A DNA stretch of 52,532 bases. Origin: Prosthecodimorpha staleyi. GTDB lineage: Bacteria > Pseudomonadota > Alphaproteobacteria > Rhizobiales > Ancalomicrobiaceae. Location: assembly GCF_018729455.1 (NCBI RefSeq), contig NZ_JAHHZF010000017.1, forward strand, positions 1-52,532, written 5' to 3'. The translations under genes were made by a program, and so were the position numbers. The notes beneath the pieces were generated by a model that made no database searches, was not told the origin of the DNA, and saw nothing but the letters and a program-made list of their open reading frames with translations. Numbering within the stretch: the stretch's first letter is position 1; each line of letters opens with the position of its first letter. This document shows positions 1 to 52,532 of the stretch, piece after piece.

Positions 1-2
1 CG

Positions 3-74
3 GCCAGCTACCTCGGCTTCGTCCAGATCGCAGCCATCCGCCTCTGGATACGGGCATTTGTCAACAGGGCCTAG
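3..74 (+). pseudogene. 3' end of an IS5-type transposase gene (cut by window edge)
   Basis: The frame starting at base 3 reads ASYLGFVQIAAIRLWIRAFV followed by NRA and a TAG stop at 72-74. A short helical tail of the pattern YLxFVxxAxIRLWIR is typical of the C-terminus of IS5-family DDE transposases. Only 23 codons are visible, so it cannot be told whether the upstream gene is intact. The next frame begins within ten bases, so the insertion sequence probably ends here and may have cut the N-terminus of the gene that follows. The assignment rests on this short tail alone. Confidence 0.55.
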
Positions 75-79
75 TTTCC

Positions 80-481
80 TTGTGCATCCTCAGTGCCACA
101 GCCTATTTCGTCTACGATCAAAAGGAACAATCGCGACTAGCCCGCGCACGTTCTATGATTGCCCCGGGCGATATAGACCTTATCGATATGCGCTTGGGAA
201 CCGATCCAATGCCCTATACCAATTTGCGGCAATTGACCGGGAATGTACGAAATCGCTCGCCTTACACATTGCAGAATCTCCGCCTTTTGCTGACGGCCCT
301 CGATTGCCCGGAAGGGCTATGCGATGTGATCGGCGAGGCCGAGGTGGCGCTCTACGGACTGGACGTTCCCTCTCAACAAATTCGGGCACTGTCCGACAGC
401 GTCTATTTCAGGAATATGCCGAAAGCCAAGCAATTCGCTTGGCGCTGGTCGATCAAGACGATTGAGGCGCGTACCGATTGA
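80..481 (+). CDS. Small membrane-anchored hypothetical protein, possibly 5'-truncated
   Basis: A 133-residue product from a TTG start. Residues 1-12 (MCILSATAYFVY) look like the end of a transmembrane or signal segment, followed by a basic stretch and a globular domain. The pattern NRSPYTLQNLRLLLTALDCP, then more acidic residues, then VPSQQIRAL resembles small extracytoplasmic beta-sandwich domains that follow a single membrane anchor. I do not recognise a named family. The hydrophobic segment is unusually short and the reading frame stays open to the left edge through sequence that is coding in another frame for an IS transposase, so the true N-terminus may have been removed by the insertion. 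There is no good ribosome site before the TTG. Confidence 0.5.
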   Translation: MCILSATAYFVYDQKEQSRLARARSMIAPGDIDLIDMRLGTDPMPYTNLRQLTGNVRNRSPYTLQNLRLLLTALDCPEGLCDVIGEAEVALYGLDVPSQQIRALSDSVYFRNMPKAKQFAWRWSIKTIEARTD

Positions 482-607
482 GCCCTCAAGATTCCTCTTC
501 GTGCTTCGCCCTCATGGTAATTATATGCAGTTCTGAGGTGGACCATGAATCCGCGCCGAAATCCCTTTGACGGTATCCAACGCGGACCATGATCAACAGG
601 TCTAGTT

Positions 608-1069
608 CTAGCCCGGACCATGTTCGGGGTTGATATGTTCCGCCCTAGTACCGCGTTCTGATTTTGGGCGAGCCTTTTGCCAGTCGCGCGTAGGCAGGGC
701 ACCTTTGTAGTTCTGATCCGTGACTCGCCACTCCGTCGCCATCCGTCCGTACCAGTGGCCAGGCTTCGTCTTGGCAATGAAGCCCGCCGCCTCAAGCTCC
801 CTGAATGCCCGCGCAAGGGTTGCCTTACCCAATCCCAGCAGACTGGCCGCCTCTTCGTAGGCAAGTCGGAGTTCGCCGTTGTTGTTGGTCTTTCCATCGC
901 CGCGAACGGTATATCGGCATCGCAGTTCGATGAGCACTTTGAGTGCCGGCCCGCTCAAGGCCCGAAACGCGGGATGCTTGGCTAGGGAATACGGAAGGAG
1001 CCAATAGGCCCCGTCCGGATTCTTGGAACGCCCTCTGGCATCATGCCGCCTCGGCATCATCACCCCCAA
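608..1069 (-). CDS. Replication-initiator-like winged-helix DNA-binding protein
   Basis: A 153-residue protein. The block AKHPAFRALSGPALKVLIEL followed by GELRLAYEEAASLLGLGKAT and LARAFRELEAAGFI is the HTH arrangement found in small Rep/DnaD-like proteins of alphaproteobacterial integrative elements. The C-terminus is basic and disordered. The start overlaps the end of the upstream small gene by 29 bp, so the two are probably co-translated. It is the last gene of the three-gene minus-strand set 1546-608. Whether it drives element replication or only regulates transcription cannot be told from sequence. Confidence 0.7.
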   Translation of the reverse strand: MGVMMPRRHDARGRSKNPDGAYWLLPYSLAKHPAFRALSGPALKVLIELRCRYTVRGDGKTNNNGELRLAYEEAASLLGLGKATLARAFRELEAAGFIAKTKPGHWYGRMATEWRVTDQNYKGALPTRDWQKARPKSERGTRAEHINPEHGPG

Positions 1070-1337
1070 GGATTACGACAGGAGTGCGCAGGACGTAGCG
1101 GGCATGATTCCCCGCAAACGGCCCAGCGTGAGCCTCATAGATGGTTTCGATAGCAAGCCCACCTTGCCGAAGGCGATGAACATAGCTGGACCATCTTGGC
1201 CCGGGATGAGTGATCGGGGTGCACCCCCGATCCCCGGAGATAGCCAACTGGAGCAAGGCCCAGGCGTACCGCCCTCGTGCTGTCCGGGTGCCGGCCTCGC
1301 CGTTGGCGCGATAATGGATCTGCAGGACGGCTTTCAT
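1041..1337 (-). CDS. Small winged-helix domain protein of an integrative element
   Basis: A 98-residue protein. The segment ARGRYAWALLQLAISGDRGC, then TPITHPGPRWSSYVHRLR and LAIETIYE, followed by GPFAGNHARYVL, has the look of a short winged-helix domain seen next to AlpA-like regulators and integrases in alphaproteobacteria. Its ATG shares bases with the TGA of the preceding small gene (TCATGA at about 1334), a sign of translational coupling. Its 3' end overlaps the following gene by 29 bp. A role in element maintenance or control is inferred from context only. Confidence 0.65.
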   Translation of the reverse strand: MKAVLQIHYRANGEAGTRTARGRYAWALLQLAISGDRGCTPITHPGPRWSSYVHRLRQGGLAIETIYEAHAGPFAGNHARYVLRTPVVILGGDDAEAA

Positions 1338-1546
1338 GAGTAAGCCCTCCCCTCAAGCCCGTTAGCCTCGCAGACAGCCATGGCCAGTTCCCGGCTCATT
1401 CCCCATCGCCCCATGAGATTGCCCGCCAGCCGCGTCGGTACGGTGCATCGAGGCAGGACAGTGTGGGGGGAGGGACAACCGAATAGACCCGACTGCAATT
1501 TGGGATGTGATTTGCGCGCACGACCGCGCGTTGATAGGATTGTCAT
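1334..1546 (-). CDS. Hypothetical 70-residue protein, first gene of the element's small operon
   Basis: A short frame with an AGGAG ribosome site about 9 bases before the ATG at 1546 and a stop that overlaps the next gene's ATG. The N-terminal half is basic; the C-terminal half, LAGNLMGRWGMSRELAMAVC then EANGLEGRAYS, looks like a small helical domain. No family is recognised. The support is the ribosome site plus the coupled overlap, not homology, so a non-coding frame cannot be excluded. Confidence 0.5.
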   Translation of the reverse strand: MTILSTRGRARKSHPKLQSGLFGCPSPHTVLPRCTVPTRLAGNLMGRWGMSRELAMAVCEANGLEGRAYS

Positions 1547-1636
1547 GTCCTAAACTCCTGTTCTCTCGGAGATTGGATCGACCCCGGCTCGCTACGGAAA
1601 GCTACCAACTCGACCGCTGCGGCCGGGGTCTTGTCC

Positions 1637-1849
1637 TCATTCGGCATCTGACGTTGACCGCCGCCTGTGGCTGGCAAGCCATTCATCCAGGTCACGAACA
1701 CTGTAGAGGACCCGCTTGATCGGCCGCGAATAGCGCGGGCCGCCTCCAGTAAGTCTAAGCTTCTCAAGCGTGGAGACGCCCAGACCGACATAGCCGGCCG
1801 CGTCAGCGGTGCCCATGTACTGATTGGTCGCGATATGCTGTGAATTCAT
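1637..1849 (-). CDS. AlpA/excisionase-like helix-turn-helix protein
   Basis: A 70-residue DNA-binding protein. After a short N-terminal tail comes MGTADAAGYVGLGVSTLEKL, then RLTGGGPRYSRPIKRVLYSV and DLDEWLASHR: the MerR/AlpA-type layout of one HTH, a GGGP wing and a C-terminal helix. Such proteins act as excisionases or activators of integrase genes. The start at 1849 is chosen because CTGGAGG lies just before it; the frame is open further upstream to 1954 but without a comparable site. The integrase of the same element lies about 460 bp upstream on the same strand. Confidence 0.8.
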   Translation of the reverse strand: MNSQHIATNQYMGTADAAGYVGLGVSTLEKLRLTGGGPRYSRPIKRVLYSVRDLDEWLASHRRRSTSDAE

Positions 1850-2311
1850 ATTACCTCCAGATTGGTCAATCCCGGCTCGGTCGCGCTTCGTTCCACGAAT
1901 ACGCTGGCGAACACTAGCCAAGATTGTGCCGGCGACTCCAGCCCCGCGCAACAAACGGCGGTGTACCGACGCAGCTTATCCACCGTTGCAGTAGATCGGA
2001 GGCTGCAAGTCACGTAATTTTCGCTTTAATATCAAATACTTATGAAGCAACTGCAAATTTTCTGTTTTACCTCATTTCAACTGAAATCAAAGCACAGCAG
2101 AACAGATCTGTTATCGGAGGAGAGCAGTCACTCTTGTTCGCCAGACCGAATCAGTACGATCGAATGAACTTCAGACACCCGCACTGACATTCTCTTCCTG
2201 CCTCAAGGGAGTCCTCCCAAGCCATGGGCCGGCACATGTGTGGAAGAGTTACAGCCCGTGGCCGCGCAGGCTTGCTCATGTAAAATGTCGCCCAACTCGA
2301 CCCCCCGTCCG
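1850..2311. other. Gene-free stretch between excisionase-like gene and integrase
   Basis: No convincing gene is seen. The part from about 2010 to 2190 is clearly richer in A and T than the rest of the window, which fits regulatory or recently acquired DNA inside the element. It should contain the promoter for the AlpA-like gene at 1849. No obvious direct repeats were recognised by eye. Confidence 0.4.
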
Positions 2312-3589
2312 TCACCTGAATTTCAACAAGTTGTCCGCAGGCTTGCCCTCCATTGCCGAAGCAATCACGCTGCCGATCGTGTCGGAAGCCCGCTTAAGCG
2401 GGTCCGCATCTAAATGAGCGTAACGGGCAGTAGTGGCCGTGTGCGCATGGCCGAGAAGTTTTCCAACGATAGGCAGCCCAAGACCGCCGCCAGCCCCGAT
2501 GCTTGCGAACGTGTGGCGGAGGTCGTGGAGTCGAATACCGTTGAGACCCGCCCTTTGTGCAACGACCGCCCACGGGCGCTTAAGGTCAGACCGGGGGCGT
2601 TCGCCATCCAAACCCGCGGTCCCGCCCGCGATGACGTATCCACCGATCCTTGGCAGTTCAGACAGCACACGGAGGGCGGGCGCATTCAGGATAATGGTCT
2701 TGCGGCCGGTCTTGCTATCAGGCAGCAGCAAGAGCCCTCGTTCGAAATCCACTTCACTCCAGCGCAGGCCGAGAATTTCACGCAGTCGCGCACCAGTGAA
2801 GATGAGCAGCCGGAGCGCGGCTGCCGCATGAGCGCCGATCGGCGTGGCCTGCCGAATTTTGGGGACGTGCTTCGTCTTCTTGGTCGTATCGATATCCCAC
2901 GGGATGCCGACCGTTTCAGCCTCTCTGATGGCCTCGCCAAGTCGACTCAATTCCTCGGTCGTCAGAAAGCGTTCGCGACGGTGCTCTACGAAACGCTCTA
3001 TGCGGCGTGCAGGATTGCAGTCGTCGGGCACCAGGCCGTGGCGAGCACCAAAGCCATACATGCTACCAATGATGGCTAGGACTCTATTTGCCTGTGCCGG
3101 GGTATGTCGCCAATCTAGATGTATCTGCGCTACGTCCGATCGCTTCAAATCTTTCGCTCGCTTCGCACCAATGGCAGGTACAACGATGCGACACAAAATA
3201 TCTTCGTAATGCTCTTTGGTTCTAGACTTGCGCTTAGCCTCGACATGATCAGTCAGGAATATTTTGACCAGCTCTGCAACCGTTATGGCTTTTCGGCTTT
3301 CGACTTTGGCCGCCTGTGGATCATGTCCGACCTTAGTTTGCGAGCGCAGGGTATCAGCTTGTTTGCGTGCCTGATCCGGTGTGAAGTCGGAGATTGAGCC
3401 AATGGTTATGCGCTTCTTCGCTGCGCGCCTACCGCCGTCGCCAGCACGGTACTCGAAAATCCAAGACTTTTGCCCAGATGGGAACACGCGGAGACCAAAC
3501 CCGCGAATTTCACTGTCGAAGACGACATAGCGACTCAACTTGGGTTCGGCCGCGTCCACGACACGCTTGGTAATCTTGACCGCCGCCAT
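2312..3589 (-). CDS. Site-specific tyrosine recombinase / phage-type integrase
   Basis: A 425-residue integrase of the P4-like (DUF4102 plus Phage_integrase) type. The N-terminal arm-binding domain reads ITKRVVDAAEPKLSRYVVFD then EIRGFGLRVFPSGQKSW. A core-binding domain follows at about 100-195. The catalytic domain shows the first Arg in FTGARLREILGLRW, a Lys in DSKTGRK, HDLRHTF for the H-x-x-R pair, GHAHTATTARYAH for the last His and the nucleophile Tyr. The start at 3589 (MAAVKITK) has GGGGAG upstream; an upstream in-frame ATG at 3637 lacks support. The gene sits about 175 bp from the tRNA-Arg half site at 3763-3812, the usual arrangement for an element integrated into a tRNA gene. Confidence 0.93.
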   Translation of the reverse strand: MAAVKITKRVVDAAEPKLSRYVVFDSEIRGFGLRVFPSGQKSWIFEYRAGDGGRRAAKKRITIGSISDFTPDQARKQADTLRSQTKVGHDPQAAKVESRKAITVAELVKIFLTDHVEAKRKSRTKEHYEDILCRIVVPAIGAKRAKDLKRSDVAQIHLDWRHTPAQANRVLAIIGSMYGFGARHGLVPDDCNPARRIERFVEHRRERFLTTEELSRLGEAIREAETVGIPWDIDTTKKTKHVPKIRQATPIGAHAAAALRLLIFTGARLREILGLRWSEVDFERGLLLLPDSKTGRKTIILNAPALRVLSELPRIGGYVIAGGTAGLDGERPRSDLKRPWAVVAQRAGLNGIRLHDLRHTFASIGAGGGLGLPIVGKLLGHAHTATTARYAHLDADPLKRASDTIGSVIASAMEGKPADNLLKFR

Positions 3590-3762
3590 GCTGCCCACTC
3601 CCCACCGATAGCTGAGGCGCCAATCTTGGGTCGCCACCGGGTCGCCACGGCTAGGCGAAACTGCCGAACCCGACGGGAAACAGGATAGGGCAAAAACAGC
3701 AGAACATCAAAGGTTCTACGCTAATTCAGATGGTCACAGGATACCGCCTAAGCCTAATACCA

Positions 3763-3812
3763 CCAGACTACGAATCTGGGGGTCAGAGGTTCGAATCCTT
3801 TCGGGCGCGCCA
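3763..3812 (+). repeat. attachment site: duplicated 3' half of a tRNA-Arg(ACG) gene
   Basis: The sequence contains an anticodon stem-loop (stem CCAGA/TCTGG, loop CTACGAA, anticodon ACG), a variable loop, a T arm (AGAGG, loop TTCGAAT, CCTTT) and the 3' acceptor strand CGGGCGC followed by GCCA. The matching 5' acceptor strand GCGCCCG and a D arm are absent upstream, so this is not a complete gene. A tRNA 3' half next to an integrase gene is the normal product of integration into a tRNA. By polarity, the element lies to the left and the intact tRNA-Arg should lie beyond the left edge of the window. Confidence 0.8.
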
Positions 3813-3862
3813 TTTCCGATTTCTCGGTTTCGCACGGATTTTTCTTCAGACGTGGAGCCGTA

Positions 3863-4783
3863 CTAGGAACCGGCCGGGTTCCGGTTCCCGAGGCTGCGCG
3901 CATATCGGCCGGGTGGCTGTCCGACATAGCGGGTGAAGGCGGTACTGAATGTGCTTGCCGACCCGTAGCCGACCCGCTCGGCGACCACGGCAATGCCGAT
4001 TTCCTGTCGGCGCAGAAGATTCCTTGCCAGCGCCATGCGCCATGCCATCAGATACTCCATGGGCGGCACGCCGACATGGCGTACGAAGCGGTCAAAGAAC
4101 GCGGAGCGGGAGAGGGCCGCCTTTCTGGCCAGATCGGCCATCGTCCAAGGACGCGCAGGATCGGAATGCATCTGTCTGATTGCCTCGGCCAGCCGGGCAT
4201 CACCAAGGCCGCGCAGCAATCCCGCAGGGGCATCAGCAGTTTGCGTCAGCCGTAGCGCCTCCACGAGCAAGATCTCAACGAGCCGGGTGAGCACCAGGGA
4301 GCGCCCCGAACGATCCGACGCAGCCTCGTCGATCAGAAGCTTGACCAAAGTCGATAGTCTTTCCACACCGCCGACATGAATCAGATCCGGGAGGAGCGAC
4401 AGGAGAAGGCCTGAGTCTTCGTTGGCGAAGATGAAATAGCCCCCCAGAATGCGAACATCTGCTGGGCCGTCCTGCCTGCCATGGCGAACCTCGCCGGTCG
4501 CCGCTGCCGCGACATGAGGATCCATGGACACGGGAGTGACGGGCTCGAAGCCCGACATCGTGAAACCCGGCGTCGTCGGCAGCAGAACGAAATCGCCCGC
4601 GTGGAGGTTCAACTCAGCCTGCCCATCGACGGCCAGACGGCAGGACCCTTCGATCATGATGGCGAAGCTGGGGTGGCCGAAATCGCCATAACGAACGCCC
4701 CAGCGTCCGGCGCCGCTGATGCCCTTGGTGAACACGGCCTGGGGTTGCAGCAGCCCTATGATGTCGGAGAGAGGATCGTTCAT
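3863..4783 (-). CDS. AraC-family transcriptional regulator with cupin sensor domain
   Basis: A 306-residue regulator. The N-terminal half (about 20-190) is an AraC-associated cupin domain (FAIMIEGSCRLAVDGQAELN, then LHAGDFVLLPTTPGF). The C-terminal half holds two HTH motifs: WTMADLARKAALSRSAFFDR and IAVVAERVGYGSASTFSTAF, then FTRYVGQPPGRY, the standard AraC ending. It is divergent from the short-chain dehydrogenase at 4882, with 98 bp between the two starts. AraC proteins of this cupin subtype often control a neighbouring oxidoreductase, so that gene is the likely target (inference). It is the first chromosomal gene after the element. Confidence 0.9.
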   Translation of the reverse strand: MNDPLSDIIGLLQPQAVFTKGISGAGRWGVRYGDFGHPSFAIMIEGSCRLAVDGQAELNLHAGDFVLLPTTPGFTMSGFEPVTPVSMDPHVAAAATGEVRHGRQDGPADVRILGGYFIFANEDSGLLLSLLPDLIHVGGVERLSTLVKLLIDEAASDRSGRSLVLTRLVEILLVEALRLTQTADAPAGLLRGLGDARLAEAIRQMHSDPARPWTMADLARKAALSRSAFFDRFVRHVGVPPMEYLMAWRMALARNLLRRQEIGIAVVAERVGYGSASTFSTAFTRYVGQPPGRYARSLGNRNPAGS

Positions 4784-4881
4784 TTCTGGACGATAACAAA
4801 TGAAATATGGACTTTCAATCGTAGTTGGTCCGGCCCGGGCGGGCTACCATGGCTTCATCGACACCAACAAGGAGACGAGCC

Positions 4882-5625
4882 ATGAAAACCATCCTGATCA
4901 CCGGATGCTCCTCGGGCTATGGACTTGAAACGGCTCGCTATTTCCGTCAGAAGCAGTGGCACGTCATCGCGACCATGCGCACCCCGCGCGAAGACATTCT
5001 GCCGCGCTCGGAAAACCTGCGCATTCAATCGTTGGACGTAACGGACGAAGCCAGCATCGCTCGGGCCGTCGAAGCTGCCGGGCCGATCGATGTGCTGGTC
5101 AACAATGCCGGTATCGGCGTCGTCGGCGCATTTGAAGCAACGCCGATGTCTCACATCCGCAAGGTCTTCGACACGAACACCTTCGGCGTCATGGCCATGA
5201 CGCATGCGGTCATCCCGCAGATGCGCGAGCGCCGATCCGGCGTGATCGTCAACGTCACGTCGAGCGCAACTCTGGCCCCCATGCCGTTGGCGGCGGCCTA
5301 CACCGCCAGCAAGCAGGCCATCGAGGGCTTCACCGGCTCTCTCGCTCACGAACTCGGACACTTCAACATCCAGGCCAAGCTGGTGGAACCCGGCTATGCA
5401 CCGACCACGAGCTTCGCCCGGAACACCTCCGTGCGGGTCGAAGACCTGATCCCGGAGGCTTACGCGGATTTCGCAGCGCCGATCTTTCAAGCATTCGCGA
5501 AGCCGGCCCTGACCACGCGGGAAATTGATGTCGCCGAGGCGGTCTGGCGGGCGGTCAACGACGGCAGCGGCAAGCTGCGTTTCCCGGCCGGGGCGGATGC
5601 TGTGGCGCTCTCCCGAGCCGCGTGA
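4882..5625 (+). CDS. Short-chain dehydrogenase/reductase (SDR)
   Basis: A 247-residue classical SDR. The cofactor motif ILITGCSSGYGLETAR fits TGxxxGxG; VLVNNAGIGV is the NNAG motif; the catalytic triad is Ser in NVTSSATL with YTASK (Y-x-x-x-K). A Gly-rich loop and PGYAPT follow. The basic residues after the first strand (MRTPRED) suggest NADP(H). The start at 4882 is chosen for AAGGAG 7 bases upstream; frames from further up lack a site. The gene is divergent from the AraC regulator. The substrate is unknown. Confidence 0.92.
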   Translation: MKTILITGCSSGYGLETARYFRQKQWHVIATMRTPREDILPRSENLRIQSLDVTDEASIARAVEAAGPIDVLVNNAGIGVVGAFEATPMSHIRKVFDTNTFGVMAMTHAVIPQMRERRSGVIVNVTSSATLAPMPLAAAYTASKQAIEGFTGSLAHELGHFNIQAKLVEPGYAPTTSFARNTSVRVEDLIPEAYADFAAPIFQAFAKPALTTREIDVAEAVWRAVNDGSGKLRFPAGADAVALSRAA

Positions 5626-5636
5626 CCATTGTGCAG

Positions 5637-5664
5637 TGCCGGCCTCACTCATGGGAGGCTGGCA
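5637..5664 (+). terminator. Possible hairpin terminator after the SDR gene
   Basis: A 10-bp stem (TGCCGGCCTC paired with GAGGCTGGCA, one G-U) with an 8-base loop, 11 bases after the SDR stop. There is no following T run, so rho-independent action is doubtful. It lies between convergent genes and could serve either strand. Confidence 0.4.
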
Positions 5665-5732
5665 CACGACCCTGCCGCGGTCAGAGTTTCTGTGAACGAC
5701 AACAGTGAGGCGCCCGGATAGGCCGGGGCCGG

Positions 5733-6662
5733 CTACAGGGCCGCGCGGGCATCCTTGCGGGCCAGGCGGGCGAGCAGATAGTCGACCTCCGCCTTGGCGG
5801 CAGGCGTCAGGCCCGCGCCCGGCTTGCGCTGGGCGTCGCTGGCCAGGATGCCGCGGCGCATCAGCGTATACTTGCGCACCGCCAGGCCGGCGCCGGGTTG
5901 CTGCTCGTAGCGCAGGAGCGGCAGGTGGGCGTCGAACAGGTCGTGGGCGTCGTCACGCCGTCCGGCCTTCTGCAGGGCGACGGTGTCGATCAGCATCTCC
6001 GGAAAGGCGTAGCCGGTCATCGCACCGTCGGCGCCGCGCTCCATCTCGAAATCCAGGAACAGGCCGCCGTTTCCGGTCAGGATCGAGATGTGCCGCAGCG
6101 ACCCGTCCGCCTCGAAGCGGCGCAGGGCGGAGATCTTCTCCAGGCCCGGCCAGTCCTCGTGCTTCAGCATCACGCAGGACGGATTGTCCATCACGATCCG
6201 GCGGATCACCGCCGGCGTCATGATCACCGACAATGTCAGCGGAAAGTCCTGGATGACGAAGGGGATATCGGCGCCGATCGCCTCGATCGCCTGGGCGTAG
6301 TAGCCGGTGATCTGGTCGTCGGTGCGCAACGACGGCGGCGGCGCGATCATCACCGCCGCGGCGCCGGCCTCCATCGCGTCCCGGGCCAGCCGACGCATCG
6401 CCGCGAAGCCGGGTGCCGAGACGCCGACGATGACCGGCTTGCCGGGCATGCCGGCGACCGCCGCCTTGACGATCCCGAGCGATTCCTCCGGCTCCAGCTT
6501 CGGCGCCTCGCCCATGATGCCGAGCACCGTGGTGCCATCGGCGCCGAGCCCGTCATACCAGGCGAACAGCCGCTCGGCGGAGGCCCAGTCGAGGCTGCCG
6601 TCGGCCGCAAACGGCGTCGGAGCGATCGGGAAGACGCCTGCGGCGGTCGGGGTCAGGTGCAT
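5733..6662 (-). CDS. Dihydrodipicolinate synthase-superfamily aldolase/dehydratase
   Basis: A 309-residue TIM-barrel protein of the DapA/NAL superfamily. The Schiff-base lysine is K167 in CVMLKHED. The normal DapA features are altered: GTTGE reads GIMGE at about 48-52, and the YN-P block with the catalytic Tyr reads VIQDFP at about 137-141. It is therefore unlikely to make dihydrodipicolinate; a 2-keto acid aldolase, hydratase or dehydratase is more probable. The start at 6662 (MHLTPTAAG) has GAGGAT upstream; the frame extends further without homology. It lies 138 bp downstream of an FAD oxidoreductase on the same strand, so its substrate may be a 2-oxo acid released by that enzyme (inference). 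Confidence 0.85.
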   Translation of the reverse strand: MHLTPTAAGVFPIAPTPFAADGSLDWASAERLFAWYDGLGADGTTVLGIMGEAPKLEPEESLGIVKAAVAGMPGKPVIVGVSAPGFAAMRRLARDAMEAGAAAVMIAPPPSLRTDDQITGYYAQAIEAIGADIPFVIQDFPLTLSVIMTPAVIRRIVMDNPSCVMLKHEDWPGLEKISALRRFEADGSLRHISILTGNGGLFLDFEMERGADGAMTGYAFPEMLIDTVALQKAGRRDDAHDLFDAHLPLLRYEQQPGAGLAVRKYTLMRRGILASDAQRKPGAGLTPAAKAEVDYLLARLARKDARAAL

Positions 6663-6800
6663 GGACAGAGTATCCTCGTTCGGCCGGCCGTCTGCCGGCG
6701 AAAGACGCCTTCTCGCGCGGCGCGGGCCGTCCGTCCAGGCCTTTCGGGCGATATCGCCCATGCCATCGCCGCACTCCGCAAGCGGCGGCGGAGGAGCGGA

Positions 6801-8126
6801 TCAGAACTGCGCCACCCGGCCCCAGACCGAGGCGTCCAGCCGGCGCGGATCGTAGGGCGCCGGATCGACGATCGGCGTCGCACCGGTGATCAGATCGGCG
6901 ACCAGATGGCCGATGCCCGGTCCGACGCCGAAGCCGTGGCCGCTGAGCCCCGAGGCCAGGATGAAGCCCGGCAGCCGGTCGTAGCTGCCGATCGCCGCCA
7001 CGCCGTCCGGGGTGGTGTCGATATAGCCGGCCCAGGCGGCGGTGACCGGCGCATCGGCAAGGGCCGGCAGCAGGATGCCGGCGCGCCGGCGGGTCACGTC
7101 GATCTGGCGCCGGTCGGGCTTCGGATCGAGGATCCGGTTCGCCTCCATCGGCGTCGGCCGGTCGAGCGCCCAGCGCGCCAGCGTCTCGTGACCGCCGCGC
7201 AGGCCTTCGAGGCCGCCGACCGCGAGGCTGCGCCAGCGGCTGACGAACATCGGCAGGAACTGGCGCGCGAAGCGGAGCTGCTGCGGCGTCGGGTCGACCC
7301 GCGCCTTGCCGCTGACCGCGAGCGTGAAGCCGCCGCTGCCGCGCCGGGTGACCGAGACGCGTGCGGTGTGGAGTGCATCCGGCAGCGTCGCGTCGACCGG
7401 CGCCACGGCCAGGACCGAGGAGCGGATCGAGGCCTGCGGGAAGTCGATGCCGAGCTGCCGGCAGAAGGAGGAGGTCCAGGCGCCGCCGGCATGGACCACG
7501 GTCGAGGTCCGGATGGTGCCCTTTTCGGTGACCACGCCGGCGATCCGCCCGCCGGCCAGCTCCAGGCCGCGCGCCGCGCACATTTGGTGGACGGTGCCGC
7601 CGGCCGCCATCACGCCGCGCGCGATGATCGGCGCGGCCCGGCTCGGATCGGCGATGCCGTCGCTCGCCGAAAAGACGCCGCCCTTCCAGGCCTTGCCGGT
7701 CGCCCGGCCGCGCTCGGCGGCCTCCGCCGCGTTGAGGATATGGGTCGTCACGCCGTGGTGACGGGCCATGTCGCGCCAGGCGGCCCAGCGGGCGATCTCG
7801 GCCTCGTCGTCGCTCAGATAGAGCAGCCCGCAGCGGCTGAAGCCGAGATCCGCGCCGATCTCGCCGGCAAGCCGGTCCCAGAGTTCGAGGCTGCGGGTGG
7901 CGAGCGGCAGCTCGCGGACGTCGCGGTTCTGCTGCCGGCACCAGCCCCAGTTCCGGCTGGACTGCTCGGCGCCGATACGCCCCTTCTCGACCAGGGCCAC
8001 GCTGACGCCACGCCGGGCCAGATAGTAGGCCGCCGACACGCCGGCGATGCCGCCGCCGATCACGACCACATCGGCTGCGGACGGCAGAGCGGGCGACGAT
8101 TCGATGGCAAGCAACGGTGCGGGCAT
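6801..8126 (-). CDS. FAD-dependent oxidoreductase, DAO family (first copy)
   Basis: A 441-residue protein of the D-amino acid oxidase / glycine oxidase-like family. The dinucleotide fold is ADVVVIGGGIAGVSAAYYLA at 18-37, followed by the unusual block EQSSRNWGWCRQQNRDVREL at about 54-73. The C-terminus has the substrate/FAD closing segment SGLSGHGFGVGPGIGHLVAD. It should oxidise an amine or N-substituted amino acid to an imine. A close paralog sharing the SSRNWGWCRQQNRD block lies at 26626-27954. It is divergent from an Lrp-type regulator at 8373, a likely controller. The substrate is unknown. Confidence 0.9.
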   Translation of the reverse strand: MPAPLLAIESSPALPSAADVVVIGGGIAGVSAAYYLARRGVSVALVEKGRIGAEQSSRNWGWCRQQNRDVRELPLATRSLELWDRLAGEIGADLGFSRCGLLYLSDDEAEIARWAAWRDMARHHGVTTHILNAAEAAERGRATGKAWKGGVFSASDGIADPSRAAPIIARGVMAAGGTVHQMCAARGLELAGGRIAGVVTEKGTIRTSTVVHAGGAWTSSFCRQLGIDFPQASIRSSVLAVAPVDATLPDALHTARVSVTRRGSGGFTLAVSGKARVDPTPQQLRFARQFLPMFVSRWRSLAVGGLEGLRGGHETLARWALDRPTPMEANRILDPKPDRRQIDVTRRRAGILLPALADAPVTAAWAGYIDTTPDGVAAIGSYDRLPGFILASGLSGHGFGVGPGIGHLVADLITGATPIVDPAPYDPRRLDASVWGRVAQF

Positions 8127-8372
8127 GCGGATCTCCGGTCTGACGCCCTGAGACTACCCGGGTGGCGGCGGCCGGAGCCGCCGGACTGCGCGCCGGGACG
8201 GCATAACATGCTGCCGCGCCGACGACCGACGGCGCAACCTTCGCCCGCCCGCAGGTTCCAATGGGGGTACCGGCCACCGCGGGATTGCCCCGGCCTCGCG
8301 GCTCGACCATGATCCCCCGCGGCGCCTGATGAAATCGGTCGGCCGACCGGCGGCGCGGTTTCGGGACCCTGC

Positions 8373-8852
8373 ATGAAGCTCGATCAGATCGACCTGAAAA
8401 TCCTCTCGGAACTGCAGAAGAACGGCCGCATCACCAATGTGGAGCTGGCCGAACTGGTCAATCTGTCGCCGAGCCCGTGCCTGATGCGGGTCAAGAAGCT
8501 GCAAGCCGAGGGCTACATCCTCGGCTATTCGGCCCGCATCAACGTCGCCAAGCTCGGCCAGCCGCTGACCGTCTTCACCGAGATCACCCTGAAGAACCAC
8601 CGCCAGTCGGATTTCGCCCGCTTCCTGGCCGTGGTCGAAAAACTCGATTCCGTCGTCGAATGCCACCTCGTTTCGGGCGGCTACGACTATCTGGTGAAAT
8701 TCGTCACCGGCGGCATCGCCGAATACCAGGTCCTGATGGAACGCCTGATCGACCTCGACATCGGCATCGACAAGTATTTCAGTTTCGTCGTCCTGAAATC
8801 CCCGATCGTAAAACCGCACATCCCGCTGGCGACCCTGTTTCATGCGGAGTGA
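8373..8852 (+). CDS. Lrp/AsnC-family transcriptional regulator
   Basis: A 159-residue regulator with the full Lrp layout: N-terminal HTH (LDQIDLKILSELQKNGRITN then VELAELVNLSPSPCLMRVKK), then an AsnC/RAM ligand domain with GYILGYSARIN, VVECHLVSGGYDYLVKFVT and IDKYFSFVVLKSPIVK. Such regulators sense amino acids, and their genes commonly sit next to amino acid oxidases. Here the gene is divergent from the FAD oxidoreductase at 6801-8126 with 246 bp between. An amino acid or related compound is the probable inducer (inference). Confidence 0.92.
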   Translation: MKLDQIDLKILSELQKNGRITNVELAELVNLSPSPCLMRVKKLQAEGYILGYSARINVAKLGQPLTVFTEITLKNHRQSDFARFLAVVEKLDSVVECHLVSGGYDYLVKFVTGGIAEYQVLMERLIDLDIGIDKYFSFVVLKSPIVKPHIPLATLFHAE

Positions 8853-8911
8853 GGGGTGGCAGGGGGTGGGCAGTGGGCATTGGAGAATTGCGCCCCGGCA
8901 GTGCCCCCAAA

Positions 8912-9061
8912 CCGCAATCCCGGACAAGGCCCGAAGAGCCGCCGATCCGGGACCTACTCGCCTCGCCGCCACATCACGATCATCAATTAAAACATAGTCT
9001 TGCGGCAAGTCGCCTGCAGAGTGGGTCCCGGCTCTCCGCTGCGCTGCGGCCGGGATTGCGG
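8912..9061. repeat. About 150-bp imperfect inverted-repeat element
   Basis: The ends are exact inverted copies: CCGCAATCCCGG at 8912-8923 and CCGGGATTGCGG at 9050-9061. Inner arms also pair: GATCCGGGACCTACTC at 8944-8959 with GAGTGGGTCCCGGCTC at 9019-9034. The centre is AT-rich. No gene is seen in 8853-9157. The element sits between two convergent genes (Lrp regulator and ABC ATPase). A palindromic intergenic repeat or a small non-autonomous mobile element fits best; a bidirectional terminator role is possible. Flanks carry C-rich heptamer-like runs of CTGCCNN at about 9112-9142. Confidence 0.6.
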
Positions 9062-9157
9062 TTGAGGGAGGAGCGTTGCTCCGCGGCCCTTCTCATACCG
9101 CATATTGCCCCCTGCCGACTGCCGCCTGCCCACTGCCGACCCGCGCCCCTGCGCGGG

Positions 9158-10822
9158 CTACCGCCCGTCGAACGCCTTCACCAGCTCCGGATCCCTGTCG
9201 AGGCTGTCGAGCCAGGTCGGGTCGAGCTTGGGGACGGAGGCGTAGAGGAGGCGGGAATAGGGGTGGCTGTCGGGGCCGCCGAGATGGTCGGGGGCGGCCT
9301 GTTCGATCTTCTCGCCGCGATACATGACCGCGACCTCGTCGCAGATCGCCCGGACGGTGTTCAGGTCGTGGCTGATGAACAGGTAGGAGACGCCGAGCTC
9401 GCGCTGCAGTTCCTTGAGGAGGTCGATGATCGCCGCCGCGACGACCGTGTCGAGCGCGGAGGTGATCTCGTCGCACAGGATCAGGCGCGGCTCGGCGGCG
9501 AGCGCGCGGGCAAGGTTGACGCGCTGCTTCTGGCCGCCGGACAGTTCCGTCGCCCGGCGGTGGCGCAGGCTGCGCGGCAGATGCACCATGTCGAGCAGCC
9601 GGTCGACGCGCGCCTGCCGCTCGGCGCCGCCGATGCCGTGATAGAAGGTGATCGGGCGGCCGAGGATCTCTTCGACCGATTTCATCGGATTGAGCGCGGT
9701 GTCGGCGGACTGGAACACGATCTGCAATTTGCGCAGTTCGTCGCGCGATCGGGCGCCCGCGTCGGCGGCGAGTTCCTTGCCGTCGAACAGGATATGGCCG
9801 CGGGCGCGCGGCACGATGCCGGCGATGACGCGGGCCAGGGTCGACTTGCCGCAACCGGATTCGCCGATGATGCCGAGATTGCGGCCCGCGGCGAGCGACA
9901 GGGTCACGTCGCGCACGACCGGAACGGCCGGCATGCCGTCGGCCATGATGCGGCCGTAGCCGGCGATGACGCCGGAGAGTTCCAGGAGCGGATGCGGATG
10001 GACGGCCGGCTCGACGGCGGCCGGCACGGCCCGGTTTGGCGCGAAGGCAGCAAGAAGCTCGCGCGTATAGGGATGCTGCGGCCGCTCCAGGATCGCCGCC
10101 GTGGTGCCGATCTCCAGGATCTCGCCGCCCTTCAGGACGACGATCCGGTCGGCGATCTGCGCCACCACGGCGAGATCGTGGGACACGTAGACGCCGGCCA
10201 TGCCGCCGCGCTTCATGACCGTCTTGAAGGCGCGCAGGACTTCGATCTGGGTGGTCACGTCGAGCGCCGTGGTCGGCTCGTCGAAGATCATCAGCTTCGG
10301 GCCGCCGATCAGCGCCATGGCGGCGGAGAGCCGCTGCAGCTGGCCGCCGGAGACCTGATGCGGATAGCGGTCGCCGATCGTGTCGGGCTCGGGCAGGGAC
10401 AGGGCACGGAACAGTTCGACAGCACGGATGCGCGCTTCGGTGTCGGACATCAGGCCATGGATGCGGGTGACCTCGATCACCTGCTCCATGATCGTGCTGG
10501 CCGGATTGAAGGCCGCCGCCGCGCTCTGCGGCACATAGGCGACCTCGGTTCCGCGGATGGCCCGGCGCTCGCGCTCGGAGAGCCGCACCATGTCCTTCCC
10601 GCCGACCGTGACCGAGCCGCCGGTGATGCGGCAGCCGGGTCGGGTATAGCCCATCAGCGTCAGCGCGATGGTCGACTTGCCCGAGCCGCTCTCGCCGATC
10701 AGGGCGACGATCTCGCCCTCCTCGATCGTGAAGCCGACCTTGCGGATGATCTCGACCCGCCGCCCGGCATCGGTGGTGGCTTCGACCTCGAGGTCGCGAA
10801 TGTCAACGATCGTCGCCATCAC
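9158..10822 (-). CDS. Peptide-type ABC transporter, fused double ATPase (DppD-DppF-like)
   Basis: A 554-residue protein with two complete ABC ATPase domains. Domain 1: Walker A GESGSGKS at 43-50, signature VSGGQLQR at about 157-164, Walker B LMIFDEPT at about 177-184. Domain 2: Walker A GESGCGKS at 320-327, signature LSGGQKQR, Walker B LILCDEIT. Each domain ends in the oligopeptide-type tail (HPYTRELL and HPYSRLL). Its ATG overlaps the stop of the upstream permease by 4 bp. It powers uptake by the permeases at 10819-12614 with the binding protein at 12937-14547. The second Walker B has Ile after Glu where Pro is usual (DEIT), common in DppF-type domains. Confidence 0.93.
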   Translation of the reverse strand: MMATIVDIRDLEVEATTDAGRRVEIIRKVGFTIEEGEIVALIGESGSGKSTIALTLMGYTRPGCRITGGSVTVGGKDMVRLSERERRAIRGTEVAYVPQSAAAAFNPASTIMEQVIEVTRIHGLMSDTEARIRAVELFRALSLPEPDTIGDRYPHQVSGGQLQRLSAAMALIGGPKLMIFDEPTTALDVTTQIEVLRAFKTVMKRGGMAGVYVSHDLAVVAQIADRIVVLKGGEILEIGTTAAILERPQHPYTRELLAAFAPNRAVPAAVEPAVHPHPLLELSGVIAGYGRIMADGMPAVPVVRDVTLSLAAGRNLGIIGESGCGKSTLARVIAGIVPRARGHILFDGKELAADAGARSRDELRKLQIVFQSADTALNPMKSVEEILGRPITFYHGIGGAERQARVDRLLDMVHLPRSLRHRRATELSGGQKQRVNLARALAAEPRLILCDEITSALDTVVAAAIIDLLKELQRELGVSYLFISHDLNTVRAICDEVAVMYRGEKIEQAAPDHLGGPDSHPYSRLLYASVPKLDPTWLDSLDRDPELVKAFDGR

Positions 10823-11664
10823 GCGCTCCGGTCCCGGATCTTCTGCGGCAGGTTGTCGATCAGGAGATTGACCCCGATCGTCAGGCTGGCGATGGCCAGC
10901 GACGGCGCCATCACGGCCGGCGCGCCGAAGGACAGGCCGCCGATATTCTCACGCACCAGGGCGCCCCAGTCGGCATTGGGCGGCTGCACGCCGAGACCCA
11001 GGAAGGAGAGGCCGGACAGGAGCAGCACGATGAACACGAAGCGCAATCCGACATCGGCGAAAACCGGCCCGACGATGTTGGGCAGGATCTCCGATCCGAT
11101 CAGGTAGCCGAGGCTCTCGCCGCGGATGCGCGCCACCGTGATGAAGTCCATCGTGTTGACGTTGACGGCAAGCGCCCGGGCGAAGCGGAAGGCGCCGGGC
11201 GTGTAGATGATCGCGAGCGTCACGATCAGGACCGGGATCGAGGAGCCGACGCCGGCGACCACGACCAGGCCGAACAGCTTGCTCGGGATCGAGTTGAGCG
11301 CGTCCAGAAGTCGGCTCAGCGCCGAGTCGGCCCAGCCGCCGAGGACCGCGGCCGCCATGCCGAGCGAGACGCCGGCAAGGCAGGCGATCGTCACGGCGGC
11401 GAGCGAGATGCCGACCGTGTAGCGCGCGCCCATCAGGATGCGGGAGAGCATGTCGCGGCCGAGATAGTCGGTCCCGAGCGGGAATTTGGCGGTCAGCGGG
11501 CCGAAATAGTCGTAGTCGACGATCTCGCCGACGCCGTGCGGCGTGATCCAGGGCGCCGCGATCGCGACGAGCGCCCAGGCCAGCACGACCGCGAAGCTCG
11601 CCAAGCCGACGCCGTTGACGCGGTAGCCGGTCCAACGGCCGATATGTTGCGACAGGACGGCCAT
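10819..11664 (-). CDS. Peptide-type ABC transporter permease (DppC-like)
   Basis: A 281-residue inner-membrane permease. One N-terminal membrane helix (ASFAVVLAWALVAIAAPWIT) precedes the DppC-type block FPLGTDYLGRDMLSRILMGA, then four to five more helices. The EAA loop is MDFITVARIRGESLGYLIGS. The ending SFLGLGVQPPNADWGALVRE is diagnostic of the DppC/OppC family. The start at 11664 overlaps the stop of the DppB-like gene (TGATG); its own stop overlaps the ATPase start by 4 bp. Confidence 0.92.
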   Translation of the reverse strand: MAVLSQHIGRWTGYRVNGVGLASFAVVLAWALVAIAAPWITPHGVGEIVDYDYFGPLTAKFPLGTDYLGRDMLSRILMGARYTVGISLAAVTIACLAGVSLGMAAAVLGGWADSALSRLLDALNSIPSKLFGLVVVAGVGSSIPVLIVTLAIIYTPGAFRFARALAVNVNTMDFITVARIRGESLGYLIGSEILPNIVGPVFADVGLRFVFIVLLLSGLSFLGLGVQPPNADWGALVRENIGGLSFGAPAVMAPSLAIASLTIGVNLLIDNLPQKIRDRSA

Positions 11665-12614
11665 CAGCGGAGCCTCGGGTTGGCCAGGATGGCGAGGATG
11701 TCGGCGGTGGTGGTCAGGAGCAGATAGACGAGGCAGAAGATCATGGCGCAGGTCTGGATCAGCGGCAGGTCGCGGGTGGCGACCGCATCGACCATCAGCT
11801 TGGCGATGCCCGGATAGTTGAAGATGGTCTCGACGATGATCACCCCGCCGAGCAGGTAGGACAGCGAGAGCGCGACGGCGTTGACGATCGGCCCGATGGC
11901 GTTGGGCAGGGCATGGCGCAGCACGACGCGGGCCGGCGAGGCGCCCTTGAGGATGGCCATCTCGACATAGGGACTTTGCAGCGCCTCGATCACGGCGGCC
12001 CGGGTCATGCGGATCATCTGGGCCGAGATGACGAAGCTCAGCGTCATGATCGGCATGGCGTAGATCTTCAGGAGCTCGCCGAAGGTCGACACGTCGCGGG
12101 CGATCGACAGGGCCGGCAGCCATTTCAGCCAGACCGCGAAGATCAGCACGGCGCTGGTGGCGACCATGAATTCCGGCACCGAGATGACCCCGATGGTCAG
12201 CATCGAGACCGTCCGGTCATAGACCGAGCCGCGCATGGCGGCGGCCGTGATGCCCAGCGTCAGGGCGATCGGCACCGAGAACAGCGCGGTCAGCCCGGCA
12301 AGCTTGAGGGAGGAGACGAGCCGGCCGCCGATCAGTTGCGCGATCGGCAGGCGGTTGGCGTAGGAAGTGCCGAGATCACCGGTCGCGAGGCCGGCCAGCC
12401 AATGGCCGAAACGGACCAGCGCCGGCTCGTCGAGATGCATCGCGGTCCTGAGGCCGGCCACCGCCTCGGGCGTCGCGGCCTGCCCGAGCAGGATCTCGAC
12501 CACATCGCCGGGCAGGATCGCGGTCGCGGCAAAGACCGTGAAGGACACGACCACCATCGTGAACAGCGCGATCAGCAGGCGTCCTGCGATCAGGGACGGT
12601 ATCCTGGCTTTCAT
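11664..12614 (-). CDS. Peptide-type ABC transporter permease (DppB-like)
   Basis: A 316-residue inner-membrane permease with a membrane helix at about 10-35 (LLIALFTMVVVSFTVFAATA), the periplasmic block DVVEILLGQAATPEAVAGLR then LDEPALVRFGHWLAGLATGD, and four to five more helices. The EAA-like loop is IEALQSPYVEMAILKGASPA followed by RVVLRHALPNA, typical of DppB/OppB. It follows the solute-binding protein gene after a 322-bp gap rich in hairpins, and is coupled to the DppC-like gene. Confidence 0.92.
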   Translation of the reverse strand: MKARIPSLIAGRLLIALFTMVVVSFTVFAATAILPGDVVEILLGQAATPEAVAGLRTAMHLDEPALVRFGHWLAGLATGDLGTSYANRLPIAQLIGGRLVSSLKLAGLTALFSVPIALTLGITAAAMRGSVYDRTVSMLTIGVISVPEFMVATSAVLIFAVWLKWLPALSIARDVSTFGELLKIYAMPIMTLSFVISAQMIRMTRAAVIEALQSPYVEMAILKGASPARVVLRHALPNAIGPIVNAVALSLSYLLGGVIIVETIFNYPGIAKLMVDAVATRDLPLIQTCAMIFCLVYLLLTTTADILAILANPRLR

Positions 12615-12936
12615 CCGCGCTCCGTTCGTTCGGCAACAGGATCGGCGTGCCCGCTGCGGTAATCATACCGCATGCCGACCTCGACGACGGTCTCGATTTG
12701 CAGTCTCGCTTAGCAAGGAGCGGGCCGGAACCGGGCGGATGGCGCCTCCCGGAGGCGCGCAAGGGCCTTGTCGTTCCCCGAAGGCGCCGAGGCATCGCGT
12801 CCGACGCATCGGACGGTGCCGGCGCAAGGCCCGGCTCAGGTCTCGTCCATCGGACGAAGGGCGCGACCGGGGTTCGAACCCCGGTCGCGCGGAAGGCGGT
12901 CACCGGCGCTGCAGCGCGCCGGCAACGGTCGGCCGG
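12615..12936 (-). promoter_or_regulatory. Hairpin-rich gap between binding-protein and permease genes
   Basis: No gene is seen. On the minus-strand transcript leaving the binding-protein gene there are four stems in about 150 bases: a perfect 30-base palindrome at 12861-12890 (arms GCGCGACCGGGGTTC), TCGTCC/GGACGA at 12843-12857, CGTCCGA/TCGGACG at 12798-12815 and GCGCCTCC/GGAGGCGC at 12742-12758. Such a series can stabilise the upstream message or terminate part of transcription, giving more binding protein than permease (inference from known transporter operons). Confidence 0.5.
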
Positions 12937-14547
12937 TCAGGCCAGCCAGACATATTCGGCGAAGGCGTAGCCCATCATGCCGCCGAGCGGATTGGCCTTG
13001 AGGCCCTGCAGCTTGGACGAGATCGCATCGACGTTGGAGATGTAGACCGGGATCGCCGTGCCGGCTTCCTCGGCGACCATGACCTGCATCTCGCCGTAGA
13101 TCTGCTTGCGCTTGGCCTCGTCGAGCGAGCCGCGCGCCTCGATCAGCATGCGGTCGAACTTCTCGGACTTGTACTGGCTCTCGTTCCACGGCGCGGTGGA
13201 GGCGTAGAGCAGCGAGAACAGGATGTCGGGGGTCGGCCGCGGATTGATGTTGCCGAAATGGACCGGCGCCTTCAGCCAGTAGTTCGACCAGTAGCCGTCC
13301 GAAGGCACGCGCTTCAGGTCGAACTTCATGCCGATCGCCTGGCCGGCGGACTGCACGATGGTGGCCATGTCGACCGACGAGGAGGCCGCGTCCGAGCAGA
13401 CGATCGGGATCTCCTGGCCGATCAGGCCGGCCTTCTGGAAGTGGAACTTGGCCTTCTCGGGATCGAACGCCTTCGGCTTCAGGCTGGCATTGTGGTAGCG
13501 GTTGGCCGGCGAGACCGGCTGGTCGTTGGCGATCTCGGCGAGGCCGCGCAGCGCGGATTTCTGGATCGCCTCGCGATTGATCAGATACTTCATGCCGGCG
13601 ACGAAGTCGGCCTTGTCGCCCGGCGTCATGTCGAGGCGCATGTTCAGGTTGGTGTAGTTGCCGGCGGTGGTCTTGGACAGGACCACGCCCGGCTGGCCCT
13701 CGACCAGACGGATGTTGCGCGGATTGATCGAGGCGGCGAGCTGGATGTCGCCGGCGAGCAGCGCGTTGATGCGCGCGGCGTCGTCCGGGATGGCGAAGAA
13801 CTCGAAACTGTCGAGATGGGCGGCGCCGGACTTGAAGTAGTTCTTGTTCTTCACGCCGATCGAGCGCACGCCCGGCTCGAAATTCTCGCACACGAAGGCG
13901 CCGGTGCCGTTCGCCTTGGCGAAGGTGGTGGTGCCGTCGGCGATGATCATGAAATGATGCAGCGACAGGATGGTCGGCAGATCGCCGTTGGACTCGGCGA
14001 GCGTGATCTCGACCGTCAGGTCGTCGACCGCCTTGAAGCCGGTCATCTGCTTGGCGATCGCGTTGACCTTCGAGCCGGTCGCCGGGTCGAGATGGCGCTT
14101 CAGCGAGTAGATCACGTCGGCGGAGGAGAGCGTCTTGCCGGAATGGAAGGTGACGCCCTTGCGTAGCTTCACCGTCCAGACCTTGCCGTCCTTGGACTCG
14201 ATGCTCTCGGCCAGCTCCATCTGCGGCACGCCGGTCTCGTCCAGGAAGGTGAGACGGTTGTAGAAGGCGCAGCAGCGGACATAGTCGGTCGACAGCGAGG
14301 CCTTGGCCGGATCGAGCGTGTCGGCCGTGGAGGACGACCATCCGGCCGCCTTCAGGGTGCCACCGGAAACCGGGGTCGCCGCCAGCGCCGAGGTGGCTCG
14401 GCCGATGACCAGGCCGCCCGCGGCCGCGGTGAGGCCGCCGGCCATCAGCATCTTGATGAGATCGCGGCGGGTCGCGCCGTGGCGAAGCGCATGCTCGACC
14501 ATGGCGTCGTCGGACTGGGTCCAGTGGGATGCGAACTTGTCGGTCAC
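12937..14547 (-). CDS. Peptide/opine-type ABC transporter solute-binding protein (SBP_bac_5), Tat-exported
   Basis: A 536-residue periplasmic binding protein. The N-terminus carries a twin-arginine signal (TRRDLIKMLMAGGL at 26-39, cleavage expected after ALA near 56). The mature part has the family-5 pattern PVSGGTLKAAGWSSS, TLDPAKAS, VWTVKLRKGVTFHSGKTLSS and DVIYSLKRHLDP. The start is a GTG at 14547 with AAGGGGAAC just before it. It should deliver ligand to the DppBC-like permeases downstream. The ligand may be a short peptide, an opine or another amino compound; the surrounding amine oxidases and aminotransferase favour an amino compound (inference). Confidence 0.93.
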   Translation of the reverse strand: MTDKFASHWTQSDDAMVEHALRHGATRRDLIKMLMAGGLTAAAGGLVIGRATSALAATPVSGGTLKAAGWSSSTADTLDPAKASLSTDYVRCCAFYNRLTFLDETGVPQMELAESIESKDGKVWTVKLRKGVTFHSGKTLSSADVIYSLKRHLDPATGSKVNAIAKQMTGFKAVDDLTVEITLAESNGDLPTILSLHHFMIIADGTTTFAKANGTGAFVCENFEPGVRSIGVKNKNYFKSGAAHLDSFEFFAIPDDAARINALLAGDIQLAASINPRNIRLVEGQPGVVLSKTTAGNYTNLNMRLDMTPGDKADFVAGMKYLINREAIQKSALRGLAEIANDQPVSPANRYHNASLKPKAFDPEKAKFHFQKAGLIGQEIPIVCSDAASSSVDMATIVQSAGQAIGMKFDLKRVPSDGYWSNYWLKAPVHFGNINPRPTPDILFSLLYASTAPWNESQYKSEKFDRMLIEARGSLDEAKRKQIYGEMQVMVAEEAGTAIPVYISNVDAISSKLQGLKANPLGGMMGYAFAEYVWLA

Positions 14548-14615
14548 GACGTTCCCCTTTCGTGGTTCCGCGGGCGGATGCCCACCGTTCGATCGGATTG
14601 GCGCAAGACGGCTGA

Positions 14616-15332
14616 TCAGGCCGGCAGGCTGGCCTCGACGGCATCGGCCAGGGCCGCCATCGAGGTGAAGTGGAAGTCGGGCTCGGTGAAGCGCTCGGGC
14701 TCGATCGTGCCGCCGTAGCCGGGCTGGGCATGGCGGCGCTCGATCCAGCAATTGGTCATGCCGAGCCGGCGCGAGATGCCGATGTCGTGGTACTGGCTCT
14801 GCGCCACATGCAGGATCCGGTCGGGCGCGCCGCCCTCGCTCTCCACGAAGCGGAAGACCTGGCGGAAGAATTCGGGATCGGGCTTCTCGGTGCCGGTGTC
14901 GTCGACCGTGAAGCCGGCATGAAACGGGTTGCCGAGGGTACGGGCGAAATGCTCGAAGGCCCAGCGCTGCGCGTTGGTCATGGCGATCAGGCGATAGCGG
15001 CGGGCCAGCCGTGCAAGCGCCTCGGCGCTGTCCGGGAAGGCCGACCAGGTCGCGGCCCCATCGCGCAGCCGCGCGCCGAATTCGGTGCCCGCGGGCAGGC
15101 CGAGCTTCGGGGCGATGACGCCGTAGACGCGAGCGAGATCGTCGGGAAAGCGCAGCGCCTCCGGCATGTACCGGGCCGCCCGGTAGAGTGCCAGCGCGGC
15201 CTCGCCGTCGACCGCGACGCCCGCCTCCCGGCCGATCGCCGCGAGCGTGCCGGTGATGCCGCCCTCGAAGTCGATCAGGGTGCCGACCACGTCGAAGGTC
15301 AGGTACCGGAAATCGGCGAAACTCTTGGACAC
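14616..15332 (-). CDS. HAD-superfamily hydrolase, type-II haloacid dehalogenase-like
   Basis: A 238-residue HAD protein. Motif 1 is YLTFDVVGTLIDF with nucleophile D14; the second Asp of DxD is Val, as is normal in type-II haloacid dehalogenase-like members, not phosphatases. Motif 2 is AMTNAQRW, motif 3 Lys is in TEKPDPEFF, and the acidic motif 4 region is HVAQSQYHDIG. The start is GTG at 15332 because AGGAGG lies 7 bases upstream. It lies between the aminotransferase and the binding-protein genes on the same strand. A similar HAD protein is at 18090-18758. The substrate is unknown. Confidence 0.85.
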   Translation of the reverse strand: MSKSFADFRYLTFDVVGTLIDFEGGITGTLAAIGREAGVAVDGEAALALYRAARYMPEALRFPDDLARVYGVIAPKLGLPAGTEFGARLRDGAATWSAFPDSAEALARLARRYRLIAMTNAQRWAFEHFARTLGNPFHAGFTVDDTGTEKPDPEFFRQVFRFVESEGGAPDRILHVAQSQYHDIGISRRLGMTNCWIERRHAQPGYGGTIEPERFTEPDFHFTSMAALADAVEASLPA

Positions 15333-15511
15333 CCGGGAACCTCCTGGCGATGGCCGGCTGGAACGGATTTCTTCCGATCGCGCCCTCAGGAGTTTCCCCA
15401 AGGGGCTTGCGCCTTATCCGCTGAATGCGCGAAGCGGTTCGGCACAAAATTTCGAATCGCGCGGCATTCCAACATATCGGCTGAAATGCCGGCCGAAGCG
15501 CCGGGGCCGGG

Positions 15512-16888
15512 TCACGCCATGGCGGCACGCACGTCCGGATCCTCGAGCGTCTGGTCGAGCGTCCGGCGGGTCCGTTCGACCATGGCGTCGATCTCCGACA
15601 GGGTGGCGCAGAGCGGCGGCGCGAAGCCGATCACGCCGTTGCCGAAGGCCCGGATGACCAGCCCGTTGGCCCAGGCGCGCTCGAAGATGCGGCGGGCCGG
15701 TTCGCTGGCTGCCGGCAGGGGCGTCCGTGCGGCCTTGTCGACCACCAGCTCGACCGCCGCCAGCATGCCGCGGCCGCGCACATCGCCGACCAGCGGATGG
15801 TCGGCGAGGCCGGCCAGCCCCTGCATCAGCCGCCGGCCGGACTTGCGGCCGTTTTCCAGAATACCGGCCTCGTAGAGCCGCAGCACTTCGAGCCCCACGG
15901 CCGCGCTGACCGGGTGGGCCGAGTAGGTATAGCCGTGCCCGACCGCGGCGGCGCCCGCCCCATCCGCGATGGTGTCGTAGACGTGCTGTGACATGAACAC
16001 GGCTCCCATCGGCACGTAGCCGGAGGTCAGGCCCTTGGCGACGGTCATCAGGTCCGGAACGATGTCCTCGTCCGCGCAGGCGAAGAGCGGGCCGGTGCGG
16101 CCGAAACCGGTGATCACCTCGTCGGCGACGAACAGGATGTCGAGCGCGCGGCAAGCCTCGCGCATCGCCTTCATCCAGCCGTCCGGCGGCACCAGCACGC
16201 CGCCCGAGCCCTGGATCGGTTCGGCATAGAAGGCCGCGACCCGCTCCGGGCCGCCGATCTCGGCGACCTTAGCGTGCAGCTGCGCCACCGAGGCGGCGAT
16301 CACCGCCTGCGGATCGGCACCGACCGGGTTGCGGTAGAGATAGTGCGACGGAATTTTATGCTGCCAGTCGTACGGAAGCCCGAAACCGGCATGGAAGGCC
16401 GGCAGCGCGGTCAGGCCGGCACCGACGGTCGAGGAGCCGTGATAGCCCTGCTCCAGCGAGATGAACTGGTCCTTCTCCGGCTTGCCGCGGGCGCGCTGGT
16501 AGTAGCGCACGAAGCGCACGGTGGAATCGACCGCGTCGGATCCGCCGAGCGTGAAATAGACATGGTCGAGATCGCCCGGGGTGCGCTCGGCAAGTTCGGC
16601 GGCCAGCCGGATGGCCGGCTCCGAGCCGAGGCTGAAATATCCGGTCGCATAGGAGAGTTCGCGCATCTGCTGCGCGGCGGCCTCGACCACGCTCTCGACG
16701 CCATAGCCGAGATTGACGCACCACAGCCCGGCAAAGCCGTCGAGCAGCTGCTGGCCGGCGCCGTCGGTGACGGTCGCGCCGCGCGCCGAGCGCAGCACGC
16801 GCACGCCGGCCTTCTCGTGGCCGCGATAGGAGGCGACCGGGTGGATCAGATGGGCACGGTCGAGCTCGACCAGGGAATTGCTGAGCAT
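15512..16888 (-). CDS. Class III PLP-dependent aminotransferase (omega-amino acid/polyamine type)
   Basis: A 458-residue enzyme. It shows GLWCVNLGYG near the N-terminus, the PLP phosphate region, FVADEVITGFGRTG for the Asp that binds the pyridine ring, and MTVAKGLTSGYVPMG with the Schiff-base lysine. It resembles omega-amino acid:pyruvate and putrescine:pyruvate transaminases, which turn a terminal amine into an aldehyde. It lies 14 bp downstream of the GNAT gene. The aldehyde dehydrogenase at 21239-22702 could take its product (inference). Confidence 0.92.
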   Translation of the reverse strand: MLSNSLVELDRAHLIHPVASYRGHEKAGVRVLRSARGATVTDGAGQQLLDGFAGLWCVNLGYGVESVVEAAAQQMRELSYATGYFSLGSEPAIRLAAELAERTPGDLDHVYFTLGGSDAVDSTVRFVRYYQRARGKPEKDQFISLEQGYHGSSTVGAGLTALPAFHAGFGLPYDWQHKIPSHYLYRNPVGADPQAVIAASVAQLHAKVAEIGGPERVAAFYAEPIQGSGGVLVPPDGWMKAMREACRALDILFVADEVITGFGRTGPLFACADEDIVPDLMTVAKGLTSGYVPMGAVFMSQHVYDTIADGAGAAAVGHGYTYSAHPVSAAVGLEVLRLYEAGILENGRKSGRRLMQGLAGLADHPLVGDVRGRGMLAAVELVVDKAARTPLPAASEPARRIFERAWANGLVIRAFGNGVIGFAPPLCATLSEIDAMVERTRRTLDQTLEDPDVRAAMA

Positions 16889-16902
16889 GGCGGAACTCCG
16901 GT

Positions 16903-17769
16903 TCAACCGAGGGCCTGGCTGGCCAGGGCATAGGTCTTCGCGATCGGCCCGGCCGGCGCGGCATCTCCCTCGGGCCCGGCCTCGGCGGGCGCAGTCCCGC
17001 CGCGGACCATCGGGATGCCGTCGCCGGCCTTGATGAGGCCGCGGGATTCGAGGAAGGCGGACAGGACCGCCGGATCGGGCGTGTCGACGCGCAGGAAGGC
17101 GCCGGGACGGTCGGCAATCACGAAATCGATCAGCGCCATCGCTGCCTGCGGGTCCGGCGCCACGACCGGGCCGATCACCTCGCCGCGGCCGAAGGCGCGC
17201 AAGGCCGCGAAGCCGACGACCGATCCGTCGGCGGTCAGAACCGCGAAGCGGCCGAGCCGGGCGAGACGCTCGAGGAGCGGTCTGCGCTCCATGCCCGAAG
17301 CCGCACGGTCGAGCGCCGCCAAGGCATCGAGATCGGGCGTCTCCGCCCAGGCGACACGGTCGGGCATCGCCGGCACCTCCGACGGGACGCCCTGGTGCTG
17401 GTGGATCATGCCGACGGGCCGGAAGCCGAGCTTTTCGTAGAGCGGCAGGCCGTCGGCGGTGGCGGTCAGGCGGGTCGCGCGCGGTCCCGCCGCCGTCAGG
17501 ACCCGCTCCATCAGCGCCCGGCCGAGCCCGCGTCCGCGCATGGCCTCGGCGACGATCACCATGTTGACGGTCGCGACCGGCCCGAACGGGGTGACGAAGG
17601 CAGTACCGACGACCCGCTCGCCGTCGAGCGCTGCGACGCCCTGGCTCAGGTCCATGACCAGCGCCCAGTCCTCGCGCCGATGCGGCCAGCGCGCCTCGAC
17701 GGAAAGCCGGTGGGCGCCGTCCAGATGCGGTTCGGCGAAGTCCTGAAAAGCGATCGGGGTATCGGCCAT
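16903..17769 (-). CDS. Two-domain GNAT-family N-acetyltransferase (first copy)
   Basis: A 288-residue protein with an N-terminal GNAT domain (about 10-135). The acetyl-CoA loop RGRGLGRALMERVL is intact and LYEKLGFRPVGM marks the closing strands. The C-terminal domain (about 140-260) matches the Acetyltransf_18-like second half: LAALDRAASGMERRPLLERL, then GFAALRAFGRGEVIGPVVAP. It ends in YALASQALG, exactly as the paralog at 25534-26421. The start at 17769 follows a weak GGAT site. It leads the minus-strand run GNAT, aminotransferase, HAD, ABC transporter, so it may modify the amine substrate or a product (inference). Confidence 0.85.
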   Translation of the reverse strand: MADTPIAFQDFAEPHLDGAHRLSVEARWPHRREDWALVMDLSQGVAALDGERVVGTAFVTPFGPVATVNMVIVAEAMRGRGLGRALMERVLTAAGPRATRLTATADGLPLYEKLGFRPVGMIHQHQGVPSEVPAMPDRVAWAETPDLDALAALDRAASGMERRPLLERLARLGRFAVLTADGSVVGFAALRAFGRGEVIGPVVAPDPQAAMALIDFVIADRPGAFLRVDTPDPAVLSAFLESRGLIKAGDGIPMVRGGTAPAEAGPEGDAAPAGPIAKTYALASQALG

Positions 17770-18089
17770 CGGCGGATCCGGCAGGAGGGGCGGCTTCCTC
17801 CTTGGTAGCCCGGCCGGCGTGGCGTTTCCGGTCGTGCTTTCCGGTCCGGCGACATCTTCGGCCGTCCACCGGACGCGACACCGCAGTTTATTCCGGACGT
17901 GCCCGCCGAGCTCCGACGAGCCGGGTCGATGACCGCGATCCGTCCCGCGACCGGCTCGCAACTCTCTGCCGAGCCTCGTCGGGCATTCGGCAGGATGTGC
18001 TTTCCTCCGGCCCGCCTGCGGCGCGGGCGCATCGGTGCGGTCTCCTATGATGGAGACGACATCCCGCCATCGGCCCCAAGGACATCGTC
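17770..18089. other. Divergent promoter region, no gene seen
   Basis: This 320-bp stretch separates the minus-strand GNAT-aminotransferase run from the plus-strand HAD-oxidoreductase pair. It must carry both promoters. No clear operator was seen; CGGTCTCC TATGATGGAGAC at about 18038-18057 is a short imperfect palindrome close to the HAD start. Confidence 0.35.
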
Positions 18090-18758
18090 ATGAGCCGCTT
18101 CCGTCCGAAATATGTCACCTTCGACTGCCACGGCACGCTGATCTTCTATCAGATGGCCGATGCCGCCCGGGCGATCTACGGCGCCACGCTGGACGAGGCG
18201 CGCATGACCGCCTTCATCCGCGATTTCTCGGCCTACCGGCTCGACGAGATCCTGGGCGCCTGGAAGCCCTATGCGGAGGTGGTGCACAACGCGGTCGAGC
18301 GGACCTGCCGCAAGAATGGCGTCGCGTTCCGGGCGGAGGATGCCGCCTGGATCTATGAGCAGGTGCCGACCTGGGGTCCGCATCCGGACGTGCCGGCCGG
18401 TCTCGCCAAGGTGGCCAAGGAGATCCCGCTGGTGATCCTGTCCAACGCCATGAACGTGCAGATCCCGCACAATGTCGCCAGGCTCGGCGCGCCCTTCCAC
18501 GCGGTCTACACGGCCGAGCAGGCGCAGGCCTACAAGCCGCGCTTCCAGGCCTTCGAATACATGTTCGACATGCTCGGCTGCGGCCCGGAGGACGTGCTGC
18601 ACTGCTCTTCCTCGTTCCGCTATGATCTAATGTCGGCCCACGATCTCGGCATCAAGAACAAGGTCTGGGTTAATCGCGGCCACGAGCCGGCCAACCCCTA
18701 TTACGGCTATGTCGAGATCGCCGACATTTCCGGCCTGCCCGCCGTCGTCGGCCTGTGA
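18090..18758 (+). CDS. HAD-superfamily hydrolase, type-II haloacid dehalogenase-like (second copy)
   Basis: A 222-residue HAD protein. Motif 1 is VTFDCHGTLIFY with nucleophile D12; motif 2 is VILSNAMN; the Lys of motif 3 is in AYKPRFQAFEYM; motif 4 region is HCSSSFRYDLMSAHDLGI. It is of the same type as the gene at 14616-15332. Its stop is 10 bp before the start of the FAD oxidoreductase, so the two are co-transcribed. The substrate is unknown. Confidence 0.85.
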   Translation: MSRFRPKYVTFDCHGTLIFYQMADAARAIYGATLDEARMTAFIRDFSAYRLDEILGAWKPYAEVVHNAVERTCRKNGVAFRAEDAAWIYEQVPTWGPHPDVPAGLAKVAKEIPLVILSNAMNVQIPHNVARLGAPFHAVYTAEQAQAYKPRFQAFEYMFDMLGCGPEDVLHCSSSFRYDLMSAHDLGIKNKVWVNRGHEPANPYYGYVEIADISGLPAVVGL

Positions 18759-18768
18759 GGCCCGCCCG

Positions 18769-20046
18769 ATGAAGCTCCTTTCCTACTGGCATGACACCGC
18801 CCCGGCCTTCACCGGCGGGGCCGAGGGTCCGGTCGAGGGCCGCTACGACGTGGCCGTGGTGGGCGGGGGCTTCACGGGCCTCGCCGCCGCCCGTCAACTC
18901 GCCATGGGGGGCGCCCGCGTGGCGCTCCTGGAGGCGAACACGGTCGGCTCCGGCGCCTCCGGGCGCAATGGCGGCCATCTCAACAACGGCATCGCGCACA
19001 GCTACGTCGCCGCCAAGACCCATCTCGGCGCCGAGCGTGCCCATGCCGTCTACCGTGCCTTCGACGCCTCGGTCGACCGGATCGAGGCGATCGTTGCGGA
19101 GGAAGGCATCGACTGCACCTTCCGGCGCGCCGGCAAGCTGAAGCTCGCCTCCAAGGCGAAGCATGTCGCCGGGCTGCGGGCGAATTTCGAGGTCCTCCAC
19201 CGCGAGGTCGATCCCGACACGGCCTTCCTGTCCAAGGCCGATCTCGCCCATGAGGTCGGCACCGACGCCTTCCACGGCGCCATGCTGTCGAAGAAGAGCG
19301 GCATGATGCATATGGGCCGCTACGCGACCGGCCTTGCCGAAGCCGCCCGGCGACGCGGCGCGGTCCTGTTCGAGCAGGCGCCCGTCACGGCGCGCCGGAC
19401 CGTCGACGGGATGACCGAGCTGACCACGCCGCGCGGCACGCTTTCCGCCCGCGACGTGTTCGTGGCGACCGGCGCCTACACGTCCGGCCCGTTCGGCTGG
19501 TTCCGCCGGCGCCTCGTCAATGTCGGCAGCTTCATCGTGGCGACGCGGCCGCTCACGGCAGCCGAGGTCGCGGCCGTCATGCCGGGCAACCGGACCTGCG
19601 TCACCTCGATGAATGTCGGCAACTATTTCCGCCTGGCGCCCGACAACCGCCTGATCTGGGGCGGCCGCGCCCGCTTCACGGCCTTCTCCGACCAGCGCTC
19701 GGACGCCAAGAGCGGCGCGATCCTGAGGGCCAGCCTGGCGGCCATCTTCCCGCAACTCGCCGATGTCGAGCTCGACTATTGCTGGGGCGGCCTGGTCGAC
19801 ATGACGCAGGATCGCTTTCCCCGCGCCGGCCGCGCCGACGGCGTCTGGTACGCCATGGGCTATTCGGGCCACGGCGCGCAGATGTCGACCGAGATGGGCA
19901 TCCGCATCGCCGACGCGATCCTCGGCCGGCCCGACACCAACCCGCTCGCCGGGCTCGACTGGCCGGCCATTCCGGGCCATCTCGGCCAGCCTTGGTTCCT
20001 GCCGCTGGTCGGCCTCTGGTACAAGACGCTCGACCGCTTCCAGTGA
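18769..20046 (+). CDS. FAD-dependent oxidoreductase, gamma-glutamylputrescine oxidase-like (DAO family)
   Basis: A 425-residue flavoprotein. The FAD fold is YDVAVVGGGFTGLAAARQLA at about 25-44, followed by GSGASGRNGGHLNNG, the standard DAO/PuuB motif, in contrast with the SSRNWGWCRQQNRD type of the other two oxidases in the window. The C-terminal FAD segment is YAMGYSGHGAQMSTEMGIRI. Relatives oxidise gamma-glutamylputrescine or other N-substituted amines. Start at 18769, downstream of the HAD gene; the frame extends upstream inside that gene without support. Confidence 0.9.
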   Translation: MKLLSYWHDTAPAFTGGAEGPVEGRYDVAVVGGGFTGLAAARQLAMGGARVALLEANTVGSGASGRNGGHLNNGIAHSYVAAKTHLGAERAHAVYRAFDASVDRIEAIVAEEGIDCTFRRAGKLKLASKAKHVAGLRANFEVLHREVDPDTAFLSKADLAHEVGTDAFHGAMLSKKSGMMHMGRYATGLAEAARRRGAVLFEQAPVTARRTVDGMTELTTPRGTLSARDVFVATGAYTSGPFGWFRRRLVNVGSFIVATRPLTAAEVAAVMPGNRTCVTSMNVGNYFRLAPDNRLIWGGRARFTAFSDQRSDAKSGAILRASLAAIFPQLADVELDYCWGGLVDMTQDRFPRAGRADGVWYAMGYSGHGAQMSTEMGIRIADAILGRPDTNPLAGLDWPAIPGHLGQPWFLPLVGLWYKTLDRFQ

Positions 20047-20054
20047 ACGCGGAC

Positions 20055-20083
20055 GGGAGGGCGGGCCGCGGGCCTGCCCTCCC
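20055..20083. terminator. Bidirectional hairpin terminator between convergent genes
   Basis: An 11-bp stem (GGGAGGGCGGG paired with CCTGCCCTCCC, one G-U) with a 7-base loop, located 9 bases after the FAD oxidoreductase stop and 38 bases after the stop of the opposite-strand dehydrogenase. It is followed by CCTTCTTCC on the plus strand, a weak T tract. Confidence 0.5.
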
Positions 20084-20120
20084 CTTCTTCCGACGCGGAT
20101 CGCCGGTTCACCCAACCGGA

Positions 20121-21164
20121 TCAGCCGAGCGCTGTCAGCACCGCCGCGGTGATCTCGCCGGTCTTCTCGCGCCCCTGCACGGTGCCGATGCCGCGCGCCG
20201 TGGTCGCCGAGATGGCCGCCATGATCGCATCCGCGGCGGCCGTCTCGCCGAGATGCTCCAGCATCATGGCGCCGGACCAGATCGCGGCGATCGGATTGGC
20301 GATGCCGAGATGGGCGATGTCAGGCGCCGAGCCGTGCACGGGCTCGAACATCGACGGGGCGCTGCGATCCGGCACCAGATTGGCGGAGGCCGCATAGCCG
20401 AGGCCGCCCTGGATGGCCGCGCCGAGATCGGTCAGGATATCGCCGAACAGGTTGGAGGCGACCACCACGTCGAGGCTTTCGGGCGCCATCACCATGCGCG
20501 CCGCCATAGCGTCGATATGGTAGCTGGTCACCGTCACATCGGGATATTCGGGCGCCAGCGCCTCGGTCACCTCGTCCCAGAACACCATCGAGTATTTCTG
20601 GGCATTGGACTTGGTGACGGAGGCGAGCCGGCCGGTGCGGCGGCGGGCCTGCTCGAAGCCGAAGCGCAGGATTCGCTCGACGCCCTTTCGGGTGAAGACG
20701 GAGGTCTCGACCGCGACCTCGTCCGGGCCGCCGCGATGCACGCGCCCGCCGGCGCCGGCATATTCGCCTTCGGTGTTCTCGCGGATGCAGAGAATGTCGA
20801 AATCGGTCTTGCGCAGCGGGCCGGTCACGCCCGGCAGCAGGCGATGCGGCCGGACATTGGCATATTGAACGAAGGCCTTGCGGATCGGCAGCAGGAGGCC
20901 GTGCAGGGAGACGTTGTCGGGCACCTGGGCCGGCCAGCCGACCGCGCCGAGCAGGATCGAATCGAAGCCGCGCAGCGTCGCGATGCCGTCATCCGGCATC
21001 ATCGCGCCGGTTTCCTTGTAGTAGGCGCAAGACCACGGGAAGGCGGTGCCTTCAAGCCCGAAGCCGGCGCCGCGCGCGGCCCGTTCCAGCACCTGCCAGG
21101 CCGCGTCGGTGACATCGCGGCCGATGCCGTCGCCCGGAACGAGCGCAATGCGATAGCTCTTCAT
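20121..21164 (-). CDS. Isocitrate/isopropylmalate-type dehydrogenase (tartrate dehydrogenase-like)
   Basis: A 347-residue beta-decarboxylating dehydrogenase. It begins YRIALVPGDGIGRDVTDAAW and shows the substrate block LHGLLLPIRKAF with NVRPHRLLPG, the IRENTEGEYAG motif, the catalytic Lys in VTKSNAQKYS, the metal-binding FGDILTDLGAA and EPVHGSAPDIA. The IRENTEGEY plus ADP-type pocket match the tartrate dehydrogenase/decarboxylase (D-malate dehydrogenase) branch rather than LeuB. Start at 21164 with AAGGAGG 8 bases upstream. It follows the aldehyde dehydrogenase by 74 bp. It would act on a 2-hydroxy dicarboxylic acid. Confidence 0.88.
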   Translation of the reverse strand: MKSYRIALVPGDGIGRDVTDAAWQVLERAARGAGFGLEGTAFPWSCAYYKETGAMMPDDGIATLRGFDSILLGAVGWPAQVPDNVSLHGLLLPIRKAFVQYANVRPHRLLPGVTGPLRKTDFDILCIRENTEGEYAGAGGRVHRGGPDEVAVETSVFTRKGVERILRFGFEQARRRTGRLASVTKSNAQKYSMVFWDEVTEALAPEYPDVTVTSYHIDAMAARMVMAPESLDVVVASNLFGDILTDLGAAIQGGLGYAASANLVPDRSAPSMFEPVHGSAPDIAHLGIANPIAAIWSGAMMLEHLGETAAADAIMAAISATTARGIGTVQGREKTGEITAAVLTALG

Positions 21165-21238
21165 GGTCGCCTTCCTCCTTGCCTCGATGGCGCGGCACCC
21201 GTCGGGCCGGATGACTCCGGCCGCGGTCGGAACCGCCC

Positions 21239-22702
21239 CTAAAGTCCGATCAGCACGCTCTTTTCCCGCCGGTTGGCCCGGTAGGCGTCGCGGCCGAGAT
21301 CCTTGCCGATTCCGGAACTCTTGAACCCACCTGTCGGCAGGATGTGGTCGCGCGAGCGGCCGTATCGGTTGACCCAGACGGTGCCCGCCTGCAGCCGGCG
21401 GCTCGCCCGGACAGCGCGTGCCAGATCGCGCGTGAAAACCCCGGCGGCCAGACCATAGGTCGGATGATCGGCCATCGCGTAGGCCTCGTCCTCGTCGCGG
21501 AACGGCTCGACGGTCAGGACCGGTCCGAAAATCTCCTCCGTCACCGCCGGGGAGCCGGCATCGACGCCCTCGATCAGGGTCGGTGCGAAGAAGTAGCCCG
21601 GCCGGTCCATGCGGGCGCCGCCGGTCCGACAGTTCGCGCCGCGCGCCACCGCGGCATCGACGAGGCCGCCCATGCGAGCGATCTGGCGTTCCGAGATGAT
21701 CGGGCTGTAGCCGCTCGCCGCGTCCCAAGTCGGACCCGGCCGGACCGCCCGCATGGCCGCCGCGATCCCATCCGCGACCGCCTCGGCGACGCTCGCCTCG
21801 ACGATCAGCCGGGTGCCGGCGACGCAGGCCTGGCCAGCATTGGCCAGGATGCTGCGCGTGATGGCGGCGATCGCCTTGTCGAGATCGGCATCGGCGAACA
21901 CGACCTGCGGGCTCTTGCCGCCGAGTTCGAGCGTCATCGGCTTCACGCCGGTGCGCGCCACATTGGCCATGATCGCCGAACCGGCGCCGGTCGAGCCGGT
22001 GAAGCTGACCTTGGCGATGTCCGGATGGCCGGTGATGGCCGTGCCGGTGACCGGGCCGTCGCCGAGCACGACATTGATCAGTCCGGCCGGAAGACCCGCC
22101 TCGACCGCCAGTTCGGCCATCCGGACGGTGGCGAAGGGGGTCATCTCGGAGGGCTTCAGCACGACCGCATTGCCGGCGGCGAGCGCCGGACCGAGCTTCC
22201 AGGCGGCCATGGAGAGGGGGAAGTTCCAGGGCGTGATGGCGCCGACGACGCCATAGGGTTCGCTGGCGATCAGCCCGAGGCTGTCGTCGCCGGTCGGCAC
22301 CAGGTCGCCGCCCTCCTTGTCGGCGAACTCCGCGAAGAAGCGGATCTGCTCGGCCGTAATCGGGATGTCGCCGGCCATAACCTCGGCGATCGGCCGTGTC
22401 GAGGCGACGGCTTCGAGCCGCGCCAGTTCGACGGCATGGCGCTCGATCAAGTCGGCCCAGCGATGCAGGGCATTGGTCCGTTCGCGCGGGCGCGCCCGGC
22501 CCCAGCCGCTGCTCGCCAGGGCGGCCTGCGCCGCCGCGACGGCGCGGTCGACCAGATCCGGGCCGGCGATCGGGCACATCGCAAAGGAAACGGCGTCGGA
22601 CGGGCGTTTCAGATCGAGGCCGTCGGCGGCGAGGATCCGCTCGCCGCCGATGAAATGGGCGGGCGGACAGGCGATCAGGTCGGGATCGAAGCTGAGCGTC
22701 AC
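21239..22702 (-). CDS. NAD(P)-dependent aldehyde dehydrogenase
   Basis: A 487-residue enzyme. Key residues are present: catalytic Cys293 in NAGQACVAGTR, general base Glu259 in TLELGGKSP, and the cofactor blocks ITPWNFPLSMAAWK and FTGSTGAG. The ending GGFKSSGIGKDLGRDAYRAN is typical of betaine, 4-aminobutyraldehyde and related semialdehyde dehydrogenases. It stands 155 bp after the cupin gene and before the tartrate dehydrogenase-like gene. It likely oxidises an aldehyde made by the aminotransferase or the flavin oxidases nearby (inference). Confidence 0.93.
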   Translation of the reverse strand: MTLSFDPDLIACPPAHFIGGERILAADGLDLKRPSDAVSFAMCPIAGPDLVDRAVAAAQAALASSGWGRARPRERTNALHRWADLIERHAVELARLEAVASTRPIAEVMAGDIPITAEQIRFFAEFADKEGGDLVPTGDDSLGLIASEPYGVVGAITPWNFPLSMAAWKLGPALAAGNAVVLKPSEMTPFATVRMAELAVEAGLPAGLINVVLGDGPVTGTAITGHPDIAKVSFTGSTGAGSAIMANVARTGVKPMTLELGGKSPQVVFADADLDKAIAAITRSILANAGQACVAGTRLIVEASVAEAVADGIAAAMRAVRPGPTWDAASGYSPIISERQIARMGGLVDAAVARGANCRTGGARMDRPGYFFAPTLIEGVDAGSPAVTEEIFGPVLTVEPFRDEDEAYAMADHPTYGLAAGVFTRDLARAVRASRRLQAGTVWVNRYGRSRDHILPTGGFKSSGIGKDLGRDAYRANRREKSVLIGL

Positions 22703-22857
22703 GGGCGGGCTCCGGATCGGGAGGGAGGACCCACCATGACCGGTCCGCCGCGGCAGTTTCCGCCGAGGCGCCAGGGGGAGCCGGCGCCCCGATCCTTTTT
22801 CGGGGGCCGGCGCAGCGCTTTGTTCCGAGGCCGGCGTCAGCCGACCGCATCCCGGCG

Positions 22858-23211
22858 TCAGCCGACCACGATCCAGATCTTGCGTACCGTCTCGATGGTC
22901 TTCCAGGTGCCGACGAAGCCCGGCTTCATCACGAAGCTGTCGCCGGCGCGGAAGGTCTGGGTCTCGCCGCCGTCCTCGGCAATCTCCACCAGACCGGACA
23001 GGATGTGGCAGAACTCGAAATTCTCGCCCTTGATCGAGCGATACTCGCCCGGGCTCGCCTCCCAGACGCCGGTCCGCACCTGACCGTCGCGCGCCTCGTC
23101 CTGCTGCCAGGTCAGGAAGGCCGGATCGCCGGCGACGAGCCGCTCGGGCGCGGCCTTGGAGGCGACCGGTTCGAAGGTCGGATTGGGGGTGATCAGCTTC
23201 AGCAGGGACAT
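22858..23211 (-). CDS. Small cupin-domain protein (Cupin_3 / DUF861-like)
   Basis: A 117-residue single cupin: WEASPGEYRSIKGENFEFCH (motif 1 area, with E and H ligands), ILSGLVEIAEDGGETQTFRA, then GDSFVMKPGFVGTWKTIETV. This is the pattern of ureidoglycine aminohydrolase-like and other (S)-allantoate-type small cupins, usually of unknown reaction. Start at 23211. It sits 32 bp after the D-2-hydroxyacid dehydrogenase gene in the minus-strand run 25341-20121. Confidence 0.85.
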   Translation of the reverse strand: MSLLKLITPNPTFEPVASKAAPERLVAGDPAFLTWQQDEARDGQVRTGVWEASPGEYRSIKGENFEFCHILSGLVEIAEDGGETQTFRAGDSFVMKPGFVGTWKTIETVRKIWIVVG

Positions 23212-23243
23212 GGAAAACTCCGAGTGTCGGGAAGGGCTTCCTA

Positions 23244-24167
23244 TCAGTAACCGCGGCCGCGGTCGACGAGGCCGATGGGCTCCAGGCCGGCCTCGTGGCG
23301 GCGGATATTCTCGATCACCGCACGCGCGGCGCCGTCCGGCTGCGTGAAGCTGGCGACATGCGGGGTCAGGATCACCTTCGGGTGGCGCCAGAGCGGATGA
23401 TCGACGGGCAGCGGCTCCGGATCGGTCACGTCGACGACCGCGCCTGAGAGGTGATCGCGGTCGAGCGCTTCGATCAGCGCCGTCTGGTCGAGTTGCGGGC
23501 CGCGCCCGACATGGACGAGGCCGGCGCCGGGGGCGAGGGCGGCGAAGAGCTTCGCATCGAGAATGCGCGTCGTCTCGGCGGTCAGCGGCAGCAAGCAGAC
23601 CAGGATGTCGGTTTCCGGCAGCATGCGGGCCAATCCATCGGGGCCGGCATGGCAGGCGACGCCGTCGATCGCCTGGACCGACCGGCTCCAGCCGGCGAGC
23701 GGGAAGCCGAACGGCTTCAGCCGGTCGAGCACGGCGCGCCCGAGCATGCCGAGGCCGAGCACCGAGACGCGCCGTTCCGCCGCCGGCCGCACGGCGCGAT
23801 GCCGCCACACGGCGTCGCGCTGCTGGCCGAGATAGCCGGCGAGATCGCGATGCAGGGCGAGCACGCCGAGGCTGGCATATTCCTGCATCATGCGGACGAT
23901 GCCGTCCTCGACCATGCGCACGACCAGCACATGCGGCGGCACGTCGTCGACGTTGAACTGGTCGACGCCGGCGCCGATCGAGAACAGAACCTCCAGATTG
24001 ACGTAGCGCGGCAGGTCCGGCGGCAGGGTCCAGGTGATCAGGTAGCGGACCGCCTCGGGCGGCACGGCGTCGTCCGGCACGGCGAAGCGCAGGCCGGGCA
24101 GCGCCTCGGCGAAGCGGGCGGCGAAAATGCGCGCACGGACGGCGTCGGAATTGAACAGGAAGGTCAT
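23244..24167 (-). CDS. D-2-hydroxyacid dehydrogenase, glyoxylate/hydroxypyruvate reductase (GhrA)-like
   Basis: A 307-residue NAD(P)H enzyme. The cofactor motif is [20 protein letters not shown], with the Arg of [12 protein letters not shown], the acidic residue in [20 protein letters not shown] and the catalytic His in [12 protein letters not shown]. The overall length and lack of a long N-terminal extension match GhrA. It should reduce a 2-oxo acid such as glyoxylate or hydroxypyruvate. The gene follows the deacetylase by 49 bp. Confidence 0.9.
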
Positions 24168-24216
24168 GGCGGGGCCTCCGCGGACGGCGTCGCGACGGGA
24201 TGGGCGGGAGGGACGG

Positions 24217-25341
24217 TCAGGTGGCGAAATCCAGGCACAGCCGTTCGATCAGGACCCGGGCGGCTTCGAGTTCGGCGCGCTCGATATATTCGTTGGCCTT
24301 GTGGGCGCGCGCGATGTCGCCGGGGCCGCAGACGATCGCGTCGATGCCGGCCGCCTGGAACAGGCCCGCTTCGGTGCCGTAGCTGACCGCCGCGATCGGC
24401 GCCTGCCCGGTCAGCGCCGCGAGGCACCGGGCTATGCCGGCCTCGCGCGGCAAGGCGAGGCCCGGATAGTCGGCGATCCACTCCCAGGCGGTGGCGAAGC
24501 CGCGCGCCTCGAGGCCGGAGAGCGCGGCGCGGACCGGTTCGAGCAGGGCGGCCGGCGAGACGCCCGGCACGGCACGCGCCTCCAGTTCCGCCCGGCAGGT
24601 GGCCGGAATGACGTTGAGCGCCTCGCCGCCGGCGACGATGCCGATCTGCACCGTCGACCAGGGCGGGGCGAAATCGGCGTCGAGCGGCCCGACCTTGCAG
24701 ACCGCCTCCGACGCCAGCGCGACCGCCAGCACCTCCGTCATGGCATGGACGGCGTTGAGCGCCAGGTCCGGCCGCGAGGAATGGCCGGATCGGCCCTGGA
24801 CGGCGATCCGCGCCGCCGCCTTGCCCTTGTGGCCGAGGATCGGGACGAGCCCGCTCGGCTCGCCGATCACGGCAGCCTCCGGCTTGGCGCACAATTCCGG
24901 CAGCCGCGCGATCATGTGCGGCACGCCGCGGCAGCCGGCCTCCTCGTCATACGAGAAGGCGAGGTGGATCGGCTTCTGCAGCGTCCGCCCGGCCAGCGCC
25001 CGGAACGCCGCGAGCGCCGCCGCCAGGAAGCCCTTCATGTCGCTGGTGCCGCGGCCGACCAGGCGGTCGCCCTCCACGGTCAGATGGAACGGATCGGAGC
25101 GCCAGTCCGGTTCGCCGGCCGGGACCACGTCAGTATGGCCGGACAGGATCAGGCCGGGCCGGTCGGCCGGCCCGAGCGTCGCAAAGAGATTGGCGCGGTC
25201 GCCTTCCGGGCCGGGCAGCACCGCAACGCGCGCACCGGTGCCCGCCAGGAGATCCGCGACACACTCGACGATCGCGGCGTTGGGCCGGCCGACCACGGAC
25301 GGAACCGCGACCAGCCGCGCCAGAATGTCCTCGACCGTCAT
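24217..25341 (-). CDS. M20-family deacetylase, acetylornithine deacetylase (ArgE)-like
   Basis: A 374-residue zinc hydrolase. Metal and catalytic blocks are [36 protein letters not shown] and [19 protein letters not shown]; the lid domain shows [19 protein letters not shown]; the last His ligand is in the C-terminal region near [17 protein letters not shown]. All are typical of ArgE. It would remove an acyl group from an N-acyl amino acid. It heads the minus-strand run deacetylase, hydroxyacid dehydrogenase, cupin, aldehyde dehydrogenase, tartrate-type dehydrogenase, so a catabolic rather than arginine-biosynthetic role is likely. Start at 25341 with GGGAG upstream. Confidence 0.9.
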
Positions 25342-25533
25342 GCCCGCTCCCGCCTCGTTGCGCGCCGCCAGTCTATGCGCGGCGCCTGCTTTCGCACGCC
25401 GTTTGCCGGCCCGGATCCGGTGCACGATGCCGAAATGCCAGGCAAAGACGGTGCATTCTGTCGTCGGCTTGCGGTACCACTTTCCATGGCGCCGTGTCCT
25501 CGCTGGGAGGCGCGCGGCGACGGAGGCCGCCGG

Positions 25534-26421
25534 GTGGAACCGAACGTCACCTTCTCCCTCGACGCATTCGAGCTGACCCTGACCGACATCGCCTCGGTCG
25601 ACCTCGAAGCGCTGCACGCCCTGTCGATCGGGGTCGGCTGGCCGCACCGGGCGAGCGACTGGCAGATGCTGCGCGATCTCGGCCAGGGCCTTGCCGCCGT
25701 CGATGAGATCGGCCGGGTGGTCGGCTCGGTGATGTGGATGCACTACGGCTCCGACGCCGCCATGGTCGGCATGATGATCACCTCGCCGCGTCTGCAGGAA
25801 CTGGGCGCCGGCCGCTGGCTGATGAGCGAGGCGATGCGGCGCAACGAGGGCCGCCGCCTCGCGCTGACCGCGACCCGCGTCGCCCGCCGCCTCTACCGAT
25901 CGCTTGACTTCATCTACGAGCGCCCGATCCACCAATGCCAGGGCGAAGCCCTCGCGCCGCCCGACATGCCGATGCCGGACGGCGCGACGATCCGGCCGAT
26001 CGGCCCGGCCGACCACGCCGACGTGCTGAGCCTCGACCGGACGGCGACCGGCATGGACCGTGCGACCATGCTGACGCGCCTGCTCGCCGAGGCCGAGGGC
26101 ACGCTCCTGATCCGTGACGGCCGGCCCGAGGCCTTCGCCCTGTGCCGGCGCTTCGGGCGCGGCCATGTCATCGGCCCGGTCGCGGCGGCCACGGATGCCG
26201 ATGCGATCGCCGTCGCCGCGCCGCATGCCGCCGCCCATGTGGGCGATTTCCTGCGCTGCGACACGCCCGAAGCGGAGGGCGACTTCTTCGCCTTCCTGAT
26301 GCGCTGCGGGCTCGCCGACCACGATATCGTCACCTCGATGGGGATCGGCCGCGAGCCCTATCTCGGCAGCCGGCCGGACGGGCCGCGCCGCTACGCCCTG
26401 GCGAGCCAGGCGCTCGGCTGA
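25534..26421 (+). CDS. Two-domain GNAT-family protein (second copy)
   Basis: A 295-residue paralog of the protein at 16903-17769. The N-terminal domain has the same VGWPHRASDWQMLRDLGQG block but the acetyl-CoA loop is degenerate (SPRLQELGAGRWLMSEAM). The C-terminal domain retains LSLDRTATGMDRATMLTRLL and FGRGHVIGPVAAATDA. It ends in the same YALASQALG. The start is taken as the GTG at 25534 with GGAGG 8 bases upstream; an ATG at 25486 is possible. It is divergent from the deacetylase gene with about 190 bp between. Activity may reside in the C-terminal half only (inference). Confidence 0.8.
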   Translation: MEPNVTFSLDAFELTLTDIASVDLEALHALSIGVGWPHRASDWQMLRDLGQGLAAVDEIGRVVGSVMWMHYGSDAAMVGMMITSPRLQELGAGRWLMSEAMRRNEGRRLALTATRVARRLYRSLDFIYERPIHQCQGEALAPPDMPMPDGATIRPIGPADHADVLSLDRTATGMDRATMLTRLLAEAEGTLLIRDGRPEAFALCRRFGRGHVIGPVAAATDADAIAVAAPHAAAHVGDFLRCDTPEAEGDFFAFLMRCGLADHDIVTSMGIGREPYLGSRPDGPRRYALASQALG

Positions 26422-26625
26422 TCACCTGAGCGGCCCCGGCGCCGGCATCCGCGCAGCAAATCCCGCCGGACGGGGGCGGCAAATCGGAACAATCCGCTGT
26501 CGCTTCCCCACCTTCGGCATGCGGCGACGGATCGGCACCCCTACCCTCGCTCAGACCGGCATCCGCCGGATCCGTCGATCCGCCGGCCGCCCATCGATGA
26601 CCGGCGCGAGACAGGAGGTCCCGGC

Positions 26626-27954
26626 ATGTCTCCCCCCGTCAGCCCCGTCGCCAGCGCCGAGTGCCTGCCCGCCCGTTCCGAGGTCGTCGTGCTCGGTGGC
26701 GGCATCGGCGGCATCGCGACGGCCTTCGAACTGGCGCGGCGCGGCGTTCAGGTCACGGTGATCGAGAAGGGCGTGGTCTCCGGCGAGCAATCGAGCCGGA
26801 ACTGGGGCTGGTGCCGGCAGCAGAACCGCGACCTGCGCGAACTGCCGCTCGCCCAGGTCGGCCTGCGGCAGTGGCGCGAGATGAACGCGCTGACCGGTGA
26901 GGAGACAGGCTTCCGCGAAAAGGGCCTCGTCTACGCCACCACCAGCCAAGGCGACATCGCCACCTGGGAGGCCTGGGGCCGGGCGGCACGGGAACACGGC
27001 GTCGACACCCGCATGCTGACCGCCCGCGAGGTCTCCGAACGGCTGCCGGGCAATGCCGGCCAGTGGATCGGCGGCGTCCATTCGCCGACCGACGGGCATG
27101 CCGAACCGGGTCTGGCCGTGCCCGCCATGGCGCGCGCCGCCCAGCGCCACGGCGCCGTCATCGTGCAGGACTGCGCCGCGCGCGCCTTCGAGACCACCGG
27201 CGGACGGATCTCGGCGGTCGTCACCGAGCGCGGGCGGATCGCCTGCTCGGCGCTGGTGGTGGCCGGCGGCGTCTGGACCGGCATGTTCCTGCGCCATCAT
27301 GGGATCAAGTTCCTGCAGGCCTCCGTCAAGTCGACCAGCTTCGCGACCGTGCCGGCCGCGGCGGTGATCGACGGCGGACTGTCGATGGAGAATGTCTCGC
27401 TGCGGCGCCGGCTCGACGGCGGCTATACGGTCGGGCTGAACGGCCAGGGCCAGTGGCAGGCCTCGCCCTGGGGCATGCTGCAGGCACGGGCCTTCTGGCG
27501 CACCTTCCTGGCGCGGCGCCGCAACCTGACCTACGGCATCAGCCGTCAGTTCCTTGACGGGCCGGAATCCTTCGCCCGCTGGACGGCCGACACGATCTCG
27601 CCCTTCGAGCGCAACCGCGTGCTCGATCCCGCACCCGACGCGCATCTGATCGCGCGCGGCCTGGAGCGGATCGGCCGGCTCTATCCGTCGCTCGCGGGTC
27701 TCAAGCCGGCCTTCGCCTGGGGCGGCATGGTCGACATGACGCCGGATGCGATCCCGGTGCTGGCGCCGGTCGGCCGGCAGCCGGGCCTCTATGTCTGTTC
27801 CGGCTTCAGCGCCCATGGCTTCGGCATCGGTCCCGGCGCCGGCGTGCTGATGGCCGACTTCGTCACCGGCGCGCGGCCGGTCGTCGACCCGCAGCCGTTC
27901 CGCTACGAGCGCATGATCGACGGCACTGATTTCGGAAAACCGGGGATGATCTGA
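26626..27954 (+). CDS. FAD-dependent oxidoreductase, DAO family (second copy)
   Basis: A 442-residue paralog of the protein at 6801-8126. The FAD fold is EVVVLGGGIGGIATAFELAR at about 15-34, then EQSSRNWGWCRQQNRDLREL, and the C-terminal segment is SGFSAHGFGIGPGAGVLMAD. The stop shares bases with the ATG of the GNAT gene downstream (TGATG). It leads a plus-strand operon with a GNAT protein and HyuA/HyuB, so its product may be tied to hydantoin or N-substituted amino acid breakdown (inference). Confidence 0.9.
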   Translation: MSPPVSPVASAECLPARSEVVVLGGGIGGIATAFELARRGVQVTVIEKGVVSGEQSSRNWGWCRQQNRDLRELPLAQVGLRQWREMNALTGEETGFREKGLVYATTSQGDIATWEAWGRAAREHGVDTRMLTAREVSERLPGNAGQWIGGVHSPTDGHAEPGLAVPAMARAAQRHGAVIVQDCAARAFETTGGRISAVVTERGRIACSALVVAGGVWTGMFLRHHGIKFLQASVKSTSFATVPAAAVIDGGLSMENVSLRRRLDGGYTVGLNGQGQWQASPWGMLQARAFWRTFLARRRNLTYGISRQFLDGPESFARWTADTISPFERNRVLDPAPDAHLIARGLERIGRLYPSLAGLKPAFAWGGMVDMTPDAIPVLAPVGRQPGLYVCSGFSAHGFGIGPGAGVLMADFVTGARPVVDPQPFRYERMIDGTDFGKPGMI

Positions 27955-28460
27955 TGACCGACGGCAGGCCGGCGGCGAAAGCGGGCGATGCCTTCCCGCG
28001 CCTCTTCGAGGTGGAGCGCGGCGACGGCTATTGCCTGTCTACCGACCGGGCGCGGATCGACGTGGACGCGGTCCACGACTTCCTCGCCAACCAGTCCTAC
28101 TGGGCCCGCGGCATGCCGCGCGCACAGCTGGACCGCGGCCTCGCCCATTCGCTGCTGATCGGCATCTATGCCCCGGACGGCAGCATGGCGGCCTTCGCGC
28201 GGGTGCTGACCGACTACGCGGTCTTCGCCTATCTGCGCGATGTCTTCACCCAGCCGGCGCATCGCGGCCGCGGCCTCGCCAGCTGGCTCGCCGCCGAAAT
28301 CCGCAACCACCCGGATCTCGCCACCGTCGGCACCTGGACGCTGGCCACCGCCGACGCCCATGCGGTCTACGAGCGCGCCGGCTACCGCCGGCCAGCCGAT
28401 CCCGAACGCTTCATGACCTGGACCCGGCCGCGCGATGACGCGCCGCCCGAGGAGGATTGA
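27954..28460 (+). CDS. GNAT-family N-acetyltransferase
   Basis: A 168-residue single-domain acetyltransferase. Acetyl-CoA loop: VFTQPAHRGRGLASWLAAEI; closing strands: LATADAHAVYERAGYRRPAD. It overlaps the upstream oxidoreductase stop and ends 4 bp before the hyuA start, so it is part of the same operon. Proteins of this type are often annotated only as GNAT; a role in acetylating an amine product is inferred from context. Confidence 0.87.
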   Translation: MTDGRPAAKAGDAFPRLFEVERGDGYCLSTDRARIDVDAVHDFLANQSYWARGMPRAQLDRGLAHSLLIGIYAPDGSMAAFARVLTDYAVFAYLRDVFTQPAHRGRGLASWLAAEIRNHPDLATVGTWTLATADAHAVYERAGYRRPADPERFMTWTRPRDDAPPEED

Positions 28461-28464
28461 CCGC

Positions 28465-30507
28465 ATGGCCTGCAGGATCGGGGTGGATGTCGGCGGCTCC
28501 TTCACGGACTTCGCGGTGCTGGACGATGCCGACGGCCGGCTCGCCAGCCTCAAGGTCTTCTCCCGCCCCGACCGGCCCGGCGAGGAACTGATCGCCGCCC
28601 TGGCGCGGCTGAAGGAGCGCGACGGCATCGACCCTGAGGCCGTCGAACGCTTCACCCACGGCACCACGGTCGGCATCAACACGGTGATCCAGCGCAACGG
28701 CGCGAAGCTCGCCCTCTTCGCCACGCGCGGCTTCGAGGATGTGCTCGAGATCGGCCGGCTGAAGATCCCGCAGATCCACAATCTCTATTCGGTCCGCCCC
28801 GCGCCGCTGATCCCACGCGACCGCGTCTTCGGCATCGACGAACGGACACTGGCGACCGGCGAGGTCCTGACTGCGCCGCAGGCCGCCGATGTCGCCGCTG
28901 CCGTGGCCGCCGCCCGCGCGGCGGGCGCCGTGGCCATCGTGCTCGCCTTCCTCAACGCCTACCGCAATCCGGCCAACGAGCGCGCCGTCGCGGCCCTGAT
29001 CGCCGGCCTGGCGCCCGACCTGCCGGTGATCGGCTCGGCGGAGACCTGGCCGATCATCCGCGAATACGAGCGCACCGTCACGGCGGTGATCAGCGGCTAT
29101 GTCCGTCCGCGTGTCGCCCACTATCTCGACCGCTTCGAGGCGACGCTGCGCGGCGCCGGCGTGGCCGGGCCGATCCTGATCACCAAGTCCAACGGCGGGG
29201 TGATGGGGCTCGACCAGGCGCGGGCCGAATGCGTCCAGATGGTCCTGTCCGGCACCGCCTCGGGGGTGATCGGTGCCGGCTGGCTCGCCCGCGAAAGCGG
29301 CTTCGGCCAGGTGCTGAGCCTCGATATCGGCGGCACCAGCGCCGACGTGGCGGTGATCCTCGACGGCGAGGCGCAATATGGCGTCGGCGAACGGGTCGGC
29401 GACTTCCAGATCCACATCCCGTCGGTCTCGGTCTCCTCGGTCGGCCAGGGCGGCGGGTCGATCGCCCGGGTCGACGATTTCGGCGTGCTCCAGGTCGGGC
29501 CGGAGAGTGCCGGCTCGACGCCGGGACCGGCCTGCTACGGCCGCGGCGGGACGCGCGCGACCATCTCGGACGCGATGGCGGCCGCCAACCTGATCGGCCA
29601 CCGCGCGCTCGGCTTCGGTGCCGTCTCGGTCGACCGGGAGGCCGCCCGCCAGGCGATCGCCCCGCTCGCCGCCGCCCTCGATCTCTCCATCGAGGCCGTG
29701 GCCGGGCGGATCGTCGAGGTCTCGGTCTCGGGCATGTTCGCGGAGGTCAGCGGCCTCGTCTCGCGCTTCGCCATCGACCCGCGCGAATTTCATCTGTTCG
29801 CCTTCGGCGGCGCCGGCCCGATGCTGGCCTGCTTCCTGGCGCGCGAACTGGACATGAAGGGCGTCGTGGTGCCGCCCTCGCCCGGCGTGGTCTCCGCGCT
29901 CGGCGGGTTGATCGCCGACCTGAAGAACGACTTCATCCGGACGGTCTACCGAGAGGCCGACGCGGACGCGGTCGCCGCGCTGGACCGCGACGTCCGCGCA
30001 CTGACCGCGGAGGCCCGCGACTGGCTCGCCCGGCAGGGCTCTGGCGGGCCGGGCGAGATCGGGATTTCGGCCGACATGCGCTATTCCGGCCAGTCCTACG
30101 AGATTGAGACGCGCCTCGATCCGGCCTGGCTCGCCGCCGGCGACGACGGCGCGGTGCGCGACGCCTTCCACGCCGAGCATGCCCGCGTCTACGGCCATGC
30201 CGACCCGTCCGCGACCGTCCAGATCGTCAACCTGCGCCTGGTCATCGTCGGCCGCACGACGAAGCCGCGCCTCGCGCGCCTCGCCGCGGCCGACGGCCCT
30301 GCCCTGCCGCGGGCCACCGTCACGGCCTTCTTCGACGGCCGGGCAACCCCGACAGCACTCTACGACCGTGCGGCGCTGCGCGCCGGCCACGGTTTTGCGG
30401 GGCCGGCGGTGATCGACCAGGACGACACCACCACGGTGGTACCGCCCGGCTTCGATGTCGCGGTCGACGGCCTCGGCAACCTCCTCATCACCCGGTCGGA
30501 GGGCTGA
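28465..30507 (+). CDS. hyuA: Hydantoinase/oxoprolinase subunit A (HyuA)
   Basis: A 680-residue protein of the N-methylhydantoinase A / acetophenone carboxylase beta family. It begins RIGVDVGGSFTDFAVLDDAD, the ATP-phosphate loop, and shows RFTHGTTVGINTVIQRNGAK, IGSAETWPIIREYERT, ISGYVRPRV, SLDIGGTSADVAVI and FGGAGPMLACFLARELDMKG. These proteins hydrolyse ATP to open a five-membered lactam or cyclic amide, or to carboxylate a ketone, with HyuB. Start at 28465 with GGAGG upstream. Confidence 0.93.
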   Translation: MACRIGVDVGGSFTDFAVLDDADGRLASLKVFSRPDRPGEELIAALARLKERDGIDPEAVERFTHGTTVGINTVIQRNGAKLALFATRGFEDVLEIGRLKIPQIHNLYSVRPAPLIPRDRVFGIDERTLATGEVLTAPQAADVAAAVAAARAAGAVAIVLAFLNAYRNPANERAVAALIAGLAPDLPVIGSAETWPIIREYERTVTAVISGYVRPRVAHYLDRFEATLRGAGVAGPILITKSNGGVMGLDQARAECVQMVLSGTASGVIGAGWLARESGFGQVLSLDIGGTSADVAVILDGEAQYGVGERVGDFQIHIPSVSVSSVGQGGGSIARVDDFGVLQVGPESAGSTPGPACYGRGGTRATISDAMAAANLIGHRALGFGAVSVDREAARQAIAPLAAALDLSIEAVAGRIVEVSVSGMFAEVSGLVSRFAIDPREFHLFAFGGAGPMLACFLARELDMKGVVVPPSPGVVSALGGLIADLKNDFIRTVYREADADAVAALDRDVRALTAEARDWLARQGSGGPGEIGISADMRYSGQSYEIETRLDPAWLAAGDDGAVRDAFHAEHARVYGHADPSATVQIVNLRLVIVGRTTKPRLARLAAADGPALPRATVTAFFDGRATPTALYDRAALRAGHGFAGPAVIDQDDTTTVVPPGFDVAVDGLGNLLITRSEG

Positions 30508-30510
30508 GCC

Positions 30511-32478
30511 ATGGCGTTCGATCGCCGCAACCTGAAGATCCTGGCCAATTTCTGCGAAGCCGCCGCCGACGCCATGGCGTTCACGCTGATGCGCACGGCG
30601 CATTCGGCCTTCGTCAAGGAGACCGAGGACTTCTCCTGCCAGATCGTCACCCGCGACGGGCTCGCCTTCGCCAATCCGCGCCATTTCGGTGCGCCCTGGT
30701 ACAGCGGCATCGACTACCAGCCTCTGATCGCCATGTTCGACCACTACGAAGAGGGCGACATCGGGCTGACCAACGATCCCTATAGCGGCTTCGTCGCCAC
30801 CCACACGCCGGATCTGCATGTCTGGAAGCCGGTCTTCCACGAGGGCGAAATCGCCTGCTTCGTGGTCGGCCATATCCACAACACCGATGTCGGCGGCGCC
30901 GTGCCGGCTTCGCTGTCGCGCGCGCTGACCGAGATCGAGCAGGAGGGGCTGCGCATCCCACCGGTCAAGCTGGTCTCGGCGGGCCGGCTCGATCCCTTCG
31001 TGGCCGAGATGATCCGCACCAATGTGCGCATGCCGGAGCAGAATCTCGGCGACCTGCAGGCGCAGATCGCCTCGCTGGCGATCGGCGAGCGCAAGATCGG
31101 CGAGATTATCCGCCGCTTCGGCTTTGCCGATTTCCTCGAAGGCGTCGAGGCGATCCTCGACTATGCCGAGGCTCAGGCGCGGCGCATCCTGTCGACCATC
31201 CCGGACGGCGACTATTTCTTCGCCGATTATGCCGACGAGGACGCCCCCGGCGGCCGCCCGAGCCGGATCGCGCTGACGCTCCGGATCCGCGGCGACGAGA
31301 TCGAGCTCGACTATACCGGCAGCGACCCGCAGCTCGCCTCCTCGCTCAACATGCCGACGGGCGGGCGCGAGCGCCATCCGCTGGTCATGGTCGGGCTGAC
31401 CTATGTGCTGTTCACCCTCGACAACAGCCTCCTGCTCAATGCCGGCACGCTGCGCCCGGCGCGCGCCGTGCTGCCGGAGGGCTCGGTCGTCAACTGCACC
31501 AGGCCGGCGGCGGTCGGCATGCGCTCGCTGACCTGCGCGATGACCCAGATCGTCACCGTCGGCGCCTTCGCCAAGGCGCTGCCGGACCTGATCCCGGCCG
31601 CCTCGCCGGGCGGCAACGCGATCATGAACATCAAGACGGCCGGTCGGAACGGGCGGCCCGTGATGGCCTCGATCGGCCCGGTCGGCGGCGGTGGCGGCGG
31701 CACGCCCTTCGGCGACGGCGGCGACGGGGCCGGCGGCGCGACCGGCTTCCTGCGCAACACCCCGATCGAGATCTCCGAGGCCGAGGTGCCGATCCGCTTC
31801 CTGCGCTACGGGCTGGAGCCGGATACCGGCGCGCCCGGCCGCCATCGCGGCGGGCTGTCGGCGGTGATGGAATTCGAGATCGCCGCGCCCGACACGGTCG
31901 TGACGGCGCGCAACCGCAACCGCTCCATCCTGGCCGGCTGGGGCGTGGCCGGTGGCGAAGCCGGCCGCGTCTCGCATTTCGTGCGCAATCCCGGCCGGCC
32001 GGATGCGGTCGAACTCGGCAACACCGATGTCGTGCGCTGCGGGCCCGGCGACGTGGTCCGCGTGGTCGGCCCGGGTGCCGGCGGCTGGGGCGATCCGTTC
32101 GAGCGGCCGGCCGAAAGGGTGCTGGCCGATGTCCGACGCGGCGCCGTCTCGGCCGAGAGCGCGGCCCACGACTACGGTGTCGTGCTGCGCGACGGCGCCG
32201 TCGACGAAGCCGCCACGGTGGCGCTTCGCGCCGGACGCCCCACCCGGCCGGCCCGGGATTTCGCGTTCGGCGCCGAGCGCGACGCCTTCGAGGCGGTCTG
32301 GACCGAGGAACGCTTCGCGCTCCTGACCGATTTCCTCGCCGCCGCCCCGGTCGACTGGCGCTATTTCCTGAAGCAGCGCGTGTTCGACCGGGTCGACGCC
32401 CGCACGGCCGGCGCGGCATCGGTCGCCGAGGAGATGGCGGCGATCTTCGCGGGCCTGCGCGCGCAATTCCGCTGGTGA
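30511..32478 (+). CDS. hyuB: Hydantoinase/oxoprolinase subunit B (HyuB)
   Basis: A 655-residue partner of HyuA, starting 3 bp after its stop. Family signatures are TLMRTAHSAFVKETEDFSC, the substrate/metal block GLTNDPYSGFVATHTPDLHV, HIHNTDVGGAVPASLSRALT and the C-terminal FLRYGLEPDTGAPGRHRGGL with a Gly-rich segment GPVGGGGGGTPFGDGGDGAGG shortened at about 31679-31738. The complex would perform ATP-dependent ring opening or carboxylation. The gene ends 34 bp from the convergent SWIM gene. Confidence 0.92.
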   Translation: MAFDRRNLKILANFCEAAADAMAFTLMRTAHSAFVKETEDFSCQIVTRDGLAFANPRHFGAPWYSGIDYQPLIAMFDHYEEGDIGLTNDPYSGFVATHTPDLHVWKPVFHEGEIACFVVGHIHNTDVGGAVPASLSRALTEIEQEGLRIPPVKLVSAGRLDPFVAEMIRTNVRMPEQNLGDLQAQIASLAIGERKIGEIIRRFGFADFLEGVEAILDYAEAQARRILSTIPDGDYFFADYADEDAPGGRPSRIALTLRIRGDEIELDYTGSDPQLASSLNMPTGGRERHPLVMVGLTYVLFTLDNSLLLNAGTLRPARAVLPEGSVVNCTRPAAVGMRSLTCAMTQIVTVGAFAKALPDLIPAASPGGNAIMNIKTAGRNGRPVMASIGPVGGGGGGTPFGDGGDGAGGATGFLRNTPIEISEAEVPIRFLRYGLEPDTGAPGRHRGGLSAVMEFEIAAPDTVVTARNRNRSILAGWGVAGGEAGRVSHFVRNPGRPDAVELGNTDVVRCGPGDVVRVVGPGAGGWGDPFERPAERVLADVRRGAVSAESAAHDYGVVLRDGAVDEAATVALRAGRPTRPARDFAFGAERDAFEAVWTEERFALLTDFLAAAPVDWRYFLKQRVFDRVDARTAGAASVAEEMAAIFAGLRAQFRW

Positions 32479-32512
32479 GGGGCGCATGCGGTCCGGCGGT
32501 CCGCGCTCGGAA

Positions 32513-34408
32513 TCAAGCCCGGACGCGACGCAGCAGCGGCAGTTTGAGCCGTGCATGACGGGTCGCGGCCAGCGCAAAGACGACCCGCAGCCATCGCGCC
32601 GGCAGACCGGCGTCCGACGCCGCCACGACACGGTCGAGGAGACCGGCGACAGGTTCCAGCGCCGCGGCCCGGACGGCGGTGGCGAGATCCCCCGCGGTCG
32701 CGCGATGGACGGCAGGACCGGCCGCCTCGCCCTGCTCCGCCAGGGTGAGAATGCGATCGAGCGCGTCGTCGATCAGCCGTTCGGTCGCGGTCCCGCTCCG
32801 GTCTTCCGCGAATTGTGGCGGGGCGATCCTCACGGTCGGCTCCGAGGCTGCGGAGGCCGCGGCGGGCCGGGCACAGTCCAACGCCAGGGTCGTCCGCTCG
32901 ATCAGCGCAAAAGGCGTCAGCGCGATCCGCCCGTCCCGGATGCCTGCCGCGACGACGACGGCCCAGGGCGCGCCATGCTCGGTCAGGCGGCCGAGCGCCT
33001 CGATCCGCGCGCGAGCCGCCGGCTCGGCGTCGATTTCGAGACCCAGCCAGCGTCCACCGCCATCGACGATCGGCCAGCGCACGGCGTGGCGGACCGCATC
33101 GCGTTCGAGCGGTGCCGATGCCGAGGGCATCAGGATAGCGGTTGCGATGGCCTCTTCCCAAGATGCGGCCGTCGCATCCAGGCGTTCGCGCAGGTGGGCC
33201 TGGAGCCGCGACCAGTCGTCGAAGGCGACGGGCCAGGCGCTGACCGCCTCGATCGCCGCCGCCCAGGGCTCGGCGGCCGTCACCCGGCCGTGGCGCGCGG
33301 TCGCGATATCGCCGCGTGAGGTCGCGACCGCATCCTGGAGACGGAAACGGCGCCCGGACAGATCTGCGAGGACATGCCCCCAGACGGCCGCGTCGAAATA
33401 GCCCCGGGCCGGCTCGAAGCCGGGATCCTGGCCATGGGCCCGCACCAGGGTCGCGTGCCGGATGATCCCGGCCGCCGTGTCGTAGAAGGCGGCGGTCACG
33501 CCCCGAGCGCCGGATGGCGCCACCCAGAGATGCCCGCCGAGCCCGATCAGTTCCATGTCGGGCGGCAGGGGGGGCGCGGCCGCTTCTGCCGGCCGGCGCT
33601 CGGCGTTTCCGACGCCGTCCGCAAACGCGTCGTCGCGGCCTGCCGCCGCGGCCGCGAGGCCGAGATCGACCAGCAGCGTCCGGACATCGGAAGCCGGATC
33701 GCGCCGGCGCGCCCGATCCAGCCCATCGGCGATGGTGCCCAGGCCTGCCGCCACATCCGGGCGGCCGGCCGCCCGCGCCGCCGCGGCAAAATCGGCCAGT
33801 TCACGGTCGAACCGATCCGAGGCGACGGAAAGACCCGTGGCGAAGATCCGGCCGAGCAATGCCTCGACCCGGCGCGGCCAGTCCGGGACCGCCGCTGCCG
33901 CTGCGCGGCGGGACGGTTGCCGGGCCGCGGAGCCGGCGGAACCGCGATCACCAACAGCTGCCGGCCGGTCCGATGCGGCGCCGTCGTCGGACGGTACGGC
34001 GGGCCGCTCGCCCCGGCCAGGACCCGCCGCTTTCGGGGTGCGAGGCGGCACCTCCGGGGCCGCATCCGCCGGGACCGCATCCGCCGGCACCGTCGGGACT
34101 GCGGCCGGCGGAACCTTGTCCGAAAGTCCGGCCCCTTGCCCCTGCAGGGCAAAGACCGCAGCGATCCGATGCCTGCAAAGGATCGGCGACGGGCAGGAGC
34201 AGCGGCTCTTGGCGAGGCCGCCGACGCCGAGCCGCGCCGTCTCGCCGTCGATCGCGAACGTAAATTCCCCGGTCTCCGACAGCGCCGCAACGCCACGTCC
34301 GGATGCGGCATCCGCCTTGGCCCGGCGGACCAGGCCGTGTGACGAGGCCGACGCCAGATCCGCCTCGGTCACATCGCGATAGGCCGCGGCGAGCCGGGTC
34401 CCGGTCAT
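32513..34408 (-). CDS. SWIM zinc-finger protein (YehQ-like), last gene of the MoxR-VWA operon
   Basis: A 631-residue protein. The SWIM motif C-x-C-x5-C-x-H is at residues 70-80 (CSCPSPILCRH) after a short beta hairpin (GEFTFAIDGETARLGVGG). A long Ala/Pro-rich linker (about 95-175) joins it to an alpha-helical C-terminal part with no recognised domain. SWIM domains bind DNA or proteins. The start shares 4 bp with the stop of the VWA gene. The pairing SWIM + VWA + MoxR ATPase + DUF5682 + DUF4132 matches yehQ-P-L-M-I of E. coli. Function is unknown. Confidence 0.82.
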   Translation of the reverse strand: MTGTRLAAAYRDVTEADLASASSHGLVRRAKADAASGRGVAALSETGEFTFAIDGETARLGVGGLAKSRCSCPSPILCRHRIAAVFALQGQGAGLSDKVPPAAVPTVPADAVPADAAPEVPPRTPKAAGPGRGERPAVPSDDGAASDRPAAVGDRGSAGSAARQPSRRAAAAAVPDWPRRVEALLGRIFATGLSVASDRFDRELADFAAAARAAGRPDVAAGLGTIADGLDRARRRDPASDVRTLLVDLGLAAAAAGRDDAFADGVGNAERRPAEAAAPPLPPDMELIGLGGHLWVAPSGARGVTAAFYDTAAGIIRHATLVRAHGQDPGFEPARGYFDAAVWGHVLADLSGRRFRLQDAVATSRGDIATARHGRVTAAEPWAAAIEAVSAWPVAFDDWSRLQAHLRERLDATAASWEEAIATAILMPSASAPLERDAVRHAVRWPIVDGGGRWLGLEIDAEPAARARIEALGRLTEHGAPWAVVVAAGIRDGRIALTPFALIERTTLALDCARPAAASAASEPTVRIAPPQFAEDRSGTATERLIDDALDRILTLAEQGEAAGPAVHRATAGDLATAVRAAALEPVAGLLDRVVAASDAGLPARWLRVVFALAATRHARLKLPLLRRVRA

Positions 34409-35529
34409 GCGATGATGTCCGCCAGCCATTCGGCGAAGCGGTCCGGCGTCAGTGCGGCGACCTGCATGCCGGCGTCCGCAAGCCGCGCCGCGATCGCCCG
34501 GTCGTAGACGGGCGTGGCGGCCTCGTCCAGCGCTGCCAAGCCGAGGGTGACCACCCGTGCCTCGTTGAGGCGCCGAACGGCGGCGACCAGCCGGGCGACC
34601 GAGGCGCCTTCGCAGAAGTCGCTGACCAGGGCCAGGACGGTCCGGCTCGGCTGGGTGATCAGGCTTTCGCAATAGGCCAGCGCCGCCCCGATATTGGTGC
34701 CGCCCCCCAGTTGGACGGCGAAAAGGAGATCGATCGGGTCGTCGAGGCGGTCGGACAGGTCGACCACCGCCGTGTCGAACACCACGAAGCGAACCTCCAC
34801 GCCCGGCAGCCGTGCCATGATCGACGCCATGACGGTGGCATGAACCAGCGACATCAGCATCGATCCGCTCTGGTCGACGCAGAGGATCACGGTGAAGGGC
34901 AGGCGGCGGCTTTGCCGGCCGTTGAAGCGCAGGCGCTGCGGAACCAGCCGGCGCGTCTGGGGATCGTAGTGCGCCAGATTGCTCCGGACCGTCCCGGCCA
35001 GATCGAAGTCCGCCGCGCTGCGCAGCCCGACCGCCCGATGCCGGCGGCGGCGGCCGGACAGGGACCTTTCCATGCGAGGCTTCAACCGGCGCACGATCTC
35101 GTCGACCACCTCGGCCACGATCTTGCGCGCCATGTCGGCCAAACGAGGATCGATCCGCCCCTTGAAGGTGAGCAGCACCTTCATCAGATCGCGGTTCGGT
35201 TCCAACCGTGCGAGGAGTTCGGGATCGGCCAACAGGTCGGACATCCCGAACCGGTCGATGGCATGGCCCTGGACCGCCTCGAACACGCTGCGCGGAAACA
35301 GCCGGCGCATGTCTGCGAGCCATTCCGGCAGGGCGATCTGCGAAGGATCGAGCGTGCCGCTTTGGCTGCGCCGACCGAGACCGCGGCCATAGACCACCTC
35401 CAGTGCCCCGTCGATGCGCGCGTCCCGCTCCGACAGACCGCCGCCGAGATCGCCCGCATGGCGGCCGAGCGCCATGCGCCAGCGGTTGAGGCGGTGCAGC
35501 CGGTCGCCTTCGGACTCGGTTTCGCTCAT
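34405..35529 (-). CDS. VWA-domain protein (YehP-like), partner of the MoxR ATPase
   Basis: A 374-residue protein. The C-terminal von Willebrand A domain has a full MIDAS: D219-Q-S221-G-S223 in ILCVDQSGSM, T278 in GGGTNIG and D304 in LVSDFCEG. The N-terminal 200 residues are helical, with LDPSQIALPEWLADMRRLFP and a basic RMERSLSGRRRRHRAVG stretch. VWA proteins with MoxR ATPases form AAA+/metal-dependent scaffold pairs. Start and stop overlap both neighbours by 4 bp. MIDAS completeness implies Mg-dependent partner binding. Confidence 0.88.
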   Translation of the reverse strand: MSETESEGDRLHRLNRWRMALGRHAGDLGGGLSERDARIDGALEVVYGRGLGRRSQSGTLDPSQIALPEWLADMRRLFPRSVFEAVQGHAIDRFGMSDLLADPELLARLEPNRDLMKVLLTFKGRIDPRLADMARKIVAEVVDEIVRRLKPRMERSLSGRRRRHRAVGLRSAADFDLAGTVRSNLAHYDPQTRRLVPQRLRFNGRQSRRLPFTVILCVDQSGSMLMSLVHATVMASIMARLPGVEVRFVVFDTAVVDLSDRLDDPIDLLFAVQLGGGTNIGAALAYCESLITQPSRTVLALVSDFCEGASVARLVAAVRRLNEARVVTLGLAALDEAATPVYDRAIAARLADAGMQVAALTPDRFAEWLADIIA

Positions 35530-37868
35530 GCCTCGCCCGCCAGCCATGCGGCCAGCCCCTGGGCCCGCCAGCGTTCGGCAAGCCGGAGGCCGATCGCGGT
35601 ATTCTCGGCAAGTTCCGAGGCGGTCAGTCCGGCCGCCATGTCGGGCGCGCCGCTGGTACCGTGCAGCCCCGGAATGAGCGCAGCGATCCGCTCGATCTCG
35701 ATCGGATTGAGGGACGAGAAGGCCAGCCGCAGTTCCGGCAGCACGGCCAGGAAGGTGACATCGTCGAGGCGCGCCAGAAAGCCGTCGACCATCCCGATCA
35801 GCGCCGGGCTGCCGACCAGGAAGCGTGGCACGGCCGCGAGGATCCCGCTCAGGACCGCGGCCCGCTCCGAGGCCTGTTCGTAGACGCCGGCAAATGCGTT
35901 CTGCACGCGCCGTTCGAAGGCTTCTTCGCCGAGGCATCCGAGAACGCGTGCAACGGCCGCCACCGCACCGAGCAGAAAAGGCGGCAGGTCGCCGTCGATC
36001 AGGTCCAGGACAGCCTCGGTCAGCAGCGTCCGATCGAATGCCGCGAGGTTTTCCGGATCGGTCAGATCGGCGGCCAGATCGGCAAGGCCGCGAGCCGCCG
36101 CGATCGCCTGCTGCCCGTCGAGATCCGACAGGGTGGCGAGCGAGGCGGCGAGACGGCGATAGCACAGGCCGACCAGGGCGGCGGCCGTCTGTTCGGGCTC
36201 TCCCTGCGCCGGCGCCGACAGGATCCGGAAGGCCGCCAGCAGGTCCGGCAGCGCACTCACTTCGACGAGGATCGCTTCGATCCGCGACGCGATCGCCGCC
36301 AGTTCGCCGCCGAGACCCGCGCGCCGTGCGGCGGCATAGAGCGCCGCGGCGGGGGCCGCCTCGCGACCGCGGCCGTCCTTGGCCAGCCCTTCGAGGCGAC
36401 GCAGGATCTCGGTCCTGCAGACGGTTTCCAGCCGATCGCCGTCAAGCAGGCGGTCGAACAGGGCCGCCTCGACAGCCGGCCCCCAGGCATAGCTCCAGGT
36501 CTCGTGCAGTTGGGTCGACCGACGCCGTTGCCCCGGATCGGGACCGGAGATGCGGCGCGCGAAGCCCGCTCCGATCAGGTCGAGCGCATGCAGGAAACGG
36601 CTCGCGGCGCGGTGACGGGGCTTGCGCTGGAGATCGAGGACCCGGGAGGCCGGCGCGGCGCGATCGAGCGCAAAGCCGAGGGCCCGGGCTGTGGCGCGGA
36701 CGTCCTCGACCAGAGGCACGACGAAACGGCCGGGCGGCACCTCGCCGATCCGGTCGCCGGTCAGATAGCCCTCGAAGGCCGCAAGCACCGGCGCGGTCCC
36801 GGCCTCGACCGCGTCCTTGACGGCGGTTGCCCGCACGGCATCGATCAGTTCGCTGCGGCCCGGACCCGGCAGTCCGCGCAGGACGGCAAGCCGCGATGCG
36901 GTCTCGGCGGCGGCCCGCAGGGTCGGCAGCCGGAACGCCGCGTCCTGCCCGTCGCGCCGCAGACGGTCGGCGAAGCCGACGAGGATGTCGAGCGCCAGTC
37001 CGTCCCATGTCGCCGTCGCATCGCTGGCGAATGCATGCGCGAGGCGCTCATAGAAGCCGGGCGACGGCAGACCGGCCGCGTAGCCGTCGGCACGGTCGAG
37101 CCGCGCATAGTCGTAGCGCACCAGCGCAAGTCGGCCGGCCGGCGACGGCTGCGATACCGGCCGGGTCTCGGCCTGCAGAGCCGGCACGTGCAGTCCGCCG
37201 ACCACGACCGCGAGCAGCCCACCGGCCGCGGCGGCCTCCGCGAGGACGTGTCGCATATGCGCCTCGCGGGCGAGCCTGCCGTCGTCGGCATGCGACTGCG
37301 GCGACAGGGTTTCGCGCAGATGCCGGCAATAGGTTTCGACCGTTTGGAAGAAGCCGCGCCAGTCCCGATGCCCGATCCGGCTTTCGAACAGACGATCCCA
37401 GACCTCGTTGCCGTCGCGGGCGCCGGTCCGTTCGCAGAGTGCACGAACATAGGCGCCGGCTGTGAACGCCTCCTCCTGTGTCAGCAGGACCGGATGCCCC
37501 TCGGCTGCAGCACCAGGATCGAGCATGGCGGGATGGCGCGATGGCAGGTCGATGGCCGTCACCGGCACGCCGTTGCGGAACGCCCAGCGCAGGGCGACCA
37601 GTTCGGGCGAATGATCGCACAGCGGATAGTACGAGATCGCCTCGGAGTCGGTCCCGGACGATGTTCGGTCGGGCATCGAGACGATGGCCACCGGCGCCAC
37701 GATGCGCGGGTCGGCGAGCGCCCCGATCAGGTCCACAAAATCCGCCGGTGCCTCGATCAGCAGTCTCGCGGGACGGATCTCGTCGAGCGCCACGGCCAGC
37801 ATCGCCGCACAGGCGGGACTGTGATGCCGGATCGGAAAGACGACGATCTCGGCGGCGCCCTCGGCCAT
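35526..37868 (-). CDS. DUF5682-family protein (YehM-like)
   Basis: A 780-residue protein. It opens with EIVVFPIRHHSPACAAMLAV, the typical IRHHSP start of DUF5682, then RLLIEAPADFVDLI, ISYYPLCDHSPELVALRWAF and AEAAAAGGLLAVVVGGLHVP. The long C-terminal part is helical. The fold and reaction are unknown; the N-terminal part resembles proteins with a TraB/ChaN-like layout. It sits 8 bp after the MoxR ATPase and overlaps the VWA gene by 4 bp. Same position as yehM in E. coli. Confidence 0.82.
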   Translation of the reverse strand: MAEGAAEIVVFPIRHHSPACAAMLAVALDEIRPARLLIEAPADFVDLIGALADPRIVAPVAIVSMPDRTSSGTDSEAISYYPLCDHSPELVALRWAFRNGVPVTAIDLPSRHPAMLDPGAAAEGHPVLLTQEEAFTAGAYVRALCERTGARDGNEVWDRLFESRIGHRDWRGFFQTVETYCRHLRETLSPQSHADDGRLAREAHMRHVLAEAAAAGGLLAVVVGGLHVPALQAETRPVSQPSPAGRLALVRYDYARLDRADGYAAGLPSPGFYERLAHAFASDATATWDGLALDILVGFADRLRRDGQDAAFRLPTLRAAAETASRLAVLRGLPGPGRSELIDAVRATAVKDAVEAGTAPVLAAFEGYLTGDRIGEVPPGRFVVPLVEDVRATARALGFALDRAAPASRVLDLQRKPRHRAASRFLHALDLIGAGFARRISGPDPGQRRRSTQLHETWSYAWGPAVEAALFDRLLDGDRLETVCRTEILRRLEGLAKDGRGREAAPAAALYAAARRAGLGGELAAIASRIEAILVEVSALPDLLAAFRILSAPAQGEPEQTAAALVGLCYRRLAASLATLSDLDGQQAIAAARGLADLAADLTDPENLAAFDRTLLTEAVLDLIDGDLPPFLLGAVAAVARVLGCLGEEAFERRVQNAFAGVYEQASERAAVLSGILAAVPRFLVGSPALIGMVDGFLARLDDVTFLAVLPELRLAFSSLNPIEIERIAALIPGLHGTSGAPDMAAGLTASELAENTAIGLRLAERWRAQGLAAWLAGEA

Positions 37869-37876
37869 GCCCGGCC

Positions 37877-38992
37877 TCAACCGTCCTTCAGGGCCTTGGC
37901 GGCGGCGGCATGAAACTCGGCCCAGGCCTTCTGACGCTGGCCACGCGGACGGACGATCTGGTCGAGATAGGCTCTGACCTTGCGCACATCGTCCGGGTTG
38001 TCCTTCAGCACCACGCCGTGCAGCTGGCGCCCGACATGGCCGCCGTCGACCCGCCCCTGCCCGAACCAGGCGGCATCGAGGCTGGCCGCATGGGCGACGT
38101 TGACCGCCTCGGCCGTGGACATGACCGCATCCGGACGGGCGATCGGCGCACCGTCCTGGGTTCGGCCGATGCGCAGGTCCTGAAAGGCCTGGACCAGCAC
38201 GTCGAGCACCTCGTCGGGCCAGAGAACCCGGGGCGCCAGGCCGGCCAGCCGATCGCCCAGCTGGCGCTGGATCAGCGCCCTCTCCAGGGCCGGGTCGGCC
38301 AGCGGCTTCACGGTCTCGAAGTTGAAGCGGCGCTTCAGGGCGCTCGACATCTCGTGGACGCCCCGATCGCGCAGGTTGGCGGTGGCGATGATGTTGAAGC
38401 CCGGCCGGGCGAAGCGGTGCGCGCCGAGTTCCGGCATGGCCATCACCTTCTCGGACAGGATCGAGATCAGCGCATCCTGGATCTCCTGCGGGCAACGGGT
38501 GATCTCCTCGATCCGCACGAGCCGCCCTTCGGTCATGGCGCGCAGCACCGGAGACGGGGCCAGCGCCCGTTCGCTCGGCCCCTCGGCGATCAGCAGCGCA
38601 TAGTTCCAGCCGTAGCGGATATGGTCGTCGGTGGTCCCGGACGATCCCTGCACTGTCAGGGTCGAGGTTCCCGATATCGCCGCGGCCAGAAGCTCCGACA
38701 GCATGGATTTTGCGGTGCCCGGCTCGCCGACCAGCAGAAGCCCCTGTTCGCTCAGCAGGCTGACGATGGCGCGCTCGACCAGGCCGTCGTCGCCGAAGAA
38801 CTTGCGCGACACGCCGAGACCGGGCTCGCCGAGAATGAAGCTCCGGACCGCTCGCGGGGAAAGCCGCCAGCCGTCCGGCCGTCCCCCGGTATCAGCCGCA
38901 GCCAGGCGGGCGAGTTCGTCGGCATGGCGCTGCTCGGCCGCGGGGCGCAGCATTTCGGCGGGCGGCATCAGAGCTGCACCGTGGTCTGCCAT
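37877..38992 (-). CDS. MoxR-type AAA+ ATPase (YehL-like)
   Basis: A 371-residue AAA+ protein. Walker A is GEPGTAKS at 89-96; the Walker B region is RLVRIEEITRCP at about 157-168, with Glu where the usual Asp stands; sensor 1 is in NIIATANLRDRG; the arginine region is SSALKRRFNFETV. This EEITR variant is, to my knowledge, shared by the YehL branch of MoxR. It should remodel or unfold a partner bound through the VWA protein. Its start lies inside the end of the DUF4132 gene (25-bp overlap). Confidence 0.9.
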   Translation of the reverse strand: MADHGAALMPPAEMLRPAAEQRHADELARLAAADTGGRPDGWRLSPRAVRSFILGEPGLGVSRKFFGDDGLVERAIVSLLSEQGLLLVGEPGTAKSMLSELLAAAISGTSTLTVQGSSGTTDDHIRYGWNYALLIAEGPSERALAPSPVLRAMTEGRLVRIEEITRCPQEIQDALISILSEKVMAMPELGAHRFARPGFNIIATANLRDRGVHEMSSALKRRFNFETVKPLADPALERALIQRQLGDRLAGLAPRVLWPDEVLDVLVQAFQDLRIGRTQDGAPIARPDAVMSTAEAVNVAHAASLDAAWFGQGRVDGGHVGRQLHGVVLKDNPDDVRKVRAYLDQIVRPRGQRQKAWAEFHAAAAKALKDG

Positions 38993-41900
38993 GCCGGATC
39001 GAAGCCGCGGCCGGCCGCCGCGATCGCATGATAGTCGTTCCAGGCCTCGGACATGAGCGCCGCCGGCACCGCGGACAGCAGCATCGGATGACCGTAGCGC
39101 GGACTGCCGCCGTCGGTCTTCGGCACGAAGGACAGCGACATCAACGCCGTCGTTCGGTTCTCCTCGGGCAGGGCATTGCCGGAGAACGTGATCACCACGA
39201 CCAGCTTCAGCGATTCGAAATGTTTCTCATAGGTCGTGAACCAGCCGCCGTCGCCGGTCGGCCCGCGCTGATAGCCGCGCTTGGTGGCGACGCCGCGCAG
39301 CGTGAAGGCGTCGACCAGATGGCCCTCCCGATCCCCGATCGTCTTGGCCTGCGCCGCGGCCGGGTCGGTGCGCAGGATCGGCCGGCCGAACTGTACGAAG
39401 AGCGGCTCGATCGCATAGTCGGCGAGATGGCGCTGCCAGGCTTCCGCATCCCCGGGCGACATATGCAGCGGATGGGCGAGACCGACGGTGGCGAAATCCG
39501 CCGGATCGACCGGCGTGTCGGCTGCGTCGGTCAAGGTGAGATCGTCGAGCGGCCGGAACGCGGCGACGACCGCGCCGGAGGCGTCGTAACCGAGCCAAAC
39601 CAACCGCTGGACCAGCCGGCCGATGACCGGGTGGCGCAGCAGGAAGCCGGTCCACTCCGCAATCGGCCAGCGGCGTTCGCAGCAGAAGGCCTCGTAGAGG
39701 CGCTGGGACTGCAGGTCGACGACCTGCCGGATCTCCTTGCGCGCCTGGGACAGCTGCTTCTTGGCGGCCGCAAGGCCCGCCTCGTCGTCGGCCGTCGCCG
39801 GCAGCCCCTGGACCGGCTTGCCGTCGGGGTTGAACAGGGCCAGCTTCAGTCCGGCATCCAGGCGTGCGCCATAGACACGGTCGCCGATCGGCAGTTCGAG
39901 GAGACCGGTCTCGTCGAGACCTCCGGTCGGCGCGGTCCGATCGCCGAGTTCGTCGCGCGTCCAGCCGCGTTCCGCGGAAATCTCGTCGATCAGTTCGGCC
40001 GCGCGCTGCTGCACGCCCTTGGTCCGGTAGCGGTTGGCGATGGCGAGCAGAAACTGCAGGGCGACCGGGTCCGGGTTGCCGGCGACGCATTCCATCAGCG
40101 CCCGGCATTGGGCGGTGCGGATATAGAACTCCTTCAGGTAGGCTTTCACGATCTGGACCAGGGTGACGCCCGGAATCCGGGCGGCGAGGCCCAGCATGCC
40201 CTTCTGGTCGATCGCCGAGCCGTAGAACTGGAACAGTTTCTCCTGCTTCAGGATCGCATAGAGCCGTTCCCGGCTCATTTCCGGCTGCCAGGAGCGATAG
40301 ACCGGCAATTGGGTGTCGACCAGGGCCTCGGCATGGGCGGCGGCCTCGGCCTCGGTCGGCCGGCGCGTGTCCTCGGCGATGAAGGATTGCAGCAGGAACA
40401 CCCCGAGCGCCGCCGCGCTCTGCGGCTGCATCTCGTCGAGCAGCAGGTCGAAGAGAGCGTTACCGCGCGGCTGCTTCAGCTTCACCGCGACCAGCGTCCA
40501 CCAGCGCGGCACGTCCGGATCGATCGGCCGGCCGTCGCGCCAGAGCAGCGGCGGCATGACCTCGAAGCGGAGCCAGTCCGGCCCGGGCTTGGCCTGGGCC
40601 AGGCCCGCCCTGGCTTCGCGCGCCAGCGCCTCGGCCGACATGAATCGCCCGATATCGCCGCCGAGCCGGCGCAGAGCGGTCAGCAGGGCGGCGCGCGCCA
40701 CCTCCGACTTCTCCTTGCCGAGCGCCGCCTCGATGACCGCGACCGCCTCCCGATCCCCGCGCGCGGCCAGCCAGGCGGCCGCGCGCGCCCGGATTTCGGC
40801 CTTGGGCGACTGAACCAGGGGACGGAGCAACGGATCCGCACCGGCGAAATCGGCGAGCAGGCTCTGTGCCAGGCTTCGCGACGGAGCCCGATCGCCGATC
40901 CCCAACTCGATCAGACGGGAAAGATAGCGCTCGGGGATTGCCGGCAGCCAGGACAGAAGCACCAGGGCGCGATCCAGGGACAGCGCCGTCTTCTGCCCGG
41001 GGGCGGCAAGGCCGAGCGCCTGATCGATGACCGCAAGATTCTCCGCCAAATAGGGCCAGAAGCGGTCGATCTGGACGTCGGCGAGATCATTGAAATTGTA
41101 GCCGTCTGCGATCAGTGCGCGCAGCGGATAGTCCGGTTCGAAGGGCAGCAGCGGCATCAGGGTCCGCACATCGGCGCCCGCCGGCGCCTTTGCCATCAAC
41201 CGGCTGTCGGCAGAGAACAGCCAGGAGACAGCCTGATATCCCTGCATGCCTCTTGCGACCCACCAGCGTGCGAGATGCTGCAAGGTGAAGTCGGGCAGTT
41301 CGAAGATGCTTCTGATCGTGACGGCGGGCTTGGGAACGACGTGGCCGGACGCCAGTAGAACGGGCAGTCCGACATCCCCTTCGACGGGCTCGCCGTCCAT
41401 CACGCGCAGCACGTCGTCGGCCAGTCCGGGACGGCATAGCTCCCATGCCGCGGGAGAACTGTCGCGACGGGTTTCCAACTCGCGGTTCCACTCTTCGAGA
41501 TGGGCCTTGAGCGCAGCTCGTCCGGCCGCGCCGACAGGACGCTCCGGCTCGGGCGGCACGATCGGAGGGATGATCACCGTCACGCCACCGAGGCCGCGAT
41601 AGGACCCGCCCCCCTCGGCCCGAACGGTCGTCTCCTCGGCGGCCTGCCCGCCGCCGGCGGCATCGAGAACCGACAGCGCCGATGTGATGGCCGCCCGCAC
41701 CGGCTTGGCCTTCTCACCCTCGAGATGGCGGGACAGCAGGCCGGCGGCCTCCGCCTTCAGATAGGCCGCGGCGGTTTCGACCGCGGTCATCCGCTCTTTC
41801 TGCCCACCTTCGGACAACGCTCTGCCGATGCGTTCGCGCAGACGCTCGGGATCGGCCCCGGACAGAGCCGCCCGCGCCGCGGCGCGCACGCCCTTCGCCG

Positions 41901-42675
41901 TATCCTGCTGCGCCGCATAGACGAGATCGAACAGCGCCGGCTCGTTCAGGAGCCCATGGTGGCCGAGATAGCCGATCAGACTGGCGCGCGACGGTGCCGT
42001 CAGCGCCGCGATATGGGCCGGCATTGTCTCGGCGCGGCTGCGGATGAAATCGGGCAAGCCCGCCATCGTGAAAGAGTTGGCGTCGTCGCCCGGCGTGAAG
42101 GGATCGACCCCGTTGAAGACGATGTTCAGGATCGTGGCCTCGTCGATGCCGGCGGCGCGGCACAGATCCCGCAACCGCCCGCTCGACAGGCTCTCCGACC
42201 AGGGCGAGCGACGTTGCGCGCGGTCCAGCGTCGAGGACGCGCTCAGAGCGCTGCTCACGTAGGCGCGCAGCCAATCCGGCGTCGCAGGTCCGCCATGGTA
42301 CCGGCGCCACCATTCATTGTGATTGAAACCCGCATCCAGGACGCGGGCCAGCCGAAAGACGATCTCCGGCCGCCAGCTTTTCGGCGCGTTCAGGAAATCG
42401 ACGATCGGCACGGCCAGCAGCACCGCTCCGCTGTCAAATGGGTGCATTTGAAACCTAAGGGTGAATTTCTCCCATATGAGGCCCACCACCGCCTCGTCCT
42501 CGCCGAAGAGGACATAGCGCCGGGTCCGCTTCGGCAGCGAGGAGTCCGTGCCGGGGATCGCTCCGGCGAGCGGTTCGAAGGCGCGGAAGAAGGCTTCGAG
42601 GCTCGTCAGATCGGCCGGGTCGAGACCGGTCTCCGGCTCCGCGCGGCCCAGCAGGCGATCGATCAGACTCGGCAT
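38968..42675 (-). CDS. DUF4132-family giant protein (YehI/MolR-like) with HEAT-like repeats
   Basis: A 1235-residue protein, first gene of the operon. HEAT-like helical repeats are at about 228-340 (RASLIGYLGHHGLLNEPALF and following) and again around 620-690 (RARAAAWLAARGDREAVAVI). The DUF4132 domain lies in the last 250 residues, with KRGYQRGPTGDGGWFTTYEK as its hallmark. E. coli YehI and the MolR group share this architecture; some HEAT/DUF4132 proteins are thought to bind client proteins. No catalytic motif was found. Cytoplasmic, since no signal peptide is present. Confidence 0.85.
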   Translation of the reverse strand: MPSLIDRLLGRAEPETGLDPADLTSLEAFFRAFEPLAGAIPGTDSSLPKRTRRYVLFGEDEAVVGLIWEKFTLRFQMHPFDSGAVLLAVPIVDFLNAPKSWRPEIVFRLARVLDAGFNHNEWWRRYHGGPATPDWLRAYVSSALSASSTLDRAQRRSPWSESLSSGRLRDLCRAAGIDEATILNIVFNGVDPFTPGDDANSFTMAGLPDFIRSRAETMPAHIAALTAPSRASLIGYLGHHGLLNEPALFDLVYAAQQDTAKGVRAAARAALSGADPERLRERIGRALSEGGQKERMTAVETAAAYLKAEAAGLLSRHLEGEKAKPVRAAITSALSVLDAAGGGQAAEETTVRAEGGGSYRGLGGVTVIIPPIVPPEPERPVGAAGRAALKAHLEEWNRELETRRDSSPAAWELCRPGLADDVLRVMDGEPVEGDVGLPVLLASGHVVPKPAVTIRSIFELPDFTLQHLARWWVARGMQGYQAVSWLFSADSRLMAKAPAGADVRTLMPLLPFEPDYPLRALIADGYNFNDLADVQIDRFWPYLAENLAVIDQALGLAAPGQKTALSLDRALVLLSWLPAIPERYLSRLIELGIGDRAPSRSLAQSLLADFAGADPLLRPLVQSPKAEIRARAAAWLAARGDREAVAVIEAALGKEKSEVARAALLTALRRLGGDIGRFMSAEALAREARAGLAQAKPGPDWLRFEVMPPLLWRDGRPIDPDVPRWWTLVAVKLKQPRGNALFDLLLDEMQPQSAAALGVFLLQSFIAEDTRRPTEAEAAAHAEALVDTQLPVYRSWQPEMSRERLYAILKQEKLFQFYGSAIDQKGMLGLAARIPGVTLVQIVKAYLKEFYIRTAQCRALMECVAGNPDPVALQFLLAIANRYRTKGVQQRAAELIDEISAERGWTRDELGDRTAPTGGLDETGLLELPIGDRVYGARLDAGLKLALFNPDGKPVQGLPATADDEAGLAAAKKQLSQARKEIRQVVDLQSQRLYEAFCCERRWPIAEWTGFLLRHPVIGRLVQRLVWLGYDASGAVVAAFRPLDDLTLTDAADTPVDPADFATVGLAHPLHMSPGDAEAWQRHLADYAIEPLFVQFGRPILRTDPAAAQAKTIGDREGHLVDAFTLRGVATKRGYQRGPTGDGGWFTTYEKHFESLKLVVVITFSGNALPEENRTTALMSLSFVPKTDGGSPRYGHPMLLSAVPAALMSEAWNDYHAIAAAGRGFDPAWQTTVQL

Positions 42676-43001
42676 GACATCCCCAAAGCGAAGGCCCGCA
42701 ATTCAACACTTAAACGGCGCAACCGTGCAAGTTGCATGACGGCCGTTCAGCCATGATCTGGGCAAGGACATCGGCGCCGGCCGGATCGCGGGGACGCGCG
42801 GGGCCGACGGTGGCGCCGGCCCTCGGAGAGCGGCCGAGAGGCGGCGTTGCGCCACTCCGGACGCGAACAGATCGGTCCTCCCGTCATCGGCCTCGCCGGC
42901 GGGGCTGCCCGGCAGCCGGGAAAATCGCAGCACGCTCAGGAGATGCCGGCAATGGCCGCGCCGGACGGCGGCCCAGGCTTCGCGGGTCGAACGATGCCGC
43001 T
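42676..43001. promoter_or_regulatory. Intergenic promoter region of the DUF4132-MoxR-VWA operon
   Basis: No gene is seen here. It lies between the LacI gene's 3' end and the start of the operon. A short palindrome TGCAA-G-TTGCA at 42726-42736, about 50 bp before the DUF4132 start, is a possible operator. The left end is AT-richer (CAATTCAACACTTAAACG), fitting a promoter. Confidence 0.35.
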
Positions 43002-44045
43002 TCACCCGGCCATTTCAACTGCCGGCACAAGGCTCGGCGCCGCCGTCGATCCGCGCTCGATCAGGGTCGGGCGGAGCATGAATTTGCACCGCGTCTCCCG
43101 GTCCTGCCCCTCGCGCGTGGCCATCCGGAACAGGAAGTCCGTCGACGCCGTCGCCAGGTCCTCGACCGGCAACGCGATGGTGGTGATGCCGTCACCGCAC
43201 CAGCGCAGGGTCGGCGAATCGCCGAAGCCGACAAAAGACAGGTCCCGGGGAACCGACACGCCGTGCCGGCGCACGCTGTCATAGGCGCCGATGCTGATGC
43301 GGGCGCCGGCGGTCACCACCGCGCTCGGCGGGCGGTCGGCGGCGAGCAGCCGGTCCATGGCGGCGCGGCCGAACTCGCTGTCGCAGCTGCCGGCATGGAT
43401 CAGCGCCTCGTCGACCGCAATGCCGGCCTCCTGCAGGGTTCGGCGGAACCCGGCGAGCCGCAACTCCCCGGTCGAGATCGCCACCGTGGAGCCGATATAG
43501 GCGATCCGGCGGTGGCCCTGCGCGATCAGATGGCCGGCGGCAAGCCGCATCGCCTCGACATCCTCGATCCCGAACCAGTCGGAAGAGACCGCCGGGCAGT
43601 GCCGGACGAACTGGATATGGTCCATCGAGCGCATCAGCTTCAGCGTCTCCGGACGCGGGGCGATGCTCGGGATCATGATCACCCCGATCGCCCGGGCGGA
43701 GCGCAGGTTGCGCAGGTGATGCAGTTCGAGCGCCGCATCGTCGTCCGTGACGGCGAGCACGAGTTGCACGCCCCGTTCCCGGCAGCAGCGGGCGATGGCC
43801 TTGGCGGCGGTCGAATAGAGGTCGTTCTGAATGTCGGGCACCAGGAGCCCGACCATCGCGCTGGTGCCCGTCCGCATGGCCTGGGCGGCGCGGTCGACGA
43901 CATAGCCCTGCCGCTCGGCCGCCGCGGCGACCCGCTCGCGGGTCTCTCGGCTGATCCGCGGCGAATCCGCCAGCGCCCGGGCGACCGTCGACACCGAAAG
44001 GCCGAGCGCTTCGGCGAGATCCTTCATCTTGACCGGTTGCTTCAT
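43002..44045 (-). CDS. LacI-family transcriptional regulator
   Basis: A 347-residue repressor. The HTH is MKDLAEALGLSVSTVARALA with the hinge helix RETRERVAAAAERQGYVVDR, then a periplasmic-binding-type ligand domain (VGLLVPDIQNDLYSTAAKAI, RRIAYIGSTVAISTGELRLA, SFVGFGDSPTLRWCGDGITT). It is divergent from the TRAP transporter genes, with two matching palindromic operators in the gap. A sugar or sugar-acid ligand is expected; the ligand is not readable. The stop is followed by the DUF4132 promoter region. Confidence 0.93.
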   Translation of the reverse strand: MKQPVKMKDLAEALGLSVSTVARALADSPRISRETRERVAAAAERQGYVVDRAAQAMRTGTSAMVGLLVPDIQNDLYSTAAKAIARCCRERGVQLVLAVTDDDAALELHHLRNLRSARAIGVIMIPSIAPRPETLKLMRSMDHIQFVRHCPAVSSDWFGIEDVEAMRLAAGHLIAQGHRRIAYIGSTVAISTGELRLAGFRRTLQEAGIAVDEALIHAGSCDSEFGRAAMDRLLAADRPPSAVVTAGARISIGAYDSVRRHGVSVPRDLSFVGFGDSPTLRWCGDGITTIALPVEDLATASTDFLFRMATREGQDRETRCKFMLRPTLIERGSTAAPSLVPAVEMAG

Positions 44046-44055
44046 CGGCAGCCTC

Positions 44056-44071
44056 GCGCAATCGATTGCGC
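44056..44071. promoter_or_regulatory. LacI-type operator 1 (perfect palindrome)
   Basis: The sequence GCGCAATCGATTGCGC is a perfect 16-bp palindrome with the CG centre favoured by LacI-family repressors. It lies 10 bp upstream of the repressor's own start, consistent with autoregulation. Confidence 0.75.
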
Positions 44072-44121
44072 ATCCTTTGGTTCATTGACGACAAACTAGC
44101 AGGCAGGTCAGGCTGTTTACA

Positions 44122-44137
44122 GCGCAATCGTTTGCAC
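44122..44137. promoter_or_regulatory. LacI-type operator 2 (near-palindrome)
   Basis: GCGCAATCGTTTGCAC matches operator 1 except at two positions and keeps the GCAATCG-TTTGC core. It lies 66 bp from operator 1 and about 88 bp before the TRAP binding-protein start, so it likely controls the transporter operon. Two sites about six helical turns apart allow looping (inference). Confidence 0.7.
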
Positions 44138-44224
44138 GTACCGTCCCCTTCAGACGCTGCGACGTCGACCCGGAGTGCCGGGGGTGCGTTCGCCCTGTCC
44201 AAAAAGACCGATCGGGAGGATTTC

Positions 44225-45253
44225 ATGGATTCGAGCTTCGGAACACCGATTTCGCGCCGGCGCCTCGGCGGCCTCGGGCTCGCGGCCCTGGCGATGCCGG
44301 GCGTGATCACTGCCGCGCGGGCGCAGCAGAAGTTCACATGCCGCATCGCCCATACCGAAGGCATCGGCACGCCGATCACGCTCGCCTTCGAGAAGTGGAC
44401 CGGCATCCTCAAGGACAAGAGCGGTGGCCGGATCGACGCCCAGCATTTTCCCGCCGCCCAGCTCGGCGGCCTCGCCCAGGCGCTTGAAGGCAGCCGCATC
44501 GGCACCATCCAGGTCACGACCGCCGGCCCCGACAGCGAGGAGGCGATCGCGCCGGAAATCGCGGCCTTCGGCGGCGCGCCCGGCTTCATCTACAAGGACG
44601 AGGCCCATGTCGACCGCGTGCTGCAGGGACCGCTCGGCAAGGAGGTCTCGGATATCGCCCGCAAGAAGACCGGCGTCGAATTCGTCGCCTATGCGGAGAC
44701 CGGCTTCCGCCACATCCTGTCCAAGCGTCCGGTCACCGCGCTCGACAGTCTGAAGGGCCTCAAGATCCGGGTACCCGAGCTGCGCATCTGGGTCGACTTC
44801 TGGAAAGCTCTCGGCGCCAATCCGACGCCGCTGCCCTATTCGGAGCAGTATTCGGCGCTTTCGACCGGCGTGATCGACGGGCTCGATTCGGACTTCTTCT
44901 CCGTGCTCGGCTTCAAGTGGTACGAGCAGGCTAAGAACGTCACCGTGACGGCGCATTGGTTCCTGCCCAAGGCGGTGCGGGTCAACGCCCGCTGGCTCGA
45001 CGGGCTGCCGGCCGACCTGCAGGACCTGGTCCGGAGTTCCGCCCGGGAGGTGTTCGCCGAGCAGCGCGCGACCAACCGCGCCAATGCCGACAAAGCGCTC
45101 GCCGATCTCGAGAAGCTCGGCTGCTCGGTCAACCGGATCTCGCCGGAGGAACGCGCGCAGTGGGCCAAGCTGACCGCGCCGCTGTTCGATCAGTTCGGCG
45201 CCAAGAGCCCGGAGACCAAGGCGATGATCGAGAAGATCCGGCAGCTTGCCTGA
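44225..45253 (+). CDS. dctP: TRAP transporter solute-binding protein (DctP)
   Basis: A 342-residue periplasmic receptor. A Tat signal (SRRRLGGLGLAALAMPG, cleavage expected after ARA-Q near 33) leads into the DctP domain: FTCRIAHTEGIGTPITLAFE, GLKIRVPELRIWVDFWKALG (substrate Arg in KIRVPE) and PYSEQYSALSTGVIDGLDSD. Start at 44225 with GGGAGGA upstream. It brings its ligand, usually a C4-acid, sugar acid or other carboxylate, to the fused DctQM membrane protein that follows. Controlled by the LacI repressor. Confidence 0.93.
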   Translation: MDSSFGTPISRRRLGGLGLAALAMPGVITAARAQQKFTCRIAHTEGIGTPITLAFEKWTGILKDKSGGRIDAQHFPAAQLGGLAQALEGSRIGTIQVTTAGPDSEEAIAPEIAAFGGAPGFIYKDEAHVDRVLQGPLGKEVSDIARKKTGVEFVAYAETGFRHILSKRPVTALDSLKGLKIRVPELRIWVDFWKALGANPTPLPYSEQYSALSTGVIDGLDSDFFSVLGFKWYEQAKNVTVTAHWFLPKAVRVNARWLDGLPADLQDLVRSSAREVFAEQRATNRANADKALADLEKLGCSVNRISPEERAQWAKLTAPLFDQFGAKSPETKAMIEKIRQLA

Positions 45254-45371
45254 TCGCTTTCCACGCGCCGTCGGCCGGAGCGCACATCCGGCCGACGGCG
45301 CCCGTCTGCCCCCCATCTGCCGCCCCGCCCCGTCTGCGCCACCCGTCTGCCGCCCCCGGACTCCGCGAGCC

Positions 45372-47237
45372 ATGGTTGCCCAAATGATGTCGGAAGATTC
45401 GCCCGTCCCGCCCGCCGCGTGGCGCGGCTTCGGGCTGCTCGACGGGGTCATCGAGACCCTCTGCGTCGGTCTCATGCTCGGCTCGGCCGGGATCGCGGTG
45501 CTGCAGGTGTTCTGCCGCTACGTGCTCTCCGCGGCGTTGCCGTGGCCGGAAGAGGTCTCGATCTGGCTGTTCACCTGGGCGGTCTTCCTCGGCATGGCGC
45601 TCGCCGTGGGACGCCGCTCGCACATCGCCATCGACCTGATCAGCCGGCATCTCCCGCCGCGCCTGCGCCGGGTCCATGCCCATCTGGTCGAGGCCATGGT
45701 GGCGGCCACCAGCGTCATGATGGTCGTGCAGGGCCTCGACTTTGCCGGGCGGGCGATCCAAGTCTCGCCGGCGATGCAGTGGCCGCTGACCTGGCTCTTC
45801 GTCTCGATCGCGGCCGGCGGGCTGCTCAATCTGGTCTACCTGCTGCGCCCGGTCGGCGGCATGCCGAGCCTCGGCGGGCTGTTCGCCATCCTGACGGGTG
45901 CCGCCGTCTATCTGGTGGTCCGGCACGGGGCGGCGCTGGTCTGGAACGAAGCGGGCAGCGCCGGCGCGCTGATGGCGGTCGCCTTCACCCTGGTCCTGCT
46001 GGAGGTGCCGATCGCCTTCGCGCTCGCCTTCGGGGCTTTCGCGGCCTTCGCACCGCTCGGCGACATCATGCTGGTCATCGTGCCGCAGAACATGGCCTCG
46101 TCGCTGAATTCCTTCACGCTGCTTGCGATCCCCTTCTTCATCATGGCGGCGGCGGTGATGAATGCGGGCGGCATCACGGCGCGTCTGGTCGATTTCGCGA
46201 TCACCCTGGTCGGCCATTTCCGCGGCGGTCTCGGCCAGGCCAACGTGGTCACCAATACGCTGCTGGCCGGCGTGTCCGGATCGTCGACCGCCGACGCTTC
46301 GGCGATCGCAAAGCTGATGGTCCCCGAAATGGAGCGGCACGGCTATCATCGCGCCTTCGGCTGCGCGCTGACCTCCGCGTCCTCGACGCTCGCCAACCTG
46401 ATCCCGCCGAGCCTCGGCCTGATCATCTACGCCGCGCTCGCCTCCGTGTCGGTCGGCGCCCTGTTCGTCGCCACCATCATCCCGGGCCTGATGGCCGCCG
46501 CGGCGCTGATCACCGTGGTCTATGTGGTCTCCCGTGTGAAAGGGTTCGGCGGCAATGTCGCTCGGGCTAGCTGGGGGGCGCGGGGCGAAGCGCTGATGAA
46601 GGCCGTCCCGGCCCTGCTGCTGCCGCTCCTCATCGTCGGCGGCGTCCGCTTCGGCGTCTTCACGGCCACCGAGGCCGGCGCCGTGGCCTTCGTCTACGCG
46701 CTTCTGTGCGGCGCCTTCTACTATCGCAGCCTGTCGGCGCGGCGATTCCTGGACGCCGTCCGCGAATCCACCTTCGATACCGTCGTCATCGTGGTGATCA
46801 TTGCCGCCGCAGCGCCCTTCGCCTGGGTGCTCGCGGCAGAGCAGGTGCCGCAGAAGATCGCCGCAGCGCTCGGCGCCTATACCCAGAGCCCCGTCCTGCT
46901 GCTTCTGCTGATCAACCTGTTCCTGCTGGTGGTCGGCCTGTTCATGGAGATGATCGCCGCGATGGTCATCCTGGTGCCGATCCTGGTGCCGCTGATCGTC
47001 GCCGCCGGGGTCGATCCGGTCCAGTTCGGCATCGTCCTGGTCATGAATCTGGTCATCGGCGCCCTGACCCCGCCGATGGGCGTCCTGGTCTTCACGACGG
47101 CGCGCGTCGGCGGCGCCAATGTGGTCGAGGTCTTTCGGGCCATTCTCCCCTTCATCGCCGCGCTCTGCGCCGTCCTCCTGCTGGTCACCTACGTGCCGGT
47201 CCTCACCCTTGGCCCGGTCCGCTGGCTCGGCCCCTGA
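45372..47237 (+). CDS. TRAP transporter, fused small and large membrane subunits (DctQ-DctM)
   Basis: A 621-residue inner-membrane protein. Residues about 15-160 are the four-helix DctQ part (AVLQVFCRYVLSAALPWPEE then VSIWLFTWAVFLGMALAVGR). From about 190 the DctM part follows: LVLLEVPIAFALAFGAFAAF, MASSLNSFTLLAIPFFIMAA, GLGQANVVTNTLLAGVSGSS, ASSTLANLIPPSLGLIIYAA and LVMNLVIGALTPPMGVLVFT. The fused arrangement is known in sialic acid-type TRAP systems and in others. The exact start is uncertain: ATG at 45372, 45384 or 45387; none has a strong site. Confidence 0.9.
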   Translation: MVAQMMSEDSPVPPAAWRGFGLLDGVIETLCVGLMLGSAGIAVLQVFCRYVLSAALPWPEEVSIWLFTWAVFLGMALAVGRRSHIAIDLISRHLPPRLRRVHAHLVEAMVAATSVMMVVQGLDFAGRAIQVSPAMQWPLTWLFVSIAAGGLLNLVYLLRPVGGMPSLGGLFAILTGAAVYLVVRHGAALVWNEAGSAGALMAVAFTLVLLEVPIAFALAFGAFAAFAPLGDIMLVIVPQNMASSLNSFTLLAIPFFIMAAAVMNAGGITARLVDFAITLVGHFRGGLGQANVVTNTLLAGVSGSSTADASAIAKLMVPEMERHGYHRAFGCALTSASSTLANLIPPSLGLIIYAALASVSVGALFVATIIPGLMAAAALITVVYVVSRVKGFGGNVARASWGARGEALMKAVPALLLPLLIVGGVRFGVFTATEAGAVAFVYALLCGAFYYRSLSARRFLDAVRESTFDTVVIVVIIAAAAPFAWVLAAEQVPQKIAAALGAYTQSPVLLLLLINLFLLVVGLFMEMIAAMVILVPILVPLIVAAGVDPVQFGIVLVMNLVIGALTPPMGVLVFTTARVGGANVVEVFRAILPFIAALCAVLLLVTYVPVLTLGPVRWLGP

Positions 47238-47253
47238 TCGGAACGCACCTGCC

Positions 47254-48285
47254 ATGACCAAGCTGCGCATCGGTATCGTCGGCCTCGGGATGGCGGTCAC
47301 CCCGCATGCCCGCGGTCTCGTGGACCTCGCCGACACCGTCGAAGTGATCCATGCCTTCAGCCCGAGCGCGGAGCGGCGCGCCGCCTTCGCCGGCCGGTTC
47401 CCGTTCCCGCTCGCCGACAGCCTGGACGCGATCCTGGACGACCGCTCCGTCGACGCGGTCCTCGTGCTGACGCCCGCCAACACGCATCTCGACATCGTTC
47501 GCCGTTGCGCCGACGCCGGCAAGCACGTGCTTCTGGAAAAGCCGATCGAGATCACCTCCGCGCGCGCCGAGGCCGCCGTCGCCGTCTGCCGCACCGCCGG
47601 CGTGACGCTCGGCATCGTGTTGCAGCACCGCTTCCGGCCGGCCGCGGTGACGCTGGCCGATGCGATCGCCACGGGCGCGCTCGGCGAGATCATCGGATGT
47701 TCGACCGTGATCCGCCTGTGGCGGCCGCAGAGCTATTACGACGAGCCCGGCCGCGGCAGCTTCGCCCGCGATGGCGGCGGCGTGCTGATCTCGCAGGGCA
47801 TCCATACGCTCGACCTGATGCTGAGCCTGGCCGGCCCGATCGCCGAGGTCGCCGGCAGCGCCTTGACCAGCCCGGTGCATCGCATGGAGACCGAGGACAT
47901 GGTCGCGGCGGCGGTGCGCTACGCCAACGGCGCCATCGGCACCATCGACGCCACGACGGCGGCCTATCCGGGCTTTGCCGAGCGCATCGAACTGATCGCC
48001 CGCAACGCGACCGCGTCCCTGGTCGGAACCGCACTGCAAATCGCCTGGCACGACGGCCGCCGCACGGAGATCGAACCCGATCGCAGCGCGGGCGGTACCG
48101 GTGCCGACCCGATGGCCTTCCCGCACGACTATCACCGCGCCGTCATGGCCGATTTCGCGACGGCAATCCGGACCGGCGGCAAGCCCCGGGTGACCGGCGA
48201 GGAGGCCCTGAAGGTGCATCGGCTGATCGATGCGTTGATCGACGCCGGTCGAACCGGCGATCGTGTTCGCGTCCGGAGCGACTGA
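47254..48285 (+). CDS. Gfo/Idh/MocA-family oxidoreductase (first of pair)
   Basis: A 343-residue NAD(P)-dependent enzyme. Rossmann motif: RIGIVGLGMAVTPHARGLVD; cofactor/catalytic Lys in HVLLEKPIEIT; C-terminal sheet with QHRFRPAAVTLADA, SQGIHTLDLMLSLAGPI and the catalytic His region. It begins 16 bp after the fused TRAP subunit. Members oxidise or reduce sugars and cyclitols; the paired gene downstream suggests a two-step oxidation or isomerisation of the imported sugar (inference). Confidence 0.9.
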   Translation: MTKLRIGIVGLGMAVTPHARGLVDLADTVEVIHAFSPSAERRAAFAGRFPFPLADSLDAILDDRSVDAVLVLTPANTHLDIVRRCADAGKHVLLEKPIEITSARAEAAVAVCRTAGVTLGIVLQHRFRPAAVTLADAIATGALGEIIGCSTVIRLWRPQSYYDEPGRGSFARDGGGVLISQGIHTLDLMLSLAGPIAEVAGSALTSPVHRMETEDMVAAAVRYANGAIGTIDATTAAYPGFAERIELIARNATASLVGTALQIAWHDGRRTEIEPDRSAGGTGADPMAFPHDYHRAVMADFATAIRTGGKPRVTGEEALKVHRLIDALIDAGRTGDRVRVRSD

Positions 48286-48291
48286 GCCGCC

Positions 48292-49308
48292 ATGATCCGC
48301 TTCGCCGCCATCGGGCTCGACCACCGCCACATCTACCATATGGTCGCCGAGCTCTCCGCCGCCGGGGCCGAGTGCGCGGGCTACTGTCCGCTCACCTCCG
48401 ACCCGCGTGTCCTGGCCGGCTTCCGGGAGCGCTTCCCGCATCTCGAACCAGTCGACCGCCGACACCTGCTGGAGGACCCGACCATCGCAGTCGTGTGCTC
48501 GGCGGCGATCCCGCGCGACCGGGCCGCGATCGCCATCGAGGCGATGCGGCACGGCAAGGACGTGATGGTCGACAAGCCGGGCGTGACCACGCCGGAACAG
48601 CTCGCCGCCGTCGAGGCCTGCGTCGCCAAGACCGGCCGCATCTTCTCGATCTGCTTCTCCGAGCGCTTCGTGGTCCGCGCCTCCGAGGTCGCGGCGCGGA
48701 TCGTGGCCGAGGGCGGCATCGGCACTGTGGTGCAGACCATCGGCATCGGTCCGCATCGCCTGAACCGGGCCATCCGCCCCGCCTGGTTCTTCGACCCGGC
48801 CGCCTATGGAGGCATCCTGGTCGACATCGCCTCGCACCAGATCGACCAGTTCCTGTTCTATACAGGGTCGACCGACGCCGCGATCGTCGCCAGTGCGACC
48901 GCCAATCACGCCGTGCCGGACATCCCGGCCTTCGCGGATTTCGGCGAGATCCTGCTGCGCAGCGACCGCGCCTCCGGCTATATCCGGGTCGACTGGTACA
49001 CCCCGGACGGGCTGCCGACCTGGGGTGACGGCCGCCTGACCATCCTGGGCACCGACGGCACCATCGAACTGCGCAAGTATCTCGATATCGCCGGCCGGCC
49101 GGGCGCCGATCATGTCTTCCTCGCCGATCGCAAGGGCACCCGCCATATCGACGCCTCGGCCGAGCCGCTGACCTATTTCCGGCGCTTCCTCGACGACGTG
49201 CGCGACCGCTCCGAAAGCGCCATGCCGCAGGCGCATGTCTTCCGCGTAACGCGCCTGTCGCTCGAAGCCGAAGCCCGCGCGTCGCGCATCGGAGGCCCCG
49301 CGACGTAA
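48292..49308 (+). CDS. Gfo/Idh/MocA-family oxidoreductase (second of pair)
   Basis: A 338-residue enzyme of the same family. The N-terminal fold is less canonical (MIRFAAIGLDHRHIYHMVAE), with the Lys motif in VMVDKPGVTTPEQLAA and SHQIDQFLFYTGSTDAA in the C-terminal half. It starts 6 bp after the first copy's stop. The two proteins are diverged, so they probably act on different steps or form a hetero-oligomer. Confidence 0.88.
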   Translation: MIRFAAIGLDHRHIYHMVAELSAAGAECAGYCPLTSDPRVLAGFRERFPHLEPVDRRHLLEDPTIAVVCSAAIPRDRAAIAIEAMRHGKDVMVDKPGVTTPEQLAAVEACVAKTGRIFSICFSERFVVRASEVAARIVAEGGIGTVVQTIGIGPHRLNRAIRPAWFFDPAAYGGILVDIASHQIDQFLFYTGSTDAAIVASATANHAVPDIPAFADFGEILLRSDRASGYIRVDWYTPDGLPTWGDGRLTILGTDGTIELRKYLDIAGRPGADHVFLADRKGTRHIDASAEPLTYFRRFLDDVRDRSESAMPQAHVFRVTRLSLEAEARASRIGGPAT

Positions 49309-49630
49309 CGGCCGCCGAAAGATTTCGGCCGGAGACGGGGTGCGGCGGCCGCGGCACCAAAGCCCGGCCCCGCGACGCGATCGCCGCATCGGATCATGCC
49401 GCCTGACCTCGACGGCGAACCGGCGGCAGCGCAACGCCTGCGCCGACGGCCAGCCGGAAAGCAGGGTCCCCGAAGACGCCCGACGGCGGCACTCGATACT
49501 CCGACGCCGTTCTCGGCCGGAAATCCCAGGCGGGCCACCGTCCGAATTGGCGGAGCGGCCTCTCGGATCGCATCGATGAGGACAGCATCCTCAAGCTTGT
49601 CATGCCGCTCACCCGATGAGCGGATCGCGC
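49309..49630. other. Gene-free stretch between convergent genes
   Basis: No gene is supported. CCGAAA-GA-TTTCGG at about 49315-49328 is a small hairpin just after the dehydrogenase stop and may act as its terminator, though no T run follows. Confidence 0.4.
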
Positions 49631-51595
49631 TCAGGCGACTCGCGCCGCCTCGACCATGGAGGGCTCGATCAGGGCTTTTAGCGCCGGGAATGGAACCGGT
49701 TCGCTGAACAGATACCCCTGACCGCGCGTACAGCCACAGGCCATGATCATGTTAGCCTGGAATTCCGTCTCAATTCCCTCAGCCACAACCCTCAAGCCCA
49801 ACCGCCGTCCCAGTGCAATGATAGTCTGCACGATGGCAAGACTTTCAGGATCCTGATCGAGCGCGGAGACGAAGGAGCGGTCGATTTTTATTTCGTCGAA
49901 GCCAAAGCCCCGAAGATAGGAGAGGGATGAATACCCGGTTCCGAAGTCGTCCAGCGATATCCAAATGCCGAGTTCGCGAAGCCGACTGATCAGGTCACGC
50001 GACCGGGCCTCATCGCACATCATCACACTCTCGGTGATTTCCAGTTTCAAACGCTCAGGCGCCAATGCCGTCCTGGCAAGGATATCCGCGACCATGGCCG
50101 GGACATCGACCCGCATCAGCTGCACCATCGAGAGATTGACCGAAACCTGAATGGGTTTCGCAAGTGCCGAGGCGTCGAGACAGGCCTTCTCCAGGACGAT
50201 CTGCCCAATTTCGACAATATGACCGGAACTCTCCGCGACGGCGATGAACTCGCTTGGGGAGACAAGCCCTCGCCGCGGATGACGCCACCGCACCAGGGCT
50301 TCGATGCCGACCACGGAGCCCGTCGGAAGGTCGATAATCGGCTGGTAGAACGGCTCGAACTCTTTGTTGGCAACCGCCTGGCCAAGCTCGATCTCAAGTG
50401 CCCGACGGCGGACGATCTCATCCTCCATGCCCGGTTCGTAGAGCATCACGGTTCCCTTGCCGGCGCTCTTGGAACGGTTCAAAGCCAGATCGGCCTGCAA
50501 GAGCAGGTCCACCGCCCCCGAGCCGCCGTTTGAGACGCTCACCCCGATGCTGGCGTCGACAAACATGACCTGCCCATTGATCTCGTGGGGTGCTCGAAGC
50601 AGCCCATGGATCGCGTCGGCCGCCTGCATGGCCGCCTCGGCTCCGCCCACATTGGCCAGCAGAATGACAAACTCATCGCCGCCGAAGCGCGAGGCGACGG
50701 AACCCGGCCGCTGAACCACCCATTTTCGCAGCCGATCGGCGGTCGCGACAAGAAGCTTGTCTCCGATGAGATGGCCGAGCGTGTCGTTGATGGGCTTGAA
50801 TCCGTCAAGATCGACGATGCACACCGCCAAGCCGTTGCCACCGGATTTCAGGGCGTCCGGCTGACGATTTGTCAGCGCGGACGCGAAGGCAGTTCGGAAG
50901 GCGGCGCGGTTCGGCAGTCCCGTCAAGGTGTCGTGGGCGGCGATATATTCGTATTGTTCCGCCGTCTCCTTCTCGGCAGCGTTGGCCCGCCGGAGCAACC
51001 GGTTCTGCAACAACAGAATCGCGATCAGCATGAAGCCGCTGATCAGGAGACCTGCGATCAAAAGCTGCTGGATGGATTGGAGCAGCCGGAGTTGCTCGTG
51101 ATTTCTGGTGATCTGATTGGCACTTGCGGTTTGTGCCTCCGAGACGAGAATATCGACCGCCCCCTGGACCTTTGACGTCATGCCAAGGACCGCCTCTTGG
51201 GCTGATTTCATCTCGATGGTGGCTATATGCCGGCCTATTTCATTCAAGCCCGTGGAAATTGTCGCCAAGGTCTCCTGCCGTGAATTCCTTTCATCGATGA
51301 ATTTTCGAAAGCTTCCCGATGCCCAGGTATTCAGGCGGGCCAATAGGATGTCGTGGTAGAGCCGAATGCCATCGGCGGCTTCTGCCGACGGGTTGAGGGA
51401 ATATGTCATGACATGGTGGCTGAAGGTCGTCAGTTCGCGACGACCGTGCTCGGCCGTCCAGGCAATATCGTGCCGGACAGAACGCTCCAGGGCGGCATTG
51501 GTATTCCAGACGACGGCCGGAAGCGTGATCGAGGCGATGCCCATCACGGGCACAATCGCGAAGAGGCCATACCGAAGCCGGTCGGAGTTCCACAT
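49631..51595 (-). CDS. Membrane-bound GGDEF-EAL cyclic-di-GMP protein
   Basis: A 654-residue inner-membrane signalling protein. TM1 (GLFAIVPVMGIASITLPAVV) at about 10-30, a periplasmic helical sensor at about 31-170 and TM2 (LLIAGLLISGFMLIAILLL) at about 178-197 precede a GGDEF domain with an intact RFGGDEF and an EAL domain with IEALVRW, NLSMVQ, EITESVMM, LDDFGTGYSSLSYL and AEGIETE. Both active sites look complete, so it may make or break c-di-GMP. The next upstream gene, the SUOX-like protein, shares the promoter side; 54 bp separate them. The sensor ligand is unknown. Confidence 0.93.
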   Translation of the reverse strand: MWNSDRLRYGLFAIVPVMGIASITLPAVVWNTNAALERSVRHDIAWTAEHGRRELTTFSHHVMTYSLNPSAEAADGIRLYHDILLARLNTWASGSFRKFIDERNSRQETLATISTGLNEIGRHIATIEMKSAQEAVLGMTSKVQGAVDILVSEAQTASANQITRNHEQLRLLQSIQQLLIAGLLISGFMLIAILLLQNRLLRRANAAEKETAEQYEYIAAHDTLTGLPNRAAFRTAFASALTNRQPDALKSGGNGLAVCIVDLDGFKPINDTLGHLIGDKLLVATADRLRKWVVQRPGSVASRFGGDEFVILLANVGGAEAAMQAADAIHGLLRAPHEINGQVMFVDASIGVSVSNGGSGAVDLLLQADLALNRSKSAGKGTVMLYEPGMEDEIVRRRALEIELGQAVANKEFEPFYQPIIDLPTGSVVGIEALVRWRHPRRGLVSPSEFIAVAESSGHIVEIGQIVLEKACLDASALAKPIQVSVNLSMVQLMRVDVPAMVADILARTALAPERLKLEITESVMMCDEARSRDLISRLRELGIWISLDDFGTGYSSLSYLRGFGFDEIKIDRSFVSALDQDPESLAIVQTIIALGRRLGLRVVAEGIETEFQANMIMACGCTRGQGYLFSEPVPFPALKALIEPSMVEAARVA

Positions 51596-51649
51596 GCCGT
51601 ATCGTCCTGTGACCCAAGTTGCAGCCTTCTCGCGGAAGATCAGGAACTG

Positions 51650-52150
51650 TTACTCCACCGTGATGCTGCGAACCTGCCACGCCGACCGATTGTAGTACCG
51701 TTCAGATTTAAGGTTTGGATTGCCATCAAAGGGATAGATGACGAATAGGGGCCCCTTGTCGCGAACCTCCATGTATTGACCACCGCGCTTCATCGCCAAG
51801 AGAACCTTGTAGTCCGCGAAATCCGTGAGCGGGATTTCAGTACGGTACTGGTTGAGAGCGACGACGACGACCTTGCTGCCTTGCGCACCGACAGCCCGCA
51901 TGACCGTGTCGAGAGGGACGCCTTCAAAGGTCTGCACGCCTTCGTGCCAAGGCGTCGACGTGCGTATCTCGCCTGAACCGAGGCTCTCAAGTTGCGATCG
52001 GGTGAACTCGCGGTCACCACTACCGGCAATCTTGCCGTCGATCTTCAGGATGACCCGGTCCTCGGCCGCGCCGGCTGCCCCGACAGACGCGACAGCGGCG
52101 AGAAGCAGGACGATGAATGCCATAATTCGACGAAGCATGGACGCGACCAT
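51650..52150 (-). CDS. Exported SUOX-fold (Oxidored_molyb-like) protein without catalytic Cys
   Basis: A 166-residue secreted protein. A Sec signal (RRIMAFIVLLLAAVASVGAA, cleavage expected after GAA-E near 29) is followed by the small molybdopterin-binding-like fold: FEGVPLDTVMRAVGAQGSKV, VVVALNQYRTEIPLTDFADY, then GPLFVIYPFDGNPNLKSERY. The mature part contains no cysteine, so the Mo ligand of sulfite oxidase-type enzymes is missing. It probably serves as a periplasmic ligand or signal component. It is placed just upstream of the GGDEF-EAL gene in the same direction; this pairing suggests it feeds the sensor (inference). Confidence 0.78.
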   Translation of the reverse strand: MVASMLRRIMAFIVLLLAAVASVGAAGAAEDRVILKIDGKIAGSGDREFTRSQLESLGSGEIRTSTPWHEGVQTFEGVPLDTVMRAVGAQGSKVVVVALNQYRTEIPLTDFADYKVLLAMKRGGQYMEVRDKGPLFVIYPFDGNPNLKSERYYNRSAWQVRSITVE

Positions 52151-52317
52151 TTTCCGGATTTCACAATGTGCGTTTTAGGTAATCCAAAATAATAATATGT
52201 ATTTTGAATGATTCAAAATTTATCGATATACAATTTAACGTCCATCCTGCCCGCTCAGATCGCTGCGCGCAATTTTCCGGCAACTGCAGGATATACCAAG
52301 CCCTGAGCTTTTGGCTC

Positions 52318-52500
52318 CTGGAAGCGCGCGAGCTGATCCGGTCGATGATTGCCGGCGTCAAGCTGACCCCACGATCCGGGAACGAGTTGGCTGCGGTGAT
52401 GACGGGCGAACTCGCGACGATCCTGGCGCTGTCGGCGGGGGTACCGAGGCGGTGCGGACAACAAAAAACGCCCCGGGGCTGGTGGCCACGGGGCGTTTGA
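52318..52500 (+). pseudogene. C-terminal remnant of a serine recombinase
   Basis: The frame reads LEARELIRSMIAGVKLTPRS, then GNELAAVMTGELATILALSA. The pattern LIRxxIxxVxLxP, followed by LxGELAxILALA, is the C-terminal end of large serine recombinases (Pfam Recombinase family). There is no catalytic N-terminal domain upstream; 52151-52317 is AT-rich and holds nothing coherent. Its position beside a tRNA-Met end suggests a decayed mobile element. Confidence 0.5.
52463..52498 (-). terminator. Rho-independent terminator of the tRNA-fMet gene
   Basis: On the minus strand a 9-bp stem (AAACGCCCC paired with GGGGCGTTT) is followed by a T run, starting about 10 bases after the tRNA CCA end. This is the usual spacing for a tRNA terminator. 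It overlaps the 3' end of the serine recombinase remnant. Confidence 0.75.
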
Positions 52501-52507
52501 TATGGCT

Positions 52508-52532
52508 TGGTTGCGGGGGCCAGATTTGAACT
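52508..52532 (-). tRNA. Initiator tRNA-Met (fMet), 3' end, cut by window edge
   Basis: On the minus strand the visible bases read AGTTCAAATCTGG, then CCCCCGCAACCA: a T-loop of the TTCAAAT type, the T-stem 3' strand CTGGC, the acceptor 3' strand CCCCGCA, discriminator A and an encoded CCA. The CCCCGCAACCA end is characteristic of bacterial initiator tRNA-Met. The 5' part lies beyond the right edge, so the anticodon cannot be seen. Confidence 0.7.

Follow-up and report, generated by a model that had tools for sequence, protein, structure and literature searches.

MoxR-VWA machines, among them the NorQ-NorD, CoxD-CoxE and RavA-ViaA families, are best known for metal insertion and the maturation of complexes. 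According to excerpts of two papers, a twisting action of NorQ on NorD, its VWA partner, has been proposed (PMC13036017), and MoxR-vWA ternary conflict systems also exist (PMC7159879). The set closest to the locus studied here is yehI-yehL-yehM-yehP-yehQ of Escherichia coli K-12; yehL-yehQ is near-universal in complete E. coli genomes, yet our search of the open-licence literature found no paper on its function.

The window, by which we mean the whole stretch of 52,532 nucleotides of Prosthecodimorpha staleyi DNA that was analysed, carries a five-gene cassette at positions 32513-42675, all on the minus strand (Table 1). The DUF4132 and MoxR genes overlap by 25 bp, an 8-bp gap separates MoxR from DUF5682, and the DUF5682/VWA and VWA/SWIM junctions are 4-bp overlaps, in agreement with the overlaps of 4-25 bp and gaps of at most 8 bp given in a preliminary description of the operon. 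Pfam assigned DUF4132 (E 3.7e-40, residues 952-1135) together with HEAT_2 (residues 615-669), AAA_5 (E 1e-36), DUF5682 (E 1.1e-103), VWA_CoxE (E 1.1e-47) and SWIM (E 4.4e-5, 23.3 bits against a cut-off of 19.6), the last three proteins having entered the scan as longer open frames. All five families of the yehI-L-M-P-Q type are thus present and adjacent. BLASTP links each gene to its E. coli K-12 counterpart, with 48.6% identity over 354 aa for MoxR and YehL, 42.0% for VWA and YehP, 27.7% for DUF5682 and YehM, 29.7% over 290 aa for DUF4132 and YehI, and a weak match for SWIM and YehQ (29.6% over 81 aa, E 8e-6). The cassette is a conserved, still uncharacterised bacterial system related to E. 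coli yehI-L-M-P-Q, the resemblance that the preliminary description had put forward.

Table 1. Features of the cassette and its surroundings, in window coordinates.
Feature	Position	Strand	Basis
DUF4132/HEAT giant, 1235 aa, YehI counterpart; proposed platform	38968..42675	minus	Pfam, BLASTP
MoxR-type AAA+ ATPase, 371 aa, YehL counterpart	37877..38992	minus	Pfam, BLASTP
DUF5682 protein, 780 aa, YehM counterpart; predicted N-terminal TIKI/ChaN/TraB-like domain and helical tail	35526..37868	minus	Pfam, BLASTP, AlphaFold2
Predicted TIKI/ChaN/TraB-superfamily domain of DUF5682, residues 1-265	37074..37868	minus	Profile comparison, invariant residues; weak structure matches
VWA_CoxE protein, 374 aa, complete MIDAS, YehP counterpart; proposed MoxR-DUF5682 adaptor	34405..35529	minus	Pfam, BLASTP
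SWIM zinc-finger protein, 631 aa, YehQ counterpart; C70 C72 C78 H80	32513..34408	minus	Pfam, BLASTP
7-bp direct repeat CGGGTCG, left copy, one end of the stretch absent from congener G246	32559..32565	none	Alignment
7-bp direct repeat CGGGTCG, right copy, opposite end of the stretch absent from congener G246	42983..42989	none	Alignment

Linkage of the five families was examined in the best 80 of 577 candidate loci, picked by MoxR similarity alone and drawn from seven phylum-level groups. All five occur together in 73 of these 80 loci (DUF4132 in 76, DUF5682 in 79, VWA in 77, SWIM in 74), so that co-occurrence, on which the preliminary description had staked its reading, holds across genomes. 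In six of the seven incomplete loci the contig is short or its end is close by; the seventh (L059) is genuinely incomplete. Within the module, conservation is lowest for SWIM and DUF4132. A conserved sixth gene was considered and rejected: no gene recurs among the flank clusters of the sampled loci, the two largest of which comprise only 9 and 7 loci and resemble, as judged by eye, short-chain dehydrogenases and ABC transporters. The E. coli genes yehL and yehP have dN/dS values of 0.02-0.07; those of yehM and yehI are 0.11-0.27, so that the latter two are less constrained than the neighbouring genes btsR, btsS and mlrA (0-0.07).

Congener G246 is without a 10.4-kb stretch that includes the cassette and is flanked at both ends by the direct repeat CGGGTCG. 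This is most simply explained by a deletion in G246; gain of the cassette in the lineage of the window was also considered and ranks lower, because the 3' end of the SWIM gene, 16 codons followed by the stop, is still present at the empty site.

By the AAA+ motif definitions for Walker, sensor and arginine residues, the conserved columns of the window MoxR protein hold the Walker A (GEPGTAKS, residues 89-96), Walker B, sensor and arginine residues of a working ATPase. In the VWA protein encoded nearby the MIDAS is complete, as claimed earlier, with D219, S221, S223, T278 and D304 (numbering of this analysis) each at 98% conservation or higher among 88 sequences; together with the AAA+ motifs this bears out the proposed MoxR-VWA core. 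A PDB sequence search matched the MoxR protein to midasin and returned no usable relative for the DUF5682, DUF4132, SWIM or VWA protein, the sulfotransferase matches to the DUF4132 C-terminus (E 0.018) being taken as chance.

Two observations go beyond the preliminary description. Among 24 further loci, 13 hold a parallel five-part system in which DUF5691 replaces DUF4132, and the VWA gene adjoins MoxR and DUF5682 in 23, including loci without DUF4132. Shared reading frames were also found: one frame spans DUF5682 and VWA_CoxE in two loci (L177 and L179), and one spans SWIM and DUF5691 in a single locus (L178). The sister type has split operons. A frame at 3589-7284 of L179 was considered as the platform gene of the fused type III loci and dropped, as it looks like a shadow frame.

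Also new is the resemblance of DUF5682 to a TIKI-superfamily enzyme: from profile and residue comparison, its N-terminal domain probably belongs to the TIKI/ChaN/TraB superfamily. In hhalign the domain aligned to ChaN with a score of 40.9 (P 8e-5, probability 61%), at the level at which accepted members of the superfamily score against each other (TraB-ChaN, 44.6, probability 71%), while unrelated profiles reached at most 24.1 and 100 column shuffles at most 23.8. The similarity was reproduced in a repeat comparison, and a profile of 90 DUF5682 sequences of all types aligned 189 columns to ChaN (score 38.4), pairing the first His, Glu and GxxH of the two families. The score against the TraB profile was only 28.2; taken alone, the type II DUF5682 proteins scored 26.1 with ChaN and 26.5 with TraB, where a control reached 23.4. 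Eight residues (R14, H15, H16, E39, D107, R201, E202 and H227) do not vary in any of 65 DUF5682 sequences. In a second alignment, of 26 rows with the window protein and YehM among them, 25 rows keep all eight, the exception being L182 with Cys for R14. The TraB rows have an invariant GxxH, Glu, Arg and GxxH, the same series as DUF5682 positions 12/15, 39, 201 and 224/227. Checked against a 2His/2Glu site, DUF5682 has the two His and one of the Glu in every sequence. ChaN carries its first active-site Glu two residues ahead of the His, and nothing in DUF5682 corresponds to it, Ile13 being aligned there. As position 13 is Ile or Val and not Glu, the enzyme may be modified or may lack activity.

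Structure comparison gave weaker signals. A PDB sequence search with the DUF5682 domain profile found nothing. The AlphaFold2 model of the protein has a mean pLDDT of 90.1, and its N-terminal domain drew weak Foldseek matches, led by three Tetrahymena complex IV chains (E 0.14, 0.20 and 1.0); that complex includes a TraB-family subunit, for which the matched chains are only candidates. The Ere-family protein 3b55 ranked eighth (E 2.1) among P-loop proteins of similar score, and the whole model matched mostly helical-repeat proteins, none below E 0.03.

Our preferred reading, to which we give somewhat less than an even chance, is an ATP-gated hydrolase machine, in which a MoxR-VWA motor would gate a TIKI-type DUF5682 and the HEAT and SWIM proteins would choose the target. 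By virtue of the NorQ-NorD, CoxD-CoxE and RavA-ViaA families, the MoxR protein would form the AAA+ ring and the VWA protein its adaptor, with DUF5682 as a presumed permanent partner of the pair. The DUF5682 N-terminal domain would probably hydrolyse a peptide, ester or amide bond via His15, His227 and Glu39, and twisting or pulling of the VWA protein by the ring may switch on, load or release DUF5682. A putative second half, devoted to substrate choice and presentation, would consist of DUF4132 and the SWIM protein; this proposal draws on the frame shared by SWIM and DUF5691 and on the operon splitting in the sister type. We counted for the gated hydrolase the linkage in 73 of the best 80 of 577 loci, the ChaN profile score, the invariant residues, the shared frames, the VWA position in 23 of 24 further loci, the low dN/dS of yehL and yehP and the twisting proposed for NorQ-NorD; counted against it were the weak Foldseek matches, the empty PDB search, the low TraB and type II scores, the missing first Glu and the weaker constraint on yehM and yehI. 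Held a shade more loosely is the wider proposal that YehL-type systems form a new class of AAA+-gated TIKI hydrolases, with a MoxR-VWA motor permanently coupled to DUF5682, at least two exchangeable target-choosing halves (DUF4132 with SWIM, DUF5691 with SWIM), a fused form and a range of eight phylum-level bacterial groups. If true, this would add a hydrolase branch to the MoxR-VWA machines. DUF5682 as a probable TIKI-superfamily enzyme supplies named residues to mutate and a reaction class to assay, and the DUF5682-VWA and SWIM-DUF5691 frames indicate which proteins to combine first.

An unlikely alternative, and the best of those weighed, is a chaperone for cofactor or metal insertion, with MoxR and VWA maturing a metal or cofactor site, DUF5682 carrying the cofactor in the manner of ChaN but without catalysis, and the client being either DUF4132 or an enzyme encoded elsewhere. 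Such a scheme is that of CoxD-CoxE and NorQ-NorD; the window VWA protein falls in the CoxE family, and the Pfam name of the ChaN family is Cofac_haem_bdg. The flanks of the module, however, showed no recurrent gene. Excerpted reports suggest a Deinococcus DUF4132 protein in molybdopterin synthesis and E. coli MolR in molybdate use (PMC8533742, PMC4245954), but the same Deinococcus excerpt gives moeA and moeB as unchanged; yehM is among the mutated genes of copper-evolved E. coli, a link that consists of one mutation list in the excerpt (PMC12409786).

Less probable again is a stress or protein-quality system whose motor would act on protein complexes damaged by genotoxic or solvent stress, perhaps DNA-bound ones, and remodel or clear them. 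SWIM fingers are frequent in DNA-related proteins, and upstream of E. coli yehI lie yehF (PF05406, which we take to be the WGR family) and a second, broken gene. SOS control was rejected: the canonical LexA box is not enriched, four LexA-box patterns together giving 2 matches in 421 windows upstream of all module genes on the MoxR strand, fewer than the approximately 9 expected from the density of such matches in the loci. The Deinococcus radiodurans DUF4132 protein DRA0166, at most a candidate member of a five-gene module, increases after mitomycin C (excerpt of PMC8533742).

The defence role suggested in the preliminary description fared worst, and we regard a MoxR-VWA conflict system, whether against phages or not, as improbable: such systems are on record (PMC7159879, excerpted), DUF5682 is patchy outside E. 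coli (10 of 200 Pseudomonadota genomes and 2 of 15 genomes of the window's family, own genome counted in each, and 10 of 149 genomes of the Nocardioides phylum, counting the centre genome, a known holder), one plasmid copy of the module adjoins restriction-modification genes and the SWIM and DUF4132 parts vary most, but yehL-yehQ has a match in 5301 of 5426 complete E. coli genomes and is at least 80% covered in 5162, so that phage defence is not supported, a PADLOC search for catalogued defence proteins gave nothing better than E 9e-4, an IMG/VR scan confirmed no relative, a phage collection yielded one unannotated contig among 50,697 records, no gene recurs in the flanks (compared for recurrent genes only), and the bpMoxR model, which covers the beta-propeller type only, scored the window MoxR at 26.2 bits, below its cut-off of 27.

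Compared with known systems, the cassette shares MoxR, vWA and a fixed extra component with the ternary conflict systems, whose third components VMAP, iSTAND and FtsH, as named in the excerpt, are not seen in the window system (PMC7159879); the text of that paper holds no occurrence of Yeh, SWIM, ChaN-like or TraB. E. coli K-12 has the five families, their order and their strand in common with the window, and differs in the small gene yehK between yehI and yehL, in a pseudogene upstream of yehI and in the very long tree branch of YehL. Like the TIKI/ChaN/TraB/Ere superfamily, DUF5682 opens with a GxxH-like motif whose H15 follows strand 1, carries Glu39 on strand 2 and Arg201 in a helix, and has a GxxH, with H227, behind the final parallel strand. 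The Glu that ChaN has two positions ahead of its first His is absent from DUF5682, as it is from the TraB rows compared, and DUF5682 differs from the superfamily in having a further invariant His, His16, and ~500 residues of helical tail. As in NorQ-NorD, CoxD-CoxE and RavA-ViaA, an AAA_5/MoxR ATPase is accompanied by a MIDAS-bearing VWA_CoxE partner encoded nearby; unlike those families, the window system has no recurrent client gene in its neighbourhood and instead carries three extra fixed partners, DUF5682, the HEAT platform and SWIM.

The preliminary description had made its reading depend on co-occurrence of the five families across genomes, and they do co-occur: the complete set is present in 73 of 80 loci, the best 80 of 577 candidates from a scan of genome contigs with a MoxR alignment, among which the window's own genome is possibly absent. 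Using profiles built in this analysis, DUF4132 was called in 76 of these loci, MoxR in 80, DUF5682 in 79, VWA in 77, and SWIM in 74. The exact gene order of the window occurs in 41 of these best 80, and the remainder mostly carry extra or moved DUF4132 genes. For six of the seven incomplete loci the contig is short or ends nearby, leaving one real miss (L059). The 80 loci come from Pseudomonadota, Actinomycetota, Verrucomicrobiota, Cyanobacteriota, Planctomycetota, Spirochaetota, and Melainabacteria, and no recurrent sixth gene was found in their flanks. Inter-locus distances correlate among the five families (Spearman 0.72–0.83, 75 loci), for which shared ancestry alone would suffice. Mean identity across loci falls from 60% (MoxR) and 51% (VWA) to 36% (DUF5682), 34% (DUF4132), and 28% (SWIM).

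Coordinates of the cassette genes and of the repeated heptamer in the window
Feature	Position	Strand	Basis
DUF4132 gene	38968–42675	minus	Pfam
MoxR gene	37877–38992	minus	Pfam
DUF5682 gene	35526–37868	minus	Pfam
VWA gene	34405–35529	minus	Pfam
SWIM gene	32513–34408	minus	Pfam
Heptamer CGGGTCG (two copies)	32559 and 42983		

The positions and all five family names assigned beforehand from the sequence agree with the gene coordinates and the Pfam scan. From DUF4132 towards SWIM, the junctions are a 25-bp overlap, an 8-bp gap, and two 4-bp overlaps. Among the window proteins, an NCBIfam scan gave no match above cut-off and the best PADLOC match had an E-value of only 9e-4. The cassette is flanked on the left by hydantoinase/oxoprolinase A and B genes (28435–32478) and on the right (43002–49308) by genes for a LacI-type regulator, a TRAP transporter (DctP, with DctQ and DctM sharing one frame), and two Gfo/Idh/MocA-type proteins.

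The suggested resemblance to E. coli yehI-L-M-P-Q was borne out. MG1655 carries, in this order, yehI (DUF4132), yehK, yehL (MoxR), yehM, yehP (VWA), and yehQ (SWIM), with yehF and the pseudogene yehH upstream; yehM is annotated as DUF5682 in other E. coli records, and BLASTP paired every window protein with its yeh counterpart, the weakest pair being SWIM/YehQ (81 aa, E 8e-6). The yehL–yehQ stretch is matched in 5301 of 5426 complete E. coli genomes, with at least 80% of it present in 5162 of the 5426. In four strains from among the matches listed, each compared with K-12, dN/dS was 0.020–0.056 for yehL, 0.041–0.065 for yehP, 0.114–0.161 for yehM, and 0.193–0.272 for yehI, against 0–0.066 for the neighbours btsR, btsS, and mlrA; constraint on the motor pair yehL/yehP is thus comparable to that on the neighbours, and it is weaker on yehM and yehI. 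Annotated lengths of yehQ vary between strains: relative to K-12 it is longer in three of four fetched strains (L183–L186) and frameshifted in one. Upstream of yehI, a DUF4132 gene is marked as broken or incomplete in three of these four strains and bears no such mark in the fourth. YehL is a named MoxR subfamily in the available part of its source (PMC3893208). In our MoxR tree the E. coli K-12 YehL (L002) sits on an extremely long branch (at least 3.4 changes per column). The proteins of Proteus and Providencia, by contrast, behave as typical members, and E. coli may therefore not be a representative model of this family. In the open-licence literature, we found no paper on DUF5682 and only a genome announcement for three or more yeh genes together, and most of the listed papers matching DUF5691, YehM, YehP, or YehQ were unrelated; such an absence is not proof.

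DUF5682 was found in 10 of 200 Pseudomonadota genomes, the window's own included, and in 10 of 149 genomes of the Nocardioides phylum, the centre genome included. These two samples yielded 23 further loci by DUF5682, and DUF5691 added one from Verrucomicrobium. Seven of the 24 are type I, with a DUF4132 platform (six with a SWIM match); 13 are type II, comprising SWIM, DUF5691, MoxR, DUF5682, and VWA; and two are type III, in which MoxR accompanies a single DUF5682-VWA frame and a weak SWIM-profile match, Pfam reporting no SWIM domain at the type III loci. Of the remaining two, one is truncated where its contig stops and one is divergent (L182, actinobacterial sample). The latter has, at 4478–12018, a VWA ending a long frame, a MoxR, and a very distant DUF5682 whose first His motif is CHH and not RHH; DUF4132, DUF5691, and SWIM profiles had no match there. 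Pfam places DUF5682 and VWA_CoxE in one frame at L177 and L179, and DUF5691 and SWIM in one frame at L178, all three being stop-to-stop readings and not annotated genes. At three loci (L170, L171, L172) the SWIM-DUF5691 pair is oriented opposite to MoxR-DUF5682-VWA. DUF5691 exceeded the cut-off in four of the 200 Pseudomonadota genomes, and these are exactly the four with type II. The SWIM families of types I and II show a relationship in the regions outside the finger (P 3e-7), the two platforms a weak one (P 5e-4; controls 0.22 and 0.48). Types I and II occur together in three genomes (G196, G254, G384), types II and III in two (G279, G363).

Plasmids also carry these genes: an annotated type II set on a Deinococcus plasmid, and type I genes on a Sinorhizobium plasmid, with DUF4132 relocated between DUF5682 and VWA. 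An Iodobacter plasmid module (L188, 1336–18740) is surrounded by insertion sequences, adjoins restriction-modification genes, and includes two DUF4132 genes. The Deinococcus taeanensis type II set (L187) has a 78-codon hypothetical gene between its ATPase and DUF5682 genes (8774–9010). Within the window's family, DUF5682 occurs in two of 15 genomes, the window's own included, and was found in neither of two congeners. In the congener G246 the two flanks of the cassette adjoin each other directly and follow the window's order with about 92% identity; the empty site retains the final 16 SWIM codons and stop (12 of 16 residues equal) and a single heptamer copy, read as CGGGTTG. The simplest reading of these sequences is that the cassette was ancestral and that a 10.4-kb loss occurred in G246.

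The N-terminal domain of DUF5682 (residues 1–265 of 780) resembles the ChaN/TraB proteins. Across 65 aligned DUF5682 proteins it has 23 invariant columns, among them R14, H15, H16, E39, D107, R201, E202, and H227. In two AlphaFold2 models, of the whole protein and of the domain alone (780 and 265 residues; mean pLDDT 90.1 for both), His15 and His16 directly follow the first strand (6–13), Glu39 lies within the second (35–41), Asp107 ends strand 103–107, and His227 directly follows strand 218–224; the available part of one source describes the TIKI superfamily as a parallel sheet surrounded by two His, two Glu, and a conserved basic residue (PMC6254334). The domain profile scored 40.9 (P 8e-5, probability 61%) against 20 ChaN-family proteins, whose alignment recovers the solved protein 2g5g (E 4.8e-33), and 28.2 against 16 TraB-family proteins; the accepted members TraB and ChaN score 44.6 (71%) against each other. 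Controls reached at most 24.1 (MoxR, VWA, SWIM, and DUF4132 profiles), 16.2 (reversed profile), and 23.8 (100 column shuffles), with 22.8 for short-chain dehydrogenases, 15.1 for alpha/beta hydrolases, and 19.1 for the DUF5682 tail against ChaN. An all-type profile (90 sequences) aligned 189 columns with ChaN (score 38.4), with the first His, Glu, and GxxH in register, and the invariant series of the TraB rows (GxxH, Glu, Arg, GxxH) matches that of DUF5682, although position 12 holds Gly in most of the distant sequences and Pro in many of those from type I. Against the resemblance, type II proteins alone scored only 26.1 and 26.5 against ChaN and TraB (control 23.4). ChaN differs in having a Glu two residues before the first His, where DUF5682 has Ile or Val. 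Foldseek with the domain gave nothing better than E 0.14. Its top, weak matches are chains of Tetrahymena complex IV, which includes a TraB-family subunit according to the available part of PMC10060162; these chains may be that subunit, although a TraB profile search did not recover them by sequence. The Ere-family protein 3b55 ranked eighth (E 2.1), surrounded by P-loop proteins.

What was observed is the gene linkage, the reading frames in common, the motifs, the selection on the E. coli genes, and the profile similarity; DUF5682 is a predicted hydrolase, whose substrate the HEAT and SWIM proteins would select. Cofactor insertion is a rival explanation, as is a role in stress or quality control; the preliminary description had considered protein quality control or defence possible, and defence is the least likely of the rivals. 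In the hydrolase reading, the VWA protein would hold DUF5682 and the MoxR ring would work on the VWA protein, much as NorQ is proposed, in the available part of PMC13036017, to act on its VWA partner NorD.
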